A DNA stretch of 64,000 nucleotides from Piscicola geometra (taxonomy: Eukaryota > Annelida > Clitellata > Hirudinida > Piscicolidae), in NCBI GenBank assembly GCA_943735955.1, contig OX030961.1, forward strand, positions 1,029,501 through 1,093,500. The letters run 5' to 3'. Below are positions 1 through 64,000 of this stretch, piece by piece; positions within the stretch are counted from its first letter, which is position 1, and each line of letters begins with the position of its first letter. The translations under genes were made by a program, and so were the position numbers. The notes under the pieces were generated by a model. That model was not told where the DNA came from and made no database searches. It worked only from the letters and a program-made list of their open reading frames with translations.

Positions 1-716
1 TTCCACTCCATAGCAACTTCCACAATCACACACATTAATTCGCCACTAATTTTTTTCAGTTTTAGTTGTCTCACAAACCTTCTAGTCCTTCGATATCTTA
101 TTTTAAGACAAAGGTCAGCGCAGAGTACATTGGATTTCAAAGAAGAAAATATTTGCAAAAATTTAATTTTGAGTGGCCTTTTAAAGACAAATAGGTAAAT
201 AAAATCTTTGGACACATAATGTTTAGAAACCATCATTTCAATAATATTATGACTAATTTAATTTGACTAAGAATAGGAAAAAGAAATGAGAAATAAGTTG
301 AAACATATTTCAAAATTTGTATAAAAAAATAAATGTCATGTTCTTAGGCGGAACAATTGTTCCTGTATGGGCGCCCGTGGATGGAAAAGACAAAATGCGT
401 TTAATGTTGTTTGTGAATCCATTAAAATGCTTTATTTCAACTTGCTTTCGCTTCTTGCTTAGTTTCACTTCAGTTTATTTTAGTTTCCAATCAGTCGTTT
501 GATTCAGAATTCTCTTCTAGTCCAATATACAGTTTTTTACATTAAATCAAATATCATATTCAAATTTTAAATTTTTCAAAAATTTATGAAATTCAATTAA
601 CTTTCTTTAGCCGCCAATTGGCATAGAAAAATTATATTCATGTAATTATTTTATCGAATAAAAAATGTAAAACCATTGTTTACGTTTTTTAAAACAATAT
701 TTTGACGGAATAAAAT
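1..716. other. AT-rich stretch, nothing recognised
   Basis: No domain, splice pattern or repeat that I can name. The short open frame at 317-502 has no recognisable motif and I do not treat it as a gene. Confidence 0.5.
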
Positions 717-1035
717 ATTCTCTTACATCATAAACTCCGCTTCTTCTTCTCCAACTTTCTCACCTTACCTCTTCTGCTCTTTTCTTTTCTTTTTTTCTTT
801 CTTCTTTTTTCCCTTAATTTTCTTCTTTATTTCTCTTCTTTTTTCTACTCATTTTTTCCTCCTTCTATTGAATATAGAATCTATTCCTTGTCTTTTTTTC
901 ATCCTTCTCTTCTAATTCTCTTCTTTATTTCTCTTTCTCTTATTTTTTTCTTCTATTGTTCTTTTTCCTTGTTCACATCTTTTCTTTTTCATCTTCTTTT
1001 TCTTCTTCTTCCTTCTTCTCTTCCTGTTCGAATCT
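717..1035. repeat. Polypyrimidine (CT-rich) low-complexity tract
   Basis: The plus strand is almost only T and C, in irregular TTC/TTCT runs, from about 730 to 1030. It is simple low-complexity sequence with no fixed unit length. Confidence 0.8.
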
Positions 1036-1129
1036 TTACAGCAGCCTAACTGAGCACTTGATGGACACATATATTTGCAAAGTAAGTGACTTTCCCAGCT
1101 TCATCGATTGAAGATAAATATTTTTTAAG

Positions 1130-1879
1130 TTAATTTTTGTAAACATACAACAGAGTGCTGAGAACGCATGCCTGGTACACTTTGAGCTTGGTTTTTCGTG
1201 TCAGTTGGTTGTTGGTCCACACACGTTTGCTCAATCTGGCCATGACGCTGGCCGCTTTGGCGAGCCTCTTGTCAATCTCGGTGTCGAGGGATAGGCTGCT
1301 ATCAATGACGGAACCCAAGTATGTGAACTTGTCAGTGGCCTCCAGCACCTGATTGTCGATTGTGATTGAGGGTGGAACAGGAATGTCTTGACCCATGATG
1401 TTGGTTTTCTTGATACTGATGGTCAGACCAAATTCCCTGCAAGCCTGAGCAAAGCGATTCATCAGCTGCTGAAGGTGTTCCTCCGTGTGTGACACCAGGG
1501 CCGCATCATCAGCGAACAGCATGTCTCTGATGAGGACAGTGTGAATTTTTGTCTTTGCTCTTAGGCGTGCCATGTTCAGCAGTTTCCCGTCCCTTCTGGT
1601 GTGTAAATGAACACCTTCGGCAGACTCTTTAAATGCAAAGTTCAACAGCATCGAGAAGAAGATGCCGAATAATGTAGGCGCTAGCACACAACCCTGTTTG
1701 ACCCCACTCTTGATTATGAAGGATTCTGAGATCTCTCCATCTTAGCTGACCACATCTTGCGTGTTTTCATGATAAGAAGTTGTAATGTTGAGCAGCCGAG
1801 GTGGACAGCCAATCTTCTTGAGTAGCCGAAACAGGCCGTTCCTAATTACAAGGTCGAATGCCTTGGTTAGGTCGATAAA
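1130..1879 (-). pseudogene. RTE-type LINE, 3' half of reverse transcriptase
   Basis: The minus strand encodes the second half of an RTE-clade reverse transcriptase: IDLTKAFDLV near 1,870-1,840, the turn GVKQGCVLAPTLFGIFF near 1,705-1,660, the catalytic box MLFADDAALVS near 1,530-1,500, then the thumb with FTYLGSVID. A stop near 1,743 and loss of the C-terminus beyond LSTLLY near 1,140 show decay. Its first residues continue the protein that breaks off at 8,746 (MPLYIAFI), so 1,130-1,879 and 8,746-10,141 are two halves of one element, split by the insertion at 1,880-8,745. What is seen: both halves and the shared GATAAA at the break. Inferred: one original copy. Confidence 0.85.
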
Positions 1880-2344
1880 ATACAATACACTACAATACAA
1901 CGACGAGTGTTATTAACGTGGCGCGAACCCAGACGGGCTTCAAGACCACTTGGTTATGGAAAATATGATAATATTTATGATAGGTGAATAAATGGAAAGT
2001 ATAGGAAAAGTAAATTATTGAAATTTAACAATATAATCATTTCTATATATATATTCATATATATACATAAATATACATATATATACACTCACATAAATAT
2101 ACATATTTATTTATTTTTTTAAATAGACAAAATAATTTTTTTTAAAGATTGAAACTGAAATGATAATAACAATAAATTTTAGAAAAAAGTAAATATCTAT
2201 AGTATATTATTATGACTATTTTTATTTATTATTATTATTTGATTTACAATTATTATTGACCATTAGTATAAATATAAAAAAGAATGAAATTGGGAAGCAA
2301 GAAACTAATTAATGAAAAATGAGCAGTAAATTTGTAAGTTATTG
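1880..2344 (-). mobile_element. LINE 3' UTR and TTGTA-repeat tail
   Basis: Read on the minus strand, the untranslated tail holds an AT-rich region with an ATATAC-type stretch (2,041-2,105) and a conserved terminal block containing GAAGCCCGTC and CGCCACGTTAATAA, ending in short TTGTA repeats. The same terminal block recurs at 15,730-15,900, 53,270-53,400 and 53,797-53,860. A short-tandem 3' end instead of poly-A fits CR1-group LINEs. Confidence 0.75.
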
Positions 2345-3922
2345 TTATCGGTCGAACAAGTACGTTTTCAGGGAACGGCTGAATGTCGCGGTCGAGCTCG
2401 GGGATTTGATTCTATTGGGAAGACTATTCCAAAGAGTCGGCGCTGCAACAAAAAAGCTTCTTGCACCTGCATACTTGAGTTTGTAGCTCTGTGGAACTAC
2501 ATCTCTTGACCTAGCAGACCTGAGTCTTTCCCTCTGGGGAAGACTTGCTCTCATGACAATGCTACTCGACAAATAATCTGGGCACTCATTAGACAGACAC
2601 TTGTGCATTAACAAGATGTTTTTGTATTCAAGTCTGTTTTCAACACGAAGCCAGTGAAGCTCCTTGAGAACAAGGCAGATGTGATCATACTTTCTAGCAC
2701 CTGTTATGAGCCTAGCTGTGGTGTTGATTATAGACTGAATTTTTTGCATCTGCGTCATTGGCAACCCAGTAAGAATGATATTGCCATAGTCAATTCGACT
2801 GAGAACCAAAGCAGAAGCCAATGTTCTCAGAGAGTCCTTGATCAATAACCATTTTATGGATCGTATTTGGCGTAAAGAAGCAAAGCAGGTTTGAGTCATC
2901 TTGTTGATGTGTGTCGTCATGGTGAGGTCTTTGTCGAGATAAACTCCTAGGTTTCTGACACTTTCGGAAGGAATTATCTCATTCTGACAAATGCGAACTG
3001 GATCTTTGGGAGTGTGAGTAGAGTTTCGACGGGGTGAGAGCCAGATAACTTCAATTTTGCTGGAGTTAGGTTTCAGTTGATTGGCACCCATCCAAGCAGC
3101 AATTTCATCAATGCATGATGACACCCTTTCTTGCAGGTCATCCTGATGACCTTTAATGCAATGACCGTAAATTTGGGTGTCATCAGCACACTGATGAAAA
3201 GTAAGCTCATGTCTAGCTGCTATTCTTTCCAAATCTCCAGTGTACAAAGAGAACAGTAAAAGACCAAGGACTGAACCTTGGGGGACTCCTACAGTGGAAA
3301 CCGACATTGTCGATTTTGTCCCACTACAGCGGATGTCAAAACATCTGTCATTTAAGTAGTCTCTAAACCATTCTAACGCGGAGTCAGAGAAACCATAGGA
3401 GATGTGCAGTCTTCGGAGCAGTGTTGCGTGATCTACCAGATCGAAAGCTGCCGATAGATCAAGCATAACTAACAATGTAAGCTTACCGTCATCTGCTGCC
3501 CTAACGATGTCTGAAAAGACTTTGGTTATGGCAGTTTCTGTCGAATGATGACAACGGTAGGCTGACTGCAAGAGAGGGAAAAGATAAAATTTTGCGAGGT
3601 AGTTGACTACTCTGTGGAGAACTAATCTATCCATGAGTTTGGACAACACCCTAAAGTTTAAAATAGGCCTGTACGACGAAGTTTCAGTGAGTTTAAGACT
3701 TGGCTTCTTGAGCAGTGGCGTGATGTAGGCCGACTTGAAAGACTTCGGAAACCTGCCTGCCGAAAAAGACCTGTTGAATAAGCTCACTAAAAAAGGAGCA
3801 ATTATTCCAGATATCTCCTTCAACAGCCATGTAGGAACCGGGTCATTCGAGCACTGCTTATTCGGAAGCCCTTGAATAGCCCTAACTACTTCTTCTTCGT
3901 CGACTTTGCTGAACCCATTCAA
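2345..3922 (-). pseudogene. CR1-like LINE reverse transcriptase (ORF2, C-terminal part)
   Basis: The 525-codon open frame carries the RT palm and fingers in order: PVPTWLLKE, SYRPILNFRVLSKL, the first catalytic Asp in MLDLSAAFDLVDH, VPQGSVLGLLLFSLY, the second catalytic pair in QCADDTQIY, and the thumb with NLGVYLDKDLTM. The C-terminus ends with FFVAAPTLWNSLP, usual for CR1/Jockey-group elements. The catalytic box has Cys where Tyr or Phe is normal, and the first box has DLVDH rather than the usual DTVDH, so activity is doubtful. Upstream, 3,962-4,786 encodes the endonuclease in another frame, so at least one frameshift separates them. A second, 5'-truncated copy of this family lies at 56,006-56,750. 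Confidence 0.9.
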
Positions 3923-3961
3923 ACTGAGCCCGTGCTCGCAGAATGAAAATGTTGAGTCATC

Positions 3962-4950
3962 TCAGGCATTGATTGACCTTCTCGCCGACGCAACTTTCTC
4001 TGTGAGGTGTGCGTAATAGTCATCAGCACTGATGCCTGAGACTGACGACGTCTTACTTCTGCCCGCGATGCTATTGATGAGTTTCCAGATGTCAGCTGAC
4101 TTCCCTTTGGACTGAAAAAGCTTCAAGTTCCAGAACTGCTCTCGTTTGCGTCTGCACAGACTCTTGTAAACTTTCAACCGTTTGACCCAGGCAGTACGTG
4201 CTTGCTCATTTTTTGACCTACTGTAGCTTCTCTCAAGACTTCTCTTAAGGCGTTTAGAGGCGCGACATTCATGGTCAAACCAAGGGTCCGAAGGCCTCTG
4301 GTGCACTCTAACAGTCTTAAGAGGAATCAACTTTTTGAGAATGCTAGTAAAAGTGGAGCTGTAGAGGTCAGCAGCTGAATCTACATCAAGGTCAGTGCTA
4401 GACGAGAGTGGAGACAATCGAACCTGTTGAGCAAACTCTGTTTTATCCAAGAGTTTCCAGGGTCTACTAGAAGTTATTTTGTACACAGGAGGAGGCTTGG
4501 CCAGTTGACACTTCCAGGCCAACAATTTGTGGTCAGAGAAGCCTACTTCAATGCAGTCAACATCAAGACTCTTTCTCGAGGCAACAATATCAAGCCACCC
4601 TCCTTGACTATGGGTTGGTTGGTTGACTGATGTCTGGAAACCATGAGAACTCAGGATATTCTGAAACGTCTGAGTATCGTTATCACTTGGATTTTCAAGG
4701 TGGAGGTTGAAATCTCCCAGGATTAATACTTCTTCACTGTATGTGGCCAAGGTGCTCATGATTTCATTGAAATCCTTGAAGAACACGCTAGAAGCATAAC
4801 CTGTTCGATAAACAACTAAACCAATTACCGCCTTTGAACCAGAAGTGATTCTGACACAAAGATGCTTGAGACTTGAGGACTGAACTTCTGTGTCCGTTAC
4901 AAGATGAAGCGGAATGCCAAAACGAGAAACCCACGTGGTCGGAAAAACAT
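3962..4950 (-). pseudogene. CR1-like LINE endonuclease, C-terminal part, and linker
   Basis: The minus strand encodes the second half of an APE-type endonuclease: LCVRITSGSKAVIGLVVYRT (about 4,860-4,800), EVLILGDFNLHL (about 4,735-4,700) and the SDHKLLAWKC motif near 4,530, followed by the basic linker that precedes RT (FWNLKLFQSK, IWKLINSI). The asparagine of GDFN and the Asp-His of SDH are standard active-site positions of this fold. The first half of the domain lies at 5,450-5,837, separated by an LTR-element piece at 4,950-5,449. Confidence 0.85.
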
Positions 4951-5322
4951 CTGCTTCTTTTTTTGTTGTTGTTTAGTTGTTTTTTTATAAAGCTTATTTT
5001 TGTTGTTTTTGCTTCTCTTGTTTTTTTTGTCTTAGTTGTTGCTACTCTTGTTTTTGTTTAAGTTGTTGCTTCTCTTGTTTTTGTTTTAGTTGTTGCTTCT
5101 CTTGTTTTTGTTTTAGTTGTTGCTTCTCTTAATTTTGTTTAAGTTGTGTTGGGCTTCGAGTATCACAAACCACGTTGTTATAAAAGATACTGCAGCGCTT
5201 GCCATGTTGTTGTCCTCTTTATGCGGTTGAACTGCGGCAGTCTATGTATCTTCTCCAATGAGATGTTGTTGTTGGGAATGTTGTTGGAGAGTACACGAGG
5301 TTGAAACGTCGGGGTCACCAAT
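4950..5322 (-). mobile_element. Internal remnant of an LTR retrotransposon, with primer-binding site
   Basis: Directly downstream (minus strand) of the LTR at 5,323-5,449 is ATTGGTGACCCCGAC, the same primer-binding-site string that follows the LTR at 5,841-5,972. About 150 bases of leader follow, then a run of TTGTTGCTTCTCTTG-like repeats (4,965-5,140). No gag or pol is recognisable and no second LTR is present. The LINE endonuclease resumes at about 4,950 (VSRFGIPL). Confidence 0.65.
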
Positions 5323-5449
5323 TGAAACGTATCGTTTTGAAATATGGAAGAGAGAGAGTGTTTATTAATCCAAAGGCTCCTTTTATACAGTAAGAGACAA
5401 AGGGGACTAAGGAGTGGCCGTGTGCACATAGCGTACACGGCACGCTTCA
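5323..5449 (-). mobile_element. LTR of a Gypsy-like element inserted in LINE endonuclease
   Basis: On the minus strand the LTR begins TGAAGCGTGCC, has a TATAAAAGG box and an AATAAA signal just before a CTCTCTCTC run, and ends TTTCA next to a primer-binding site. Order and spacing match the 132-bp LTRs at 5,841 and 7,992 (TGTAGCG, TATATAAAG, AATAAA, CTCTCTC, ...CA), so the two are sister families. It interrupts the LINE between TNHGG and VSRFGIPL; CCACG.GGG occurs on both sides and may be the target duplication. Confidence 0.75.
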
Positions 5450-5837
5450 CCCCCGTGGTTTGTATGCAGCGTGTTTACTGTATTGGAGAGTCTAGGCCTT
5501 GATCTTTCGACCACTACCAAGCCCTCCTGCCGCAGTCGGCTGATACAGATTGACTCAGGATCATGCCAAGTTTCAACCAGAAACAGTCCGTCTATCTTGT
5601 ACTCTTTCATGGTCTCCAAAACATCATCCCCCTTATTGTGGAGAGACCTAGTGTTGAGTAGGCCTAGCACGACTGGAGGCCCACTCTTCTGGCATTTGTG
5701 CCAATCAACTTTCTCATGGACAACTGGCTCATGGCTTCTGAGAGCGTGCCGGCTTTGGCGTTCATTTACAAGTTTTCCGCCTCGTCTGCCACAATAGTGC
5801 CAATGCTGGCGGTTACTTGCCAATCCTAGTCTATTGA
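5450..5837 (-). pseudogene. CR1-like LINE endonuclease, N-terminal part
   Basis: The minus strand reads VVLGLLNTRSLHNKGDD, YKIDGLFLVETW and TLHTNHGG, the first strands of a LINE APE-type endonuclease, including the conserved Asn of LNTRSL and the Glu of VETW. The frame runs to the insertion at 5,449. It belongs with 3,962-4,950 and 2,345-3,922. Confidence 0.85.
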
Positions 5838-5840
5838 TGG

Positions 5841-5972
5841 TGTAGCGGCCACATTGTGTACGATATGTACACACAACCACTCCTAGGCGACCTTTGTCCC
5901 TCGCACCCTATATAAAGTCGTTATCTTGTAAATAAACTCTCTCTCGTGTTTCCTGAACTCTTAGTCGTAACA
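5841..5972 (+). repeat. 5' LTR (132 bp)
   Basis: Begins TGTAGCGGCCACATTGTG, carries a TATATAAAG box near 5,910 and AATAAA near 5,930, and ends GTAACA directly before ATTGGTGACCCCGAA. It differs from the 3' copy (7,992-8,123) at about three internal sites plus the last few bases. Confidence 0.85.
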
Positions 5973-6010
5973 ATTGGTGACCCCGAACAGAAGCCCGACT
6001 AAAGCACGTT

Positions 6011-6613
6011 ATGGACGACATTTTCTTTAAAGTTACGTCAGAGGAGGAGACGAGGGCAGAGCCGACGCCGCAAGTAAGCTGCCAGTCTGAGGCAAGCATG
6101 CTAAGAGCGTTATTCGGCGACCTGCGACCAGACGGCAGACAATCTTCCCAGCTGCTTCGCCACATGAAGTCACTGCTGGGCAGCAACCAAATGGACGAAG
6201 CCATCCTGAAGCAGCAATGGTTCGACAAAATGCCCACTCAGATTAAACCAATCCTGGCGGCTTCAATGAGCATCCCACTGGCAGAACTGGCGTTACAAGC
6301 AGACAGGATGGTGGAACTTCAACAAACCACCATCACACAAGTCTCAACGCCAACTCCACAAGCTTCAGCTCAAACCATGCCGGAGATCCATACGTGGCTG
6401 CAACAAATCACCACAAGTATGGCCACTTTAGCGGCTAACCAGAATCAACCACGAGGAAGAATTCGTTCAAACAGCCGACAAAATTCACCTCGTTCCAGAA
6501 GCCCGAACACCACGTCAGGCATGTGCTGGTACCATCAAACGTTTGGAAACAGGCACGAAAATGCACACCACCATGCACATTCGCTCATTTTAAAAAGCAG
6601 GGCCGGACAGTAG
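6011..6613 (+). CDS. Gag-like protein of the LTR element
   Basis: The ATG lies 38 bases after the primer-binding site. The protein has the capsid pattern of invertebrate Gypsy Gag: SQLLRHMKSLLG, QQWFDKMPTQIKPILAAS and MSIPLAELALQADRM, then an Arg/Ser-rich linker and CWYHQTFGN, the first half of a zinc-knuckle-like motif. The second half (KCTPPCTF) is in the -1 frame, so the knuckle is completed only by a frameshift near 6,545. That may be programmed -1 frameshifting or mutation. Confidence 0.8.
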   Translation: MDDIFFKVTSEEETRAEPTPQVSCQSEASMLRALFGDLRPDGRQSSQLLRHMKSLLGSNQMDEAILKQQWFDKMPTQIKPILAASMSIPLAELALQADRMVELQQTTITQVSTPTPQASAQTMPEIHTWLQQITTSMATLAANQNQPRGRIRSNSRQNSPRSRSPNTTSGMCWYHQTFGNRHENAHHHAHSLILKSRAGQ

Positions 6614-7194
6614 GAGCGACATCTGTCCACGAGCAACAAAACATGAGTCGCCTATTATTCATAAGAGACGCATGCAACAACTTCACGTTCCTAATCGACA
6701 CTGGTGCAGAAGTAAGCGTCATTCCTCCACCAGTCAATCATTCTCTCACCCCATCATCGTTCACGCTTCATGCAGCCAACAACTCCATCATTAAAACGTA
6801 TGGACAGAAAGCATTGATGGTAAACCTCGGTTTACGCAGGCAATTTCCCTGGATTTTTCGCGTAGCCGACGTCAAGAAACCCATCATTGGAGCGGATTTG
6901 CTGTCTCATTTCAGTCTGGGAGTGGACATGTCTCGCCAACGTCTAGTGGACAACGTGCCAGAGACGAGCATCGACGATCCATCATTCCTCTTCGAGAAGA
7001 ACGAAGGATTCCAAGAAGTGACGTCACGTCGAACCATGAAAATCAAAATTAAAGCGGCGCAACAAAAAGAGGGCGTCAAGAAGAGCAAACTGAAGCAGGC
7101 GATAAAAAAAGCGCGGGAATTTCCGCCCAGAATCATCATCATCACCACCAGGCGTCTGTCGTGGCGGCAACGTTGTCGGCTCCAGCTGTTGTAA
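6540..7194 (+). CDS. Retropepsin-like protease of the LTR element
   Basis: After the finger half KCTPPCTFAH, the frame carries the aspartic-protease core FLIDTGAEVSVIPP (catalytic Asp in DTG near 6,700) and the C-terminal motif KKPIIGADLLSHF, as in Gypsy-type proteases. It continues into a Lys-rich segment and stops at 7,194. In complete elements RT would follow; here the next frame (7,161-7,787) is low complexity. Likely start is by frameshift from gag rather than by its own ATG. Confidence 0.8.
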
Positions 7195-7787
7195 AGTCGA
7201 AGACGAAAAAGAAGGCGCTACCTAAGTCTGAGCAGACAGCCGTGGTGGCAGACAAGCTGACAAGATTCAACAAAACAAGCATTTCCGCCTCAACCCTCAC
7301 TAGCCAATCTGCTCATCATTATCATCACCACCCAACTGAGAATGCATTCATGCATGCATCACCCATCAATGCACCAGGAAACAAGTCTTCTACAGACTTT
7401 TCCATAGCCAATACGTCAGACTTCTCAGATGTAAAAGCATTCATGTACAACTTCACTGTTGGTGAGTGGAGCAACAAAGATGGCATCGACCACCACAACA
7501 ACAACAACAACCTCACTCTCAATCCACCACCAACGATGTCTTCATCAAAGACAACAGCAACAACACTGACAACAACAACCTCAACAACAACACCCTTCAA
7601 GTTAGCATCAACAACAATAACAGCAACACCAACAACAACGACTACCAGCTCATCGAACGTTTCGAATACTCAACAGCCACCTCCAATCCACCCAAGGTCC
7701 GGCAGAAGGGTGCACTGGCCAAAGAATTCGCAGATTACGCAGCTTGACTCATCCATTGGTCTATCAACCGTCCATCAATCGTGCTAA
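7161..7787 (+). CDS. Low-complexity frame replacing pol in the LTR element
   Basis: A 208-codon frame, again -1 relative to the protease frame and overlapping its end by 34 bases. It is rich in Thr, Ser, Asn and His with CAA/ACA runs from 7,490 to 7,650. No catalytic motif is present. Only the end, PRSGRRVHWPK, resembles the C-terminal tail of Gypsy Pol. Whether it is translated is unknown; it could be a captured or expanded spacer. Confidence 0.4.
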   Translation: MAATLSAPAVVKSKTKKKALPKSEQTAVVADKLTRFNKTSISASTLTSQSAHHYHHHPTENAFMHASPINAPGNKSSTDFSIANTSDFSDVKAFMYNFTVGEWSNKDGIDHHNNNNNLTLNPPPTMSSSKTTATTLTTTTSTTTPFKLASTTITATPTTTTTSSSNVSNTQQPPPIHPRSGRRVHWPKNSQITQLDSSIGLSTVHQSC

Positions 7788-7991
7788 CCAAGTCTTCATC
7801 ATCATTTTCAGCACTACCCATTTCTTCTCCGTCGTCATCTTCGTTTTATCTTGCGTCATCACTCGATTCTTTGAGTTCACAAATGACGCATCGTGACTAC
7901 TGCCACAACAACTATTGCACCAACAAAATTCAAAACTTGACAATATTTTGTTTGCTTCTTCGTTCGCCAGTACTCTCTGGTGGGGGAGTAT

Positions 7992-8123
7992 TGTAGCGAC
8001 CACATTGTGTACGATATGTACACACAACCACTTCTAGGCGACCTTTGTCCCTCGCACCCTATATAAAGTCGTTATCGTGTAAATAAACTCTCTCTCGTGT
8101 TTCCTGAACTCTTAGTCTCTGCA
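7992..8123 (+). repeat. 3' LTR (132 bp)
   Basis: Starts TGTAGCGACCACATTGTG after the purine tract GGTGGGGGAGTA and ends TCTCTGCA. Same length as the 5' LTR, with TATATAAAG and AATAAA at the same offsets. The last six bases differ from the 5' copy. Confidence 0.85.
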
Positions 8124-8745
8124 CTAAGCTCCCCATTATAATTATTATTAAATTGTAAAAAACATTCTTTAGAATAAATTTGCATAGGATAGAACAATAA
8201 TAATAATAATAAAATAGTTTAGAGACTAAAAAGAGCAGTGTTATGTTAGATGAAACTATGGGAAAGGATATTAGATTTTGTTAGAGAAAATAATATAATG
8301 TGAAAACGAAAAGTTGTAATTAAATAGGTTTTAATCAACTCACCGGTCTTTGATTGGCACAATATATAGTTAAATTTAATCAATTCAACTTACCGGCAGG
8401 TTGATAACAACTATTTAAAGATAAATAATAATAGAAAACTCGTAAATACAAAATTTACCTAAATATGAATAAAAATAATTAATCTAAACTAATTTAAATA
8501 ATATATTATCTTAAAAATATGTTATTTACGAATAAAAAGGTTTAAAACTTGTCAATTTTAAAAGACAACCGTATTGGCGCCTAACATATTAAATAATTAA
8601 TATTTGATTAAAGATAGAAGAATTGTCATTTTCAATTCAGTATTAATAATAATGCGAATAAAATGTTTTAAAATATTCATTTTTGACGAAAAATAATAAA
8701 TATTCTGAGTTAAAAATTATGATAACCTACTAAAAGTTTCTTATG
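8124..8745 (-). other. AT-rich block, possible 5' region of the inserted LINE
   Basis: No reading frame or motif is seen. By position it lies between the LTR element and the target duplication at 8,746, so it probably belongs to the inserted LINE. Confidence 0.35.
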
Positions 8746-10141
8746 GATAAAGGCGATATACAACGGCATCCGCTGCTCTCTGCACTTTTCCTGGAGCTGA
8801 CGCTCGGAGAAGATCATGTCGACTGTGGATCTTCCTGATCTGAAGCCGCATTGCGATTCAGGATACACACGACTTGCTAGGACTTGGAGACGGTTGAGGA
8901 CAACGCGGGCGAAAGCTTTACCCACAACGCTAGACAGTGAGATGCCCTTGTAGCTGTTGCAGTCGCTGCGGTCACCCTTGTTCTTATACAGAGTGACAAT
9001 CTTGGCATTGCGCATGTCCTGTGGAACTCTTCCTTTTCTCCAACATAGGCAAAGGAGCTTGTGAAGTGGTTCTAGTAGAGACGATTTACCGCATTTGATG
9101 ATTTCTGGTGGAATGCCATCGTCTCCTGGTGCTTTTCCACTCTTTAAGGCATTGATAGCTTTGCTGAGTTCGTCCATGTTCGGCTCGACATCCAGCTCTT
9201 CCAAGACTGGCAAGTCTTCAATAGCGTCCAGTGCTATCTGAGTCACAGAGTTTTCTTTAGAATAAAGTTCCAGATAGTGTTCGACCCACCTTCCCATTTG
9301 CTTGTATTTGTCTGTGATGGTCTCTCCTGATTTGGACTTTAAGGGTGCAGTCTTCTTTGCTGACTTGCCTGTTGCTTTTTTGATGCCTTCATACATGCTG
9401 CTTTCGTTGCCAGCGTCTGACGCTTGTTGGATGCTATTCGCCAGTTGAGGCCAATAGTCATTTGCGCAGCGTCGAGCCGTCTGCTGGGCCTCTCTTCGGG
9501 CAGCTTTCAACACTTCGAAGGTGGACTGACTCGGGTCGCGTTTGTATTCAATCAGTGCCTTTCTCTTGGCGTCAATATCAGGCTCAAGACCTGCCGCATT
9601 CGCTTCGAACCAATCAGTGTTCTTGTGTTCCTTTTCACCATACGTGAGTAAAGCAGTTCTGAAGATGGTATTCCGGAGCGAGTTCCATCTGACTTCCGCA
9701 TTAGGCTCTTGGTCGCAGTGTTGCAGCTCCCCCAGCCGATATATGAACTCGTGGTTCTTGGCTTGATGGGTGTTCTGACAGGTGTTGACTTTCGGCTAAC
9801 ATTTCTTCTTGGAAAGGTAGAGTGAGGTTTCTCTCTGTGCCGCGGGAAGGAGGTTTGGACATGCAAAGCAGGGTGTTCTTGATGGCAAAGCCGACTCCGT
9901 GTTCCCTGGTCTCTTTTTCTTCTTTCCCCTGCCAAAAGAACGTGTGGTGTTCCTCCCTCAAGGATCCAGACTCTGGAAGACGCGTTTTTTGTAGGGCTGC
10001 AATGTCGAAGTTTAGTCTGTGCAGCTCATGATCAATGACTGCAGTCTTGCGAAGGTCTTCAATCTCACGAAGATCATCACTCAGTCCAGTGCGCATAGTA
10101 CGTACGTTCCAGCTTGCAATACGGAGAGCTGGAATCTCCAT
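8746..10141 (-). pseudogene. RTE-type LINE: endonuclease and first half of RT
   Basis: The minus strand starts with ATG at 10,141 and the endonuclease signature LRIASWNVRTMRTG, then IAALQKTRLPESG and GVGFAIKNTLL, a frameshift into the frame at 9,935-9,552, and a further shift into RT at 9,513-8,746. RT carries IKKATGKSAKKT, NALKSGKAPGDDGIPPEIIK, KIVTLYKNKGDRSDC and SQCGFRSGRSTVDMIF, and breaks off at MPLYIAFI. The remaining RT lies at 1,130-1,879. At least two frameshifts make it a pseudogene. Family: RTE clade, the type often mis-annotated as craniofacial development protein 2. Confidence 0.85.
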
Positions 10142-10905
10142 CTTTTTGTAATTGTATTTGTTTGGTGCGTGAAGATAACGGCTTGCTTGTTGAGCTGTGC
10201 TCTAAGCTCCAGGCACCCACTGAAGCAGGCAGGCCGTGACGGTAACACCTTATTGACCGGGGGCTGCCCGGCTTAGGATGGGCGGTAGTAACCAGTGGGA
10301 CTGCGAGGGTCCCTCCCACCATTGAAGACAACACGTGGCGTCCAGCTCTACGCCAATAGAGCAAGGACTTATAACCCGTAAACTGCTGTCTCCTTGTTTG
10401 TGCTCTCGCCATAAAGCGAGACTGGAGTGATATCTCCAGGGCGCTAGCCTGGGCGAAATGTGGAGGCCTTGTGCTGCCCAGACAACAGAACCCCTTTTTC
10501 GGCTTTGTCGACTAGATCCAAGGAGGTGCAAGCACCATGCTCAGAGCCGATTTGGCTGCAGGAGTTGCCGGAAAGACATCATAGATGACGATCCACCGCC
10601 TTAGGGACTCAAACTCCTGATTTTTCCTCGGGGTTAACTCCCGAAGCCTTTTCCATGAATGGATAGCCTGCAAGGCAGCAGCGGTTGGTAGTCAGAGTTT
10701 TTCTTCTTCTAGATGGGTTGCCTTCCCGGGCTGACGAGACCCATCTGCCCGAAGCGACTGGTTTTAAAGCGCCAGTGACCCGTCTTTGCTCCTTCTCCTG
10801 TTAGTAGAAGCAGTTCCGCCGCGAGCAGGCCAGGAGTTGGACCTAGTTGTCAGAGGCAGTACAGAGACGCACGCCGTGAAGGACAACCTTGGAACTGAAG
10901 CATTT
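10142..10905 (-). mobile_element. Probable 5' UTR of the RTE LINE
   Basis: GC-richer than its surroundings and directly upstream of the endonuclease ATG, with no open frame of its own. Boundaries are set by the base-composition change and are approximate. Confidence 0.5.
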
Positions 10906-11094
10906 AGCATCCCGTTTAAAAAAGTGGAATTTTTGAATAAGAATGAATAAGAGTTTATATTGAAGATATATCTGCAAAGTTCAGTCAACGATTTACACAT
11001 TCGCACTACATACCTTACTGCTTTCTTCTTTCTGTAGTTTATCCACAACCGATTAAAAAAGAAGGTCCTGATTATTGACTATTTTAACTTCTTT

Positions 11095-11578
11095 AAGGGC
11101 CATGCGGGGTACAGTTGTACGCCAGATGTAAAAACAGGTGGGGCAATAAAACTACTATTCCCAAAGGCCAAAATTTTTTTAAAATTTGTCACAAGGTATT
11201 TTCAAACGCTGACGTGTACTTTTAAACTTGGTTTGATTGATTAGTAAGTAAATGGAAACAATTAATGTCAATGGGGTACACTTGTACCCACCTTAGCCAA
11301 CTATGCTCCTCGAAATAAAAAAATTACCAACTGTTATAAAGCAGTAAAACGTTTATTTTTTTCATTTAATTTCAAATAATTTAAATGTACTTTAATGTAA
11401 TTTAATCTGTCTGTAGTTTAGGTTTCTTTAACTTTCTTTGAAGTATTTGGTGTGAAGATGGCTAAGCGATTAAACAGCATTAGAGAAGCATTGGATAGAA
11501 TGATAAACAACGGTGAAAATATTATTGAATCGACCATGAAGGAAACGATGTTGATTTGAACTATTTTAAAACTGATTA
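11095..11578 (+). other. Possible 5' end of a DNA transposon
   Basis: Two similar blocks, GCGGGGTACAGTTGTACGCC near 11,105 and GGGGTACACTTGTACCCACC near 11,274, resemble paired terminal or subterminal repeats. A short frame from ATG 11,458 (MAKRLNSIREALDRM) ends at 11,560, and a MITE starts at 11,579. It could be the start of a piggyBac-like gene, but the evidence is thin. Confidence 0.3.
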
Positions 11579-12439
11579 GGAGAAGGTTGCTCAAGATGAA
11601 CCGGTTCCATAGATAGAACGAGCTTATTCACAGCTATGTGCTTTAAAATTTTGTTTTATTTATTTCATATCTATGCATCCGTCTTAGATTCACATTTTTA
11701 TGTTGGTTTCGTTTCGGAAAGTTGTCTCATTCAATTAGAATACTTGAAAAACTGATTTCTAGAAGAATTGTTGAAATATTGTGAGATAACTTTTTTTTCT
11801 CTCAACTTTTAAAGGTAAATAATTTCAATTTTTTATTAGTAATAAGATGATGCAATACAGTTTTATTGTGTGCAAGTTGTCAAATTAAAAATTGAGTGAT
11901 TGGCCTGTTATGACCATGATTATGTGCATGGTCATAGTTTCCTAACATGAACCACAAGTTTAAAATTAAAATAAAACTATAAAAAGTGAACCAGTAAAGG
12001 TCGAAATGAGAACTAAAAAGCCTAAAGCAAAAAAAAAGTTAAATTTGCAAAATTAACCTAAAAGCTAAATTTAATTTAGTAAATTTGATTAAATGACAAT
12101 TCACATTAAAATACAAACTGGTGTATTTCTTTAGATAACTAAAAAAAATTTGACTATAAATAAAACTTTTAAATGGCATTTTTTATTAAATACAATATAA
12201 ATTCATCTTAGGAGACAGAACATTCCATCTTGAGTACCCAGTTGCTCAACATGGAACTTTTTGATGTTCATGTTTGAAGTAAAAAAAACTTGTGTTTTTA
12301 TTATTATTTAGTCTTATGTTTAAGTTTATATTACTAAACAAGGTATCAATATAATAGCTGGATAAATTTAAATTATTTCTAATGCAATTTAGCTATGAGG
12401 CTACTTTAAAAAATCGTCCCGACTTGTGCAACTTCCCTC
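11579..12439 (+). mobile_element. TA-flanked MITE, family M1, copy 1
   Basis: Left end GGAGAAGGTTGCTCAAGATG and, on the other strand, right end GAGGGAAGTTGCACAAG form imperfect terminal inverted repeats; TA lies directly outside each (11,577-11,578 and 12,440-12,441). About 861 bp with no reading frame. Copy 2 in the opposite orientation is at 49,521-50,737, a decayed copy at 20,400-21,240, and an end fragment at 24,045-24,097. TA duplication suggests Tc1/mariner mobilisation. Confidence 0.7.
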
Positions 12440-12529
12440 TATAAAAGACAAGATGTAGTAGACAGCGCAAGTGAGAAAACCCTGTCAGAATGTTATGATA
12501 TCTTTGGTTAATAAATTTGTAGAATAAAC

Positions 12530-13115
12530 GGTTTTGGGTATAATATATTACAATTTTAGAATCTTAAGTCTAAATAAAAATTACATTTAATTAATTAGAA
12601 TGTTTTTTGTGCGAATGTTGGTTGTTTTGTATCTGTCGAAGAATGGCCGCAGCAGACCAAGATGGCCGCAGGGAATCAAGTGAGCTGCGACATAAAGAAG
12701 AAAACCTTCCATAGCAGCAGCAGTTCCAGTGCTGGCAAGGACTTTTCCTTCACCCTCTATCGCAGCCTCGGCACCAGTGGCAAGACAGAAAATTGACAAG
12801 AATGATGATTGTGTTTTATGGTTTTGAGGATGATGTTGTGATGATTGTGCTGTGGTATGAGTGTTGGTACTGTAGTGATGATTGAATTTTTTTTTCGTGG
12901 TGATAGTGATTTTTTGGCGGTGATTATCATAGTGGTGTGGGTGAGGTTGGACTATTGAGGTTGATTGTTTTTTTATATTTAAATTGATATATATACATAT
13001 ATTGGTAGTAGTCTAAAAACCGTTTTATTTAACAAATTTATTTGAAGAGCGCTTTTGTTCATTTAGTAAAGGGCGCTATACAAATCATTAATGATTGATT
13101 GATTATTGATTGATG
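12530..13115 (-). repeat. Dispersed repeat with (TTGA)n tail, copy 1
   Basis: Shares long blocks, in inverse orientation, with 59,965-60,600, including CAAAACCGTTTATTCCAC-type sequence and a terminal block about a GCGCTATACAAATCATTA motif followed by ATTGATTGATTG. Short pieces recur at 19,485-19,640, 24,830-24,895 and 43,795-43,850. The tail form suggests a LINE or SINE 3' end. The frame at 12,587-12,799 is repeat sequence, not a gene. Confidence 0.6.
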
Positions 13116-13439
13116 TGAACGCCGACGGCAATACATGAAAGATGCAAAAAATGCTCCCGAAATGTTGATGAAAAGTCACGAACCATGTGGAATGTTTGTC
13201 TGCGAGGATCGTCAAAAATAATTCGTAATAATTGTTCTGAGTAGTAACATTTTATCTGTCTTCAGAACTTTCTTTACGAATTTTATGTAGTTTTTTTTAC
13301 TTTTTTGATATGCTATTTAGTCTAAAAAATTTTGGTTAATAAAAAAAATATTTTTGAATCAATCATTTGCCAGGATTCAACTCTGGGGTCCCCGCTTGGC
13401 TCACGAAGTTTTTTAAAACTTTTACTGCCCTCCAGGGGT

Positions 13440-13650
13440 TAAGAGAATGTTTGCATTCACTTGCTGGCAATGTAGCCAACACAGCAAAAAAACAGTTTAC
13501 TTTTAAATAAATTAAAATTGTAAAAAACGTCAATTTTTAGAAAAAATTGTTACAATTTACAACGGCCTTAAAATGTTTAACGGGCGTTAATTGATTAACA
13601 CGTTAATCGAAAGTTAACTTAGATTAAAGAACATCTTTAGTTCACACGAT
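13440..13650 (-). mobile_element. hAT end fragment (family H1)
   Basis: Matches in reverse the left end of the element at 16,591: the CACTTGCTGGCAATGTAGCC region and a terminal part containing GATTAACACGTTAATCGAAA. No coding sequence remains. Confidence 0.55.
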
Positions 13651-14380
13651 CAACTTTCAATTAAAATAGAAAACAGGTCCGGACTTGCGTGCATAAATCT
13701 GGACAAAGCAAGCGAAATCCTTTCGGCAGCAATTTGTCGTTACTTCGAATCACCAATTACTTCAACGTAAATTAATATCGCATGACAATTAAATGCTTCC
13801 ACATTTAATTGCTGTTGTGCTTCAGCCACAGATGCGGCACAAGATCAAGGATGTGTCTATGTGTCTGCATTCTTCAAAGTATTTCTTTCTCATGTTTGGA
13901 AGCTTTCAGAGCATATAGTTACTCAAAGGAATAGAAAACGAGCAAGCTTTGTATAGTTAGGATGAGTTGAATGTGTCGTCACAAGGCAACCATTACATCA
14001 ACACGACTAAAATCTAGTTAGTTCTGATAATAGACAGACACGATCTGCTGGGAGGACAAAGATGATGAATGTGTTGCTGGTTATAATGATAATCTGGGAA
14101 AGGTTACGATATATATGCGTATGAAACAATTGAATTTAATAATGATATAGCTGTTTTTAAAAGTAAAATTAAATAAAATCTTGAGTTGGAAGAAATTATC
14201 GATTCTGTTGAAAGGCAATAAAGTCAGCCTGAATTGCGGGTAATGGGCTCCCTCTGCACATCTTGTTGTCGAGTTAGTCACATGAATGCTCTTTCAATTC
14301 ATTTCATTTACTAATTTCAAAAAGATTAACGAATTTCCAGCATCCTTAACTGAAACTTTTTCAAGTCTCAACTTAAACAA
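13651..14380. other. No feature recognised
   Basis: Unique-looking AT-rich sequence upstream of the 16-bp array. If the profilin-like gene has a 5' exon or promoter it may lie here, but I cannot identify one. Confidence 0.4.
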
Positions 14381-14384
14381 CAAC

Positions 14385-14738
14385 CTCTGCATCCCACAAA
14401 CCTCCACCTCCACCCTCACAAACCTCCACCCTCACAAACCTCCATCCTCACAAACCTCCACCCTCACAAACCTCCACCCTCACAAACCTCCATCCTCACA
14501 AACCTCCACCCTCACAAACCTCCACCCTCACAAACCTCCACCCTCACAAACCTCCACCCTCACAAACCTCCACCTTCACAAACCTCCACCCTTACATACA
14601 TCCACCCTCACAAACCTTCACCCTCACAAACCTCCACCCTCACAAACCTCCACTCTCACAAACCTCCACTCTCACAAACCTCCACCCTCACAAACCTCCA
14701 CTCTCACAAACCTCCACCCTCACAAACCTCCTTTGTCA
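14385..14738 (+). repeat. 16-bp tandem array (minisatellite)
   Basis: The unit CCTCCACCCTCACAAA repeats about 21 times with single-base variants (CATCCT, CACTCT, CACCTT). As 16 is not a multiple of 3, the plus-strand frame cycles through three versions and stays open; that is why a 237-codon frame spans it. The array ends about 55 bases before the likely exon at 14,793. Confidence 0.9.
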
Positions 14739-14792
14739 CATAAACCTCACAATAGTACAACCAATCATCTCACGCATGTCTCCAAACCCCAG

Positions 14793-16484
14793 GAGGCAGG
14801 CTTCGAAGAGATTTTCGCCGACGGAGAAGAAGATCCCTATGCTAGAGACATGATCATTCTGCGTACCATGATGTCCCGTCTCAACTCCATTACTCTGGCC
14901 GTCACAGTCAGCTACCCTGACGGCAAAGTACGAGCCGCCATTCCTGAACACGTCACTCCCACCACCACATGTGAGCAATGCTTGCCTTATGAATGTTGAA
15001 ATGCACGAATGGCTTTTGAATTAAATTGAGATCTTGAGATGAGAATGAATTTTCAACTTGCATGGACAAAGCTTGATTCGAGTAGTACAGTACCATCCAT
15101 TCTATAGACGGATTGCTATCTTTCTCTCTCCCTTTCTCGCATGCACAATAGGTCTGTAACATTTTCACTTTTTTATTATTAGTGTCAACATTTGAAATAG
15201 TGTGAACATAAGATTTATAGTAATTTTGCTTTTTGCTTCAAAAAAACTTACCCGCCACACAGGTTGAAACATTTCGTTGTAGTGCGCTATAATAGAAACT
15301 TCACAGTTTCAGAACTGAAATTCAATCTTTTTTGAATGTTTGAGATGAAGAAATGGTGAGACAGGCTTATTCAAGCTTTTCTTAATTAGCAATAGTTTGC
15401 CAACTTTTTGATCAAGGTATTGACATTACAACACCAACTCGACCTACAGGGCATCTGTTAAGGAATTACTGAAAATGAGACAGAAGAAACTTTTCAAAAT
15501 GACAAATGGATTTGAACTTTGATGGAATAAAGTTAACGAAGAAAAATGCAAGTTTTAAAAATTAGCATCGTGAAATTTGTCTAGCAGGACAAACTGTGAT
15601 GGAAAAGCGATATTTAATGTGATAACTGAGGTGCTAGACCAATACAAGTGAAAGTATAAGCTGAATATATATGTGTATATATGTATGTGTATATATGTAT
15701 GTATGTATATATATATATATATATATATAAATGATTTTATTGTTAAATTTCAATACCTTACTTTTCCTATAATTTCCATTTATTCATCTATCATTAATAT
15801 TATTATCAATTTTTCCATAACCAAGTGGTCTTGAAGCCCGTCCGGGTTTACGCCACGTTAATAATACTCGTCGTTGTATTGTTTTGTATTGTAATTCACA
15901 CTGATTTTGTAGGAGATGCAATGTCAGAATTTAAATATAATCCATATTTTTTTTTGAAAAATATATTTTCATTTGATTTAAACTTTGTTTGTCAATTTCG
16001 TTCACCGGTTTTGGTATGATAGAAAGATGAATATTAGAAATGTGGCGTAAACCCAAACAAGCTTCAAGAACTTTTTATCTTCATCATCATCATGCTCGTG
16101 ACTGAGAAAGTCTTTGGGGAGAAAATAAGAAGGAAGAGGCAGCTATAGTCCTTTATTCAGTTCTGTTTTTAGCAGCGTTGAGAAGACTGCTCAAGGGAAG
16201 AGACGTCCACTCTTTCACATTGTCCATCCAGCTCTTTTTCTGACGGCCTCGACGACGACTTCCTTGTAGCGTGCCCTGTAGCACCGTCTTGGACAGTGAA
16301 TCGTGCCTGACCACGTGGCCAAACCAAGTCAACTTTCGACGTTTGACAGTTGCGGAGCACCAGTGACTTGTAGAGTCTCTATCTGACAGAGAAGCTGATA
16401 GAATTACTTAACCATAACCGATTAAGTCAGGCTATCGCTGCAGTTGCCATTGAGATTCTGGTTTTTATCTCTATGGTGTTTGTT

Positions 16485-16528
<44 letters not shown>

Positions 16529-16556
16529 TAACGCATTAATCGAAAGTTAACGTAGC

Positions 16557-16594
<38 letters not shown>

Positions 16595-19500
16595 GCTACG
16601 TTAACTTTCGATTAATGCGTTAATCATTAAACGACTGTTGAAATTTTTAATGCCGTTAAATATTTTAACGCATTAAAAAAAAATTAAATGCTTTAAACTC
16701 ATCCAAATTAAACTGCTTTTTGCTGTCTTGGTTACATTGTCAGCAAGTGAACACAAACACAACTAATTTACAGTCAACAAACGAATGTGAAAAATTGCAT
16801 TTCATCAAAATTTGTGCAACAGAACTTCTAAGGGGTGAAAATACTTGAAATTTTCAATAGTGTTATTTTACAAAAAAAATATGCACTTCAGAAGATGATC
16901 CAGCTTATGTCATTTGTTTCACACACACACAAAATTTTTCTCCAAATAGGAACAGAGAATAAACAATCAGAATTTCCAATGGTCAAGAATTGCCACATCA
17001 TTAGACCCCCGATTTAAAATGTTAAAATGTTTTCAAAAATAGAAAAAGTTGAATAAAATATAAGAAGAAAGATGAAAACTTTGAAAACTATACAGCCTTC
17101 AACATACAAAAGACCTCATATGTAACTTCAGATTCTGAAGATGAAAATACCTCAATGATTACTAAGTTAATCATTAAAAGATTCTTTTGAATCTGAGGTA
17201 GGCTTTGAGAGTTGTTCTCTTGTTTGGTGGCAACAACACGAAGGGGCATATCTGACTTTTGCGAAACTGGCAAGAAAGTAATTGTAATCCTCTGAAAGTA
17301 CGGTTTCATGTGAACGTCTATTCAGCTTGTCAAGACACATAGTTAGCTAGAAAAAAGTCTCTTTAGATCCAACTGGTTGAAAAACTTGTTTGATTGATTA
17401 ACTGGCTCAAAAAAGATGTGTGACAAATGCATTTTGTATCATTTATGGATTCTTTTTTTTTCTTTAAAATGTTGATTACTTTTTATATAAAAATTAGAAT
17501 AAAATTTATATTACATTTGTAAGAATTTTTTATAATACTATTTTATACTAATGTCAAATATTTTTTTTGTCGTCTATTTCGTTCACAGCCTGACAGACGC
17601 AGGCCATGTTACAATGGTTCTGAGAACCATGGTTCTTATGCGCCAAAGACACCACTCCACACGACGTAAACATCTCTCAATGCATACGTCGCAAACAACG
17701 CATCATATACACTAGGTATATCATAGTTCGCGGTTGCTCGTCAAGGATTCGAACAGGCGACCTTTAAGTTGCAAGTCCGAGTCCATCTAAGCCATTCCCG
17801 CTCCCATATGCTAAAAAAATTGCGTTAAAATACGATTAACGCACTAATAAAATTTTTAATCGTACGATTAACGCCAATTACAAATTTCAAAAGTAGAACA
17901 AATTTTAATAGTAGAACAGTCCTTATATATATACCATATGTCAATGAAAGTTCCATCCTTCGACAGGGTTACTCCTAGGTACTTGAACAGCAACACTTCT
18001 TGCTTTTTCCATTCATCGTTATTTCAGTTGAATTATCTGTTGTACTATTCACCACAACCTTGGACTTTTCTGAGCTCACCTCCATCTCAAAAGCAAATGT
18101 GAGGTTACTAGTAGCTTGGTATGTATTAGGTGTGATGAATTGAAGAAGTTGTATATCATCAGCATATTTATGGTAGGTTATTTTGAATTGGTTGACTATA
18201 TTTGAGATAGGTGAGATGTATGTGGTGAAAAGTAGCGGTCCAAGAACAGAGCCTTGAGGAGCCCCGTGTTGTATATTGGTTGGTGATAAGATGTGTGTGC
18301 CTCTTAACTTGAAATTTCTATTTTCTAGGTATGATAACAGCTATTTAAGAGCAATTCCATCATCTCCAAATTCTTTATGAAGTCTGTCGATGAGGATGGA
18401 ATGGCTGATGGTGTCGAAGGCTGCTGATAGGTCGAGTGATGCGAGAAGGGTGGTGTTTTTTGAGTCGCATCCATAGAAAATGTGGTCAGTTAGATGGAGT
18501 AGGGCTGTTTCTGTAGAGTGGTAAGGTCTGTAGGCTGATTGATGACTGGGGTAGTTTGGATTGGAGGTGATATGAGGTTGTAGTTGTTTCCTCTCTTTCC
18601 ATAATTTTTGATATGGTGGACAGGTTGGAAATAGGTTGAAAATTTGCTGGATTGGTTGTGTCGAGGTTGGCTTTCTTTAATATTGGTGTAATTTTGGCTG
18701 CATTGAAAGTAGATGGAAAACATCCTTCTTGGAAAGATAAGTTGACGAGCTGTGAGATGGCTTTTGACAATATTGGGCTACATTGTCTTACAACTTGGTG
18801 AGGAAAAGGGTCTATAGGCGATGTCTTAGTGCATGTAGCATAAATAATTTTTAATATATCTTCAAGTGTTAAAAATCTTCAGGTTTAAAAATTTGGATGA
18901 CTAGAATTGTAATTTCATAGTTAATTGATAGGAAAATCGGTACATATTAATAATCTAACACCACTGCTTGGTGGATTTACATAGTTAAGGGGTGGAGCTT
19001 TAGGGTTAGGGTTATTATTAAAAATTACTTTGAGTTTATCAAAGTCTTTAAACTTCGCCCCTTTACTTAGTGGTGTTAGACTATTTAATATTATCCTTTG
19101 CATTCCTTCATTCTGCAGTTTACTCACAACCGTTTTTTTTTTATCTTATCTTCAGACTATTTCTTAGCTCACCTCCATTTATTTGCATTACTTATTTTTT
19201 GGCTACTTTCTGACCAACGAGAACTACTTTTTTTAAAATTTGGAAACTTCATTCGATGTTTTTTCAGTTATTTATTATATTTTATATTTTTCTTTAAAAA
19301 ATTGAAAATGGTTTAATAGAACACATACTATTACTATTCCTCAGATACAAATAGTTGATTATTTGAAACCTTAAAAAATTATATAATAATTAATAAGAAT
19401 AAACTAAGTAAAAGTTTATTTCTTCAATAGGTTAAGCTTTTAAAATTTCAACAACTTTGTCATTGTTAAAGATATTATTCTTTTAACTTTTAATTCTATT

Positions 19501-22500
19501 GACAGACTCAAAACGACCAACATTCACACAAAAAACGTTTTAATTAATAATATTTAATTTTTATTTCGATCAAGGTTTTTAACATTTCAAAATACTATAC
19601 CCAAAACCGTTTATTCCACAAATTTATTATCAAAATGGCAGCCGCTAACCAATTTTTTTGCTCTTTTCCGTGAAAATTGTAGGATGTGAAAATGCGTTTC
19701 TAAAAATAAATAAATAAATTTATAAAATATCTGAAAATTCAAAAAAAGTTAGCTATAAATAGAAATGCGGCCAATAGATTAATTTAATCATTGACTTGCC
19801 TCTTGGGAATTAAAGTTAAGGCTTTGGTAGGAATTGAATTTTTTTTATGGTTAATTATTATGAATATAACAAAAATAGAAATTGTTTCATCATGCTATTT
19901 TAAAGGAAAATAACAAAATGTGAAATTTGCACACAGGCCTGAAAGACCTCATAAACGCGTTCAAGGGCAAAACTAAAGGACTCGAGTCAAGGTGCATCAG
20001 CTTTGATGGACTCATGTCCGGGTTCGTTCAATGCTTCTTGCCTTCAATCAAGAGATCACGTTACAATTTCTCTGATTTGTTTGTCTGCTTTTTTATTTAG
20101 TCTTTTCCAATTTCAAAGGAATGCTAGCAACCAGCCTATACGCTACATCCCGGGAAAAATGGAAGAAAGCAAGGTATCAACTCTTCCTTCTATATAGTTC
20201 TTATTCGTAACAAATCAGATAATATAGTAATGATTAACTTTTCGTAGACCCAACGAGTATAATTGAAGTGGCTCAAGCCAGAGAAAGCTTTAAAACTAAC
20301 AACTTGAGTCTTAGGTAAAAGCTCACGGGGGTTGAAGGGTCCAACCCCTTTTAAAACATTTTGAAAACTATGCTAGTGGAGGGGTCGGGTTTTGACTAAT
20401 TCGGTGGAGGTGGCTCAAGATAAACCGGTTCCTAAGATAGAACGAGCTCATTTACTGCTATGCGATGCATAAAAAAATTTCTTCAAATTTCTATTCATGC
20501 ATCCGTCTCCTAAGCACATTTTTATGTTGGTTTCGTTTCTGAAAGTTGCCTCGTTTAATTAAAATAATTAAAAAACTTATTACCAAAAGAATAGTTGAAA
20601 AGTTGAAAGATAACGTTTTGCTGTTTTTTCCTCACATCCGAAAGAGTATAATTTTATTAATTAAATGAAGCACTACAGTTTCATAATGTGCAAGTAGTTT
20701 AATTAATAATTGAGTGATTAGCCTCTTGTAACCATGGATTTGTAGCATGGTCATAAGATGAAACATGAATAGTTGGATAATATAAAAGGTAGGAAGAAAT
20801 TGTAGACATCGATAAATTTGCCTCTGACATTATTAACTTTTATATTAAATGAAAAATTTTCATTAGCTTTGACACAAGTATGTTTAATTTAGAGGAAACT
20901 CGGGATAGTCGGTTAATGTGGGGATACCAAGGTTCTGGCTAAGTTTATAATGAAATCAAATAAAAAAATTATGAACTGTTTGAAATAGCCCCAATGATAG
21001 AATGAAGCAAAAAAAATCAGTTTATTGCTGGCCTTTCCTTCGCTTCAGGCCAGAAAATGTTTAGTGACTTTCAAAAGTTTTGACAGACTTAATTTCCGAA
21101 AATTCAAACTAAATGTTAAAAAGTGTTTAAATTTTTATTATTATTTTAATGTGCTGATAAAAGTTTTTTTAATTACAATTTGTTCGCTTTTTAGTTACAT
21201 TTTTTATCAGCAAGTATGAACAATTTTTTTGTCTAGATAACATGTCGCCTAATAGGAGACACTAAATGAAAAAAATGTAGCATTCTAAAAATCATGCAGT
21301 AACCTTCCATTAATAATTATACATTCTGATTATATCATTATCTCAATAAATTTGACTTCTTATTAAATACTATTTCTAAATTTTTTCACCAAGTTTAAAA
21401 AAAATAAATTTTCACATCGCCATTTGTCAGACAATTTTAAAAATTCATTTCTCAAACCACGTAGAAAACTCCATGAAAGTAACAATTCTCAATATATTAT
21501 TATTAGTTTCTGAATCTTTTTCATCCTTTTTCTGAATCTTTTTCATTCTTTTTCTGAATCTTTTTCATCCTTTTTCTGAATCTTTTTCATCCTCTTTCTG
21601 AATCTTTTTCATCCTTTTTCTGAATCTTTTTCATCCTCTTTCTGAATCTTTTTCATCCTTTTTCTGAATCTTTTGCCATCCTTCTCTCCTATAACATTTG
21701 ACCATCTTACAAATATAATTAATTCTATCTCTCCCACTTCTTGTTCTTTAGATCCTATTCCTTCAACCATTTTAAAAGAAATCTCTTTTTAATTCTATCC
21801 TATTGTTTAATTTTTGTTAACCTATCTTTGTCTACATCTAAATTTCATTCTGTCTTCAAATTTTCTTTTATAATTCATAGAATTAGAAAACCTTCTTTTC
21901 ATCCGGCATCCTTCTCTAGATATAAACTTTCATTAGTAGTATTAGTAATAGTCTTTATAGTGCTTTTGTCTTGACACTCTATATATTAATCTTCATCTCC
22001 CGCATTCTCTCCTCTCCCTCTGTCTCCAAATCGCACCCACACATCTCAATACCACTCTTTCCAGCTTTCGATCCACCTCCTGGTAGCCAACGACCCCTTC
22101 CATCGGGTCCTGTTCTCTACGTTTCCTTCTCCAAGCTGTCAACCACTTTTCTCTCCACTCTTCTTACAACCCACACTCCAGCAAAACGTGCCTCTCATTC
22201 TCTTCCTCCCCACAAACACACTTCCTATCCTCCTTCTCATACTTCCAGCGCACAATTTCATTATTCCTTACCGTCAAGCTATCCCCCCTACACATCATCT
22301 CAACTTTCGCTCCATCTGAACCATCTACATATTTTTCCATAAACATCCTGCTCGTGCATCTTTCCCTTCACGTACCATTCGGCTCATAACCTCCAAACCC
22401 AATTTTTCAGTACATCCTCTAACACTATCTTCATATTATCTTTATTTCTCGCCGTCACTAGAATGTCGTCAGCTTAAAGCATTCCTCCAAACCTCCACTC

Positions 22501-24473
22501 TTCCCTACCCATTTGATTATGTACTACCCCAGCTCGATGGTTATCCAGGACCGCTGCCACATTCCTTGGGTATAAATTAAAGAGGATTGGAGATAAAGGA
22601 CAACCCTGTCTAACTCCACTTGTACACGTAACCCATTCAATCTCCAAGTCCCCCAACACAAATCTAACTCTGTTCTTCTCATACACCTCCCTCAACACCC
22701 TTTAAACTCTTCCACCCATTCCCATTTTCTCTAACAATTCAAACAATTTACCTCTGTTCACTCTATCACCCCTTTCTAAGTTTAAGCCCGCTACCAATAG
22801 TCTTTCCCCTCTTGCCTTTGCAATTTCAACAACCCGCCCTAACATATAAAGGTTATCATCCCCACGCCTCCCTCTTTTAAACCTACTGATGCTTTCATCA
22901 TCCTCCATTTGGATACTTTCTTTTTCAATGTTCATCATGGCTTCTCCCTTCGTGTTTAAAAATTTTCTCCATGTATTGAGTATGCAATCTACCATCTCTT
23001 TTTCTTTCCAAACACCACCCTCTTCATCCACCAAATCTTCTACCTCCATTACTTTTTCTCTTCCCCCATAAACTTATTCAACTCTCTGAACATATTTCTC
23101 CTCCTTTCATTTCCTCTTGCCATGTATTCCATTCTTTTTCTATTCCACGCTGCTGTTTTCTTCGAAACCATTTCTCTCGCTATCTGTTTTCGAAAGAGGT
23201 ATTGCTCCCAAGCTTCTTTTGTCTTTGCTGCTCCTCTTCCAAGCTGCTTTTCTCTTCGCCTTTGCTCTCTTCTCCATTCTTTCATTTTCTTTACGGCTTC
23301 TTCTACTTCCACATCCCACCAATCTATGTGATGGTGTCTTGGTTTCTCCACTTCGAATCTTCTTGCTACTCTTCTAATCAACTCTTCTATATTCTCCCCT
23401 TTTTTTTTATTTATTTCTGTTTTAACATCTCCACTCGAGTTCTAAACTCTCCTCCTTAATGATACTTTTCTTCTTTCTTTTTCTTTGATCTTTCTTTTTC
23501 TGCCAAATCTTCTTTACCGCCACCATACAGTAATCAATTTTTACTACATCCCCAAACTCACCAACCCATCCTTCTACCACTTCTTCCTTTCTTTTATCGT
23601 TTGGTTAGTACTAAGTCTAACCCGAGTCTTGCCACATTTCCAAGTGGGGATGTTCATCCCTGGCCACTCACAATTCAAGATGCTCAGCCCTTCTTCTTCA
23701 ATCCACTAATACTGGTTCTAATCTTTCATTTCTTTCTTAAGTCCTCGAAAAAGTTACTTCTCAACAATCTAGAAAAATATTCTCTCTTCCTCTCAATCCG
23801 GTTATAGAATTGGCCATCCCACTGAAACTGTTTTACCTAAACTCTATAATGACCTTATATTAACTTTTGATTCTGATGCATCAACTCTTCTTTTATGCCT
23901 TGATTTTTCATCTGTTTTTGATACTGTTGATCATACTCTTACTAAATGTTTCAGATTCTTAATTTAATATTTCTGGATCTTCTCTTAACTAGTTTGCAGC
24001 TTCTTGTATCTTCTCTAGGTTACGTTAGTGCTTATAAAATTGAGCTATGAGGCTATTTGTAAAAATCGTTCAATCTTGTGCAACCTCCTCCTATTTATAT
24101 TTTTAATAGTTTAAATTTATATAATTTGAATTTTTTAATTAAATACATGAGTCCGAGTATTTGAGACGCATGGATCCGAGTATTTGAGACGCATGGATCC
24201 GAGTATTTGAGACGCATGGATCCGAGTATGCATACATTCTAAAAAATGTGTTCAAATTTTCGGACACTTGCTTTCAACCTCTCTTAAAATTTTTTTTAAC
24301 ATTTTGACCCTGAGGTGTTGTACTGTGTGGGATCGGACAACAAGGCAGGCGATGGCTGTGTAGTCTTCAAGACGCTAAGGTGTCTTCTCATTGTGGGCTA
24401 CTACGGCAAGCGACATGAGAGTGTGAGGGTGATTGAGGAGACTGGCAGGTACATGATCGAGAATGACTTGTGA
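14793..24473 (+). CDS. Profilin-like actin-binding protein, three exons
   Basis: Proposed exons are 14,793-14,970, 19,937-20,025 and 24,315-24,473 (stop), with phases 1/2 and 0/0 agreeing; they encode about 141 residues, close to the usual 125-140. Exon 1 carries SRLNSITLAVTVSYPDGKV (strands with the DGxV turn), exon 2 LKDLINAFKGKTKGLESR then ISFDG, and exon 3 GCVVFKTLRCLLIVGYYGK and VIEETGRYMIENDL, matching the profilin end pattern (VKT...LIVGxY...VVExLGDYLIEQG). Profilins bind actin monomers and poly-proline in the cytoplasm. The start codon is uncertain: the first in-frame ATG in exon 1 is at 14,850 (MIILRTMMSR), and a 5' exon may be missing. Introns are filled with hAT, SINE, CR1 and MITE sequence. 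Confidence 0.6.
15000..15655. other. No feature recognised (intron of profilin-like gene)
   Basis: AT-rich with no motif or repeat that I can place. Confidence 0.4.
15656..15900 (+). mobile_element. 5'-truncated LINE 3' end with TA/TATG tract
   Basis: A TATG/TA run (15,665-15,730) leads into the LINE tail seen at 1,880-2,040, here on the plus strand: CCATAACCAAGTGGTCTTGA, GGTTTACGCCACGTTAAT and a TTGTATTG end at about 15,890. No coding part remains. Confidence 0.75.
16140..16390 (-). pseudogene. RTE LINE, C-terminal fragment
   Basis: The minus strand reads KRRKLTWFGHVVRHDSLSK, RRRGRQKKSWMDNVKEWTSL and a stop near 16,151, the typical RTE C-terminal tail. A GATGATGATGAAGAT run follows at 16,078-16,100, matching the simple-repeat 3' ends of this clade. 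Only the last 75 or so codons remain. Confidence 0.8.
16485..16625. repeat. Palindrome: two hAT ends face to face around (TA)n
   Basis: GATTAACGCATTAATCGAAA... at 16,527-16,561 is the exact reverse complement of 16,591-16,625, a 35-bp arm, with about 29 bases of TATATA between. A further (TA)n lies at 16,491-16,525. The right arm is the start of the hAT element at 16,591; the left arm is the end of another copy. Confidence 0.85.
16591..17923 (+). mobile_element. hAT element, family H1, copy A (decayed, with SINE inside)
   Basis: Starts TAGAGCTACGTTAACTTTCG and ends in GATTAACG-rich sequence near 17,923, both next to TA repeats. Coding relics are on the plus strand: ATSLDPRFK-type sequence near 16,993, and near 17,203-17,340 LVWWQQHEGAYL and CERLFSLSRHIVS, the hAT C-terminal dimerisation region, broken by stops. 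A SINE interrupts the 3' part at 17,555-17,815. Related copies: 32,578-33,433, 39,081-39,716 and 13,440-13,650. Confidence 0.75.
17555..17815 (-). mobile_element. tRNA-derived SINE
   Basis: On the minus strand the head at about 17,812-17,735 has an A-box-like TGGCTTAGATGG and, about 35 bases on, a B-box GTTCGAATCC, the internal RNA polymerase III promoter of a tRNA. About 170 bases of unrelated body follow, then an A-rich end (AAAAAAAA near 17,560). The flanking hAT is continuous in copy B (33,345-33,365) where no SINE is present, which fixes the insertion point. Confidence 0.75.
17930..18850 (-). pseudogene. CR1/Jockey-group LINE reverse transcriptase fragment
   Basis: Minus-strand order: SPILSKAISQLVNLSFQEG, AAKITPILKK, NFQPISNLSTISKIMER (18,780-18,600), then after a small frameshift YHSTETALLHLTDH, LASLDLSAAFDTISH (about 18,430), APQGSVLGPLLF, and YHKYADDIQLLQF (about 18,165), ending near KYLGVTLSKDG at about 17,950. 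Both catalytic boxes are preserved, but stops and a shift mark it dead. It differs in sequence from the LINE at 2,345. Confidence 0.85.
18945..19090. repeat. Small imperfect inverted repeat
   Basis: TCTAACACCACT near 18,954 faces AGTGGTGTTAGA near 19,069, with AGGGGTGGAGCTT and AACTTCGCCCCTTTA also pairing in part. Possible foldback or MITE; no coding content. Confidence 0.5.
19091..19484. other. No feature recognised
   Basis: AT-rich intronic sequence with T runs. Confidence 0.4.
19485..19640 (+). repeat. Fragment of the (TTGA)n-tailed dispersed repeat
   Basis: Similar to 60,430-60,590 and the reverse of 12,530-12,640, sharing CCCAAAACCGTTTATTCCAC. Confidence 0.6.
20400..21240 (+). mobile_element. 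MITE family M1, decayed copy
   Basis: Left part GGTGGCTCAAGATAAACCGG and following blocks (TTTATGTTGGTTTCGTTTC, AACCATGGATTTGTAGCATG, TTTGACACAAGTATG) match copy 1 at 11,579 or the reverse of the copy at 49,521. The right end is not clear. Confidence 0.6.
21512..21680 (+). repeat. 22-bp tandem array
   Basis: The unit TTTCTGAATCTTTTTCATCC(T/C)T is repeated about 7-8 times with one-base variants. Confidence 0.85.
22160..23400 (-). pseudogene. Non-LTR retrotransposon RT fragment, second lineage
   Basis: Minus-strand pieces in order: a basic Arg/Lys/Glu-rich linker (23,381-23,049), SISRFKRGRRGDDNLYMLGR near 22,880, VTCTSGVRQGCPLSPILFNL near 22,635-22,580, ADDILVTARNKDNMKIVLED near 22,475-22,415, and a Cys-rich tail CVCGEEENERHVLLECG near 22,220-22,165. 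The CxC...HxxxxC ending is the C-terminal zinc-like motif of I/Jockey/R1-type elements. Several stops, including just before ADD. Confidence 0.75.
23780..23950 (+). pseudogene. CR1-like RT fragment
   Basis: The plus strand reads SGYRIGHPTETVLPKLYNDL then LLLCLDFSSVFDTVDHTLT, the RT region around the first catalytic Asp. About 55 codons survive. Confidence 0.75.
24045..24097 (-). mobile_element. MITE family M1 end fragment
   Basis: GAGCTATGAGGCTATTTG to TTGTGCAACCTCCTCC followed by TA is the right terminus of the M1 family (compare 12,390-12,439). Confidence 0.65.
24148..24240 (+). repeat. 23-bp tandem array
   Basis: GATCCGAGTATTTGAGACGCATG is repeated about four times, the first and last units partial. 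Confidence 0.85.
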
Positions 24474-25074
24474 GGTTTGAAAGATGATTTGTAAACTATT
24501 GTGTCACTATGTCAACGTTTTTGTGATTAAAGATTCCTTTTTATGCCTTTTCGGGTGTTTTTTGTTGAGTTTCGTGGGTTTAGAGCGTTTGAACATCGTG
24601 AACAGATCTCGAGAAAATAAATCTGAATTGGTTGTAGTAGGAATGATAGTGAATTCATAGGGTTTATAATGCTGTCGTGATGATGAAGATGCTGTATTAA
24701 TTATGGTAGTGATGCTTTAGCAATGATGATGATGATGGTGGTGAGTGAAAATGGATGTGAGAAGTGACTTAATTTTGTTTTGATTTCTTAATGTCTTTTG
24801 ATTTTTATTATAACTTTTTTATTTGAAACATTTATTAAAGAGCGTTTTTGAACTTGAGAAAAAAACTTATAAATACAATTGATTGATTGTGCGAAACAAC
24901 ATTTTATTGTTATATTTGTCAAAACAGCTAAATAATTATTCAATAAATTATAAATAAAATAAAATTCAAATAGTGATTTCCCAAGCCACTAATAACGAAT
25001 TACAGTAAAACAGTGAAAGTATGATGCAAACATTTTATTTAAATTAAACATTAAATACGTTTTTTATTCTAAAG
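24474..25074 (+). other. Downstream of profilin-like stop: likely 3' UTR, then repeat tail
   Basis: ATTAAAGA at about 24,527 and AATAAA at about 24,617 are possible poly-A signals. A TGATGATGATGGTGG stretch lies near 24,725 and a fragment of the (TTGA)n-tailed repeat (GAGCGTTTTTGAAC ... ATTGATTGATTG) at 24,838-24,890. Confidence 0.45.
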
Positions 25075-25309
25075 TCTGAAGTCCAGAGAAAGACTAAAAG
25101 AAGAAAACTTTCGTCTAGGCTTCATGAAAGATTGTTTTTGGCAGAGGGATTCTAAGAACCAACATTTCGTCGATGCTTTAGAAAGGCATGCGAGATATGG
25201 GAGACGAAGAACCTATCATAAATACAACATAATGCGCCAAAGTATAAAACAAGAGATGCAGTTTCAAAAAAGTCTTGACAAAGATTTTCCACAAATGTTC
25301 AATCGTTAA
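25075..25309 (+). CDS. Unrecognised coding-like terminal exon
   Basis: After a T-rich stretch ending CTAAAG, an open frame of about 77 codons runs to a stop at 25,309, then AT-rich non-coding sequence. It is highly charged: RERLKEENFRLGFMKDCFWQ, HARYGRRRTYHKYNIMRQSI, QKSLDKDFPQMFNR. Composition and the absence of repeats look like genuine coding sequence, perhaps the last exon of a gene whose other exons I could not locate. I do not recognise the family. An in-frame ATG occurs at 25,124. Confidence 0.4.
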
Positions 25310-26435
25310 ATAATTTCGCTAAGAAGAAAAAGTGAATGACATCGCCGATGCTTTATAAATAGACAAAAAGATAATTAATTTATTTTGTAAAAATATGTTA
25401 ATAAATTGAAATTTACGTTTATTTACAATAAAGTTTAAAATAAATACGCATAGAATTTTTGTAAGGGACGCACTTTGTATAAAAATGTAACCTCGATAAA
25501 GCTTCATTCATGAGTGAGAAAATCTACAAATATTATCAAAGTATAAACTGGAAAAATACCTATCTCATGCAAAAATCAAAACAGGTTCATTCTTCTTCTA
25601 ATTGAACGTTTTCTACAACATATTAAGTTGATAAATTTGAATATATTCAGTGGCAACATTGAAAGTACAAGCACTGCTTATGAATCTCTGCAAGTGTTGA
25701 CGAATAGGGATGGATGGTTCAGCCCATCTAAGGAAAATACTAAATGTGTACTGGGGGTCAAGGTTGAGCTGCAACAAAATCTCACTTTACGGTGATATCA
25801 TTCAATTTTAAAGTTTGAAAAGTCTGACCTCTTCTAACAAAATTTCCAAATCCAGCCCTGTTGACGAGTGGAGTTACATGAAGCGCATTAGAAGAAGAAT
25901 GAAGCCACATGTGACGAGCGTTTGTTATGAAAGCTAAGCATGTTCTTTAGTTCTCCATTAATGCACCAGGAATGATCACAACTTCCCTAGAGTAACTCAC
26001 AAACGAAAAACTCAAGCATTTTGCTAGGCATTAGTAAAAGACAGTCAACGTTGCCTCTTTCTTACTTTAAAATATGAAAATAAATATTTTTGTTAATCAT
26101 TCATCCAGTCATGTAAAAACATTAACTCAGATTCAACTATATTAAGCATTTAAATGGGTTTAACTATGTTAAGCATTCGAATGGATTTTATATTTTATAT
26201 TTAGCATTTAAAATGATATTGAAACAGAAGAATTTATAAAAAATACACTGATAAGAAATGTGCTGCTGTATGGGAGTTGCCTTCTGTTAACACAGGCATT
26301 TATCACAGTGGACACGAGGGCTTCCAACTAAGCATTTTAACCTTTCCACTCTGCTCATAACTTCAAAGAGAAGACCATTTGATAATATAATTTAGAATAC
26401 TTAGCCTACACTTTCTTCTTCTCTACCACGAAAGA
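25310..26435. other. No feature recognised
   Basis: Intergenic AT-rich sequence between the exon at 25,309 and the end of the receptor gene. No motif found on either strand. Confidence 0.4.
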
Positions 26436-27735
26436 TCAAGCATGGATGATGTTCGCGTTAATAGTGCCGTTAGGTCCGTTGTTGGTGGCGAAATCGTCTT
26501 TGTCGGCGAGGAAACGCAGTCTTCTCTCGTCCTCTTCGTCAGCGTGTTCCACTGCTCCGTTGCCGTTGCCGTTGCTCTCTTTGTGGACTGCAGCCTGCGT
26601 TGGAGGTGCCGTATGAAGTATGCGAAAGCAAAAGAGAAATAGTGTAAATAATTGAAGTTGCATTCAAAATTAACTCAAAAGTGTTGATACTCATGGATTA
26701 AATATCCTTTTTGATATTGAAAAGTCACAAACGTCATAATGGGCGATGGGGGTCTTAGTGCGGTTGCTTTTCTTCTTGTGATAACAAAACAGAAGAAATA
26801 AAAGAGAAAAAAGTAGAAGAAAAAGAAAACAGAGAGGAATTCCAATGGCTAAGCCCAGCACGCACTGATGTCCACATGCACTAGCGATGCCTGCATCTGG
26901 AAGGTCTTGAGTCTTTAGTTAGTGCCTTAAAATTAAAATTCAAAAACGTTTAGTTGACTGCAAAAAGTACACTGACTGTGACACTGAGTTTGGGAAATGG
27001 AGGCTTGAGGAGACACACCACCAGAGGGACATGCCGTACAAAGAACAGCTCCCTCTCGCGAGTTGAAGGTATTCGCTGGACAGACGGAACAATTGGCTCC
27101 ACTCTGGAAGAAACCAACTGGGCACACAACTGTGCAGTGATAAATTCTAAGTTTGTTTCAGGGCTTAGATGGATTGGTAGCAAGCTAAGAAGCATTACTT
27201 ACAACAAAGGTCGTCATTGTTGGTGACTTCCCCCTCCAGGCAGTTGTATTTGAAAAAGACGGGGTTGAAGCCGAAATCAAACTGGTTTTGGAGGCCTTGT
27301 GTTTTAGAGTGAGTGACCACCCCAATGAAATAGCCGTTGATGTCTTGTGATATTTGGTCCAGAAGTGTTCCGAGAGTGTTCTTCTGAAGCGGCTGATTCG
27401 ATGACCTGTATGTGCAGTTTGTATATAATTGTGTATCTGCAAAGAACGCATGAGGTGGGAAACAACAAGTTCAAAGACTAGCATTGTTTCTGCTCCAAGA
27501 TCGAATTTGTAAACCAAATCTTCGACACTTCGCTTGCGTCTTTTGTTTCGACCAGGGCTGCAGCCATCAGTTGCCACGTTGAACAGCAAAGGTGGAAGGA
27601 CCAGCGAAGTTTTCCTTTTGACAACCGAAGAGAACAAGTGCTGACGGGTGTACTCGTGGTAAAAGTCATAGTTGGACTGGCATTTGTTTGGCAGTTGCAA
27701 AGGCAGAACTCCTGTCAGAGTTCTATGTTTGATTT
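26436..27735 (-). CDS. Exons 27-31 of the receptor gene: stalk, Cys module, TM helix and tail
   Basis: Exon 27 ends near GRNKRRKR, a furin-like basic site. Exon 28 leads into exon 29, CPVGFFQSGANCSVCPANTF ... LCTACPSGGVSP, an ephrin-receptor-like (GCC2/GCC3) module. Exon 30 has the helix VLGLAIGIPLCFLFLLLFSL continuing LFLLFCY, then KKKSNR as stop-transfer. Exon 31 encodes an acidic tail (EHADEEDERRLRF) and stops at 26,436. The exon 27 to 28 donor is uncertain: the frame runs on after KRRKR (SVEDLVYKFDLGAE), so alternative donors are possible. Confidence 0.75.
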
Positions 27736-30700
27736 CTGGGGGTGGTTCAGTGAGAATATCAAATAAAGATTTTTTATTTTAAATATTAAAATATATTTAA
27801 AGATTATCCGAAAATGTATAAGGGTTAATCCAGAATCGATTACAGACTTACGATTTGCAGTGTCTTACTTGTTTTTATAAAGAATGGAAAATCGCATCCA
27901 AGACTGGATGCATTTTTTTTTAGGAAAAGGAATATAAAAATATTATCCATGTAAAATATTCATAATAAATACTACGATATTATACTTTCTAGCTATTTAA
28001 AAATTGAAAATAGGCTAAAAACGCATGTCTTAAATTTCTTTTACAAATCTCAAATATTAAATTTTTAGATTTATGTTTTAGTTAGTTCTATCCGGTTTGA
28101 TTTATTCAGTCATAGGCATATTTAAAAACGTGTTTTTACTTTTCTCTATTTTAGAATACTCAATTTATATGAGTTTTTGGCTGTTTTGTTCATTCCAACA
28201 ATTTCTGTTCTGATTTCAGCGTCTCGCTATTAAGCAACAAGTGAGTAATATAATATTTTTTTCTGAATGGGTAAAAAATGATAAACGTTAAATATTGGGC
28301 TCTTATGTTTATTTTTCGTAAAACTATATTATTATTTTATATCATGCACACCATGACGTTAACACAAATGTCCCGATTCACATAAGACAAGGATTAGGTG
28401 TCACGAATTTACAGTAATTTTTGTAGTATTTTTATAATATTAATTAAAGAAGGCATTGAATGAAGAGTATTTTGAGATAAGCATCGTCTAATAATTTATT
28501 TCATGAAGCTTCTAAACTAATAAAATAGCTCTGTTTGTCCCGATTTCTCATAATGGTGATTAGGACATTAATACACTATCATGATTTGCTTGTTAAAATA
28601 GATTTTTCTACAATATTGGGTTCTTTTAAAATAATTAAAGTTTTAACGTTAAAAAGTAATTGGATATTAATTAAATTATTTTCAAAAACCATTTCATGAA
28701 GTAAAAATAGCTATTTTAGTGAAAAATAATAAGTTACGGAAATTTAAATGACCGTCATTAAGAGCGCTATTTTAAAAAGTTGATTTTAACTTTCTTATTT
28801 ACGCAGCAACGCAGCATTAGTAACAATTGTGTGAAAAAAAGAAGGAAAAAAGAAAACTAAACAAAAATTAAATTAAGAAATTTTATATTGTATTTTAAAT
28901 GAGGTTTTATGGCTGTCAGTGTTCACTGATAATCTCAAAAACTATTTGCTCAATTAAAAAAGATAAATGCAATTATTGTGTTTGAAATAATTTTTATACT
29001 CTATAATACATACATGAGTGTACATAAAGTAAGTTTTTTTGAAATTGAAAACCTAAACATAGAAAGACAAAGTCTGTAGTCAAATCTGGATTAACCCATA
29101 AATATTTTCGTTATTTAATAACTCTACACTCTCAAAACCAACAATGCTCACTTTGGCACTGCATCACTTCGGCATTTTCCTGGAAGAGGGGACTCCAAGG
29201 CCCGTTGGAGCATTGGTACTCAGATGGCATCTCCTTATTCAATATGAATTCAGGGTCACACACAACATTACACTTGAGTACAGGAATAATGTTTTGAGAT
29301 GACCCATGGAAGACACTGCAGTTGAGATAGCCGTTCAGCAGGATCCTGATGAGACATTGCTGAACGTTTGAAGGTGTTCGGAGTGTAAGGAAAGCTTTTT
29401 TATCTCGATCCAGTGAAGCATCATCGTCAAAATCTGGAGTAATAAATTAAATTAAATTTCTAATTTGTAATTAGAAATATTCAAAAACAATTAGAATCAA
29501 CACAAAGCGAACTGTAAGATACGATTACTTTTCAAATACTCAAAAAGCTAAGAGCCACAGGTTGATCGCAACACCTGTCGATGCCTCACTCACAATAGGG
29601 AACTTTGTAGACATGCACGTAGAATGAACAGAATGATATAAGATCCGAAAAGTCTTTCACTTCGTAGAAAACCTTCGTGGAACCCAGTTTGAAAGTCGAG
29701 TTCCAAGTGGGATCAGAGATTATCTCCTTGATTCCGACGTTGTCTGAAGCCTGATAATGGTGGACTACGTTAGTAAATGTGAGAAAAAAAATCTTATGAA
29801 AAATAATTGTAAGGAAAAAGAATAAAATGTATTAAAAATAACAACAACTTTCCTCAATGACGAACCAACCTTGACTGGCACCCATCTGACGCTTTCAGCC
29901 TCCTCTCCAAAGGTGTAAACAACCACATCAGATGGACAAGAAATCACCGGCTTTATAGAATCTGTTCAGTTTATCTTCCAAATTTCATTTTGGACGATAA
30001 ATTGAATGTGTTAAATTACCAATATACACTTTTTAAAAGTTTTCAAGAACGGACCTCTTAGCTTAATTTTGAAGGCACACGAGGCTCTATCGGAAAGGTT
30101 GAGTTTATTACTCGCAGCGCTTCCTTCAAACATAACGTCAAACAGCTGATCCTCAGGAGGGCTTTCCTTTTTCCAATGCAGGATGTTATTCACAGGCCTT
30201 CGTATTAAGCTCAAAGCTCTAGCTTCGCCACGAGAATCCTTCAATTCTGGTCGGAAATTGTCAATCAGATAGCTGGAGAAGGAAGGAAGTTGCAGTTCCA
30301 CCTAAGAAGGCGTGATAGGGATCATTTCAAATAGATGAAAAAAGTTGTAAAAAAATTACAAACCATTTCTTCAGGACACTGACTGAAGTACAAGGGGTCG
30401 TACAAACAACTCTCACAACAGGCGTTCACAGTCTTTTCTCTTTTTTCCACTGTTGAAATAATTATTTGTCATTTTTTCTCCGAAAAATCTCAGTTAGCAC
30501 GTTAGTTTAGGCTTCAATAACAATACGAATAATAGTTATAAAATTAATATTTTAAGAGTATTCTTTTCAATAAAATTAGATTAAAAGGTCTTTATTCAAG
30601 GCACCGGGGCAATCGAGCTCGGGACACTTGAATTGGCTACACACGAAGCCTGGCATGCTATCTGAATGGCCGATGGTCATTTGTCTGCCTTGGCACTGGC

Positions 30701-33425
30701 AGCTTTGGCAAGGAGTCAGACGGATGGTCGAGGAGAAATTGTATATATTGTTCTCGTAGGAGCAAGTGTAAGACCGGTCAGTAGGGTCTGCGTTGTGAAT
30801 GGGATATTAAGTTTTTGAAATAATTTCATTTGGTTTCAGATAGAACTGAAGTTTGAATCGAAAGATACTTATGCATGTTTGCAGTTGTGGGTTGTAGACT
30901 TGGCCGCTTGCACAAACGCAGTAACTCAGCTTTCCAACTATCGTCACACACTTTCCTTGTCCACAGCCTGAACAACCTAGTTAATAAAGTATTAAACGAA
31001 TTATTGTGTTTTCTTTCCATTAAAATATTTTAAAAGTTATTTTATTTCTAAAAGAATCAACATTTTTAAACTTATTTTATTATTAACCGTTCAAAGTCAT
31101 TCTAACTTGCTTTCGCATTCCAGTCGTTTTCAACGATTATTTTTCCAGGTCGCACAAGATTCGAAAGCAGAGGGATGGCCTGAGGAACTGCGTCAGTGAG
31201 GTTTATTGCTTTGAGACTGTTGTCGCTCAAGTCAGTGAAGATGAGAACGTCTTGTTCATAGTGCGCATCACCAACTGCACTCAAATCACTTGGCAACTCT
31301 TTACAGCCAGATCCTGATGAAGTTTGAATAAAATACTTTCATTAAGTTGAACCGATTCATAACTAAATAAATTAAAGTTTTGAATTATCACCTAAAAAGG
31401 AGCATTCGAATTGTTTCCTGTTTGTACCGGCTCCATTGTTGATTACAATGCTCCCTCCGTTAATGGCAATGTCATTGGGCCACAAGTCCGTTCCTAACAA
31501 CTTGCCTTCTAACAACGTTTCTTTAGTGATCTTGGTACTCTGAATCGTTAAAAACTTTGCGTCCAGCTTCGCCACAATGGGATGGTGACCTGTCTCAGTC
31601 CAGAATAAGAAACTGAAAACGCATATGTCTTAAAATAGTAAGACTAAATTAAAATTAAAATTTAAAACTAAAACTCAATTTTTACTTAAAACAACAAAAA
31701 GAGTTGAAAAATAGTTAAATTGGAGAAGTTGCATTAACAACTCAAGTCACGTCATTCAATTCAAAACTCACCCGTTGTTAAACTTGAGAGATCTTGGGCT
31801 GGAAAGATCCGTCAGAACCACCTTGTGTAATTCGTAAGATCTGCCGATGTGCAGGCTGCAGAGAAGACCATGCTGAGAGTCTAGCCACACAAGCAGATCA
31901 CTGCAGAATATTTTCCGTTGATAAGAAAAATTATACTTTTTTGTTTTGTTCAAAAACTCAATTTAAGAATATTTAAAATTAATTTGAAGTTTTGGACTTC
32001 TGAAATACTTATGGAAGGTCATGGAATCGATTTCATTCTCGATTTTGTAGATCTCTACTGGGGAGTGGGTCTTCACACGATGCACTTTCATTATCATGTC
32101 ACTATTGTGAAAAGAAATAATTGAGTCATTTTTAAAATCGAGAAAAATGTTTTAATGAAAAATTATAAACAACATTTATTTGAATTATTTAACAAAATCA
32201 AGACTCCGGCTCCGAGTGTCAATACTTTTCAGTGAAATTTGCTAAATATGTTACAGGCAATAGGTGCATGCAGTTTCCATAATGTAAGCTGAATTCAATT
32301 TTGTAAATCAATATCCGGGGACAAAATTTTAAAGCCCCCTTAAGGGATTTTCCATCAAAATTATATCTACTGAAAAATGAAAGAATCATTAGAAAAATCG
32401 ATTACAAATCATGTAATTGACAAATCAAGATGACATTTGATGCACTTTATAGAATAATGTATGCTGAATTCAATAATAAAAATCAATATCTGAGAACAAA
32501 ATTCAAAATCCCCCTTTGAGGGTGAATCCAGCATACATTATTCAATAAAGTGCAAATAAATGTCATCTTGATTTGTCCACTATATGATTTCACACACAAA
32601 ATTTCTTCCCAAATTGGAGCAGAGAATGAATAATCAGAATATTCAATGATCAAGAATTGTCACATCATTAGACCCCCGATTTAACTATTTAAAATGTTTT
32701 CAAAAATGAAAGCCCAAAGATGATGTTTATAACATAGACATATATTTTTTATATAAATTATACATTTACATATTATGGCATACTTTAAAATTTATTTAAT
32801 TTTCGTTTTGAAAATAATTATAGTTTTTATTTTCGTTTTCGAGGAACGATTATTCAGAATTTTCGTTTCCGTTTTAGTTTTCGTTACGAAAATAACACTG
32901 ATTGAGAGTTGTCCTCTTGTTTGGTGGCAACAACACGAAGAAGCATATCCGGTTCTTGCGAAACTGGCAAGAAAGTACTTGTCATCTCCTGCAACTACAG
33001 TTCCATGTGAACGTCTATTCAGCTTGTCAAGACCCATAGTTAGCAAGAAAAGAGTCTCTTTAGATCCAATTATTGTTTAACAGCTTGTTTGCTTGAGTAA
33101 CTGGCTCAATATGAATGTGTGAGAATTGCATTTTTTAACCATTATTTGTTTTCATTCTTTCATATGTAGATTATTTTTTTGCTTGAATAACTGGCTCAAA
33201 AATGATTTGTGACAATTGCATTTTTTATCATTTATGGATTCATTTTCTTTCTTTTAAATTTGGATTACTTTCATACATAGATTCTGATAAAAATGTTATT
33301 ACATTTGTAAGAAATTAAGAAAAAAATATTATTTTATACTAATGTCAAGTATGCTAAAAAACATTGCGTTAAAATACGATTAACGCACGATTAACGGCGA
33401 TTCAAATTTTTAATCGTGGAACAGC

Positions 33426-33468
<43 letters not shown>

Positions 33469-36400
33469 GCTTTTTATAAAACAGAAGCAAATAAAAACTA
33501 TAAACAATAATAATAATATATTTTAGATACAATTATATATATATATATATTTAACCATTAGTATAAAAAAATGAAGATCAAATTAGTTTTCTGAATAAAT
33601 TTAAGCTCTTTATCTTTTTTAAAACTTTATTTTGAATATATAAAAGATGAAGAAATGTTTCTGAATAATTTAAATATTGCGAAACTTTCTTGGTTTTGCG
33701 CTAGCCACTAGTAGTGGCAAATATTGAAATAATCACTTGAAACATCAACAATTATTTTTTTACTCTATAAAGAACTAAAAACGAATTTAAGAGGCTTAAA
33801 AATCATAATGTTACTTTTCATTGGCAACTTAATATATTATATTATATAATTTATATAGTCTATAGCGCACAAATAAGCTACACCCAATTTAATGTTGTGG
33901 CAAGCAGATTGAATTGACCAAAAAATTAAACTTCTTCTATTGAAACAGAGCAATAATTTTGATGTCACATAAAAAATGAAGGATGACTTTTAAAAACGGA
34001 TATGTGGTTGAAGGTGAATGTAGTCAGAAAGGTAGTTGATTGGATGCTGGAAGGGTGGTTTATTGGGTGTATTGAGGTTGTTTGAAAACTGATTGGGTAC
34101 AGAAAGAGTGCTTGAGAGTTGATTGGTTGCCGGGAGGGTGGTTGAGGGTTACTTGAGTCAGAAAAAGAGGTTGATTTGGGGCAAAAAAGGTGGTTAAGGG
34201 TTGATTGGGCACATTTACTTGTAATTTATTAAAATTTAAATTAAAACACGTATAAAAATTTTGCAAGTGAAATTGCGGGAACTTAATAATTTTTTTAATT
34301 AAACATACTTAATAAAACAAAACTCCCACTTGTTGACGTAATAGATGTACTGGGAAGCCCTGTCATAGGCCAATGCCCGAATGTTGGTGCTGTACATGTC
34401 GCCATACACCAACGTGCTGACCTGGTTCTGTGTCGAGCTCGCTACGTCGAGACTCACCATTTTAATGGAAGTTAAATCGGAGAGAAGAATAAAGTTTGTG
34501 GGCACTGTGTAGCGATGATGTAGTGAGTAGTGTGGGTAGTGTGCATTGTTGCTTTCAAACATTTTTGTGTTTTTGTAGAGAATATAAGGATTGAAAAAAG
34601 GTCATATGATCAAGGAACCTATGCAAAAAGTTTGGTAGTCTTGGTCGTAAGCTCGCAATGAAGGACAGTAGCAACCGCCTTCATAGAAAACACCATCGCA
34701 TCCAGGTTGGATGTTAGCTGCGAAGACGTTCTCTAAAATATGTCAGGTTGATTAATTGAAAACAAATTAAAAAATCAATGTGAAAATCATCTTTAAAGTG
34801 AGTTAAAGCGTAAAAACAAATAATTTAAAATACTTTGGAAAAGGTTTGCAGATTGAAGGTTAAAGACGGAAGAAAAATTTCTTAGAATGACTTTCTCGTC
34901 AAACTGAAGGCTTCTTGAATTTGTATTTCTAGTGTAGATGAGCACTTGCTCGTTCTTCAAGTCACTCACAAAAAGACTATTCTTCAAGCTCTGAGCCCAT
35001 GTGATGCTGAAAGGAATCTACGAAGGGAAGGCCAATGAAGATAATAAAACAAATACTCAAAACATTAAAGTCTTTGAACATTTCGAAATAATTTTTCACA
35101 TTTATTTCAAACTAAAGATTTATAAAAAAATATAAATAAAAATTGTTTAAAAACATAGAAGATTTTCAAATTATTATATAATAATTTATTTTGCTTAGTT
35201 TTTATTAAATGTTTAAAATTAAATTTAAGTAATAATTTTTCACAAAATTCATTTCATAGACTATAAATCATAGTTATATATAAGTTTATTAAGATTTCGG
35301 TTTCGATGAAAGTAAAAAAAAACCTTTTGTCCCATGTCAAAGACCTCCAAAGTCTTTGTGACCAAGTTCATAGAGTATAATTCTGCACCCTTTGGAGCGT
35401 TACCATTGGCAACGTTGTGTTTGTAGTGCGAGTCGATGAAGAAAGCTTTGTCGTTGGAGTCGATGGCAAGACCATTTGGATTGTCGAGGCCTGCGTGCAA
35501 GAACTCTAGTCGTTTAAAATTGACATTTCCATTTTTTTTCTAAAGAATTAAAAGTTTTATTGAGGCGCAAAATTATTCAAGTGGTTACCTGATTTTACTA
35601 CGATTTCTCCCCTAGAAGTTATGTTTACCTTCCCTATCTTTCCGGACATTCCCCAGTCCGTAAAGTAAATCTCCCTTTCATAGTTATAACGGAAGATTTT
35701 GTAACAATGACTAATATTCATCAACTTCAAGTATTTTGAATGGTCATTCGAATATTCTGAGATCTAAAAAAGAATATCCAAAAAGTTGAAAATATTGAAA
35801 ACAACAATCCCTCACCCATTATAGGCGGTCAAGGCTCTCAGCTTTGAGTTTTTTCCACCTTCAAAGACGGTCCAAATGAGGGTCTTCGTTAAGTTTGACA
35901 CATCCATCAAATGGATTCTGTTCCAGCCATATGCCTGGCCAGTTTCTCCGATCAACTCTCCGGAGTCAGTGAAGACTAAGAGATTTTGGCCTTGCAGCAT
36001 AAACATACCTTCGAAAGAAAGTATCGATTATTTGAATTAGTTTCTGCACTCCATGGGCTTTTCAATCAACGAACCTTCCACTGCTCCTATCCCATGATTT
36101 CTGCTCAGCACAAGAGTTGGGCTGGTGCAATTGATTAGACAGCGGTAGATTGCGTAAGGATGCATGTGACTCCAATAAATTATCTGAAATCGAATTTAAA
36201 CTTTTCAAATTAATATGAATTATTCAGAGTTTTTACCAGAATATTTCACATTTTATATGAAATACTTCTCAAACAGGCAGATTGTACTTTAAAAAAAAGT
36301 TACTAGCTTTAGGAGTCGATTAAAACATTTAACTATCAACATACGCCTGTGTTTTCGTCGTATGCCAGAGCGGCAGGCCGCTGCTGCTTATAGACAAAAT

Positions 36401-39400
36401 ACACATCTTTGCTGATTTGAAATACGTTTTTGAAAAGGCCGTCATCGACGACATATGCAATGTAACCGTAATCAATGAGGGTGAAGAGAAGCGCTTTCCA
36501 AGACCATGTTGAATCTTTATTTAATAAAACAAATTTAAATATAGTAATATTGAACTAAATTATTTTTTAATGAATTAACTAAATAAAGAATGTTTTTCTA
36601 ACACAATTGATTGTACCTGTGCAAATGTAGCCATTTGGCACAAGTCCTCCGTAAGAGGGACACATGAAGACGCTTTGGTTTTTGACAGTTGTGCAGATGC
36701 CATTTTGCAGGCGCAGGCCCACACAAGAGTTTGTGATTCCTTGTGCTGTGAAAGCAAGCTCGAGTCAAGGCTTTGAGAAGTTAAAGCAAAAAGAATATTA
36801 CCGAAAAAAACAGTTTAGAATAGAATAAAATGTCATTCAAGAGAGATCACCATCGAGAGAGGTTTCCGACGCCAGTCCGCACAAAACAGAGCCCAAGTTG
36901 TTTTCGGAAACTTCTACTTGGTGCGTGTCCATTGCCACTGTGAGAATGAAGCCCCTCCTCGAGAGAGTGGACACGATGAATGAGTTGGTGCTCATGTCGA
37001 TGGTGAGTCCGAACAGATGCTCTTCCTTAATCAACTCTTTAAAGTCAGCCACTGTTCTCACATCTGCTCCTCTGGCGTCTGTCGACATGAGTTGTTTCGA
37101 ATCGGAGTTCAGCCAGTACAAGCGTCTGTGAGCCAGTGTTATTTCGTTTCATAAAATAATTATAGTTTTTATTTCAGTTTCGTTTTGGAATTAATTATAG
37201 TTTTTATTTTCGTTTTCGGGTTGAAAATAATTGAAGTTTTTATTTTCGTTTTCGTTTTGAAAATAATTAAAGTTTTTATTTTCGTTGCAGTTTTGAAAAT
37301 AATTAATGTTTTTATTTTCATTTTAGTTTTGAAAATATATTAATTTACAATTTTAAACACTTTTTTTTTTTATTTAAAAAAATTAATTGATCATAAAATG
37401 AAACAGTAAAATAGAACTGTATATTAACAACAAATGAGTTTTAAAAACTAACAGCCAATTGAAATATTATAAGAATTGAGTACGTAAATTATTTAGTAAT
37501 AACAAATTTGAAATATAATAACAAATTTACTATTAAAATAAGTGATAATCTAACTGACAAAGCGAAGAGGTAATAAATACCGTTTTATAAATGGCGCTAC
37601 TTTCATAAAGCCCAAAGATAATGTTTTTAACATAGACATATATTTTTTTTATGAATTATTCATTTGCATATTATGGCATACTTTGAAATTTAATTCTCGT
37701 TTTGAAAATAATTAAAGTTTTATTTTCGTTTTGAAAATAACTATAGTTTTTATTTCCGTTTTCGTGGAACGATTATACAGAATTGTCATTTTCGTTACGA
37801 AAATAACACTGCTGTGAGTGTTTTGAACGTAGATTATTTACAGAAATGAAGGATCAAGTGGACTTTTAGAAGGTCACACCCACCTTTCATGCACCACCAT
37901 GTGGTTGGGGTACTTGGTGTTTGGCACAATTACTTCCCTTTCTGACCCGTCCAGCAAACTTCTTTCTATTCGGTTCATCTTTTGGTCGTTCCAGTATAAA
38001 AATCTGTAGAACATCATTGTTTAAACTCAAAACGACAATGATCAAACGATGAAAGGTTCACCAACGCGAATCATGCCGCACGCACCCGTTTTGCAGGTCA
38101 AGCGCAATTCCTCTGGGAGCCCCAATGTTTATGAAAACAAGAGTTCGTCTGCTTTTCAAGTGGTAAGAGTACATTTCCACAGTGGCCTGTCCCTCGTCAG
38201 TCCAGTAGAGGTTGTTGTGCACAGGGTCGACTGCCAAGCCCAGGACTCTGATGGCCCCTGATAAAAGATTGAGAAAATTATTTTGATGTGCAAAATCGTA
38301 AAGTAGATTATGATTCTTTCAATTCCTATACAGATATTTTGAAATTCTGTTATGAAACATAAAGGTTATATTTAAACTTCGGTAGTTTATATTTTTTTCT
38401 TTTCACTGACTTGGATTAAGGTCAACCTTGGTGTCAACGTTGAGATTGGCGAGGTTGGCGGAGTAAATGCCGCTGTAGTACGCTGATACATCGCTCCAAA
38501 ACATCAGCGAGTCATCAACCAAATCGACCGCTAAAGAGAATATCATCCCGTAAGGCTGTTTGAGGTGTCAGATTAGGCGAGATGACAGCTTTGTAGATAT
38601 TAATCTATCAAATATTAAGATTTAAATTGACCTACGTTGTGGTAGAGAGTGGTTTGTTGAGAAGCTTTGATGGAGAGAATGGAAGTCTGATTTGAGACGA
38701 AGTAGCCCTCTGTCGGATTTCAATGCTTTTTTATTTCTGCAGTCAACTACTATCTTAAATTCAAAAGTATCTGTTAATAAGGCTAATATTTTTCGCAAAT
38801 CTTTGACGCCTTAGTTTGGTAGCATCATTGAACGCTTCAAATGGGCTCCGAAAGGCGCTCTCTTCTCTTAAGCTTTTCTGATGTCTGCTCTCATTTTTGG
38901 GACTTGTCGGTTGTGAGTTTGCAAAAACTGATTATTTTGGACTATCAGTGATTCTGCGAAACAAATTAAAATACAAATGATGGCACTTCGATTAGTTCAT
39001 TAAATTATTTTTTTCGGAAAATTTAAAGTTATAATTTTAGAAATTTAAATTTTTTTTGCATTTTAATTCAGCTGTTTTTTTAGAGCTGTGCGGTAATCTA
39101 AGTTACCTTTCGATTAATGCCCGTTAAACATTTAAACACCGTTAAAAGGATTAATGAATTTCTAACAAATTAACGCATTTAACAAATGTAATGCATTTAA
39201 TTGATCAAAATTAAGAAAACGAGGAAGAAAAAAAAAGCAAAGATACCATTGAAACTGTTTGAGGGAACAACAATCGGAACGTGGAACGTGAGAACGCTTC
39301 ATGCGTGCGGCAAGATCAACGAGCTGAAGCGCTATCGATGGATATCATTGGACTGGCCCAAGTCAGGTGGTCAGGGTTTGATGAGACAACAACAGATGAT

Positions 39401-40867
39401 GGACACGAGATCTGCTTCAGTGGAGACGACTCCAAACTTCGCAATTCTTTCATATAAGGATTACTTTTTTGCTTGACTAACTGGCTCAAAAATGATGTGT
39501 GAAATAGCATTTTTTATCATTAATAGATTCTTTTTTTTCTCTCAAATGTGGATTACTATTATAAATACATTCTGGTAAAATTTCCATCACATTTATGAGA
39601 AAAAAAAAGTAAAATAATATTTTATACTAATGCGTTAAAATACGATTAACGCACGATTAAAATGTTTAATCGAACGATTAACGGCGATTAAGATTTTTAA
39701 TCGTGGAACAGCTCTGTTGTTTTTATGTTTGGTAATTGCAACAGTTGTGGGCTTTTGTTGTCATTCCAAAAAGTTTTCTAATTAAAGCAACTGCCACACG
39801 AAAAACTGTTTCTCAATATGAGCCATTCAATAGACACTCTCCAAGCGCTTCATCTTTAAATTATTAAAATGAAAAATAACAAACTAACTTACATGCCGTA
39901 CTGTAAATAACAGCATAAGGCTTCAAACGGGAGATTTATGGAAGGGATTTAAAGACTGTTATGTTCCAGATAAAGACTATTAACCTCAAGAAAGTAACGG
40001 AAAAATAGAAGTAAAAGTCATTGAAACCGCTATTTTTAAATATTCAGAATAGGGAAAATATTAAGAGATTCAGGGTGTTGTTTTCCAAATGAAAAGTTCA
40101 TGACTTCAGATGAGTCTGTGTTGGATCACACACTTGAGTGGAGCAACAGTGGCCTTGGGAGATTGCCACTAATCTCAAACGCTCTGAGGTTCTTTCAAAG
40201 CTATATTCAAATCAACATCACTTTTCAATTAAGTTGATATTCTTAATCATTTCATTCAGTATTTTTGATAAAAGGTTTCAATCTATCGAGGATGATTCTT
40301 GGCAGTTTCAAACTGCTTTTTCCCACCCCTTATGCCAGTGTAGAGATGCATAACAAAATTGATTACCAAACAATATCGGCATAACTTAAACAACAGATGT
40401 GTGCCTGTATGATCTACATGAACAAACAGAGAATAGCTCGGTACAAGTGAATTTTTGACTAATTAGCAAAGAATTTTTTAATTGAAAGATGTAAGACAAC
40501 TAATAATTAATATAAAATCTAAAACCAAAAGCTTTGATCCTCTCTAGTCATGTTGCAAATGGAAAGACAAGATTCTTTGTGAGAGCCTCATACACCATGA
40601 CATAAGGAACCGTCGTCACTTGGAACTCTAATAAAACTCACTTCATGCAGAGATATTAAGCCGAGTGCACGCAACTATTTTCCAAATAACCTTCGCAGCA
40701 CTTGTTTCCTTGTTCAATTAAGTTATAATTGAGACAGCTTTATTGGGACTTGAGTACAAACCTCCCAGAGAGAGTGAGTGAACGATTAAGAAGAAGAGGA
40801 AAAGAACGACTGGAGTCGATGGCGAAACAATGGAAGTTGCTTTTGATTGCATGGAGATTGGAGGCAT
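26436..40867 (-). CDS. Type I membrane protein: YWTD propellers, VWC, HYR, sushi, ephrin-receptor-like module
   Basis: I assembled 31 exons with GT-AG borders and matching phases; together they give 5,037 nt, 1,678 residues. Exons: 40867-40762, 38709-38632, 38530-38411, 38257-38086, 38003-37884, 37125-36851, 36745-36617, 36514-36345, 36183-36075, 36008-35816, 35710-35589, 35505-35324, 35017-34834, 34732-34619, 34504-34309, 32101-32009, 31900-31772, 31612-31392, 31313-31107, 30976-30869, 30787-30605, 30449-30364, 30301-30055, 29961-29870, 29750-29594, 29433-29152, 27735-27529, 27436-27203, 27129-26948, 26912-26733, 26594-26436. The only weak junction is 27,529/27,436. LDL-receptor-type propellers usually bind ligands or act in signalling or endocytosis; HYR and sushi are adhesion modules. 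I infer a cell-surface adhesion or scavenger receptor. No single known family with this order comes to mind. Confidence 0.85.
27736..29151 (-). other. Intron 26 of the receptor gene, no feature recognised
   Basis: AT-rich 1,416-bp intron. No transposon motif or extra exon found on either strand. Confidence 0.5.
29152..30787 (-). CDS. Exons 21-26 of the receptor gene: VWC, two HYR domains, sushi-like module
   Basis: Exons 21-22 (residues about 1010-1099) have the von Willebrand C pattern TPCQSCQCQGRQM ... FVCSQFKCPELDCP ... ACCESC. Exon 23 ends in DRASCAFKIKL, the closing strand of a hyalin repeat. Exons 24-25 form a clear HYR: PVISCPSDVVVYTFG, VRWVPVKASDNVG, FKLGSTKVFYEVKDFSD, CSFYVHV. Exon 26 is sushi-like with LKCNVVCDPEF and YQCSNGPWSPLF. 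HYR next to sushi is common in SVEP1 and SRPX proteins, but those lack YWTD propellers. Confidence 0.8.
30869..34504 (-). CDS. Exons 15-20 of the receptor gene: third propeller and EGF module
   Basis: Residues about 692-1009. Blades read IRALAYDRASQYIYYVNK, LLVWLDSQHGLLC, GFLFWTETGHHPIV and DVLIFTDLSDNSLKAINL. Exon 20 is a compact EGF-like closer: SCSGCGQGKCVTI, SYCVCASG, LQTC. Intron 15 (32,102-34,308) holds a hAT copy, a foldback and a degenerate array. Confidence 0.8.
32415..32582. repeat. Inverted repeat in intron 15
   Basis: GACAAATCAAGATGACATTT at about 32,421 and its complement near 32,579 flank arms of about 50 bases that also pair GCACTTTATAGAATAATG with CATTATTCAATAAAGTGC. Loop about 60 bases. 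Confidence 0.75.
32578..33433 (+). mobile_element. hAT element, family H1, copy B (5' truncated, in intron 15)
   Basis: Parallels copy A from ATTTCACACACAAAATTT onward. On the plus strand it encodes an ATSLDPRF-type box near 32,670 and at 32,920-33,080 LVWWQQHEEAYPVLAKLARK, then ATTVPCERLFSLSRPIVSKK, an unbroken hAT C-terminal dimerisation domain. It ends with AATCGTGGAACAGCTTTA next to a (TA)n run at 33,434-33,465. A fragment of MITE H2 (about 32,709-32,905) sits inside, just before the coding part. Confidence 0.8.
34020..34215 (-). repeat. Degenerate tandem array, unit about 30 bp
   Basis: Variants of GGTTGATTGGGT(G/C)... spaced about 30 bases apart, at least six units, poorly preserved. 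Lies in intron 15. Confidence 0.6.
34619..36514 (-). CDS. Exons 8-14 of the receptor gene: second propeller and EGF module
   Basis: Residues about 333-691. The blades are more diverged: RPAALAYDENTG, IIYWSHMHPYAIYRC, REIYFTDWGMSGK and NPNGLAIDSNDKAFFID. Exon 14 is a Cys-rich EGF-like closer: GCDGVFYEGGCYCPS. N-glycosylation sequons (NISH is spliced out, NITS kept) are present. Introns here are short, about 50 to 300 bp. Confidence 0.8.
36617..38709 (-). CDS. Exons 2-7 of the receptor gene: first YWTD propeller and EGF module
   Basis: Residues about 36-333. Blades carry the YWTD-type motifs MFWSDV (38,490s), NLYWTDEG (about 38,200), FLYWNDQ (about 37,990) and RLYWLNSD (about 37,110), with the usual GLAVD and GIALD turns between. 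Exon 7 is an EGF-like closer: NSCVGLRLQNGICTTV, FMCPSYGG, NGYICT. The exon 6 acceptor is formed by the target duplication of a transposon (see 37,134-37,811). Confidence 0.85.
37134..37811 (+). mobile_element. hAT-type MITE H2 abutting a splice acceptor
   Basis: Ends CAGTGTTATTTCG and its complement AAATAACACTG are terminal inverted repeats. The 8-bp flanks are CTGTGAGC (37,126-37,133) and CTGTGAGT (37,812-37,819), a target duplication with one mismatch. The interior is non-coding, with a subterminal run of ATTATAGTTTTTATTTTCG-like units. Left flank and exon 6 are in contact: the acceptor AG of intron 5 is the last two bases of the left duplication read on the minus strand. Partial copies: 32,709-32,905 and 45,837-46,247. 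Confidence 0.85.
39081..39716 (+). mobile_element. hAT element, family H1, copy C (non-coding, chimeric)
   Basis: Starts TAGAGCTGTGCGG and ends GTGGAACAGCTCTG, which pair as terminal inverted repeats; flanks TGTTTTTT/TTGTTTTT may be a target duplication. The 3' third matches copies A and B. The middle (39,200-39,445) is replaced by an RTE endonuclease fragment. Lies in intron 1 of the receptor gene. Confidence 0.65.
39200..39445 (+). pseudogene. RTE LINE endonuclease fragment inside hAT copy C
   Basis: The plus strand reads TTIGTWNVRTLHACGKINEL then KRYRW, the start of an RTE endonuclease, with later residues scrambled by small shifts. It ends where hAT sequence resumes (AAGGATTACTTTTTTGCTTG, compare 33,170). 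Confidence 0.75.
40762..40867 (-). CDS. Exon 1 of the receptor gene: signal peptide
   Basis: ATG at 40,867 (A at -3) starts MPPISMQSKATSIVSPST, followed by the hydrophobic core PVVLFLFFLIVHSLSLG. The donor GGAG|GTTTGT leaves phase 1, matching the phase of exon 2 (E-GYFVSNQT). The next upstream in-frame codons contain no ATG before a stop. Intron 1 is 2,052 bp and carries a hAT copy (39,081-39,716). Confidence 0.8.
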
Positions 40868-41204
40868 TGTAAATGTAGTTGTAAATGATGATGTTTTTTC
40901 TCGCAAATCAAGTGAATATCTTTTGAAGCTGTTTGCCGAGTTTTTTCGGTTGTTCAGTCTACAGATGAAGTTTGATCTCTTGTGAGGGCTGCTGTGTGTG
41001 GTGGTGATAACTGTTTTAAGTGATTAAAAATCGAAATGGTTATGAGATAATTAAATTAGTTCTGAGATAGAGTTTGCATAATTATATTGTATCGCTCGGC
41101 TAAACAATCCGGGCAACGGTTTAAAGCTATTAGCTATTCCCATGCTGAAATGAACAAATAATGGAAATAATAATAAACAGAAATTAAATAATAACTTTGT
41201 AAAA

Positions 41205-42275
41205 TGAAGAGATGGATGAGTGTGTGGATGGAGAGATGAATGGAGAGATGGATGGAGAGATGGATGAGTGTGTGGATAGAGAGATGGATGGAGAGATGGA
41301 TGAGTGTGTGGATAGAGAGATGGATGGAGAGATGGATGAGTGTGTGGATGGAGAGATGGATGAGTGTGTGGATGGAGAGATGGATGGAGAGATGGATGAG
41401 TGTGTGGATGGAGAGATGGATGGAGAGATGAATGGAGAGATGGATGAGTGTGTGGATGGAGAGATGAATGGAGAGATGGATGAGTGTGTGGATAGAGAGA
41501 TGGATGGAGAGATGGATGAGTGTGTGGATAGAGAGATGGATGGAGAGATGGATGAGTGTGTGGATGGAAAGATGGATGGAGAGATGGATGAGTGTGTGGA
41601 TGGAGAGATGGATGGAGAGATAGATGAGTGTGTGGATGGAGAGATGGATGGAGAGATGGATGAGTGTGTGCATGGAGAGATGGATGGAGAGATGGATGAG
41701 TGTGTGGATGGAGAGATGGATGAGTGTGTGGATGGAGAGATGGATGAGTGTGTGGATGGAGAGATGGATGAGTGTGTGGATGGAGAGATGGATGAGTGTG
41801 TGGATGGAGAGATGGATGGAGAGATGGATGAGTGTGTGGATGGAGAGATGGATGAGTGTGTGGATGGAGAGATGGATGAGTGTGTGGATGGAGAGATGGA
41901 TGAGTGTGTGGATGGAGAGATGGATGGAGAGATGGATGAGTGTGTGGATGGAGAAATAGATGGAGAGATGGATGGAGAGATGGATGAGTGTGTGGATGGA
42001 GAGATGGATGAATGTGTGGATGGGGAGATGGATGGAGAGATGGATGAGTGTGTGGATGGAGAGATGGATGAGTTTGTGGATGGAGAGATGGATGAGTGTG
42101 TGGATGGAGAGATGGATTGAGAGATGGATGGAGGGATGGATGAGTGTGTGGATGGAGAGATGGATGAGTGTGTGGATGGAGAGATGGATAAGTGTGTGTA
42201 TGGAGAGATTGATGGAGAGACGGATGAGTGTGTGGATGGAGAGATGGATGAGTGCGTAGATGGAAAGATGGATAA
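41205..42275. repeat. 12-bp-based minisatellite, about 1.07 kb
   Basis: Built from GATGGAGAGATG and GATGAGTGTGTG blocks, giving higher-order 24- and 36-bp units. Because the period is a multiple of 3, long frames stay open on both strands (repeating DECVDGEM on plus, and IHLSIHTL and SPSTHSSI on minus). I treat these as by-products of the repeat. Confidence 0.9.
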
Positions 42276-43020
42276 TAGCATATCTAGAAAATATTGATTT
42301 TGTATATTTGATGATTAAATGAAGGAACAAGCAATATAACATCATCTCCACAGTCACCATTGCTAGTTAGATCGGCAAAGAGACGCCGTGCAGATTTAGT
42401 GTGCACATTAATTATGGAAATGTGAGACTGAGTTGCTCTGGTTGGAGAAGGATGATGATGATTATTATTTTTATTTTTATCTATTTTTTGTATCATGAGA
42501 ATCATAAGGTTAACGATAATGCATGGATTCCTTATTGGTTTAATGGATAAATAAATGATTCGATGAAGAAATGAATTGTATAATTAGATGACTTTTTTTC
42601 CATAAGTCCTTTGCTCCTTTTCAACGGGAACAGTTTCAAACATCAGAAACGAACTTAGAAGTGAAATTTAAAGGCTGGAAGGTTATGGCAGATGTCAAAC
42701 TTGCAACTGCCTCTCAGGTTTCCCACTTATTATCATGATCGAGAAAGCAGTTGTGAATGAAGAAATCGTTGGCATTTTCTGAATTCTTAAAGCTGGCGAT
42801 GCGTTTATAATTAGTTTCAGAGGAAGATTCAGTTGGGTGTTGCAAAAGACTGCGAGGCGTGCACACATGCAACATCCTGGAGGCCACTCAGCCATAATTG
42901 AACAAGATTATTGGGAAGTTAGACTGCTGATACTTTGGACTTATAGGAGCTGGTTGTTGAGTGCAGAGACAGGCGCATGCAAGATTCCTGTTTTGACGTT
43001 TAGAAGCTTCTACAGCTACT
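42276..43020. other. No feature recognised
   Basis: Non-coding AT-rich sequence between two repeats. Confidence 0.4.
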
Positions 43021-43022
43021 TT

Positions 43023-43425
43023 GACATCCAATGTTGTATTGACTTTCGTTTTATATCATTATCACTTACTCTCTTGTGAGTTCTAGTTGCAATTGAGCAC
43101 AACATATTCATTAGTCTATATATAGTCCATATACAATACCGATGTATATAAAACCGATTCTGACCTGTTTCTAGATAACATATAAAACCGTCGTGATGGA
43201 AACTTTCAACTGTTTTTCCAAGGGAGAACCCAAGAAGGTCAAAAAAGAAACACAATTTTATATTTAATATGGAGGCAAAGAGTCAAGGCACAATGAATCG
43301 ACATTTTGGTTTTCACTTAATTTATAGACTATTGAATATGTGGTGCTCAGTTGCAGCTAGAACTCACAAGAGAGTCATACAAAACGAGAGTCAATACAAC
43401 ATTTGATGTTGAAACTTTAAATGAG
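43023..43425. repeat. Imperfect inverted repeat (foldback), arms about 100 bp
   Basis: The left arm 43,023-43,126 contains CTCTCTTGTGAGTTCTAG and GAGCACAACATATTC; the right arm 43,330-43,425 contains the complements GAATATGTGGTGCTC and CTAGAACTCACAAGAGAG. About 200 bases lie between. No coding content. Confidence 0.7.
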
Positions 43426-43604
43426 AATATTTTATACATAGAAGTTTCTCAATGAGCCAACCTATAATTTAAAATTAAATATAACAGAATAGTAAATATT
43501 TGAAGCAAATATTGTAAAAAAGCATTTCTTCTGTTAAGAAATAAAAGGTGAATGAAATGTTCATGAGTTTTAACTCTGAAGGGGAGGCACGTGCCCCTTA
43601 AGCC

Positions 43605-43687
43605 CACCTTCCCTAGATCTCCTCCGTTAATTGTTTTTTGGAACATTTTCCCTAGATCTCCTCCGTTAATTGTTTTTTGGAACATTT
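43605..43687 (+). repeat. Tandem duplication of a 39-bp unit
   Basis: CCCTAGATCTCCTCCGTTAA through TTGGAACATTT occurs twice in direct succession with no differences that I can see. Confidence 0.85.
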
Positions 43688-43794
43688 ATGATTAGAACCT
43701 GAAGTGCCAACCAGTGACTCAACGATTCATTATGCTTAATCAGGACTTTCGCAAGGCTTGTCTCTGCTGAGCAGGCAATGACTGTCATATTCAA

Positions 43795-43850
43795 TAATTC
43801 AATCACTAATTGTTTGTATAGCGCCCTTTACGAAACGAACAAAAGCATAT
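43795..43850 (+). repeat. Fragment of the (TTGA)n-tailed dispersed repeat
   Basis: TTTGTATAGCGCCCTTTACG matches the terminal block at 59,990 and the reverse of 13,060-13,090. Confidence 0.65.
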
Positions 43851-44006
43851 TATCCTTTAATAATAACAATGGCCGACAACATTTTGTAAATCGTATGTCA
43901 GTGAAAGTGTTTAAAGGATTTTTTGTTCTGAAAATGAAAATGAAATCAGAAATATTGCAGCTCATCACGTTTTTGAGATGACATAGTTTAATGATTATAG
44001 TGGAAG

Positions 44007-45052
<1,046 letters not shown>

Positions 45053-45089
45053 TGAATTTTTGAATATTCCTATATACACAATAAGGGGA

Positions 45090-45200
45090 ACGGACAAAAA
45101 GCCTCTCGGAGAAAAAGCCTTCGGATAAAATACCTTCTACAAAAAGCCTCCCGGAGAAAAAACCTCCTGGAGAAAAAGCCTCTCGGAGAAAACGTCTCTT
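45090..45200 (+). repeat. Degenerate 16-bp tandem array (AAAAAGCCTCTCGGAG type)
   Basis: Six to seven units with variants such as AAAAAGCCTCCCGGAG and AAAAACCTCCTGGAG. It shares unit length and frame with the array at 45,447. Confidence 0.75.
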
Positions 45201-45209
45201 TGTAAATAT

Positions 45210-45430
45210 TTTAGTATAAATAAAACGGACTTTTTATACAAAAAACGGATTTGTTATAGATTCGTTTCACAATTTTTAAATAAATAAAACGGACTATATT
45301 TTTAAAAAATTAAATAAATACAAACTTTATTTATAATTATAACGGACTTTATTTTTTATAGATTCGTTTCACAATTTTAAATAAATAAAACAGACTGTAT
45401 TTTAAAAAATACATAACTAGAACGATTTAT
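45210..45430 (+). repeat. Direct duplication of about 100 bp between the two 16-bp arrays
   Basis: ATAGATTCGTTTCACAATTT and TAAATAAATAAAACGGACT/ACAGACT each occur twice about 110 bases apart. Confidence 0.65.
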
Positions 45431-45446
45431 CAAATACAATACAAAT

Positions 45447-45836
45447 TATTGGTAAACGGATAAAAAGTCTTCAGGATAAAAAGTCTTCAGGATAAAAAGT
45501 CTTCAGGATAAAAAGTCTTCAGGATAAAAAGTCTTCAGAATAAAAAGTCTTCGGGATAAAAAGTTTTCAGTATAAAAAGTCTTCAGGATAAAAAGTCTTC
45601 AGGATAAAAAGTCTTCAGGATAAAAAGTTTTCAGGATAAAAAGTCTTCAGAATAAAAAGTCTTCAGGATAAAAAGTCTTCAGAATAAAAAGTCTTCAGAA
45701 TAAAAAGTCTTCAGGATAAAAAGTCTTCAGGATAAAAAGTCTTCAGGATAAAAAGTCTTGAGGATAAAAAGTCTTCAGAATAAAAAGTCTTCAGGATAAA
45801 AAGTCTTCAGGATAAAAAGTCTTCAAGATGAAAAGT
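45447..45836 (+). repeat. 16-bp tandem array (AAAAAGTCTTCAGGAT)
   Basis: About 24 copies with occasional GGAT-to-GAAT or TCTTC-to-TTTTC variants. No spacers, so not a CRISPR-type array. Confidence 0.9.
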
Positions 45837-46247
45837 CAATTGAAATATTATAAGAATTTTATTACGTAAATTATTGATTAATAACAAATTTGAAGTATAA
45901 CAACAAATCTATGATTAAAATAAGTGATAATTTAATTCATGAAACGAAGCGGTAATAAAATAACGTTTTATAAATGGCGCTACTTTTATAAAGCCCAAAG
46001 ATAATGTTTATGACAAAGACATATATTTTTTAAAAAGTTATTCATTTGCATATTATGGCATATCATAAAAATTTATTTAAATTTCGTTTTGAAAATAATT
46101 ATAGTTTTTATTTCAGTTTCGTTTTGAAAATAATGATAGTTTTTATTTTCGTTTTCGTTTTGAAAATAAATTTAGTTTTTATTTTCGTTTTCGTGGAACG
46201 ATTATTCAGAATTGTCGTTTTCGTTATCGTTACGAAATTAACACTGC
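45837..46247 (+). mobile_element. MITE H2, partial copy
   Basis: Matches 37,460-37,811 (AAGCCCAAAGATAATGTTT, then the GTTTTGAAAATAATTATAG run) and ends GAAATTAACACTG. The left end is lost at the 16-bp array. Confidence 0.75.
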
Positions 46248-46477
46248 TTCAAAGACACTACGACGAAAATAACAGTGCGATCAAGGGATTACAAAGCTAT
46301 TATTAATATATATATATAATAGTATTATACAATCTCGTTATTGTTTTCGTTGTATTCAGTGTTCTTACTTTTTGTCATCTGCTATTTTTAGGCTAACACA
46401 AAATTCATTGTCACGACATTCTTGAAAGTTTTCCGATTAGAAAGACAAGGTTCAAGGATTAATTGTTGCGTCAGATG

Positions 46478-46678
46478 TTGTGATGATGATGATGATGCTG
46501 ATGATGATGCTGATGATGATGATGATTTTGATGACGATGATGATTTTGATGATGATGATGCTGATGATGATGATGATTTTGATTATGATTTTGATGATGA
46601 TGATGATGATGATGCTGAAGATGATGATGATGATGGTGATTATGATGATGATGAAGATGATGAGGATGCTGAAAATGC

Positions 46679-46712
<34 letters not shown>

Positions 46713-46768
46713 GATGATGATGATGATGGTTATGATGCTGATGATGATTGTTATGGCGATGGTGTTGA
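46478..46768. repeat. Imperfect (GAT)n trinucleotide array
   Basis: Mostly GATGAT with TTT, GCT and GAA interruptions. Long Asp or Met runs in translation are artefacts of the repeat. Confidence 0.9.
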
Positions 46769-46799
46769 CAATGACTCAGATCTTAATAATTCACTTGAA

Positions 46800-47480
46800 C
46801 TGAATGTTTGAAAATTCGATAAATGCATTATTTGCTTCTTATTCATACAATGCTTCATTGTGCAAGCCGTGTTACAAGCTTCAACAACAAGGCTGATCTT
46901 CAAACTAAGTGTACACATGATGTAGATGCAGTAGAGGCCAATGATGCGAGAGCAGGGTGTACAACGGGATACAAGGTCAGAAAAGGTTGAACGATTGATC
47001 GATGGCACCTTGGACTAATCAATATTCTATTGCTTTTGAAGGCTTGACATTCTTAAACAACGTGTCTATAAATAAAGAATTGATAGACATTGATAAATAA
47101 TGCATTGATAAACGTAATCAGTGCGATTGCCTTAGTCATCGCCACATCTCGTCTGACTCAGTGCGTTATCAAGCATTCCTGCATTGATCTGATGCATCAG
47201 TGCGCTATTGAACCTTTTATGCACTTTAGATTGTTGGATACTATTTTTGGTATGTAGAACTGCAAGAGTATTTTTAAAGTATTATGACCCTTTTAGTGGT
47301 CCTAACAAATACCCAACTCAAAGCCAGAACAGCCTTCCTATGTTTCAATTCCAAGCATTCCTCCTCTACCTTCCTTTCCATCGGCTTCTTCAAACAACCC
47401 TTCATCTTCGCCTATTTATAGCTTTCGACACAACAAAGAGTCTGCTTACTTCAGCACTCAGAGATTCGCAGTAGTAACCT
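46800..47480. other. No feature recognised
   Basis: No motif or repeat found. Confidence 0.4.
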
Positions 47481-47795
47481 GGCTCGTATTCTCCGCAAAC
47501 AACCCAATAAATACGCCATTGTATCCAGCATCCACATCTTCCTCCCTGCACCAGGCTCTCTCGGAAGTTCTGGCCATCGATGAAGAGTTTTGGTGCCGGT
47601 GGCGAAACAGAAGGATTTTGTGGTTTATAACGCATCTGTTAGGTCTTTTTAATATTTATTTCTAGTCCAAGCGTTCGTGCACTGAGTCTCAGAGCATCCA
47701 ACTGAGCTTGGGCTTTTGATGGGTCGAGCAGGGCGATATCATCGGCAAAAGCCAGGTCAGAAAATCTTTCAGACAAACGATTGTGTGGCGCAAGA
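47480..47795 (-). pseudogene. RTE LINE reverse transcriptase fragment
   Basis: Minus strand FSDLAFADDIALLDPSKAQA then LSARTLGLEINIKKT (47,765-47,640), the RT catalytic region, followed after a stop by PAPKLFIDGQNFRE. It is an RTE copy from a different subfamily than 1,130. Confidence 0.8.
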
Positions 47796-49518
47796 GCTAC
47801 AAAAATAAGTTAGTTTAAATGATTATACTCTTTCTGGATGCGCGATTGGTTGCATCAACGCGAGGAAATAATGGTGCTGTTAGGTTGTTTGATGTCATTA
47901 CGTGGCACTGTGTTTGTAATTGATATATAAATACATTAATTACATTGCAATATAATTAATTCTCACTAAATTATCTTGAAATTTAATTTATTGTCCATAC
48001 ATTATATTGTAATGCTCTTAATAAATAGTTTTTATATGAAATCTTTAAAAGAAAGTTGATTGCACAACTCAGGCAGCTTGCAACGACCTACATTATTCAC
48101 ATACTAGCAGCATCCAAGCAAGTTGTAGTAATGGAGTGGTTTTAGATTAATCTAATCAGTCAAGTCCCCTTTCAATTAGAGGTCATACAAGAATGCAGTC
48201 TATCGTCTGAGACGACAATTAATTATTGCAATTATTACTAGCAGATATGGAGGAAGCGAATTATGAAAGTAATCTCGCTACCTTCTTGGAGAAAGACGAG
48301 ACGTAGTGCTGGATGAAGTGAAGGAACACGTCTCAAGTTCTGAATACTTAAACTCTCATAGATCGATACTCTACTAGTTTAGTTCATGGTGTCTAGCCAC
48401 AGCAGGTTTTCAATCTTTATAGTAGCTGATATCAAGATACTTATTTAATGATTTTGTTTTAATCAAACTTAAAGTTGTACTTCATCCGATGATTTATCCA
48501 AAAATTCCAACTAGTTTTGTCTCAAAAGTAGCGTGTTTTAAAGACTCAAAAGAAGTGAAGTCGCATTATGCTACCTGATCCACGTGCAAAAGTCTTCTTT
48601 GAATGCTTCTTTAGATAGCTTTGCATAGCTTTATAAGGCTAGGAAGCCGAGAGAACACAAACACGCAGACAATCAAGGACTGCCTTTGAATTGTGAGGCA
48701 GAAATAAACAGGTGAAGGCAGAAGCGATTAATAAAACCCTTTGAATCTGAGTCATCAAAATGTCCACAACAACCAAAGAATATAAATTTGGCAAGTAGAA
48801 TTGGCATACAAGAGTGCATCATTACGCCCTATTAAGTTTTCATTTGATTTTTCTAATTTATTGAAAAGGGTTATGCGGACAAGGCGCTAATTTATAGGGT
48901 GGAGACAGAAACGTGAAAGCGTTTGAAGTGGCTAATTAAGTGTCAGCCTCTAGTACTTCAATAAGTGTTGAAGGTGAGCCTAGAGAATTTCGTGATTTCG
49001 GAAATGTTTCACTAACCACTGGAGTTTTGCTGGCAAATGCAAGATGGACAAATGCTTGGCTCTAACACTCGATTCAATTATGCGATTTTCTGACTCATGA
49101 ATTTAATTTAATTAGTTCAAGTTTAACTGCAATCTTAAAGAACCACCATCCTTGAATACAAAGTTTAAAAAATAACTGTTATAATTCTAATTTTTAAAAA
49201 AATAAAAAACTTCATAGTAGATTCAAAACAAAATGCTGAAAGAATTTCACGAGCCTGCTTATATAGCAGATTCAGAGAAACTGCCTATCTCACTCGAACT
49301 TTGCATGAGCCACCTGCGTGAAATGCATGCCTCCAGTTTAGAACTCTTCTGTTTACAACTTAGTTACTGAACATATTTTTTCTTTATTTTTGGTGAAAGC
49401 ATTTTAGAAATTATTATTTGAGTGGTAGATAAATACAATATTTAGAGAGTAAAATGTTCTTTCGGTTTGAACTTTGAATGCATACAAAATGCAAGTGTCT
49501 TCTCAGTTTCATTTATAT
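47796..49518. other. No feature recognised
   Basis: About 1.7 kb of apparently unique sequence. I looked for exon-like frames and transposon motifs on both strands and found none. Confidence 0.45.
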
Positions 49519-49520
49519 TA

Positions 49521-50737
49521 GGGGGAGGTTGCACAAGATGGAATGATTTTTACAAGTAACTTCTTAACTCAATTGTTTAGCCAATAACGTAAATTTAAAT
49601 TTATCCAGCCATTAGATTGACTCTTTGTCTAACTATATCAACTTTAACATAAGAAATAAAGAAAAAAGAAAGATGAGTCTATTAACCTCAAACATGAGCA
49701 CTCAAAAATTTCATCTTGAGTAACTGGGTTCCCAATATGGAATGCTTAGTTACCTAGGATGAAATCATATTGTATGTCAAAAAATTGTAATTTAAACATT
49801 TGAATAGTTATCAGACTATTTTATTTATCTAAAGAAATACTTTTTTCCGCTCACTCAACACTGATCATTTCAAATATTCTTTTGTCTTTGACTTCCTTCT
49901 CAAAAGCGTCATCAAATGTCTTTTAAAAACGCTCTAAATTTGTTAAAGAGTTTTAGAATTACATTTTTGAAGTACATTTTGGAATAACATAAGTTAAGCT
50001 CGCTATACTTAGAAAAATTATTTTATTTCGCACTTCACTTTTAGCTTCAACCATTGTAAACCTCTAGTTTACAATCTATTGAGACTAATGAGACGAAAGT
50101 TTACATCTATTCACATTTGAGATTTGTTATGCATAGAACATACTTGTGTCAAAGCTAATGAATACTAACAGTTATTTTATTAAATAAAAAATAAAATTAT
50201 TGTAATAATTTTTAATTAGAATATACACTTTATATAGTCTATTATACTGTATATAGTCTATATAGATTGATCATTTTCCGAGATGGACGAATGCCAGAGA
50301 CAGATTTATCAATGTCTACAATCTCTTCCTACCTTTTATCTTATGCAAATAGTCGTGCTTCATCTTAGGCAACTTCATCATGTTACAAACCCATGGTAAC
50401 AACAGGTTAATCACTCAATTATTAATTATACTACTTGCACATAATGAACCTTCAGTGCGTCATCAAGTTAATAATAATAAAATAAAAATTATACTTTTTC
50501 AAATGTGAGAAAAAAACAAAAAAACGTTATCTCCCAACTTTTTAACTATTCTTTTGGAAATCAGTTTTCAATTATTATAATTGAACTAGGCAACTTTCAG
50601 AAACGAAACCAACATAAAAATTTTCTTAGAATACGAATGCATAAATAGAAAATGGAAGAAGTTTTTTTAATACATCGCATAGCTGTAAATAAGCTCGTTC
50701 CATCTTAGGAACTGGTTCATCTTGAACAACTTTCTCC
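49521..50737 (-). mobile_element. TA-flanked MITE, family M1, copy 2
   Basis: Left end GGGGGAGGTTGCACAAGATG, right end (complement) GGAGAAAGTTGTTCAAGATG, with TA outside both (49,519-49,520 and 50,738-50,739). 1,217 bp, non-coding, opposite to copy 1. Inner blocks such as ACCAACATAAAAA and CTTGTGTCAAAGC match the copies at 11,579 and 20,400. Confidence 0.75.
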
Positions 50738-51099
50738 TATATATGTTCGCTTTATTAATATAAAGCAAACATCCTCTATTTCTTCTTCTTTTTTTACTCT
50801 TGCCCAGCCATTTTTTTATTATTTTTGTTTTTACAATTTATTTTTCAAAATACAATCAATTGAGAAAAAAAAACAAAAAAACTTTGATATGGTGAAAAAT
50901 GTTCTGTCTAGAACAAAAAATGTAATTGTTCCAATAATGGAACACTGAGCAAAAACGAGGGGAATCAAATTTAACAATGAATCAAATTTTTTATTATAAA
51001 AAAAATTTTGACAACTGTTTTTTAATATTTTTATCTTTTGAATATAAATATAAAATTAGTTTAAAATAAAATTAGTGAAAAAATTAATATTATTATATT

Positions 51100-51870
51100 T
51101 TTTATGAAAAGTTTTAGAGCATTTTTCACATATTCTAGTTGTGTTCTTCTTGCAAAGAGCGCACCTAGTTTGCTTTTCTGCTGAAATTACATTATGTTCT
51201 AGTTTATCGAACCTGACAGGGCTTGGCATTCAACTTTCCACAGGCTTGCCACTTTTGGCCCTTTCACTACCTGAGAAAGAGTGGCATATCAACAGAAAGT
51301 TTTTTTCCTCTGTTGATATCCATCGTTGACATGAAACAACTGGACTGATGCCTTTGACATTTCTTCTGATATAAAATAGAGAGTTATCGTTCCAAATGAA
51401 TCTTTCACTATTGGATGCTTTTTCCAGTTTATAATCAAAAGAACCCTAAAAGTTTTTTTAATTGTGTACTTAGCAATGCTAATTCTTAGCCTAACTGGAC
51501 ACTTTCCTAATCTGTTGTATCTTAGTGTTCTACAGTATTCATAACCTTTTCTTTGAAGTTCATTAATTAGATTCAGGGAGCAGAAAAAACTATCTTCAAC
51601 AAAACATTTTATATTTTTGAAACTAAATTCAAAATAACGATGGCCCAAGACCCAACTCCTTGTCGTATACTGGACCTTTTGTTCTCTGGTAGGGCTCATA
51701 TTAAATTGAAAAAGCAAGACGGTTGCGAAGAAAATATAACTTGAATCCATACATCATTGGCTTCTCTCTCATGAATTGTTTTGCACCATTTTTCCATAAT
51801 GTATAGTGCCATGCTTTCATCCACACTGATGCTTCCAAGAAAGCATTTTCTATAAATTTTTGACTAGAAA
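51100..51870 (-). pseudogene. piggyBac-like transposase relic
   Basis: Minus-strand order: SVDESM (first catalytic Asp region, about 51,830), KPMMYGFKLYFL (about 51,760), VEDSFFCSLNLINELQRKGY (second Asp region, about 51,590), YNRLGKCPV, then near 51,215-51,120 the C-terminal Cys finger RCALCKKNTTRICEKCSKTF. This is the piggyBac/PGBD order. Frameshifts separate the pieces and the N-terminus is not seen; no TTAA-flanked ends were found. Confidence 0.75.
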
Positions 51871-53466
51871 TCTAACTTCGGTAAATTATTTTTTTAAATT
51901 TTGTGCACAACGGATAAAATGAATATTTAAAAACTTATAGTAAAATTTGACTCACTTTTCTTATAAGGGGATATTCATAATTTGTTGACAATTTATGATA
52001 AATAGGATATAAATTGATGATTAATTATATTTAAAGAAAAGATAAGTTATTAAGAATAAGCACAAAAAAGCAGAATTCAATAAGTTTTAAAAGGTTAGTA
52101 ATTATTTTTCTTTAGCCCTATTTTCAAAAGATTTTTTTCTTTCTTTGAATTAGCAAAAAAAATCACCAAAAATATAATTTCAAGATAATCAACAAACTAT
52201 TAAAACCATATTGTAGTTAACTCATTCATAAACAAATTTAAATTTAAAAATTAAAGATTTACTGGTTATTTAATATTCTGTTAACTTTTTTTCTTGATTT
52301 TTCAATATTGGAACACTGAGAAAATATGGGTTAACTGCCCGCTTCAAATACATTCCTTTGTTTTCCTACTTATTTTTTCAGACAGCCATTAGTGCTTTTC
52401 TTTCTTTATTGCCACATTTCGCTGGAACCTTTGCAAGCCCTGCATCCTTTCTTTGAAAATCCATCGCATCAGAACTAGAGTTTTTTTGTCAAGACGGGAA
52501 AATGTTTTACGAATAATGTCCATTATTCCATTGGCTTTGTTGACCCTGGTGGTGATTTCTTCTTCAAAGTTCAGACCCTTTTCGAGAATTACTCCTAGAT
52601 CTTTCTCTTTGTTTACCTGTTGTAGCTCGATGGTGTTTCCGTCTTTAGTTGTCATTTTATAAACTGGTGTTGTCATTCTGCTCTTCAATGTCATCGTCTT
52701 GCATTTGTCTGCATAGAAATGTAAGAGCCATTTGTTTGGCCATTCTTGTAGCTCTTTAATGTCTCTCTGGAAAATGCATCTATCCTATTGCCTCTGGGGT
52801 TTTCTATTGATTTTTGTGTCATCAACATAGAGCATAATGTTAGACTGCACAAAATCTGGTAGATTGTTAATGTGTATGACGAACAGTAGTGGTCCTAGAA
52901 CGGAACCCTGGGGGATGCCGCTCAGAGCTGGGTCCGTCGACTTGCACCCTTTGCACACGATCACTGAGGAAACTCTTCACCCATTCATATACACTTCCAC
53001 TGGTCCCGTAGCTTTTGACTTTCTCCCGTAGACGCAAGTGTGGCACCGTGTCGAATGCTTCCATGAAGTCAATTACGAAGCCTTGATCCATCCAATCTGA
53101 TAAACTCTTCATTACATGCAATAATTGTAGTGTTGTCGATCTGCCTGTGACAAACCCGTATGGGTGTGGGCTGAATACTTTTGACTCTTCAAGTGGTGGA
53201 TCATGTGGTCGCGCAGAATCGACTCTAAGATTTTACATGGGACTTTCGTGAGGCTTATAGGTCTATACAATACAATACAACGACGAGTATCATTAACGTG
53301 GCGTAAACCCGACAGGCTTCAAGACCACTAAGTTATGGGAAAGTTAATAATAATATTAATACTGATGAATGAGTAAATAAATGTATGAAAAGTATAAGTA
53401 AAGCAAGTTTTAAAATAAAAAAATAAATAAAATATAGATATAAAAACCTGCACGTATAATATATAT

Positions 53467-55672
53467 CAGGGGTGCACAACCTTTTTCAGTCTGAGGGCCA
53501 AAATTCTTTAGTCCCTGGACGCCAAGGGCCGCATCAGCGTTCACATAGATCACACAATAAAACAACTCAAAGAATGCAAATTTGTGAAAAATTTCATAAA
53601 AAAATAACGTTATTTAAACATGTATGAATAACTAAATGTCAGTATTTTAATGAGAAGATTGAGCCTGAATGGTTGCAACAACATTTTCAATATTGGGTTC
53701 AAGTTCCGTTGTTGCAAGCCTCAATATCGAACAAAGATTATCATCAGACAAAGATGATCTCAGTTTATTTATATTTGTGTTCATGACTGAAAACGTTTGA
53801 AGCCCGTCCGGGTTTACGCCACGTTAATAACACTCGTCGTTGTATTGTATTGTATGTGCTGCCAAATTCAGACAAGATTCGGCAAGCCAAATCTTTGACC
53901 GCTCCATATTTAACTGAACAAAGTTAAAATGGAGTTATGCTGAAACGCAGACATTAATTCTGGTGAACATTGAAAATCAATGTCTTCTAACTGACATTGC
54001 TCACGTACGGATTCTACAGCACAAGAGAAAGGGTCACGGATGAAGTTGAATAAATCCTTATGCTCCCTGAATGCATCAAAACGTTCATTAAATTCCTTTA
54101 GTAACGCTTCACAACTGTCGTGGTATTTATTGAAGTCACATTGGTATTCTTTCTGAAAAGCTGAACAAATAGGAAAATGACATAAATTACCAGATTGCAG
54201 ATTCAAACAAAACAGCCGTAGCTTCAAAGGGAATGACAGCAGCTCTTGGTACATATCAAAGATGTAGTGATCTTTGCCTTGAAGACGCAGATTCAATTTA
54301 TTTAATTGTTCTGCTATGTCTGTCAAAAATGCCAAGTCTGCCAACCACTGTTTGTCTGTAAAAACAGCTGTGTCTTTGCTTTTGGTAACAAGGAACTCAC
54401 AGATTTCCTTTCGTAACTCAAGAAACCTAGTTAGAAGTTTTCTTCGACTCAACCACCTTACATCAGTGTGATATGGTATGTCACGATATTCTGTTTTCAA
54501 GAAATGATCTGAATTGTCGATGGTTAAGTCCTTTTGCTCGTATGAAGTTCACTGACTTAAAAACAAATTTTATAACATTATCAAAATTAATGACTCGTGT
54601 ACACAGTGACTCTTGATGTATGATGCAGTGGTATGCGTGGATGGTGTCTGTTGGAGTTCCCAAGTCTCGCAAATGTGACCGCAGATGAGCAACAAGTCCT
54701 AATTCTTTACCGGTCATGGCGGGTGCACCGTCAGTAGTAACACTACAGAGTTTTTGCCACTGGACGTTAAGGTTTTCAAGAACAGATTTCACTCCTCCAA
54801 AAATATCTGCACCAGTCGTACGTCCACGTAGTGAGGACCTTCCTGCTAATTCCTGAGTTAATTTACAGTTCTCATCCACCACACGAACAAACCCAAAAGC
54901 TGTGCTGTGTCAACGTTATCCGTGCTCTCATCTAAAGCAATTGAAAAATACTTGAATATGGCAAGCTTGTAACGCAACTGTTCACAAACGTCGTTGGATA
55001 AATCAACCACCTGGCGCTGGATAGTCATCCGTGACAATGGCACTTTGTTGAACAGGTCTGTTTTCTCAGGACAGACTTCTTTGCAAATGGCTTGCATGCA
55101 TTCTTTGACGAAATCACCATCAGTAAATGGTCGAGACGATCGTGCAATAATCTGTGCTACGGCACAACCGGCACGAACAAAAGTCTTATTTTCATTAACT
55201 TTTTTTGTAAAAAAAGTTTGCTCAGATGACAATTTTTTTACAAGTTGATCAATTTTATTTTTTCTAGCTTTGCCTTTCACATCATCAAACGTAGCAGCGT
55301 GTTTGGTTTCATAATGTCTTTTGCGATTGTAGTGCTTCATTTCAGTTACGGACTCGCGACAAATTAGGCACAAAGCTTTACCGTTGAAATGCTGCATAAA
55401 ATATTTTTCTGTCCATTTTTCATTAAACTGACGATTTTCTGCTTGAATTTTACACTTTGACATTCTTACTAAATTAAAACAACCAGCGCGCAAACTCAAT
55501 TATCGCTCGTTGTTGTCGTTTCAAGCGTTTTATCTTAGGGATGTGCGAACAGTACTATTAAAAAGAGATGGGCGGGTGCATCGATTTAAAATTCTGTTAG
55601 GGCCGCAAATAGCCAAAATGGACGAGTTGTTTGGGGGCTGCATCAAACGGGCCCGCGGGTTGTGCACATCTG
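53467..55672 (-). mobile_element. hAT element (GTF2IRD2/ZBED-like transposase) in LINE 3' UTR
   Basis: Ends CAGGGGTGCACAACC and (complement) CAGATGTGCACAACCC; ATATATAT flanks both sides (53,459-53,466 and 55,673-55,680), an 8-bp target duplication. The transposase reads on the minus strand from about 55,463: BED-like finger CLICRESVTEMKH...H, ALDESTDNVDTAQL (first catalytic Asp), SVTTDGAPAMTG, YHCIIHQESLC, YHTDVRWLSRRKLL, and the C-terminal SVMNTNINKLRSSLSDDN. Two small frameshifts and a 60-bp LINE fragment in the C-terminal part (53,797-53,860) inactivate it. Confidence 0.9.
53797..53860 (+). mobile_element. About 60-bp LINE 3'-end insertion inside the hAT
   Basis: GAAGCCCGTCCGGGTTTACG to TTGTATTGTATTGTA is only the terminal block of the CR1-like family, interrupting the hAT reading frame between CLNLAAH and VFSVMNTN. 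Confidence 0.8.
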
Positions 55673-57619
55673 ATATATATGTAAATACTATATGTGTTAG
55701 TTGATGTTTGTCACAAAGTACATAAATACTTTTTTTGTCATTTTTTATACATTTTTGTTTGTGAAAAAATATTTTCTTTATTTGTTTAAAAAAATCAGAA
55801 ATAAAAACAAATAGAAAAAAAACATTTCAGATACAATTTTATATATATTATATTCTTCTTATTATTTATTTGTAAATTATTCTTAACGATTATTATGAAA
55901 AAAAGAATAAATAAATTAATAAATTTAAAAAAATAAATTAATAAAAATAAATAAAATAAAGCAAGAAATTGATGAATGGGAAAAAATGAGCAGTAAATTA
56001 GTGGGTTATTGTGATCTCTCAAACAAGTACGTTTTCAGGGAACGGCAGAATGTCACGGTCAAGCTCGGGGATTTGAGTCTATTGGGAAGACTATTCCAAA
56101 GAGTCGGCGCTGCAACAAAAAAGCTTCTTGCACCTGCATACTTGAGTTTGTAGCTCTGTGCAACTACATCTCTTGACCTAGCGGACTTGAGTCTTTCCCT
56201 CTGGAGAAGACTTGCCCTCATGACAATGCTACTCGACAAATAATCTGGACACTCATTAGACAAACACTTGTGCATTAACAAGCTGTTTTTGTATTCAATT
56301 CTATTTTCAACACGAAGCCAGTGGAGCTCATTGAGAACAGGGCTGATGTGATCAAACTTTCTAGCACCTGCTATGAGCCTAGCTGTAGTGTTGATTACAG
56401 ACTGAATTTTCTGCAGCTGCGTCATTGGCAACCCAGTAAGTATGATATTGGCATAGTCAATTCGACTGAGAACCAAAGCAGAAGCCAATGTTCTCAGTGA
56501 GTCCTTGGTCAATAACCATCTTATGGATCGTAATCGGCGTAAAGAAGCAAAGCAGGTTTGAGTCATCTTGTTGATGTGTGTCGTCATGGTGAGGTCTTTG
56601 TCGAGATAAACTCCTAGGTTTCTGACACTTTCAGAAGGTTTTATCTCGTTTTGACAAGAGCGAACTGGATCTTTGGGAGTGTGAGTAGAGTTTCGACGGG
56701 ATGAGAGCCAGATAACTTCAGTTTTGCTGGAGTTAAGTTCAGTTTCAATTTTTTTTGTCGCCCTTCTTGAATATTCCTGTGACATTTTCCTCCTTCCAGA
56801 TACTGGGAATCGTTTTTATTTCCAGTGGTTTTTGGTAGATTGAAGTTGATGGCGTCGTTAATGCCAAGTTTGAGGAGTATGAAGAGATGTACTTCATCTG
56901 AAGCATTGGATTTGGACGGATTGATACTATTGAGCTTATTCCTCACATTCTCTTCTGTGATCGTAACACATCTCAACTCATTCTCAATTATACTTTGTCT
57001 TGGTACTGGAATGCTTTTATTAGGTTCTCTTGTAAAAACTGAAGCAAAGGAATCTCCGAGTGCTTTTACATTCACATGGCTCTACCTCAGCCATACCTTC
57101 TAAATCGTTTTCTCCATTTTGTATAGATCTGGGACCTTATTGTTGTTTATTTGTTGACATATTTCCAAAACTTCTTGGGTTTCGATTTTGTATCTTTTGC
57201 TATCTTCCGTTCCAACTCCTTGTGTACTCTTCGAGAAATTTTTTCAACTTTGTTTCTGAGTCTGATAAATTCGTTGTATTTTTCGTCTAGCATTGTCCTC
57301 ATGTAACGCTGCCATGCTTTATGCTTTTTCCGAATCACCATAATGCATGGGAGGCGGAGCAGGGTGGGCCAGGTGGGCCACGGCTTACCCAATATTTAGA
57401 GCTAAAGGGCCACAATGTATTTGGCCCACCCAAAAATCAACTGCGATAATCATATGGGAAACTGTTTAAAGTAAAACACTATTCGAGGCTCTAACTTTTA
57501 AAATTTATTAAACTATTATATTAGAAACTAATTTTTTTAACTAATTTTTTTAAAACTAATTTTTTAACTCAACCATATATTTTTTTACTTTTCCCATCTC
57601 TCTAACTATATCTTTATGA

Positions 57620-58240
57620 TGTATTTTATGCACAGGTGACGGTGAACAGTTCCAGTTTGATGATATAAAAGCATTCCAGCGTTCTCACTATTACGAGGCT
57701 GTAGATTCGCTATATAACACGATCAGCTGGCGTTTTGACGTGCAAAGTGAGTTTGCATACAATGAGAACGAGGAGCAACACGTCTCGGCTCCAGTGAATA
57801 ACCTTCGACCACTGTGCCCTACTAGGTGGACCGAACAAGCGTCAGCAATAAACAGCGTAATTTGAAACTATGAGCACCTTATGGAAACGCTTGAGCGTAT
57901 AGAAGCTGATCGAAAAACTCCTTCTGAAGCAGTCATTACAGCACGTGGTTTCTTGAATACCTTGCATTCAGCAAAAACATACTTTAAATGTTCAGTTGCT
58001 CATCGTCTGTTTGCATTAACTGACTCGTTTGCTACGGCATTCAGGGTCCTACTATGACGATCTCAGAAGAGATGCGCCGTAAACGTCACGTGATGAGCGA
58101 ACTCACAGTGTTAAGGAATCAATTTGAAATAAAGTTTGATGCCGCTGTGAATGAAGCAAAGAGGATGGATCTGGAAGACATGAAGTTGCCTCGTCGACGA
58201 CGTGTTCCTGCCAGCATTGTAGAAGGTGTGTACTGTTTAT
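57620..58240 (+). pseudogene. ZMYM1/52-kDa-repressor-like hAT transposase, copy 1, 5' part
   Basis: After an acceptor-like ATGCACAG, the plus strand reads FQFDDIKAFQRSHYYEAVDS, NNLRPLCPTRWTEQASAIN (about 57,805-57,860), NYEHLMETLERIEADRK, TYFKCSVAHRLFALTDSFAT, then after a one-base shift PTMTISEEMRRKRHVMSEL and RRRRVPASIVEG, ending at a GTGTGTAC donor (58,227). This is the middle of a DUF4371-type hAT transposase. One stop and one shift are present. The first block (FQFDDIKAFQ) is out of its usual order and is repeated at 58,360. Confidence 0.75.
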
Positions 58241-58299
58241 AGTTTAATCTGGGTTTTTTTCTGTATGTATATCTTTTTAACTTTGGTTGCTGATACATT

Positions 58300-59860
58300 T
58301 TTGTTTCTCATCTCTCTTTCTCTCTAACTATATCTTTATCATGTATTTTATGCACGGTGACGGTGAACAGTTTCAGTTTGATGATATAAAAGCATTCCAG
58401 CCAGTGATTTTCCAGTTCGGATTTTTCAGTTCGAGTTCAAATTACAGTTATGAAAATTTTAATTTTTCAGTTACTATTTCAGTTACAGTTAATCAAGATG
58501 AAAAAAAATTTTTTTTTTTTATAATACAGCTCAAATTAATGTTTAAAAGTCAAAATATTTAAAAGATATAAAAATATATTATTCAGAATATACGCTGTTC
58601 ATTTTCATAAATGTCATCAATTCAATTTTTGCTGAGGCGATTTTGTTCTTTGCAGTTAGGTCTCCGCACACTTAAAACACCCTTTCCACATACGCTTGTG
58701 AAGGGTATGTCTTGCGCAAAAAAAGCTAATAATCTAGTGTACTCAATAATTTAAGGGCTAACATTTCTCCTGTATGTGGGTGAGACACAGAATAAACATT
58801 TAGCAGGACCTGAATTGCACGACGCATTGATGGATTGTAAAAGGATGCTGAGATCCCGAGACATGAAAGTGTAAGACCCGTATTAGTCCAGCAATCCATG
58901 CTAATGACAAAGCGATGTCCAGTTTGAAGATCTTTACGAATTCGATCTTCTACATTGTTCTTATAATCTTTTATCAAAGAAATCATTTTCTCTGAACCTA
59001 AATGACAGAAATTGCATATATTTACGACTGTTCAACTGAAATTATTTAATTGGCTTATAAATTATGCTCATAACTTGGTAAACGATATTTTAAAATGTAA
59101 TTACGTAAATAATTATCAACTACAGTGTGTTGTCTGGTAAATTTCTCCTTATCCTTATCATCCTCCTCTGAAACCTGACATTCCCTTTGTCGCATGAAGC
59201 TTCGTAAATAAAATAGGCCCATACAGCATTTTTTTGTTTTCTGCCGCTATAAACCTTAAACATTTCATAAAAATGTGTATAATTCAACTGGTCAAAAAAA
59301 TTAACTATGTAAAACACTAAATTAATATAATCGGACTCGAAGAATAAAATAAATTAATAATATTATTGCTCAAAAACGTGCATCCGCCAATGTTTTATCT
59401 TGTAGCGCTTCCTATTTTTTAAGTATCTATTTTTTAGTTACTATTCAGTTAGTATTCTTGTTTTTCAGTTTCTATTTCAGTTACAGTTATGCATTGAATT
59501 ACAGTTATAGTTAAAGTTACAGTTAACTGAATAATATTTTTCAGTTAATTTACCATTTCAGTTACAGTTACAGTTAACTGGAACAACACTGATTCCAGCG
59601 TTTTCACTATTACGAGGCTGTAGATTCGTTATATAATACGATCAACTGGCGTCTTGACGACCAATCTTTAAAACCAGCCAGCACGATAGAACAGCTGCTT
59701 TGATCAGCTTCGGTGGGCCCTGCTGGAAGAAGCGACGACTAAAAACGTATTTACGATCGACAATGGGACAGGAAAGACTGAATTCAATCATGATGTCAAA
59801 TGTGCACCTTGACTTGATGGACAGTATTAACATTGTGTCAGTGGCAAACATGGGCGGCGA
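58300..59860 (+). pseudogene. ZMYM1-like hAT transposase, copy 1, 3' part (interrupted)
   Basis: 58,310-58,401 repeats 57,595-57,683 (FQFDDIKAFQ); the frame resumes after the insert at 59,592 (HYYEAVDSLYNTINWR), then near 59,745 RLKTYLRSTMGQERLNSIMM, the hAT C-terminal region. In family members this block follows VPASI, so this is the original position and 57,640 the duplicate. Confidence 0.7.
58402..59591 (-). mobile_element. hAT element H3 with exact 8-bp target duplication
   Basis: Ends CAGTGATTTTCCAGTT and (complement) CAGTGTTGTTCCAGTT; ATTCCAGC flanks both sides (58,394-58,401 and 59,592-59,599). 1,190 bp. The minus strand at 58,986-58,726 encodes ISMDCWTNTGLTLSCLGISA and HPHTGEMLALKLLS, a hAT catalytic-domain fragment. 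Subterminal CAGTTACAGTTA runs lie at both ends, arranged like those of MITE H2. Confidence 0.85.
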
Positions 59861-61190
59861 TCCTGGGGGGGTCCACCTTAATAGGGACCCTCCCACTTTT
59901 TTCTATTTTTTTATTCAAAAATTTCTATTTGGATATGACCATGGTATAAAAGTAAATGTTTATACAATCAATCAATCAATCACTAATGATTTGTATAGCG
60001 CCCTTTACTAAGTGAACAAAGGCGCTCTTCAAATAAATTTGTTAAATAAAACGGTTTTTAGACCATTACCAATATATGTATATATATAAATTAAAATATA
60101 TATATAAACACACGATCAACCTCAATAATCCAACCTCACCCACCCCACCATGACAATCACCGCCAAAAAATCACTATCACCATAAATAAAAAATTCTTTC
60201 ATCACCACAATACCAACACTCATACCACAGCACAATCATTAGCACATCATCCTCAAAACACAATCAGCATTCTTCTCAATTTTCTGTCTTGCCACTGGTG
60301 CCGAGGCTGCAAAAGAGGGTGAAGGAGAAGTCTTTGCCAACGCTGGTACTGCTGCTGCTATGGAAAGCTTTCTCCTTTATCCTTTCTCCTTGAGCGCTTT
60401 GATTCCCTGCGGCCATCTTGGTCTGCTGCGGCCATTCTCGACAGATTCAAAACAACCAACATTTGCACTAAAAACATTCTAATTAATTAAACTTAATTTT
60501 TATTTAGACTTTAGATTCTAAAATTTTAATATATTATACCCAAAACCGTTTATTCCACAAATTTATTTGAGCGGCTGCCAAAATGGCAGCCGCTAACCAA
60601 AGATTTCAAGATCATTATGATTATGTGTAGTTATAGTGAATCCTGAAGGGGTCTGGGGTCCATCTTTACTAAGATCCCCTCGCTCTTCTAAAAATACACA
60701 TTTCTCAACTCTAATTTTAATACGAGCCTAATCGTCAACCATGGGATAAAAAAATGCTAATACATTGTGAGTATGTATGGGCAGCGATGCTAGGGGGGTC
60801 CTGGGGTCCATCTTAACATAGACCCCCCTCAGTTTTTAAAATACAATAATTTCTCAACTCCTATCTTGGGTAGGCGTAGTTATAGTGATAGCTGCATGAA
60901 GCAAAACTATTCTTTTCTTACTCAAATACTTCTCCACCTACTCTTTTTTTATATTTATGGATTTAAATTAATGAATTATATTTATAAAAAAAGAAATTAA
61001 TGATTTTTAACATTTCGCAAGCAGACATTCAGGATGCTTTTCAGAAAATATCGGTTCATTTTTTGCAAGCAGACAGATTAAAATTTTTATTTGAAAAATC
61101 ATTCATATTGTGTTACTTATTTTGCATGGGGGATGTTCATAGGAGGGTTCTGAGGTCCACCCTAATAACGACCTTTTCAATTTTTTGATG
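59850..61190 (+). repeat. Degenerate G-rich repeat, four copies
   Basis: A block near GGGGGGTCCTGGGGTCCATC followed by TTAATA(A/G)GGACCC occurs at about 59,860, 60,645, 60,785 and 61,130, each with T-rich sequence after it. Spacing is irregular. Confidence 0.5.
59962..60600 (+). repeat. Dispersed repeat with (TTGA)n tail, copy 2
   Basis: The reverse counterpart of 12,530-13,115: CAATCAATCAATCAATCA, TTTGTATAGCGCCCTTTAC, CACCGCCAAAAAATCACTAT, and GGCAGCCGCTAACCAAAG at the far end. No coding capacity is evident. Confidence 0.65.
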
Positions 61191-61346
61191 AACCAAAGTT
61201 AATGAATTTCAAAAGGCTTCGAACATTAACTAAAGTGTTGGTTAAATCAAACTACACGTTTCATATCACATGACTGCCAAAATGAAATGCTGATGCTTTT
61301 AGCTCATTCTATCGTTAGAAACATAGTGCACACTGTTAGTGCCGAA

Positions 61347-62906
61347 TAGAGGTCGGACCAGGTATCTGCGGGACTCCCGCGGGAACGGGAATGAAAATTA
61401 ATTTCGGGACGGGAAAAGTCGGGAACCGGGAATAGGTTTTCGGGACGGAAACGGGAACGGGAATCAACATTCAAATCGGGAACGGGAAAAATCGGGAACG
61501 GGAATCAACCTTTAAATCGGTAACGGGAAAAACGGGAATACAAATTATTTGGAGTGGATTCTTTAACAATTATACTTCAGCAAACTCCCAAGTATGGGAA
61601 TCTCTATTTCATCGATACTCCGTACTTTAAATAAGTATTAAATGCTATGGAAATGTATAACGAAGCCACCATTGCGTTGTCAATGTTAAAATCTCCAACA
61701 TTACATTTGAAGTTGTTATGGCGAGTCCAAACATTAGGGAGATTAGAACAAATGGGTGATGATGAAAACTTGTCAGATGAAATCAAACTGGTCAGTTATA
61801 TTATTTTTATTTTATAAATTCATACTTTGAATTTGAATTATTAATTTCCATTTGAATGCTCAGTTGATCCTTTTGACAAAAAAAGATGCCCATTGATCTT
61901 ATTCATATGGTAGCATGTCTGTTGCATCCCCCAGTATAAAAAAATAATATTTACAAAGTTTGGAATAGAAAAAAAATAAATACCATTACTTTCATTAGAG
62001 AAAATTTAATTCCATTTTGTACAGCCAGACGTTGAGGAAATAAAAAAATGATGGTTATTTATAACCTATATGTTAGTTTTTATAACGTAAAAATTATAAT
62101 ACAATTTTTTTACTATCAAATTATATGAATGATTTTATTTATGCAGTTGTGGAGAATTAGAATGTTGTCAAAAAAATATTTCTAACATTATTGAAGAAGT
62201 AATAATAATGAACGAGGGAAAAATTCAGAAGAGGATGATTTTTAAAAATATTCACAATTACGTCTCACCAAAATTGAAGATTATAAAGATGTTAAATCTA
62301 TTGGAGTAAAAAAAATACCAATACTACAAGAAGTAGCCAAAATTTTGTTTAGTATACATGCAAGTTCTATTCCCTGTGAACGGAATTTGTCAACATGTGG
62401 TCGTTTAACTTCAGACCCAAGATCACCTAATTTGAAAGCTAAAACTTTCGACGGTTTAACCCGTGTTAAAAGCAATAAAAACTTTATTGAATTACTTAGA
62501 AACAATGACTTACTTCAATACTTTCATTTCAATAAATATTTAAATTTAAATCGTGTTTTTTTATTTTGTTAAAAGAAATATTTTCTGATTTTCAAATAAT
62601 GAACTGTAAGAAATGTTAGGACTAGCAAGTTTGGGACCAGTGAAAACGGCAGCAAAAATAAATAAATAAACAACATTTTTGTTGTTGAAATGGGTCGGGA
62701 CCGGGTCAAAAAGTTTCGGAAACGGGTCGGGACCGGGAATCAAGTTACGGGAACGAGACGGGACGGGAATCAAAATTCTGATGGTCCATCGGGAACGGAC
62801 GAGACGAGAAAAAGAATTTCGGGAACGGGACGGGAATCCAAACTCTGATGGCCCACCGGGAACGGGACGGGACGGGAAATGAAAAATCGTCCATTTCCGA
62901 CCTCTA
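61347..62906 (+). mobile_element. hAT element H4 with (CGGGAACGGGA)n subterminal arrays
   Basis: Ends TAGAGGTCGG and (complement) TAGAGGTCGGAAATG; GTGCCGAA flanks both sides (61,339-61,346 and 62,907-62,914), an exact 8-bp target duplication. Both subterminal regions (61,375-61,540 and 62,690-62,880) are arrays of GGGAACGGGA/GGGACGGGA variants. The plus strand at 62,330-62,500 reads EVAKILFSIHASSIPCERNL then STCGRLTSD, the hAT dimerisation domain. The catalytic part is missing, so it is non-autonomous. Confidence 0.85.
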
Positions 62907-64000
62907 GTGCCGAATCATGGTGTTGTGGTTGAAGGTCAAGAAGCAGTTTAGGGATGCTTTACTGTCTCTTATAATTGCCTTTCCTGATGAGCCACTGAAT
63001 AAAAAGTATTGTATAAAACTTCTTTGTCCTACAATATGACTGAACAGAGTATCTACAGTGTCTTCTGTGCTTGAACATTATGAAGTGGTACTTGTTAGCT
63101 TAGAATCATTTGCTTCCATTGGTACTGCTAATGAAACAGCTGTAAGGATTGAAGCCTTTTTTCAACAGGGCACTGCTGAACTGGTCCTCAAGAAGTTGCT
63201 TTGGTGTTTTCACTTCTGAAACAGTTAAACAAGTCGTTGCAATCAGAAAGTGCCAAGGTCAGTGAAATGGTTGAAGCGACTGATTCAGTTGTGCAAGAAT
63301 TGCGTCGCCTACGATCAAATGAACAGTTTAACGTCATTTTCAGAGATGTCAACAGTGGTTTTGGCATATGATCTCGAGCCGATTGCTGTACCTCGGGTGC
63401 ATAAGCCGCCACAAAAGTATTGTTGGTTGGGCCCAGCTTATGTAGGATCAACACCAGAGGAATATTATCGAACAGCATATTACGCTGTCATAGACATTGC
63501 AATCATGCAACTCACAGAAAGGTTCAATCGAGATTCTCCTGGTCTGCGTTAATACTTGCAGCTGGAGACAATGTTGCTAACTGGTGAAGTGAAACATGAC
63601 ATTTGCAAGCAGTATCGTGAGTTTAATGAAACTGGTCTTTGTTCACAGTTAATTATGTTTAAAGACCAGAATGAACTTTAGCACAAACGCAAAAAATAAT
63701 GCAAGCTATGATCATGGAAGTCAGACATCTGTTTCCTTAGGTTGAAATATTAATCAGGTTGATGCTTGTGTGTCCAATAACGTCATGTACTGCAGAAAGA
63801 TCTTTTAGTCCTTTGCGGCGTCTTAAGACTTGGTTGCGTGCACCTATGACGCAGCCTCGCTTGAATTCACTGGCCGTTTGTCATGCACATCAGGATATAC
63901 TTGACAGTCTCAATTTAAAAAAGCTAGCAGAAGAATTTGCCAGTCGGTCAGACATTCGAAGGGGTCTTTTTGGAAATTGGAGTAAACGAGCTGTGAGGAG
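62907..64000 (+). pseudogene. ZMYM1-like hAT transposase, copy 2 (runs off the window)
   Basis: Plus-strand relics in order: RVSTVSSVLEHYEVVLVSLE (about 63,045-63,105), RVHKPPQKYCWLGPAYVGST, EEYYRTAYYAVIDIAIMQLT, ERFNRDSPGLR (63,390-63,550), and near 63,815 RRLKTWLRAPMTQPRLNSLA then LNLKKLAEEFASRSD. Multiple stops and shifts. The 5' side continues at 61,270-61,346 beyond the inserted element H4. Confidence 0.75.

Follow-up and report, generated by a model that had tools for sequence, protein, structure and literature searches.

A leech gene joining LRP-type propellers to a Polydom-like core and a membrane anchor: a likely member of an unnamed, apparently eumetazoan receptor family

Receptors of the LDL receptor family (LRP1, LRP2, LRP4, LRP5/6) carry YWTD propellers followed by EGF-like modules and a single transmembrane (TM) helix. 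SRPX and SRPX2 are built differently, from a sushi-HYR-sushi arrangement and a C-terminal DUF4174 domain, and they have no propellers, TM helix or Ephrin_rec_like module. NPxY motifs are reported, in the accessible part of the source, for the tails of VLDLR, LDLR, LRP8, LRP4, LRP1, LRP1B, LRP2 and SORLA (PMC11772764). A sushi-HYR-Ephrin (TKE) core characterizes Polydom/SVEP1 and the Polydom-like proteins of Nematostella, and the available portions of these papers do not mention propellers (PMC12549020, PMC10281526). Polydom itself, as far as the available text describes it, is secreted and contains VWA, pentraxin and long sushi arrays. Here, we analysed a gene from a 64,000-nucleotide stretch of the Piscicola geometra genome (the window). 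We consider it likely that this gene is not a strict LDL receptor family member but belongs to an unnamed, apparently eumetazoan family of type I cell-surface receptors, in which LRP-type propellers are joined to the Polydom/SVEP1 sushi-HYR-TKE core and to a TM anchor.

The protein-coding gene occupies positions 26436..40867 on the minus strand (as do all features below) and consists of 31 coding exons with an open frame; all 30 introns are GT-AG. The model comes from a gene search by dynamic programming, followed by hand curation. The start codon was set beforehand at 40867, as given by the sequence-only reading; the stop codon ending at 26436 was an output of the search and was not imposed. 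Comparison with the close relative P0001 led us to drop the first exon 27/28 junction (27529/27436). In the revised model, exon 28 starts at 27392 and exon 27 ends at either 27467 or 27479, resulting in 1,650 or 1,646 aa, respectively. With 27467 as our best guess, the predicted product is a type I membrane protein of 1,650 aa, versus 1,678 aa in the earlier reading. Pfam, PDB and the first protein searches used a first model of 1,644 aa, made before the junction was corrected.

The predicted protein starts with a signal peptide (aa 1-34, exon 1, 40766..40867), recognized by eye from the hydrophobic stretch LFLFFLIVHSLSL and aligned with the start of P0001; a 2-kb intron follows exon 1. Next come three YWTD propeller-EGF units. 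Propeller 1 (aa 37-297, exons 2-6, 36852..38707) is identified by Pfam Ldl_recept_b and by matches to LRP2/4/6 in PDB, propeller 2 (aa 341-636, 34856..36617) by top BLAST matches on propeller 2 of P0001, P0012 and P0008, and propeller 3 (aa 682-948, 31132..34619), a region interrupted by intron 15 (2.2 kb, containing remnants of transposons), by BLAST against relatives. Ldl_recept_b scores 1.9e-17 over the first 992 aa, and the best PDB matches of the propellers are LRP2, LRP4 and LRP6 (top 5.3e-88). The EGF modules are recognized by cysteine pattern only, and two of the three are reduced: EGF-like 1 (aa 298-340, 36618..36851; sequence and alignment with P0001) to four Cys, and EGF-like 2 (aa 650-681, 34620..34715) at a place where P0001 is richer in Cys. 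EGF-like 3 (aa 958-992, 30870..30974) has six Cys and no Pfam EGF match.

The third unit is followed by a VWC module with ten Cys (aa 998-1068, 30406..30773), which at 3.7e-5 and 24.4 bits is under the Pfam cut-off of 27.6; its counterparts in Solemya and Saccostrea pass. A degenerate HYR-like module (aa 1070-1165, 29960..30402) is assigned by position, CP...C pattern and alignment, with no Pfam HYR match, and it precedes a clear HYR (aa 1166-1244, 29604..29959; 1.1e-7, 32.5 bits, cut-off 21.7). The divergent sushi (aa 1272-1341, 29153..29362) is delineated by alignment with relatives, since neither the window protein nor P0001 has a Pfam Sushi match; the aligned Solemya stretch barely passes the Sushi cut-off of 20.7 bits (20.9) and that of Montipora stays under it (16.8). 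Then come an unassigned linker (aa 1342-1494, mostly exons 27-28, 27204..29152), weakly conserved though it can be aligned across 11 family members, with the furin-type motif RNKRRKR (aa 1404-1410, 27530..27550) followed by SVED, and an Ephrin_rec_like (GCC2-GCC3) module (aa 1496-1544, 26981..27127; 2.9e-5, 24.2 bits, cut-off 23.1), also listed by the own-genome search at C7:1056481-1056597. The protein ends with a TM helix (aa 1556-1581, 26784..26861; hydropathy, aligned in P0001) and a 69-aa cytoplasmic tail (aa 1582-1650, 26439..26783) sharing DEE.ER.L.FL and GPNGT with P0001. Altogether, Ldl_recept_b, HYR and Ephrin_rec_like exceed Pfam cut-offs in the window model, and the predicted ectodomain is a combination of three propeller-EGF units as in LRPs with an HYR-sushi-Ephrin_rec_like block matching the Polydom/SVEP1 core. 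The sequence-only reading had recognized both parts as well as the TM helix with a short tail. Its LRP-like units are borne out by the Ldl_recept_b and PDB matches, its SVEP1-like block by Pfam for HYR and Ephrin_rec_like and by alignment only for sushi, and its membrane anchor by hydropathy and the P0001 alignment.

This order of modules recurs in predicted proteins, most of them unverified gene predictions, from bivalves, a cephalopod, Lingula, Owenia, a coral and a hemichordate; in databases they are often labelled "LRP4-like" or "LRP6-like" and are also filed as LRP1-like. A second copy with this order is present in the window's own genome, on C11; mitochondrial gene order marks that genome as annelid. 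For a VWC module in the second copy, the search covered short cysteine patterns within open frames and would overlook an exon that is split. The papers listed in the literature search included no description of this order, and the earlier remark that no named family has it thus holds within the literature searched. Propellers, HYR and Ephrin_rec_like follow each other in Solemya ScPMuIL_001039 (P0008), Lingula "LRP4-like" (P0012), Owenia (P0014), Montipora (P0018) and Glandiceps LOC144447400 (P0022). A hydrophobic TM stretch is seen in the first four, whereas none is clear within the last 450 residues of the Glandiceps protein. The tails of these proteins differ from that of the window protein; Solemya further differs by a WAP module, and Montipora and Glandiceps by having sushi and HYR in several repeats, with no match to VWC. 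In a Pfam scan of 14 proteins, Ldl_recept_b, HYR and Ephrin_rec_like were all present in 11, invariably in the same order; P0010 and P0020 each have one of the three unmatched, and P0013, with two unmatched, was counted outside the family. P0011 appears to be a fusion with an unrelated gene.

The Solemya protein is colinear with the window protein over the full length at 26.4% identity (three-way alignment). When the whole model was compared by BLAST with 14 proteins of the family and 14 others, P0001 scored 1352 bits, Lingula a 280 and Solemya 268, the best non-family protein reaching 120. P0015, P0017 and P0018 (107-114 bits) fall under that value, Glandiceps is outside the best 16 matches, and propeller 1 of the window protein matches the second propeller of P0017 and P0018 best. 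The coral and hemichordate proteins are probably members, judging by module order and the linker site; if so, the order predates the cnidarian-bilaterian split. Among the 45 matches listed, the entries with vertebrate names comprised a pro-EGF and an LRP8, both lacking HYR, which speaks only weakly for an absence from vertebrates. In a tree of 15 rows, the window protein groups with P0001 (100/100) and the two join five bivalve proteins (93/94); with the second copy added and two rows left out, the latter support is 85/87. A VWC module is predicted in this branch of the window gene and bivalve proteins. P0001 and P0010 were flagged during tree building for an unusual residue composition.

The sequence-only reading had inferred an intact gene with a real module order from the agreement of splice phases. 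However, gene models are built to agree, and phase is therefore little proof; the decisive support comes from P0001. If two neighbouring genes, LRP-like and Polydom-like, had been wrongly joined by exon linking, the halves would be expected to resemble separate known families, which they do, and both kinds have matches elsewhere in the same genome. Yet P0001 is a single frame on a single contig of 5,250 nt, just large enough for its 1,638 codons, like a spliced transcript, and it is colinear with the window gene across the propeller/HYR join. This full-length colinearity argues for one gene, as originally proposed. The same join is also present in Solemya, Owenia, Lingula, Montipora, others and the second copy, and the model crosses it without a stop, making a false fusion extremely improbable. 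We give equally little credence to a gene in decay whose frame merely appears open. Degenerate modules (two EGF-like, the first HYR and sushi) and transposon-like remains in introns 1 and 15 could be taken as decay, but 1,650 codons in 31 exons contain no stop, every splice site is intact, and identity to P0001 is 45.3% over 1,588 aligned residues from signal peptide to tail end (45.8% over 1,579 in the three-way alignment; both with the 1,644-aa model). The gene, as read from its sequence, looks real and intact.

The earlier suggestion of a lineage-specific receptor, taken here to mean an origin by recent domain shuffling, did not hold. Although a long stem branch (1.94 changes per column) leads to the window protein and P0001, and the two have in common a tail unlike molluscan ones, the same order in bivalve, cephalopod, Lingula and Owenia proteins, along with the second copy, leaves this origin hardly credible. 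Less remote, though still unlikely, is a divergent true LRP of the LRP4/5/6 type, hence a Wnt or agrin co-receptor: LRPs are the best PDB matches, and several relatives have automatic LRP4-like or LRP6-like names. The support values given above come from trees that have no LRP outgroup. Unlike LDL receptor family members, however, the window gene has no class A repeats (no Pfam match at E up to 10 in the first model, searched in two pieces) and no NPxY in the tail, and it has the HYR-sushi-Ephrin_rec_like block instead. Across the 16 tails listed, NPxY occurs only in Solemya (NPVY) and P0021 (NPTY). The 149 class A matches listed for the own genome (150 of 191 candidates scored) include none in this gene or the second copy, such absences being weak evidence because the propeller and HYR exons of this very gene went undetected in the genome search; class A matches adjoin propeller matches on C4, C11:3.90 Mb and C2, and the propeller locus on C3 likewise has none among those listed. 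As for the other described systems, the TM stretch sets the window protein apart from secreted Polydom, and VWA and pentraxin gave no Pfam match in the first model (two pieces, E up to 10). With SRPX/SRPX2 it shares a sushi adjoining HYR; DUF4174 had no match in the model at E up to 10.

The shared linker and its furin-type site were absent from the earlier reading. Over 11 aligned family members, the linker has a mean column identity of 27% and four invariant columns. A profile built on the linker matched the second copy over the linker's first half (1.9e-6, in a small set of frames); at the Polydom-like locus on C1 of the same genome it gave no credible match. The furin-type site, between sushi and Ephrin_rec_like, is found in eight of 15 family proteins, including the near-identical P0017 and P0018, and in the second copy, which suggests a cleaved two-chain receptor. 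The remaining seven, including all five bivalve proteins, have a linker without it; therefore, cleavage is not essential everywhere. It is tempting, if rather doubtful, to see in the linker a SEA/Notch-HD-like domain, in which the furin cut would fall in a central loop between two strand-helix-strand halves. The family would then comprise non-covalent two-chain receptors whose large chain can be pulled away or shed when ligand acts on it. Such receptors would form an animal-wide class beside Notch and the adhesion mucins that goes unnoticed under LRP names and may have been lost from vertebrates. Since the linker profile gave only chance-level matches in Pfam and PDB, this idea rests on pattern reading.

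Under our preferred reading of an unnamed receptor family, furin would cut the receptor in the Golgi, within the linker, leaving a large ligand-binding chain attached to a short stub in the membrane. Secreted or matrix ligands might bind to the propeller faces and the HYR-sushi-Ephrin block might hold matrix or other cells, the receptor serving in adhesion, clearance or co-reception. The furin-type site and the linker make a testable claim on processing. More broadly, the gene would represent an old receptor family of annelids, molluscs, brachiopods and probably corals and hemichordates, often filed as LRPs, and these proteins may be counted as LRPs when Wnt or lipoprotein receptors are studied in such animals.

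The window gene was modelled independently of the exons proposed in the sequence-only reading, with only the start codon of that reading (40867) kept fixed. Dynamic programming over splice sites and codon usage, in a gene search trained on frames chosen by eye, was followed by hand reading in three frames. The resulting model has 31 exons on the minus strand, running from 40867 to 26436, with GT-AG introns throughout, and its first version encoded 1,644 aa. Comparison with the full-length relative P0001 extended exon 27 beyond the furin-type site RNKRRKR into SVEDLVYKFDLGAET and moved the start of exon 28 later, giving a corrected protein of 1,650 aa. This model and the colinearity of P0001 confirm that there is a gene at 26436-40867, as had been observed.

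P0001 also bears on whether there is one gene here or two. A protein search with window aa 990-1560 returned seven matches, six of which have HYR and no Ldl_recept_b among their listed domains. The seventh, P0001, is a protein of 1,638 aa from a 5,250-nt contig and is 41% identical across the entire query. Its full-length alignment with the window protein covers 1,588 residues at 45.3% identity, beginning at the signal peptide and reaching the GPNGT motif shortly before the tail ends. A contig barely exceeding its reading frame would be expected of a spliced transcript; the 'lgn' in the P0001 record presumably denotes an assembly of public reads. It is therefore very unlikely that exon linking has joined two neighbouring genes, since P0001 can be aligned along its full length and its frame fits a single transcript-like contig just long enough to hold it.

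The first model of the gene (1,644 aa) was scanned against Pfam in two pieces, aa 1-992 and the remainder. Ldl_recept_b was recognised in the former (1.9e-17), and HYR (1.1e-7) and Ephrin_rec_like (2.9e-5) in the latter, together with VWC (3.7e-5) under the Pfam cut-off. LRP2, LRP4 and LRP6 were matched in the PDB. The first of the two HYR-like stretches had no Pfam support, and the sushi module was not recognised by Pfam in either the window protein or P0001; in the aligned stretch, Solemya was barely recognised and Montipora scored 16.8 bits, under the cut-off. In the PDB, the Ephrin_rec_like region at 26981-27300, which corresponds to first-model aa 1465-1540, also matched thyroglobulin weakly (E 0.042).

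Searching with P0001 gave three matches, including Solemya velum P0008; the third match is a propeller protein that lacks HYR. The P0008-based search yielded relatives from Pinctada, Saccostrea, Lingula (two), the annelid Owenia, Ylistrum, Mizuhopecten, Argonauta, Montipora and Glandiceps, and two others; family members, including the query, made up 13 of its 45 matches, the others being mostly LRP-like or HYR-only. Among 14 proteins scanned with Pfam (Mizuhopecten excluded), Ldl_recept_b was found in all, HYR and Ephrin_rec_like in 12 each, and VWC in four, two of these over the cut-off. Module order was identical in all 11 scanned proteins having Ldl_recept_b, HYR and Ephrin_rec_like. The suggestion that the receptor might be lineage-specific is thus refuted, as the same order occurs in bivalve, Argonauta, Lingula, Owenia, Montipora and Glandiceps relatives. 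In the Saccostrea protein (P0011), DUF1604 and G-patch domains are predicted at the N-terminal end as well, most likely because the gene model is fused.

In a local BLAST set of 14 family and 14 other proteins, window propellers 1, 2 and 3 matched the corresponding propellers in P0001, Lingula a, Owenia and Solemya; propeller 1 matched best the second propeller in Montipora and P0017, and propeller 3 a later stretch in Lingula b. Against the 14 other proteins, the best E-values were 0.65 for VWC-HYR, 0.18 for sushi and 0.099 for Ephrin-TM. Over the whole length, P0015, P0017 and P0018 scored 107-114 bits, below the best non-family protein, P0013 (120). In a 15-row tree containing no LRP and rooted on two coral-type proteins, the window protein and P0001 grouped together (100/100) and joined the five bivalve proteins (93/94). 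A separate branch (99/99) comprised Owenia, Lingula b, Argonauta and P0021, and the branch of Glandiceps was long. Among the scanned proteins VWC was detected only in the window-bivalve branch and therefore may, judging from these sequences, have been gained there.

Of 15 family proteins, eight contain a furin-type site (R-x-K/R-R) in the linker between sushi and Ephrin_rec_like, namely the window protein, P0001, Lingula a, Owenia, Argonauta, Glandiceps and a near-identical coral-type pair. The other seven, which are the five bivalve proteins together with Lingula b and P0021, lack the site there. Several family proteins, the window protein not among them, have a two-cysteine pattern upstream of it. 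The linker could be aligned in 11 members, with a mean column identity of 27%; three of its four invariant columns lie at the C-terminal edge, and its profile matched no known domain in Pfam or PDB. We infer a strand-helix-strand, cut, strand-helix-strand pattern, which would resemble SEA and Notch-HD domains.

The animal's own genome (171 Mb, 66 contigs) holds a second family member at C11:5,484,861-5,497,838 (L013, L014), with propeller exons, EGF-like, HYR, a furin-type RKKR site and Ephrin_rec_like ordered as in the window gene; no VWC pattern was seen in it, and with a long branch and 47% of columns represented its tree position is uncertain. HYR and Ephrin_rec_like matches also mark a Polydom-like gene on C1 near 9.62 Mb (L015, C1:9,618,001-9,628,000), which runs from an Ephrin_rec_like-like frame through three sushi, two HYR and a sushi to three further Ephrin_rec_like-like frames, and a Polydom/SVEP1-like locus on C4 near 7.985-7.99 Mb (L016, C4:7,983,001-7,993,000). 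Neither 10-kb stretch contained propeller matches. Class A repeats gave at least 149 matches (150 of 191 candidates scored), and neither the window gene nor the C11 copy contains any of those listed; several lie near propeller matches on C4, C11:3.90 Mb and C2, and none among those listed lies at the C3 propeller locus. These absences are weak because the same search overlooked propeller and HYR exons of the window gene itself; the direct test for class A repeats in that gene is the Pfam scan of its protein model. In the mitochondrial genome, contig C66 (15,135 bp), TGA is read as Trp and all recognised protein genes share one strand. Open frames, named by eye, and Rfam gave the order cox1, cox2, atp8, cox3, nad6, cob, atp6, nad5, nad4L, nad4, rrnL, nad1, nad3, nad2, which is the common annelid one and places the animal among the annelids; rrnS was not detected by these means.

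A minisatellite of 24/36-bp units (41204-42273; 28.4 copies of the 36-bp unit) begins about 340 bp upstream of the window gene's start codon, and 44007-45052 is 1,046 bp of near-perfect (TAC)n (348.7 copies, 99% match). One type of AT-rich repeat occurs both upstream of the gene and within its introns 5 and 15 (37153-37343, 37689-37762, 46072-46194 and, by eye, about 32700-32900). By eye, a hAT-like fragment was recognised in intron 15 (within 32757-33077) and a LINE-endonuclease-like one in intron 1 (near 39230-39450); many open frames in 1-24000 and 51000-63600 likewise resemble transposons by eye, including reverse transcriptases, hAT transposases and, at 6439-7191, an aspartic-protease-like frame.

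No description of this module order appeared among the papers listed in searches of a mostly open-access literature. Nematostella Polydom-like proteins share a sushi-HYR-TKE core according to PMC12549020, a paper whose main text does not use the terms 'LDL' and 'LRP'. The Polydom domains are listed in PMC10281526. The list of LDL-receptor superfamily domains in PMC11772764 has no HYR, and PMC6993872 mentions a bacterial protein with Ephrin_rec_like and HYR. On sequence grounds, the window protein is a member of an unnamed family of putative membrane-anchored receptors in which LRP propellers are joined to a Polydom core, and this propeller-HYR-Ephrin_rec_like family is apparently eumetazoan.
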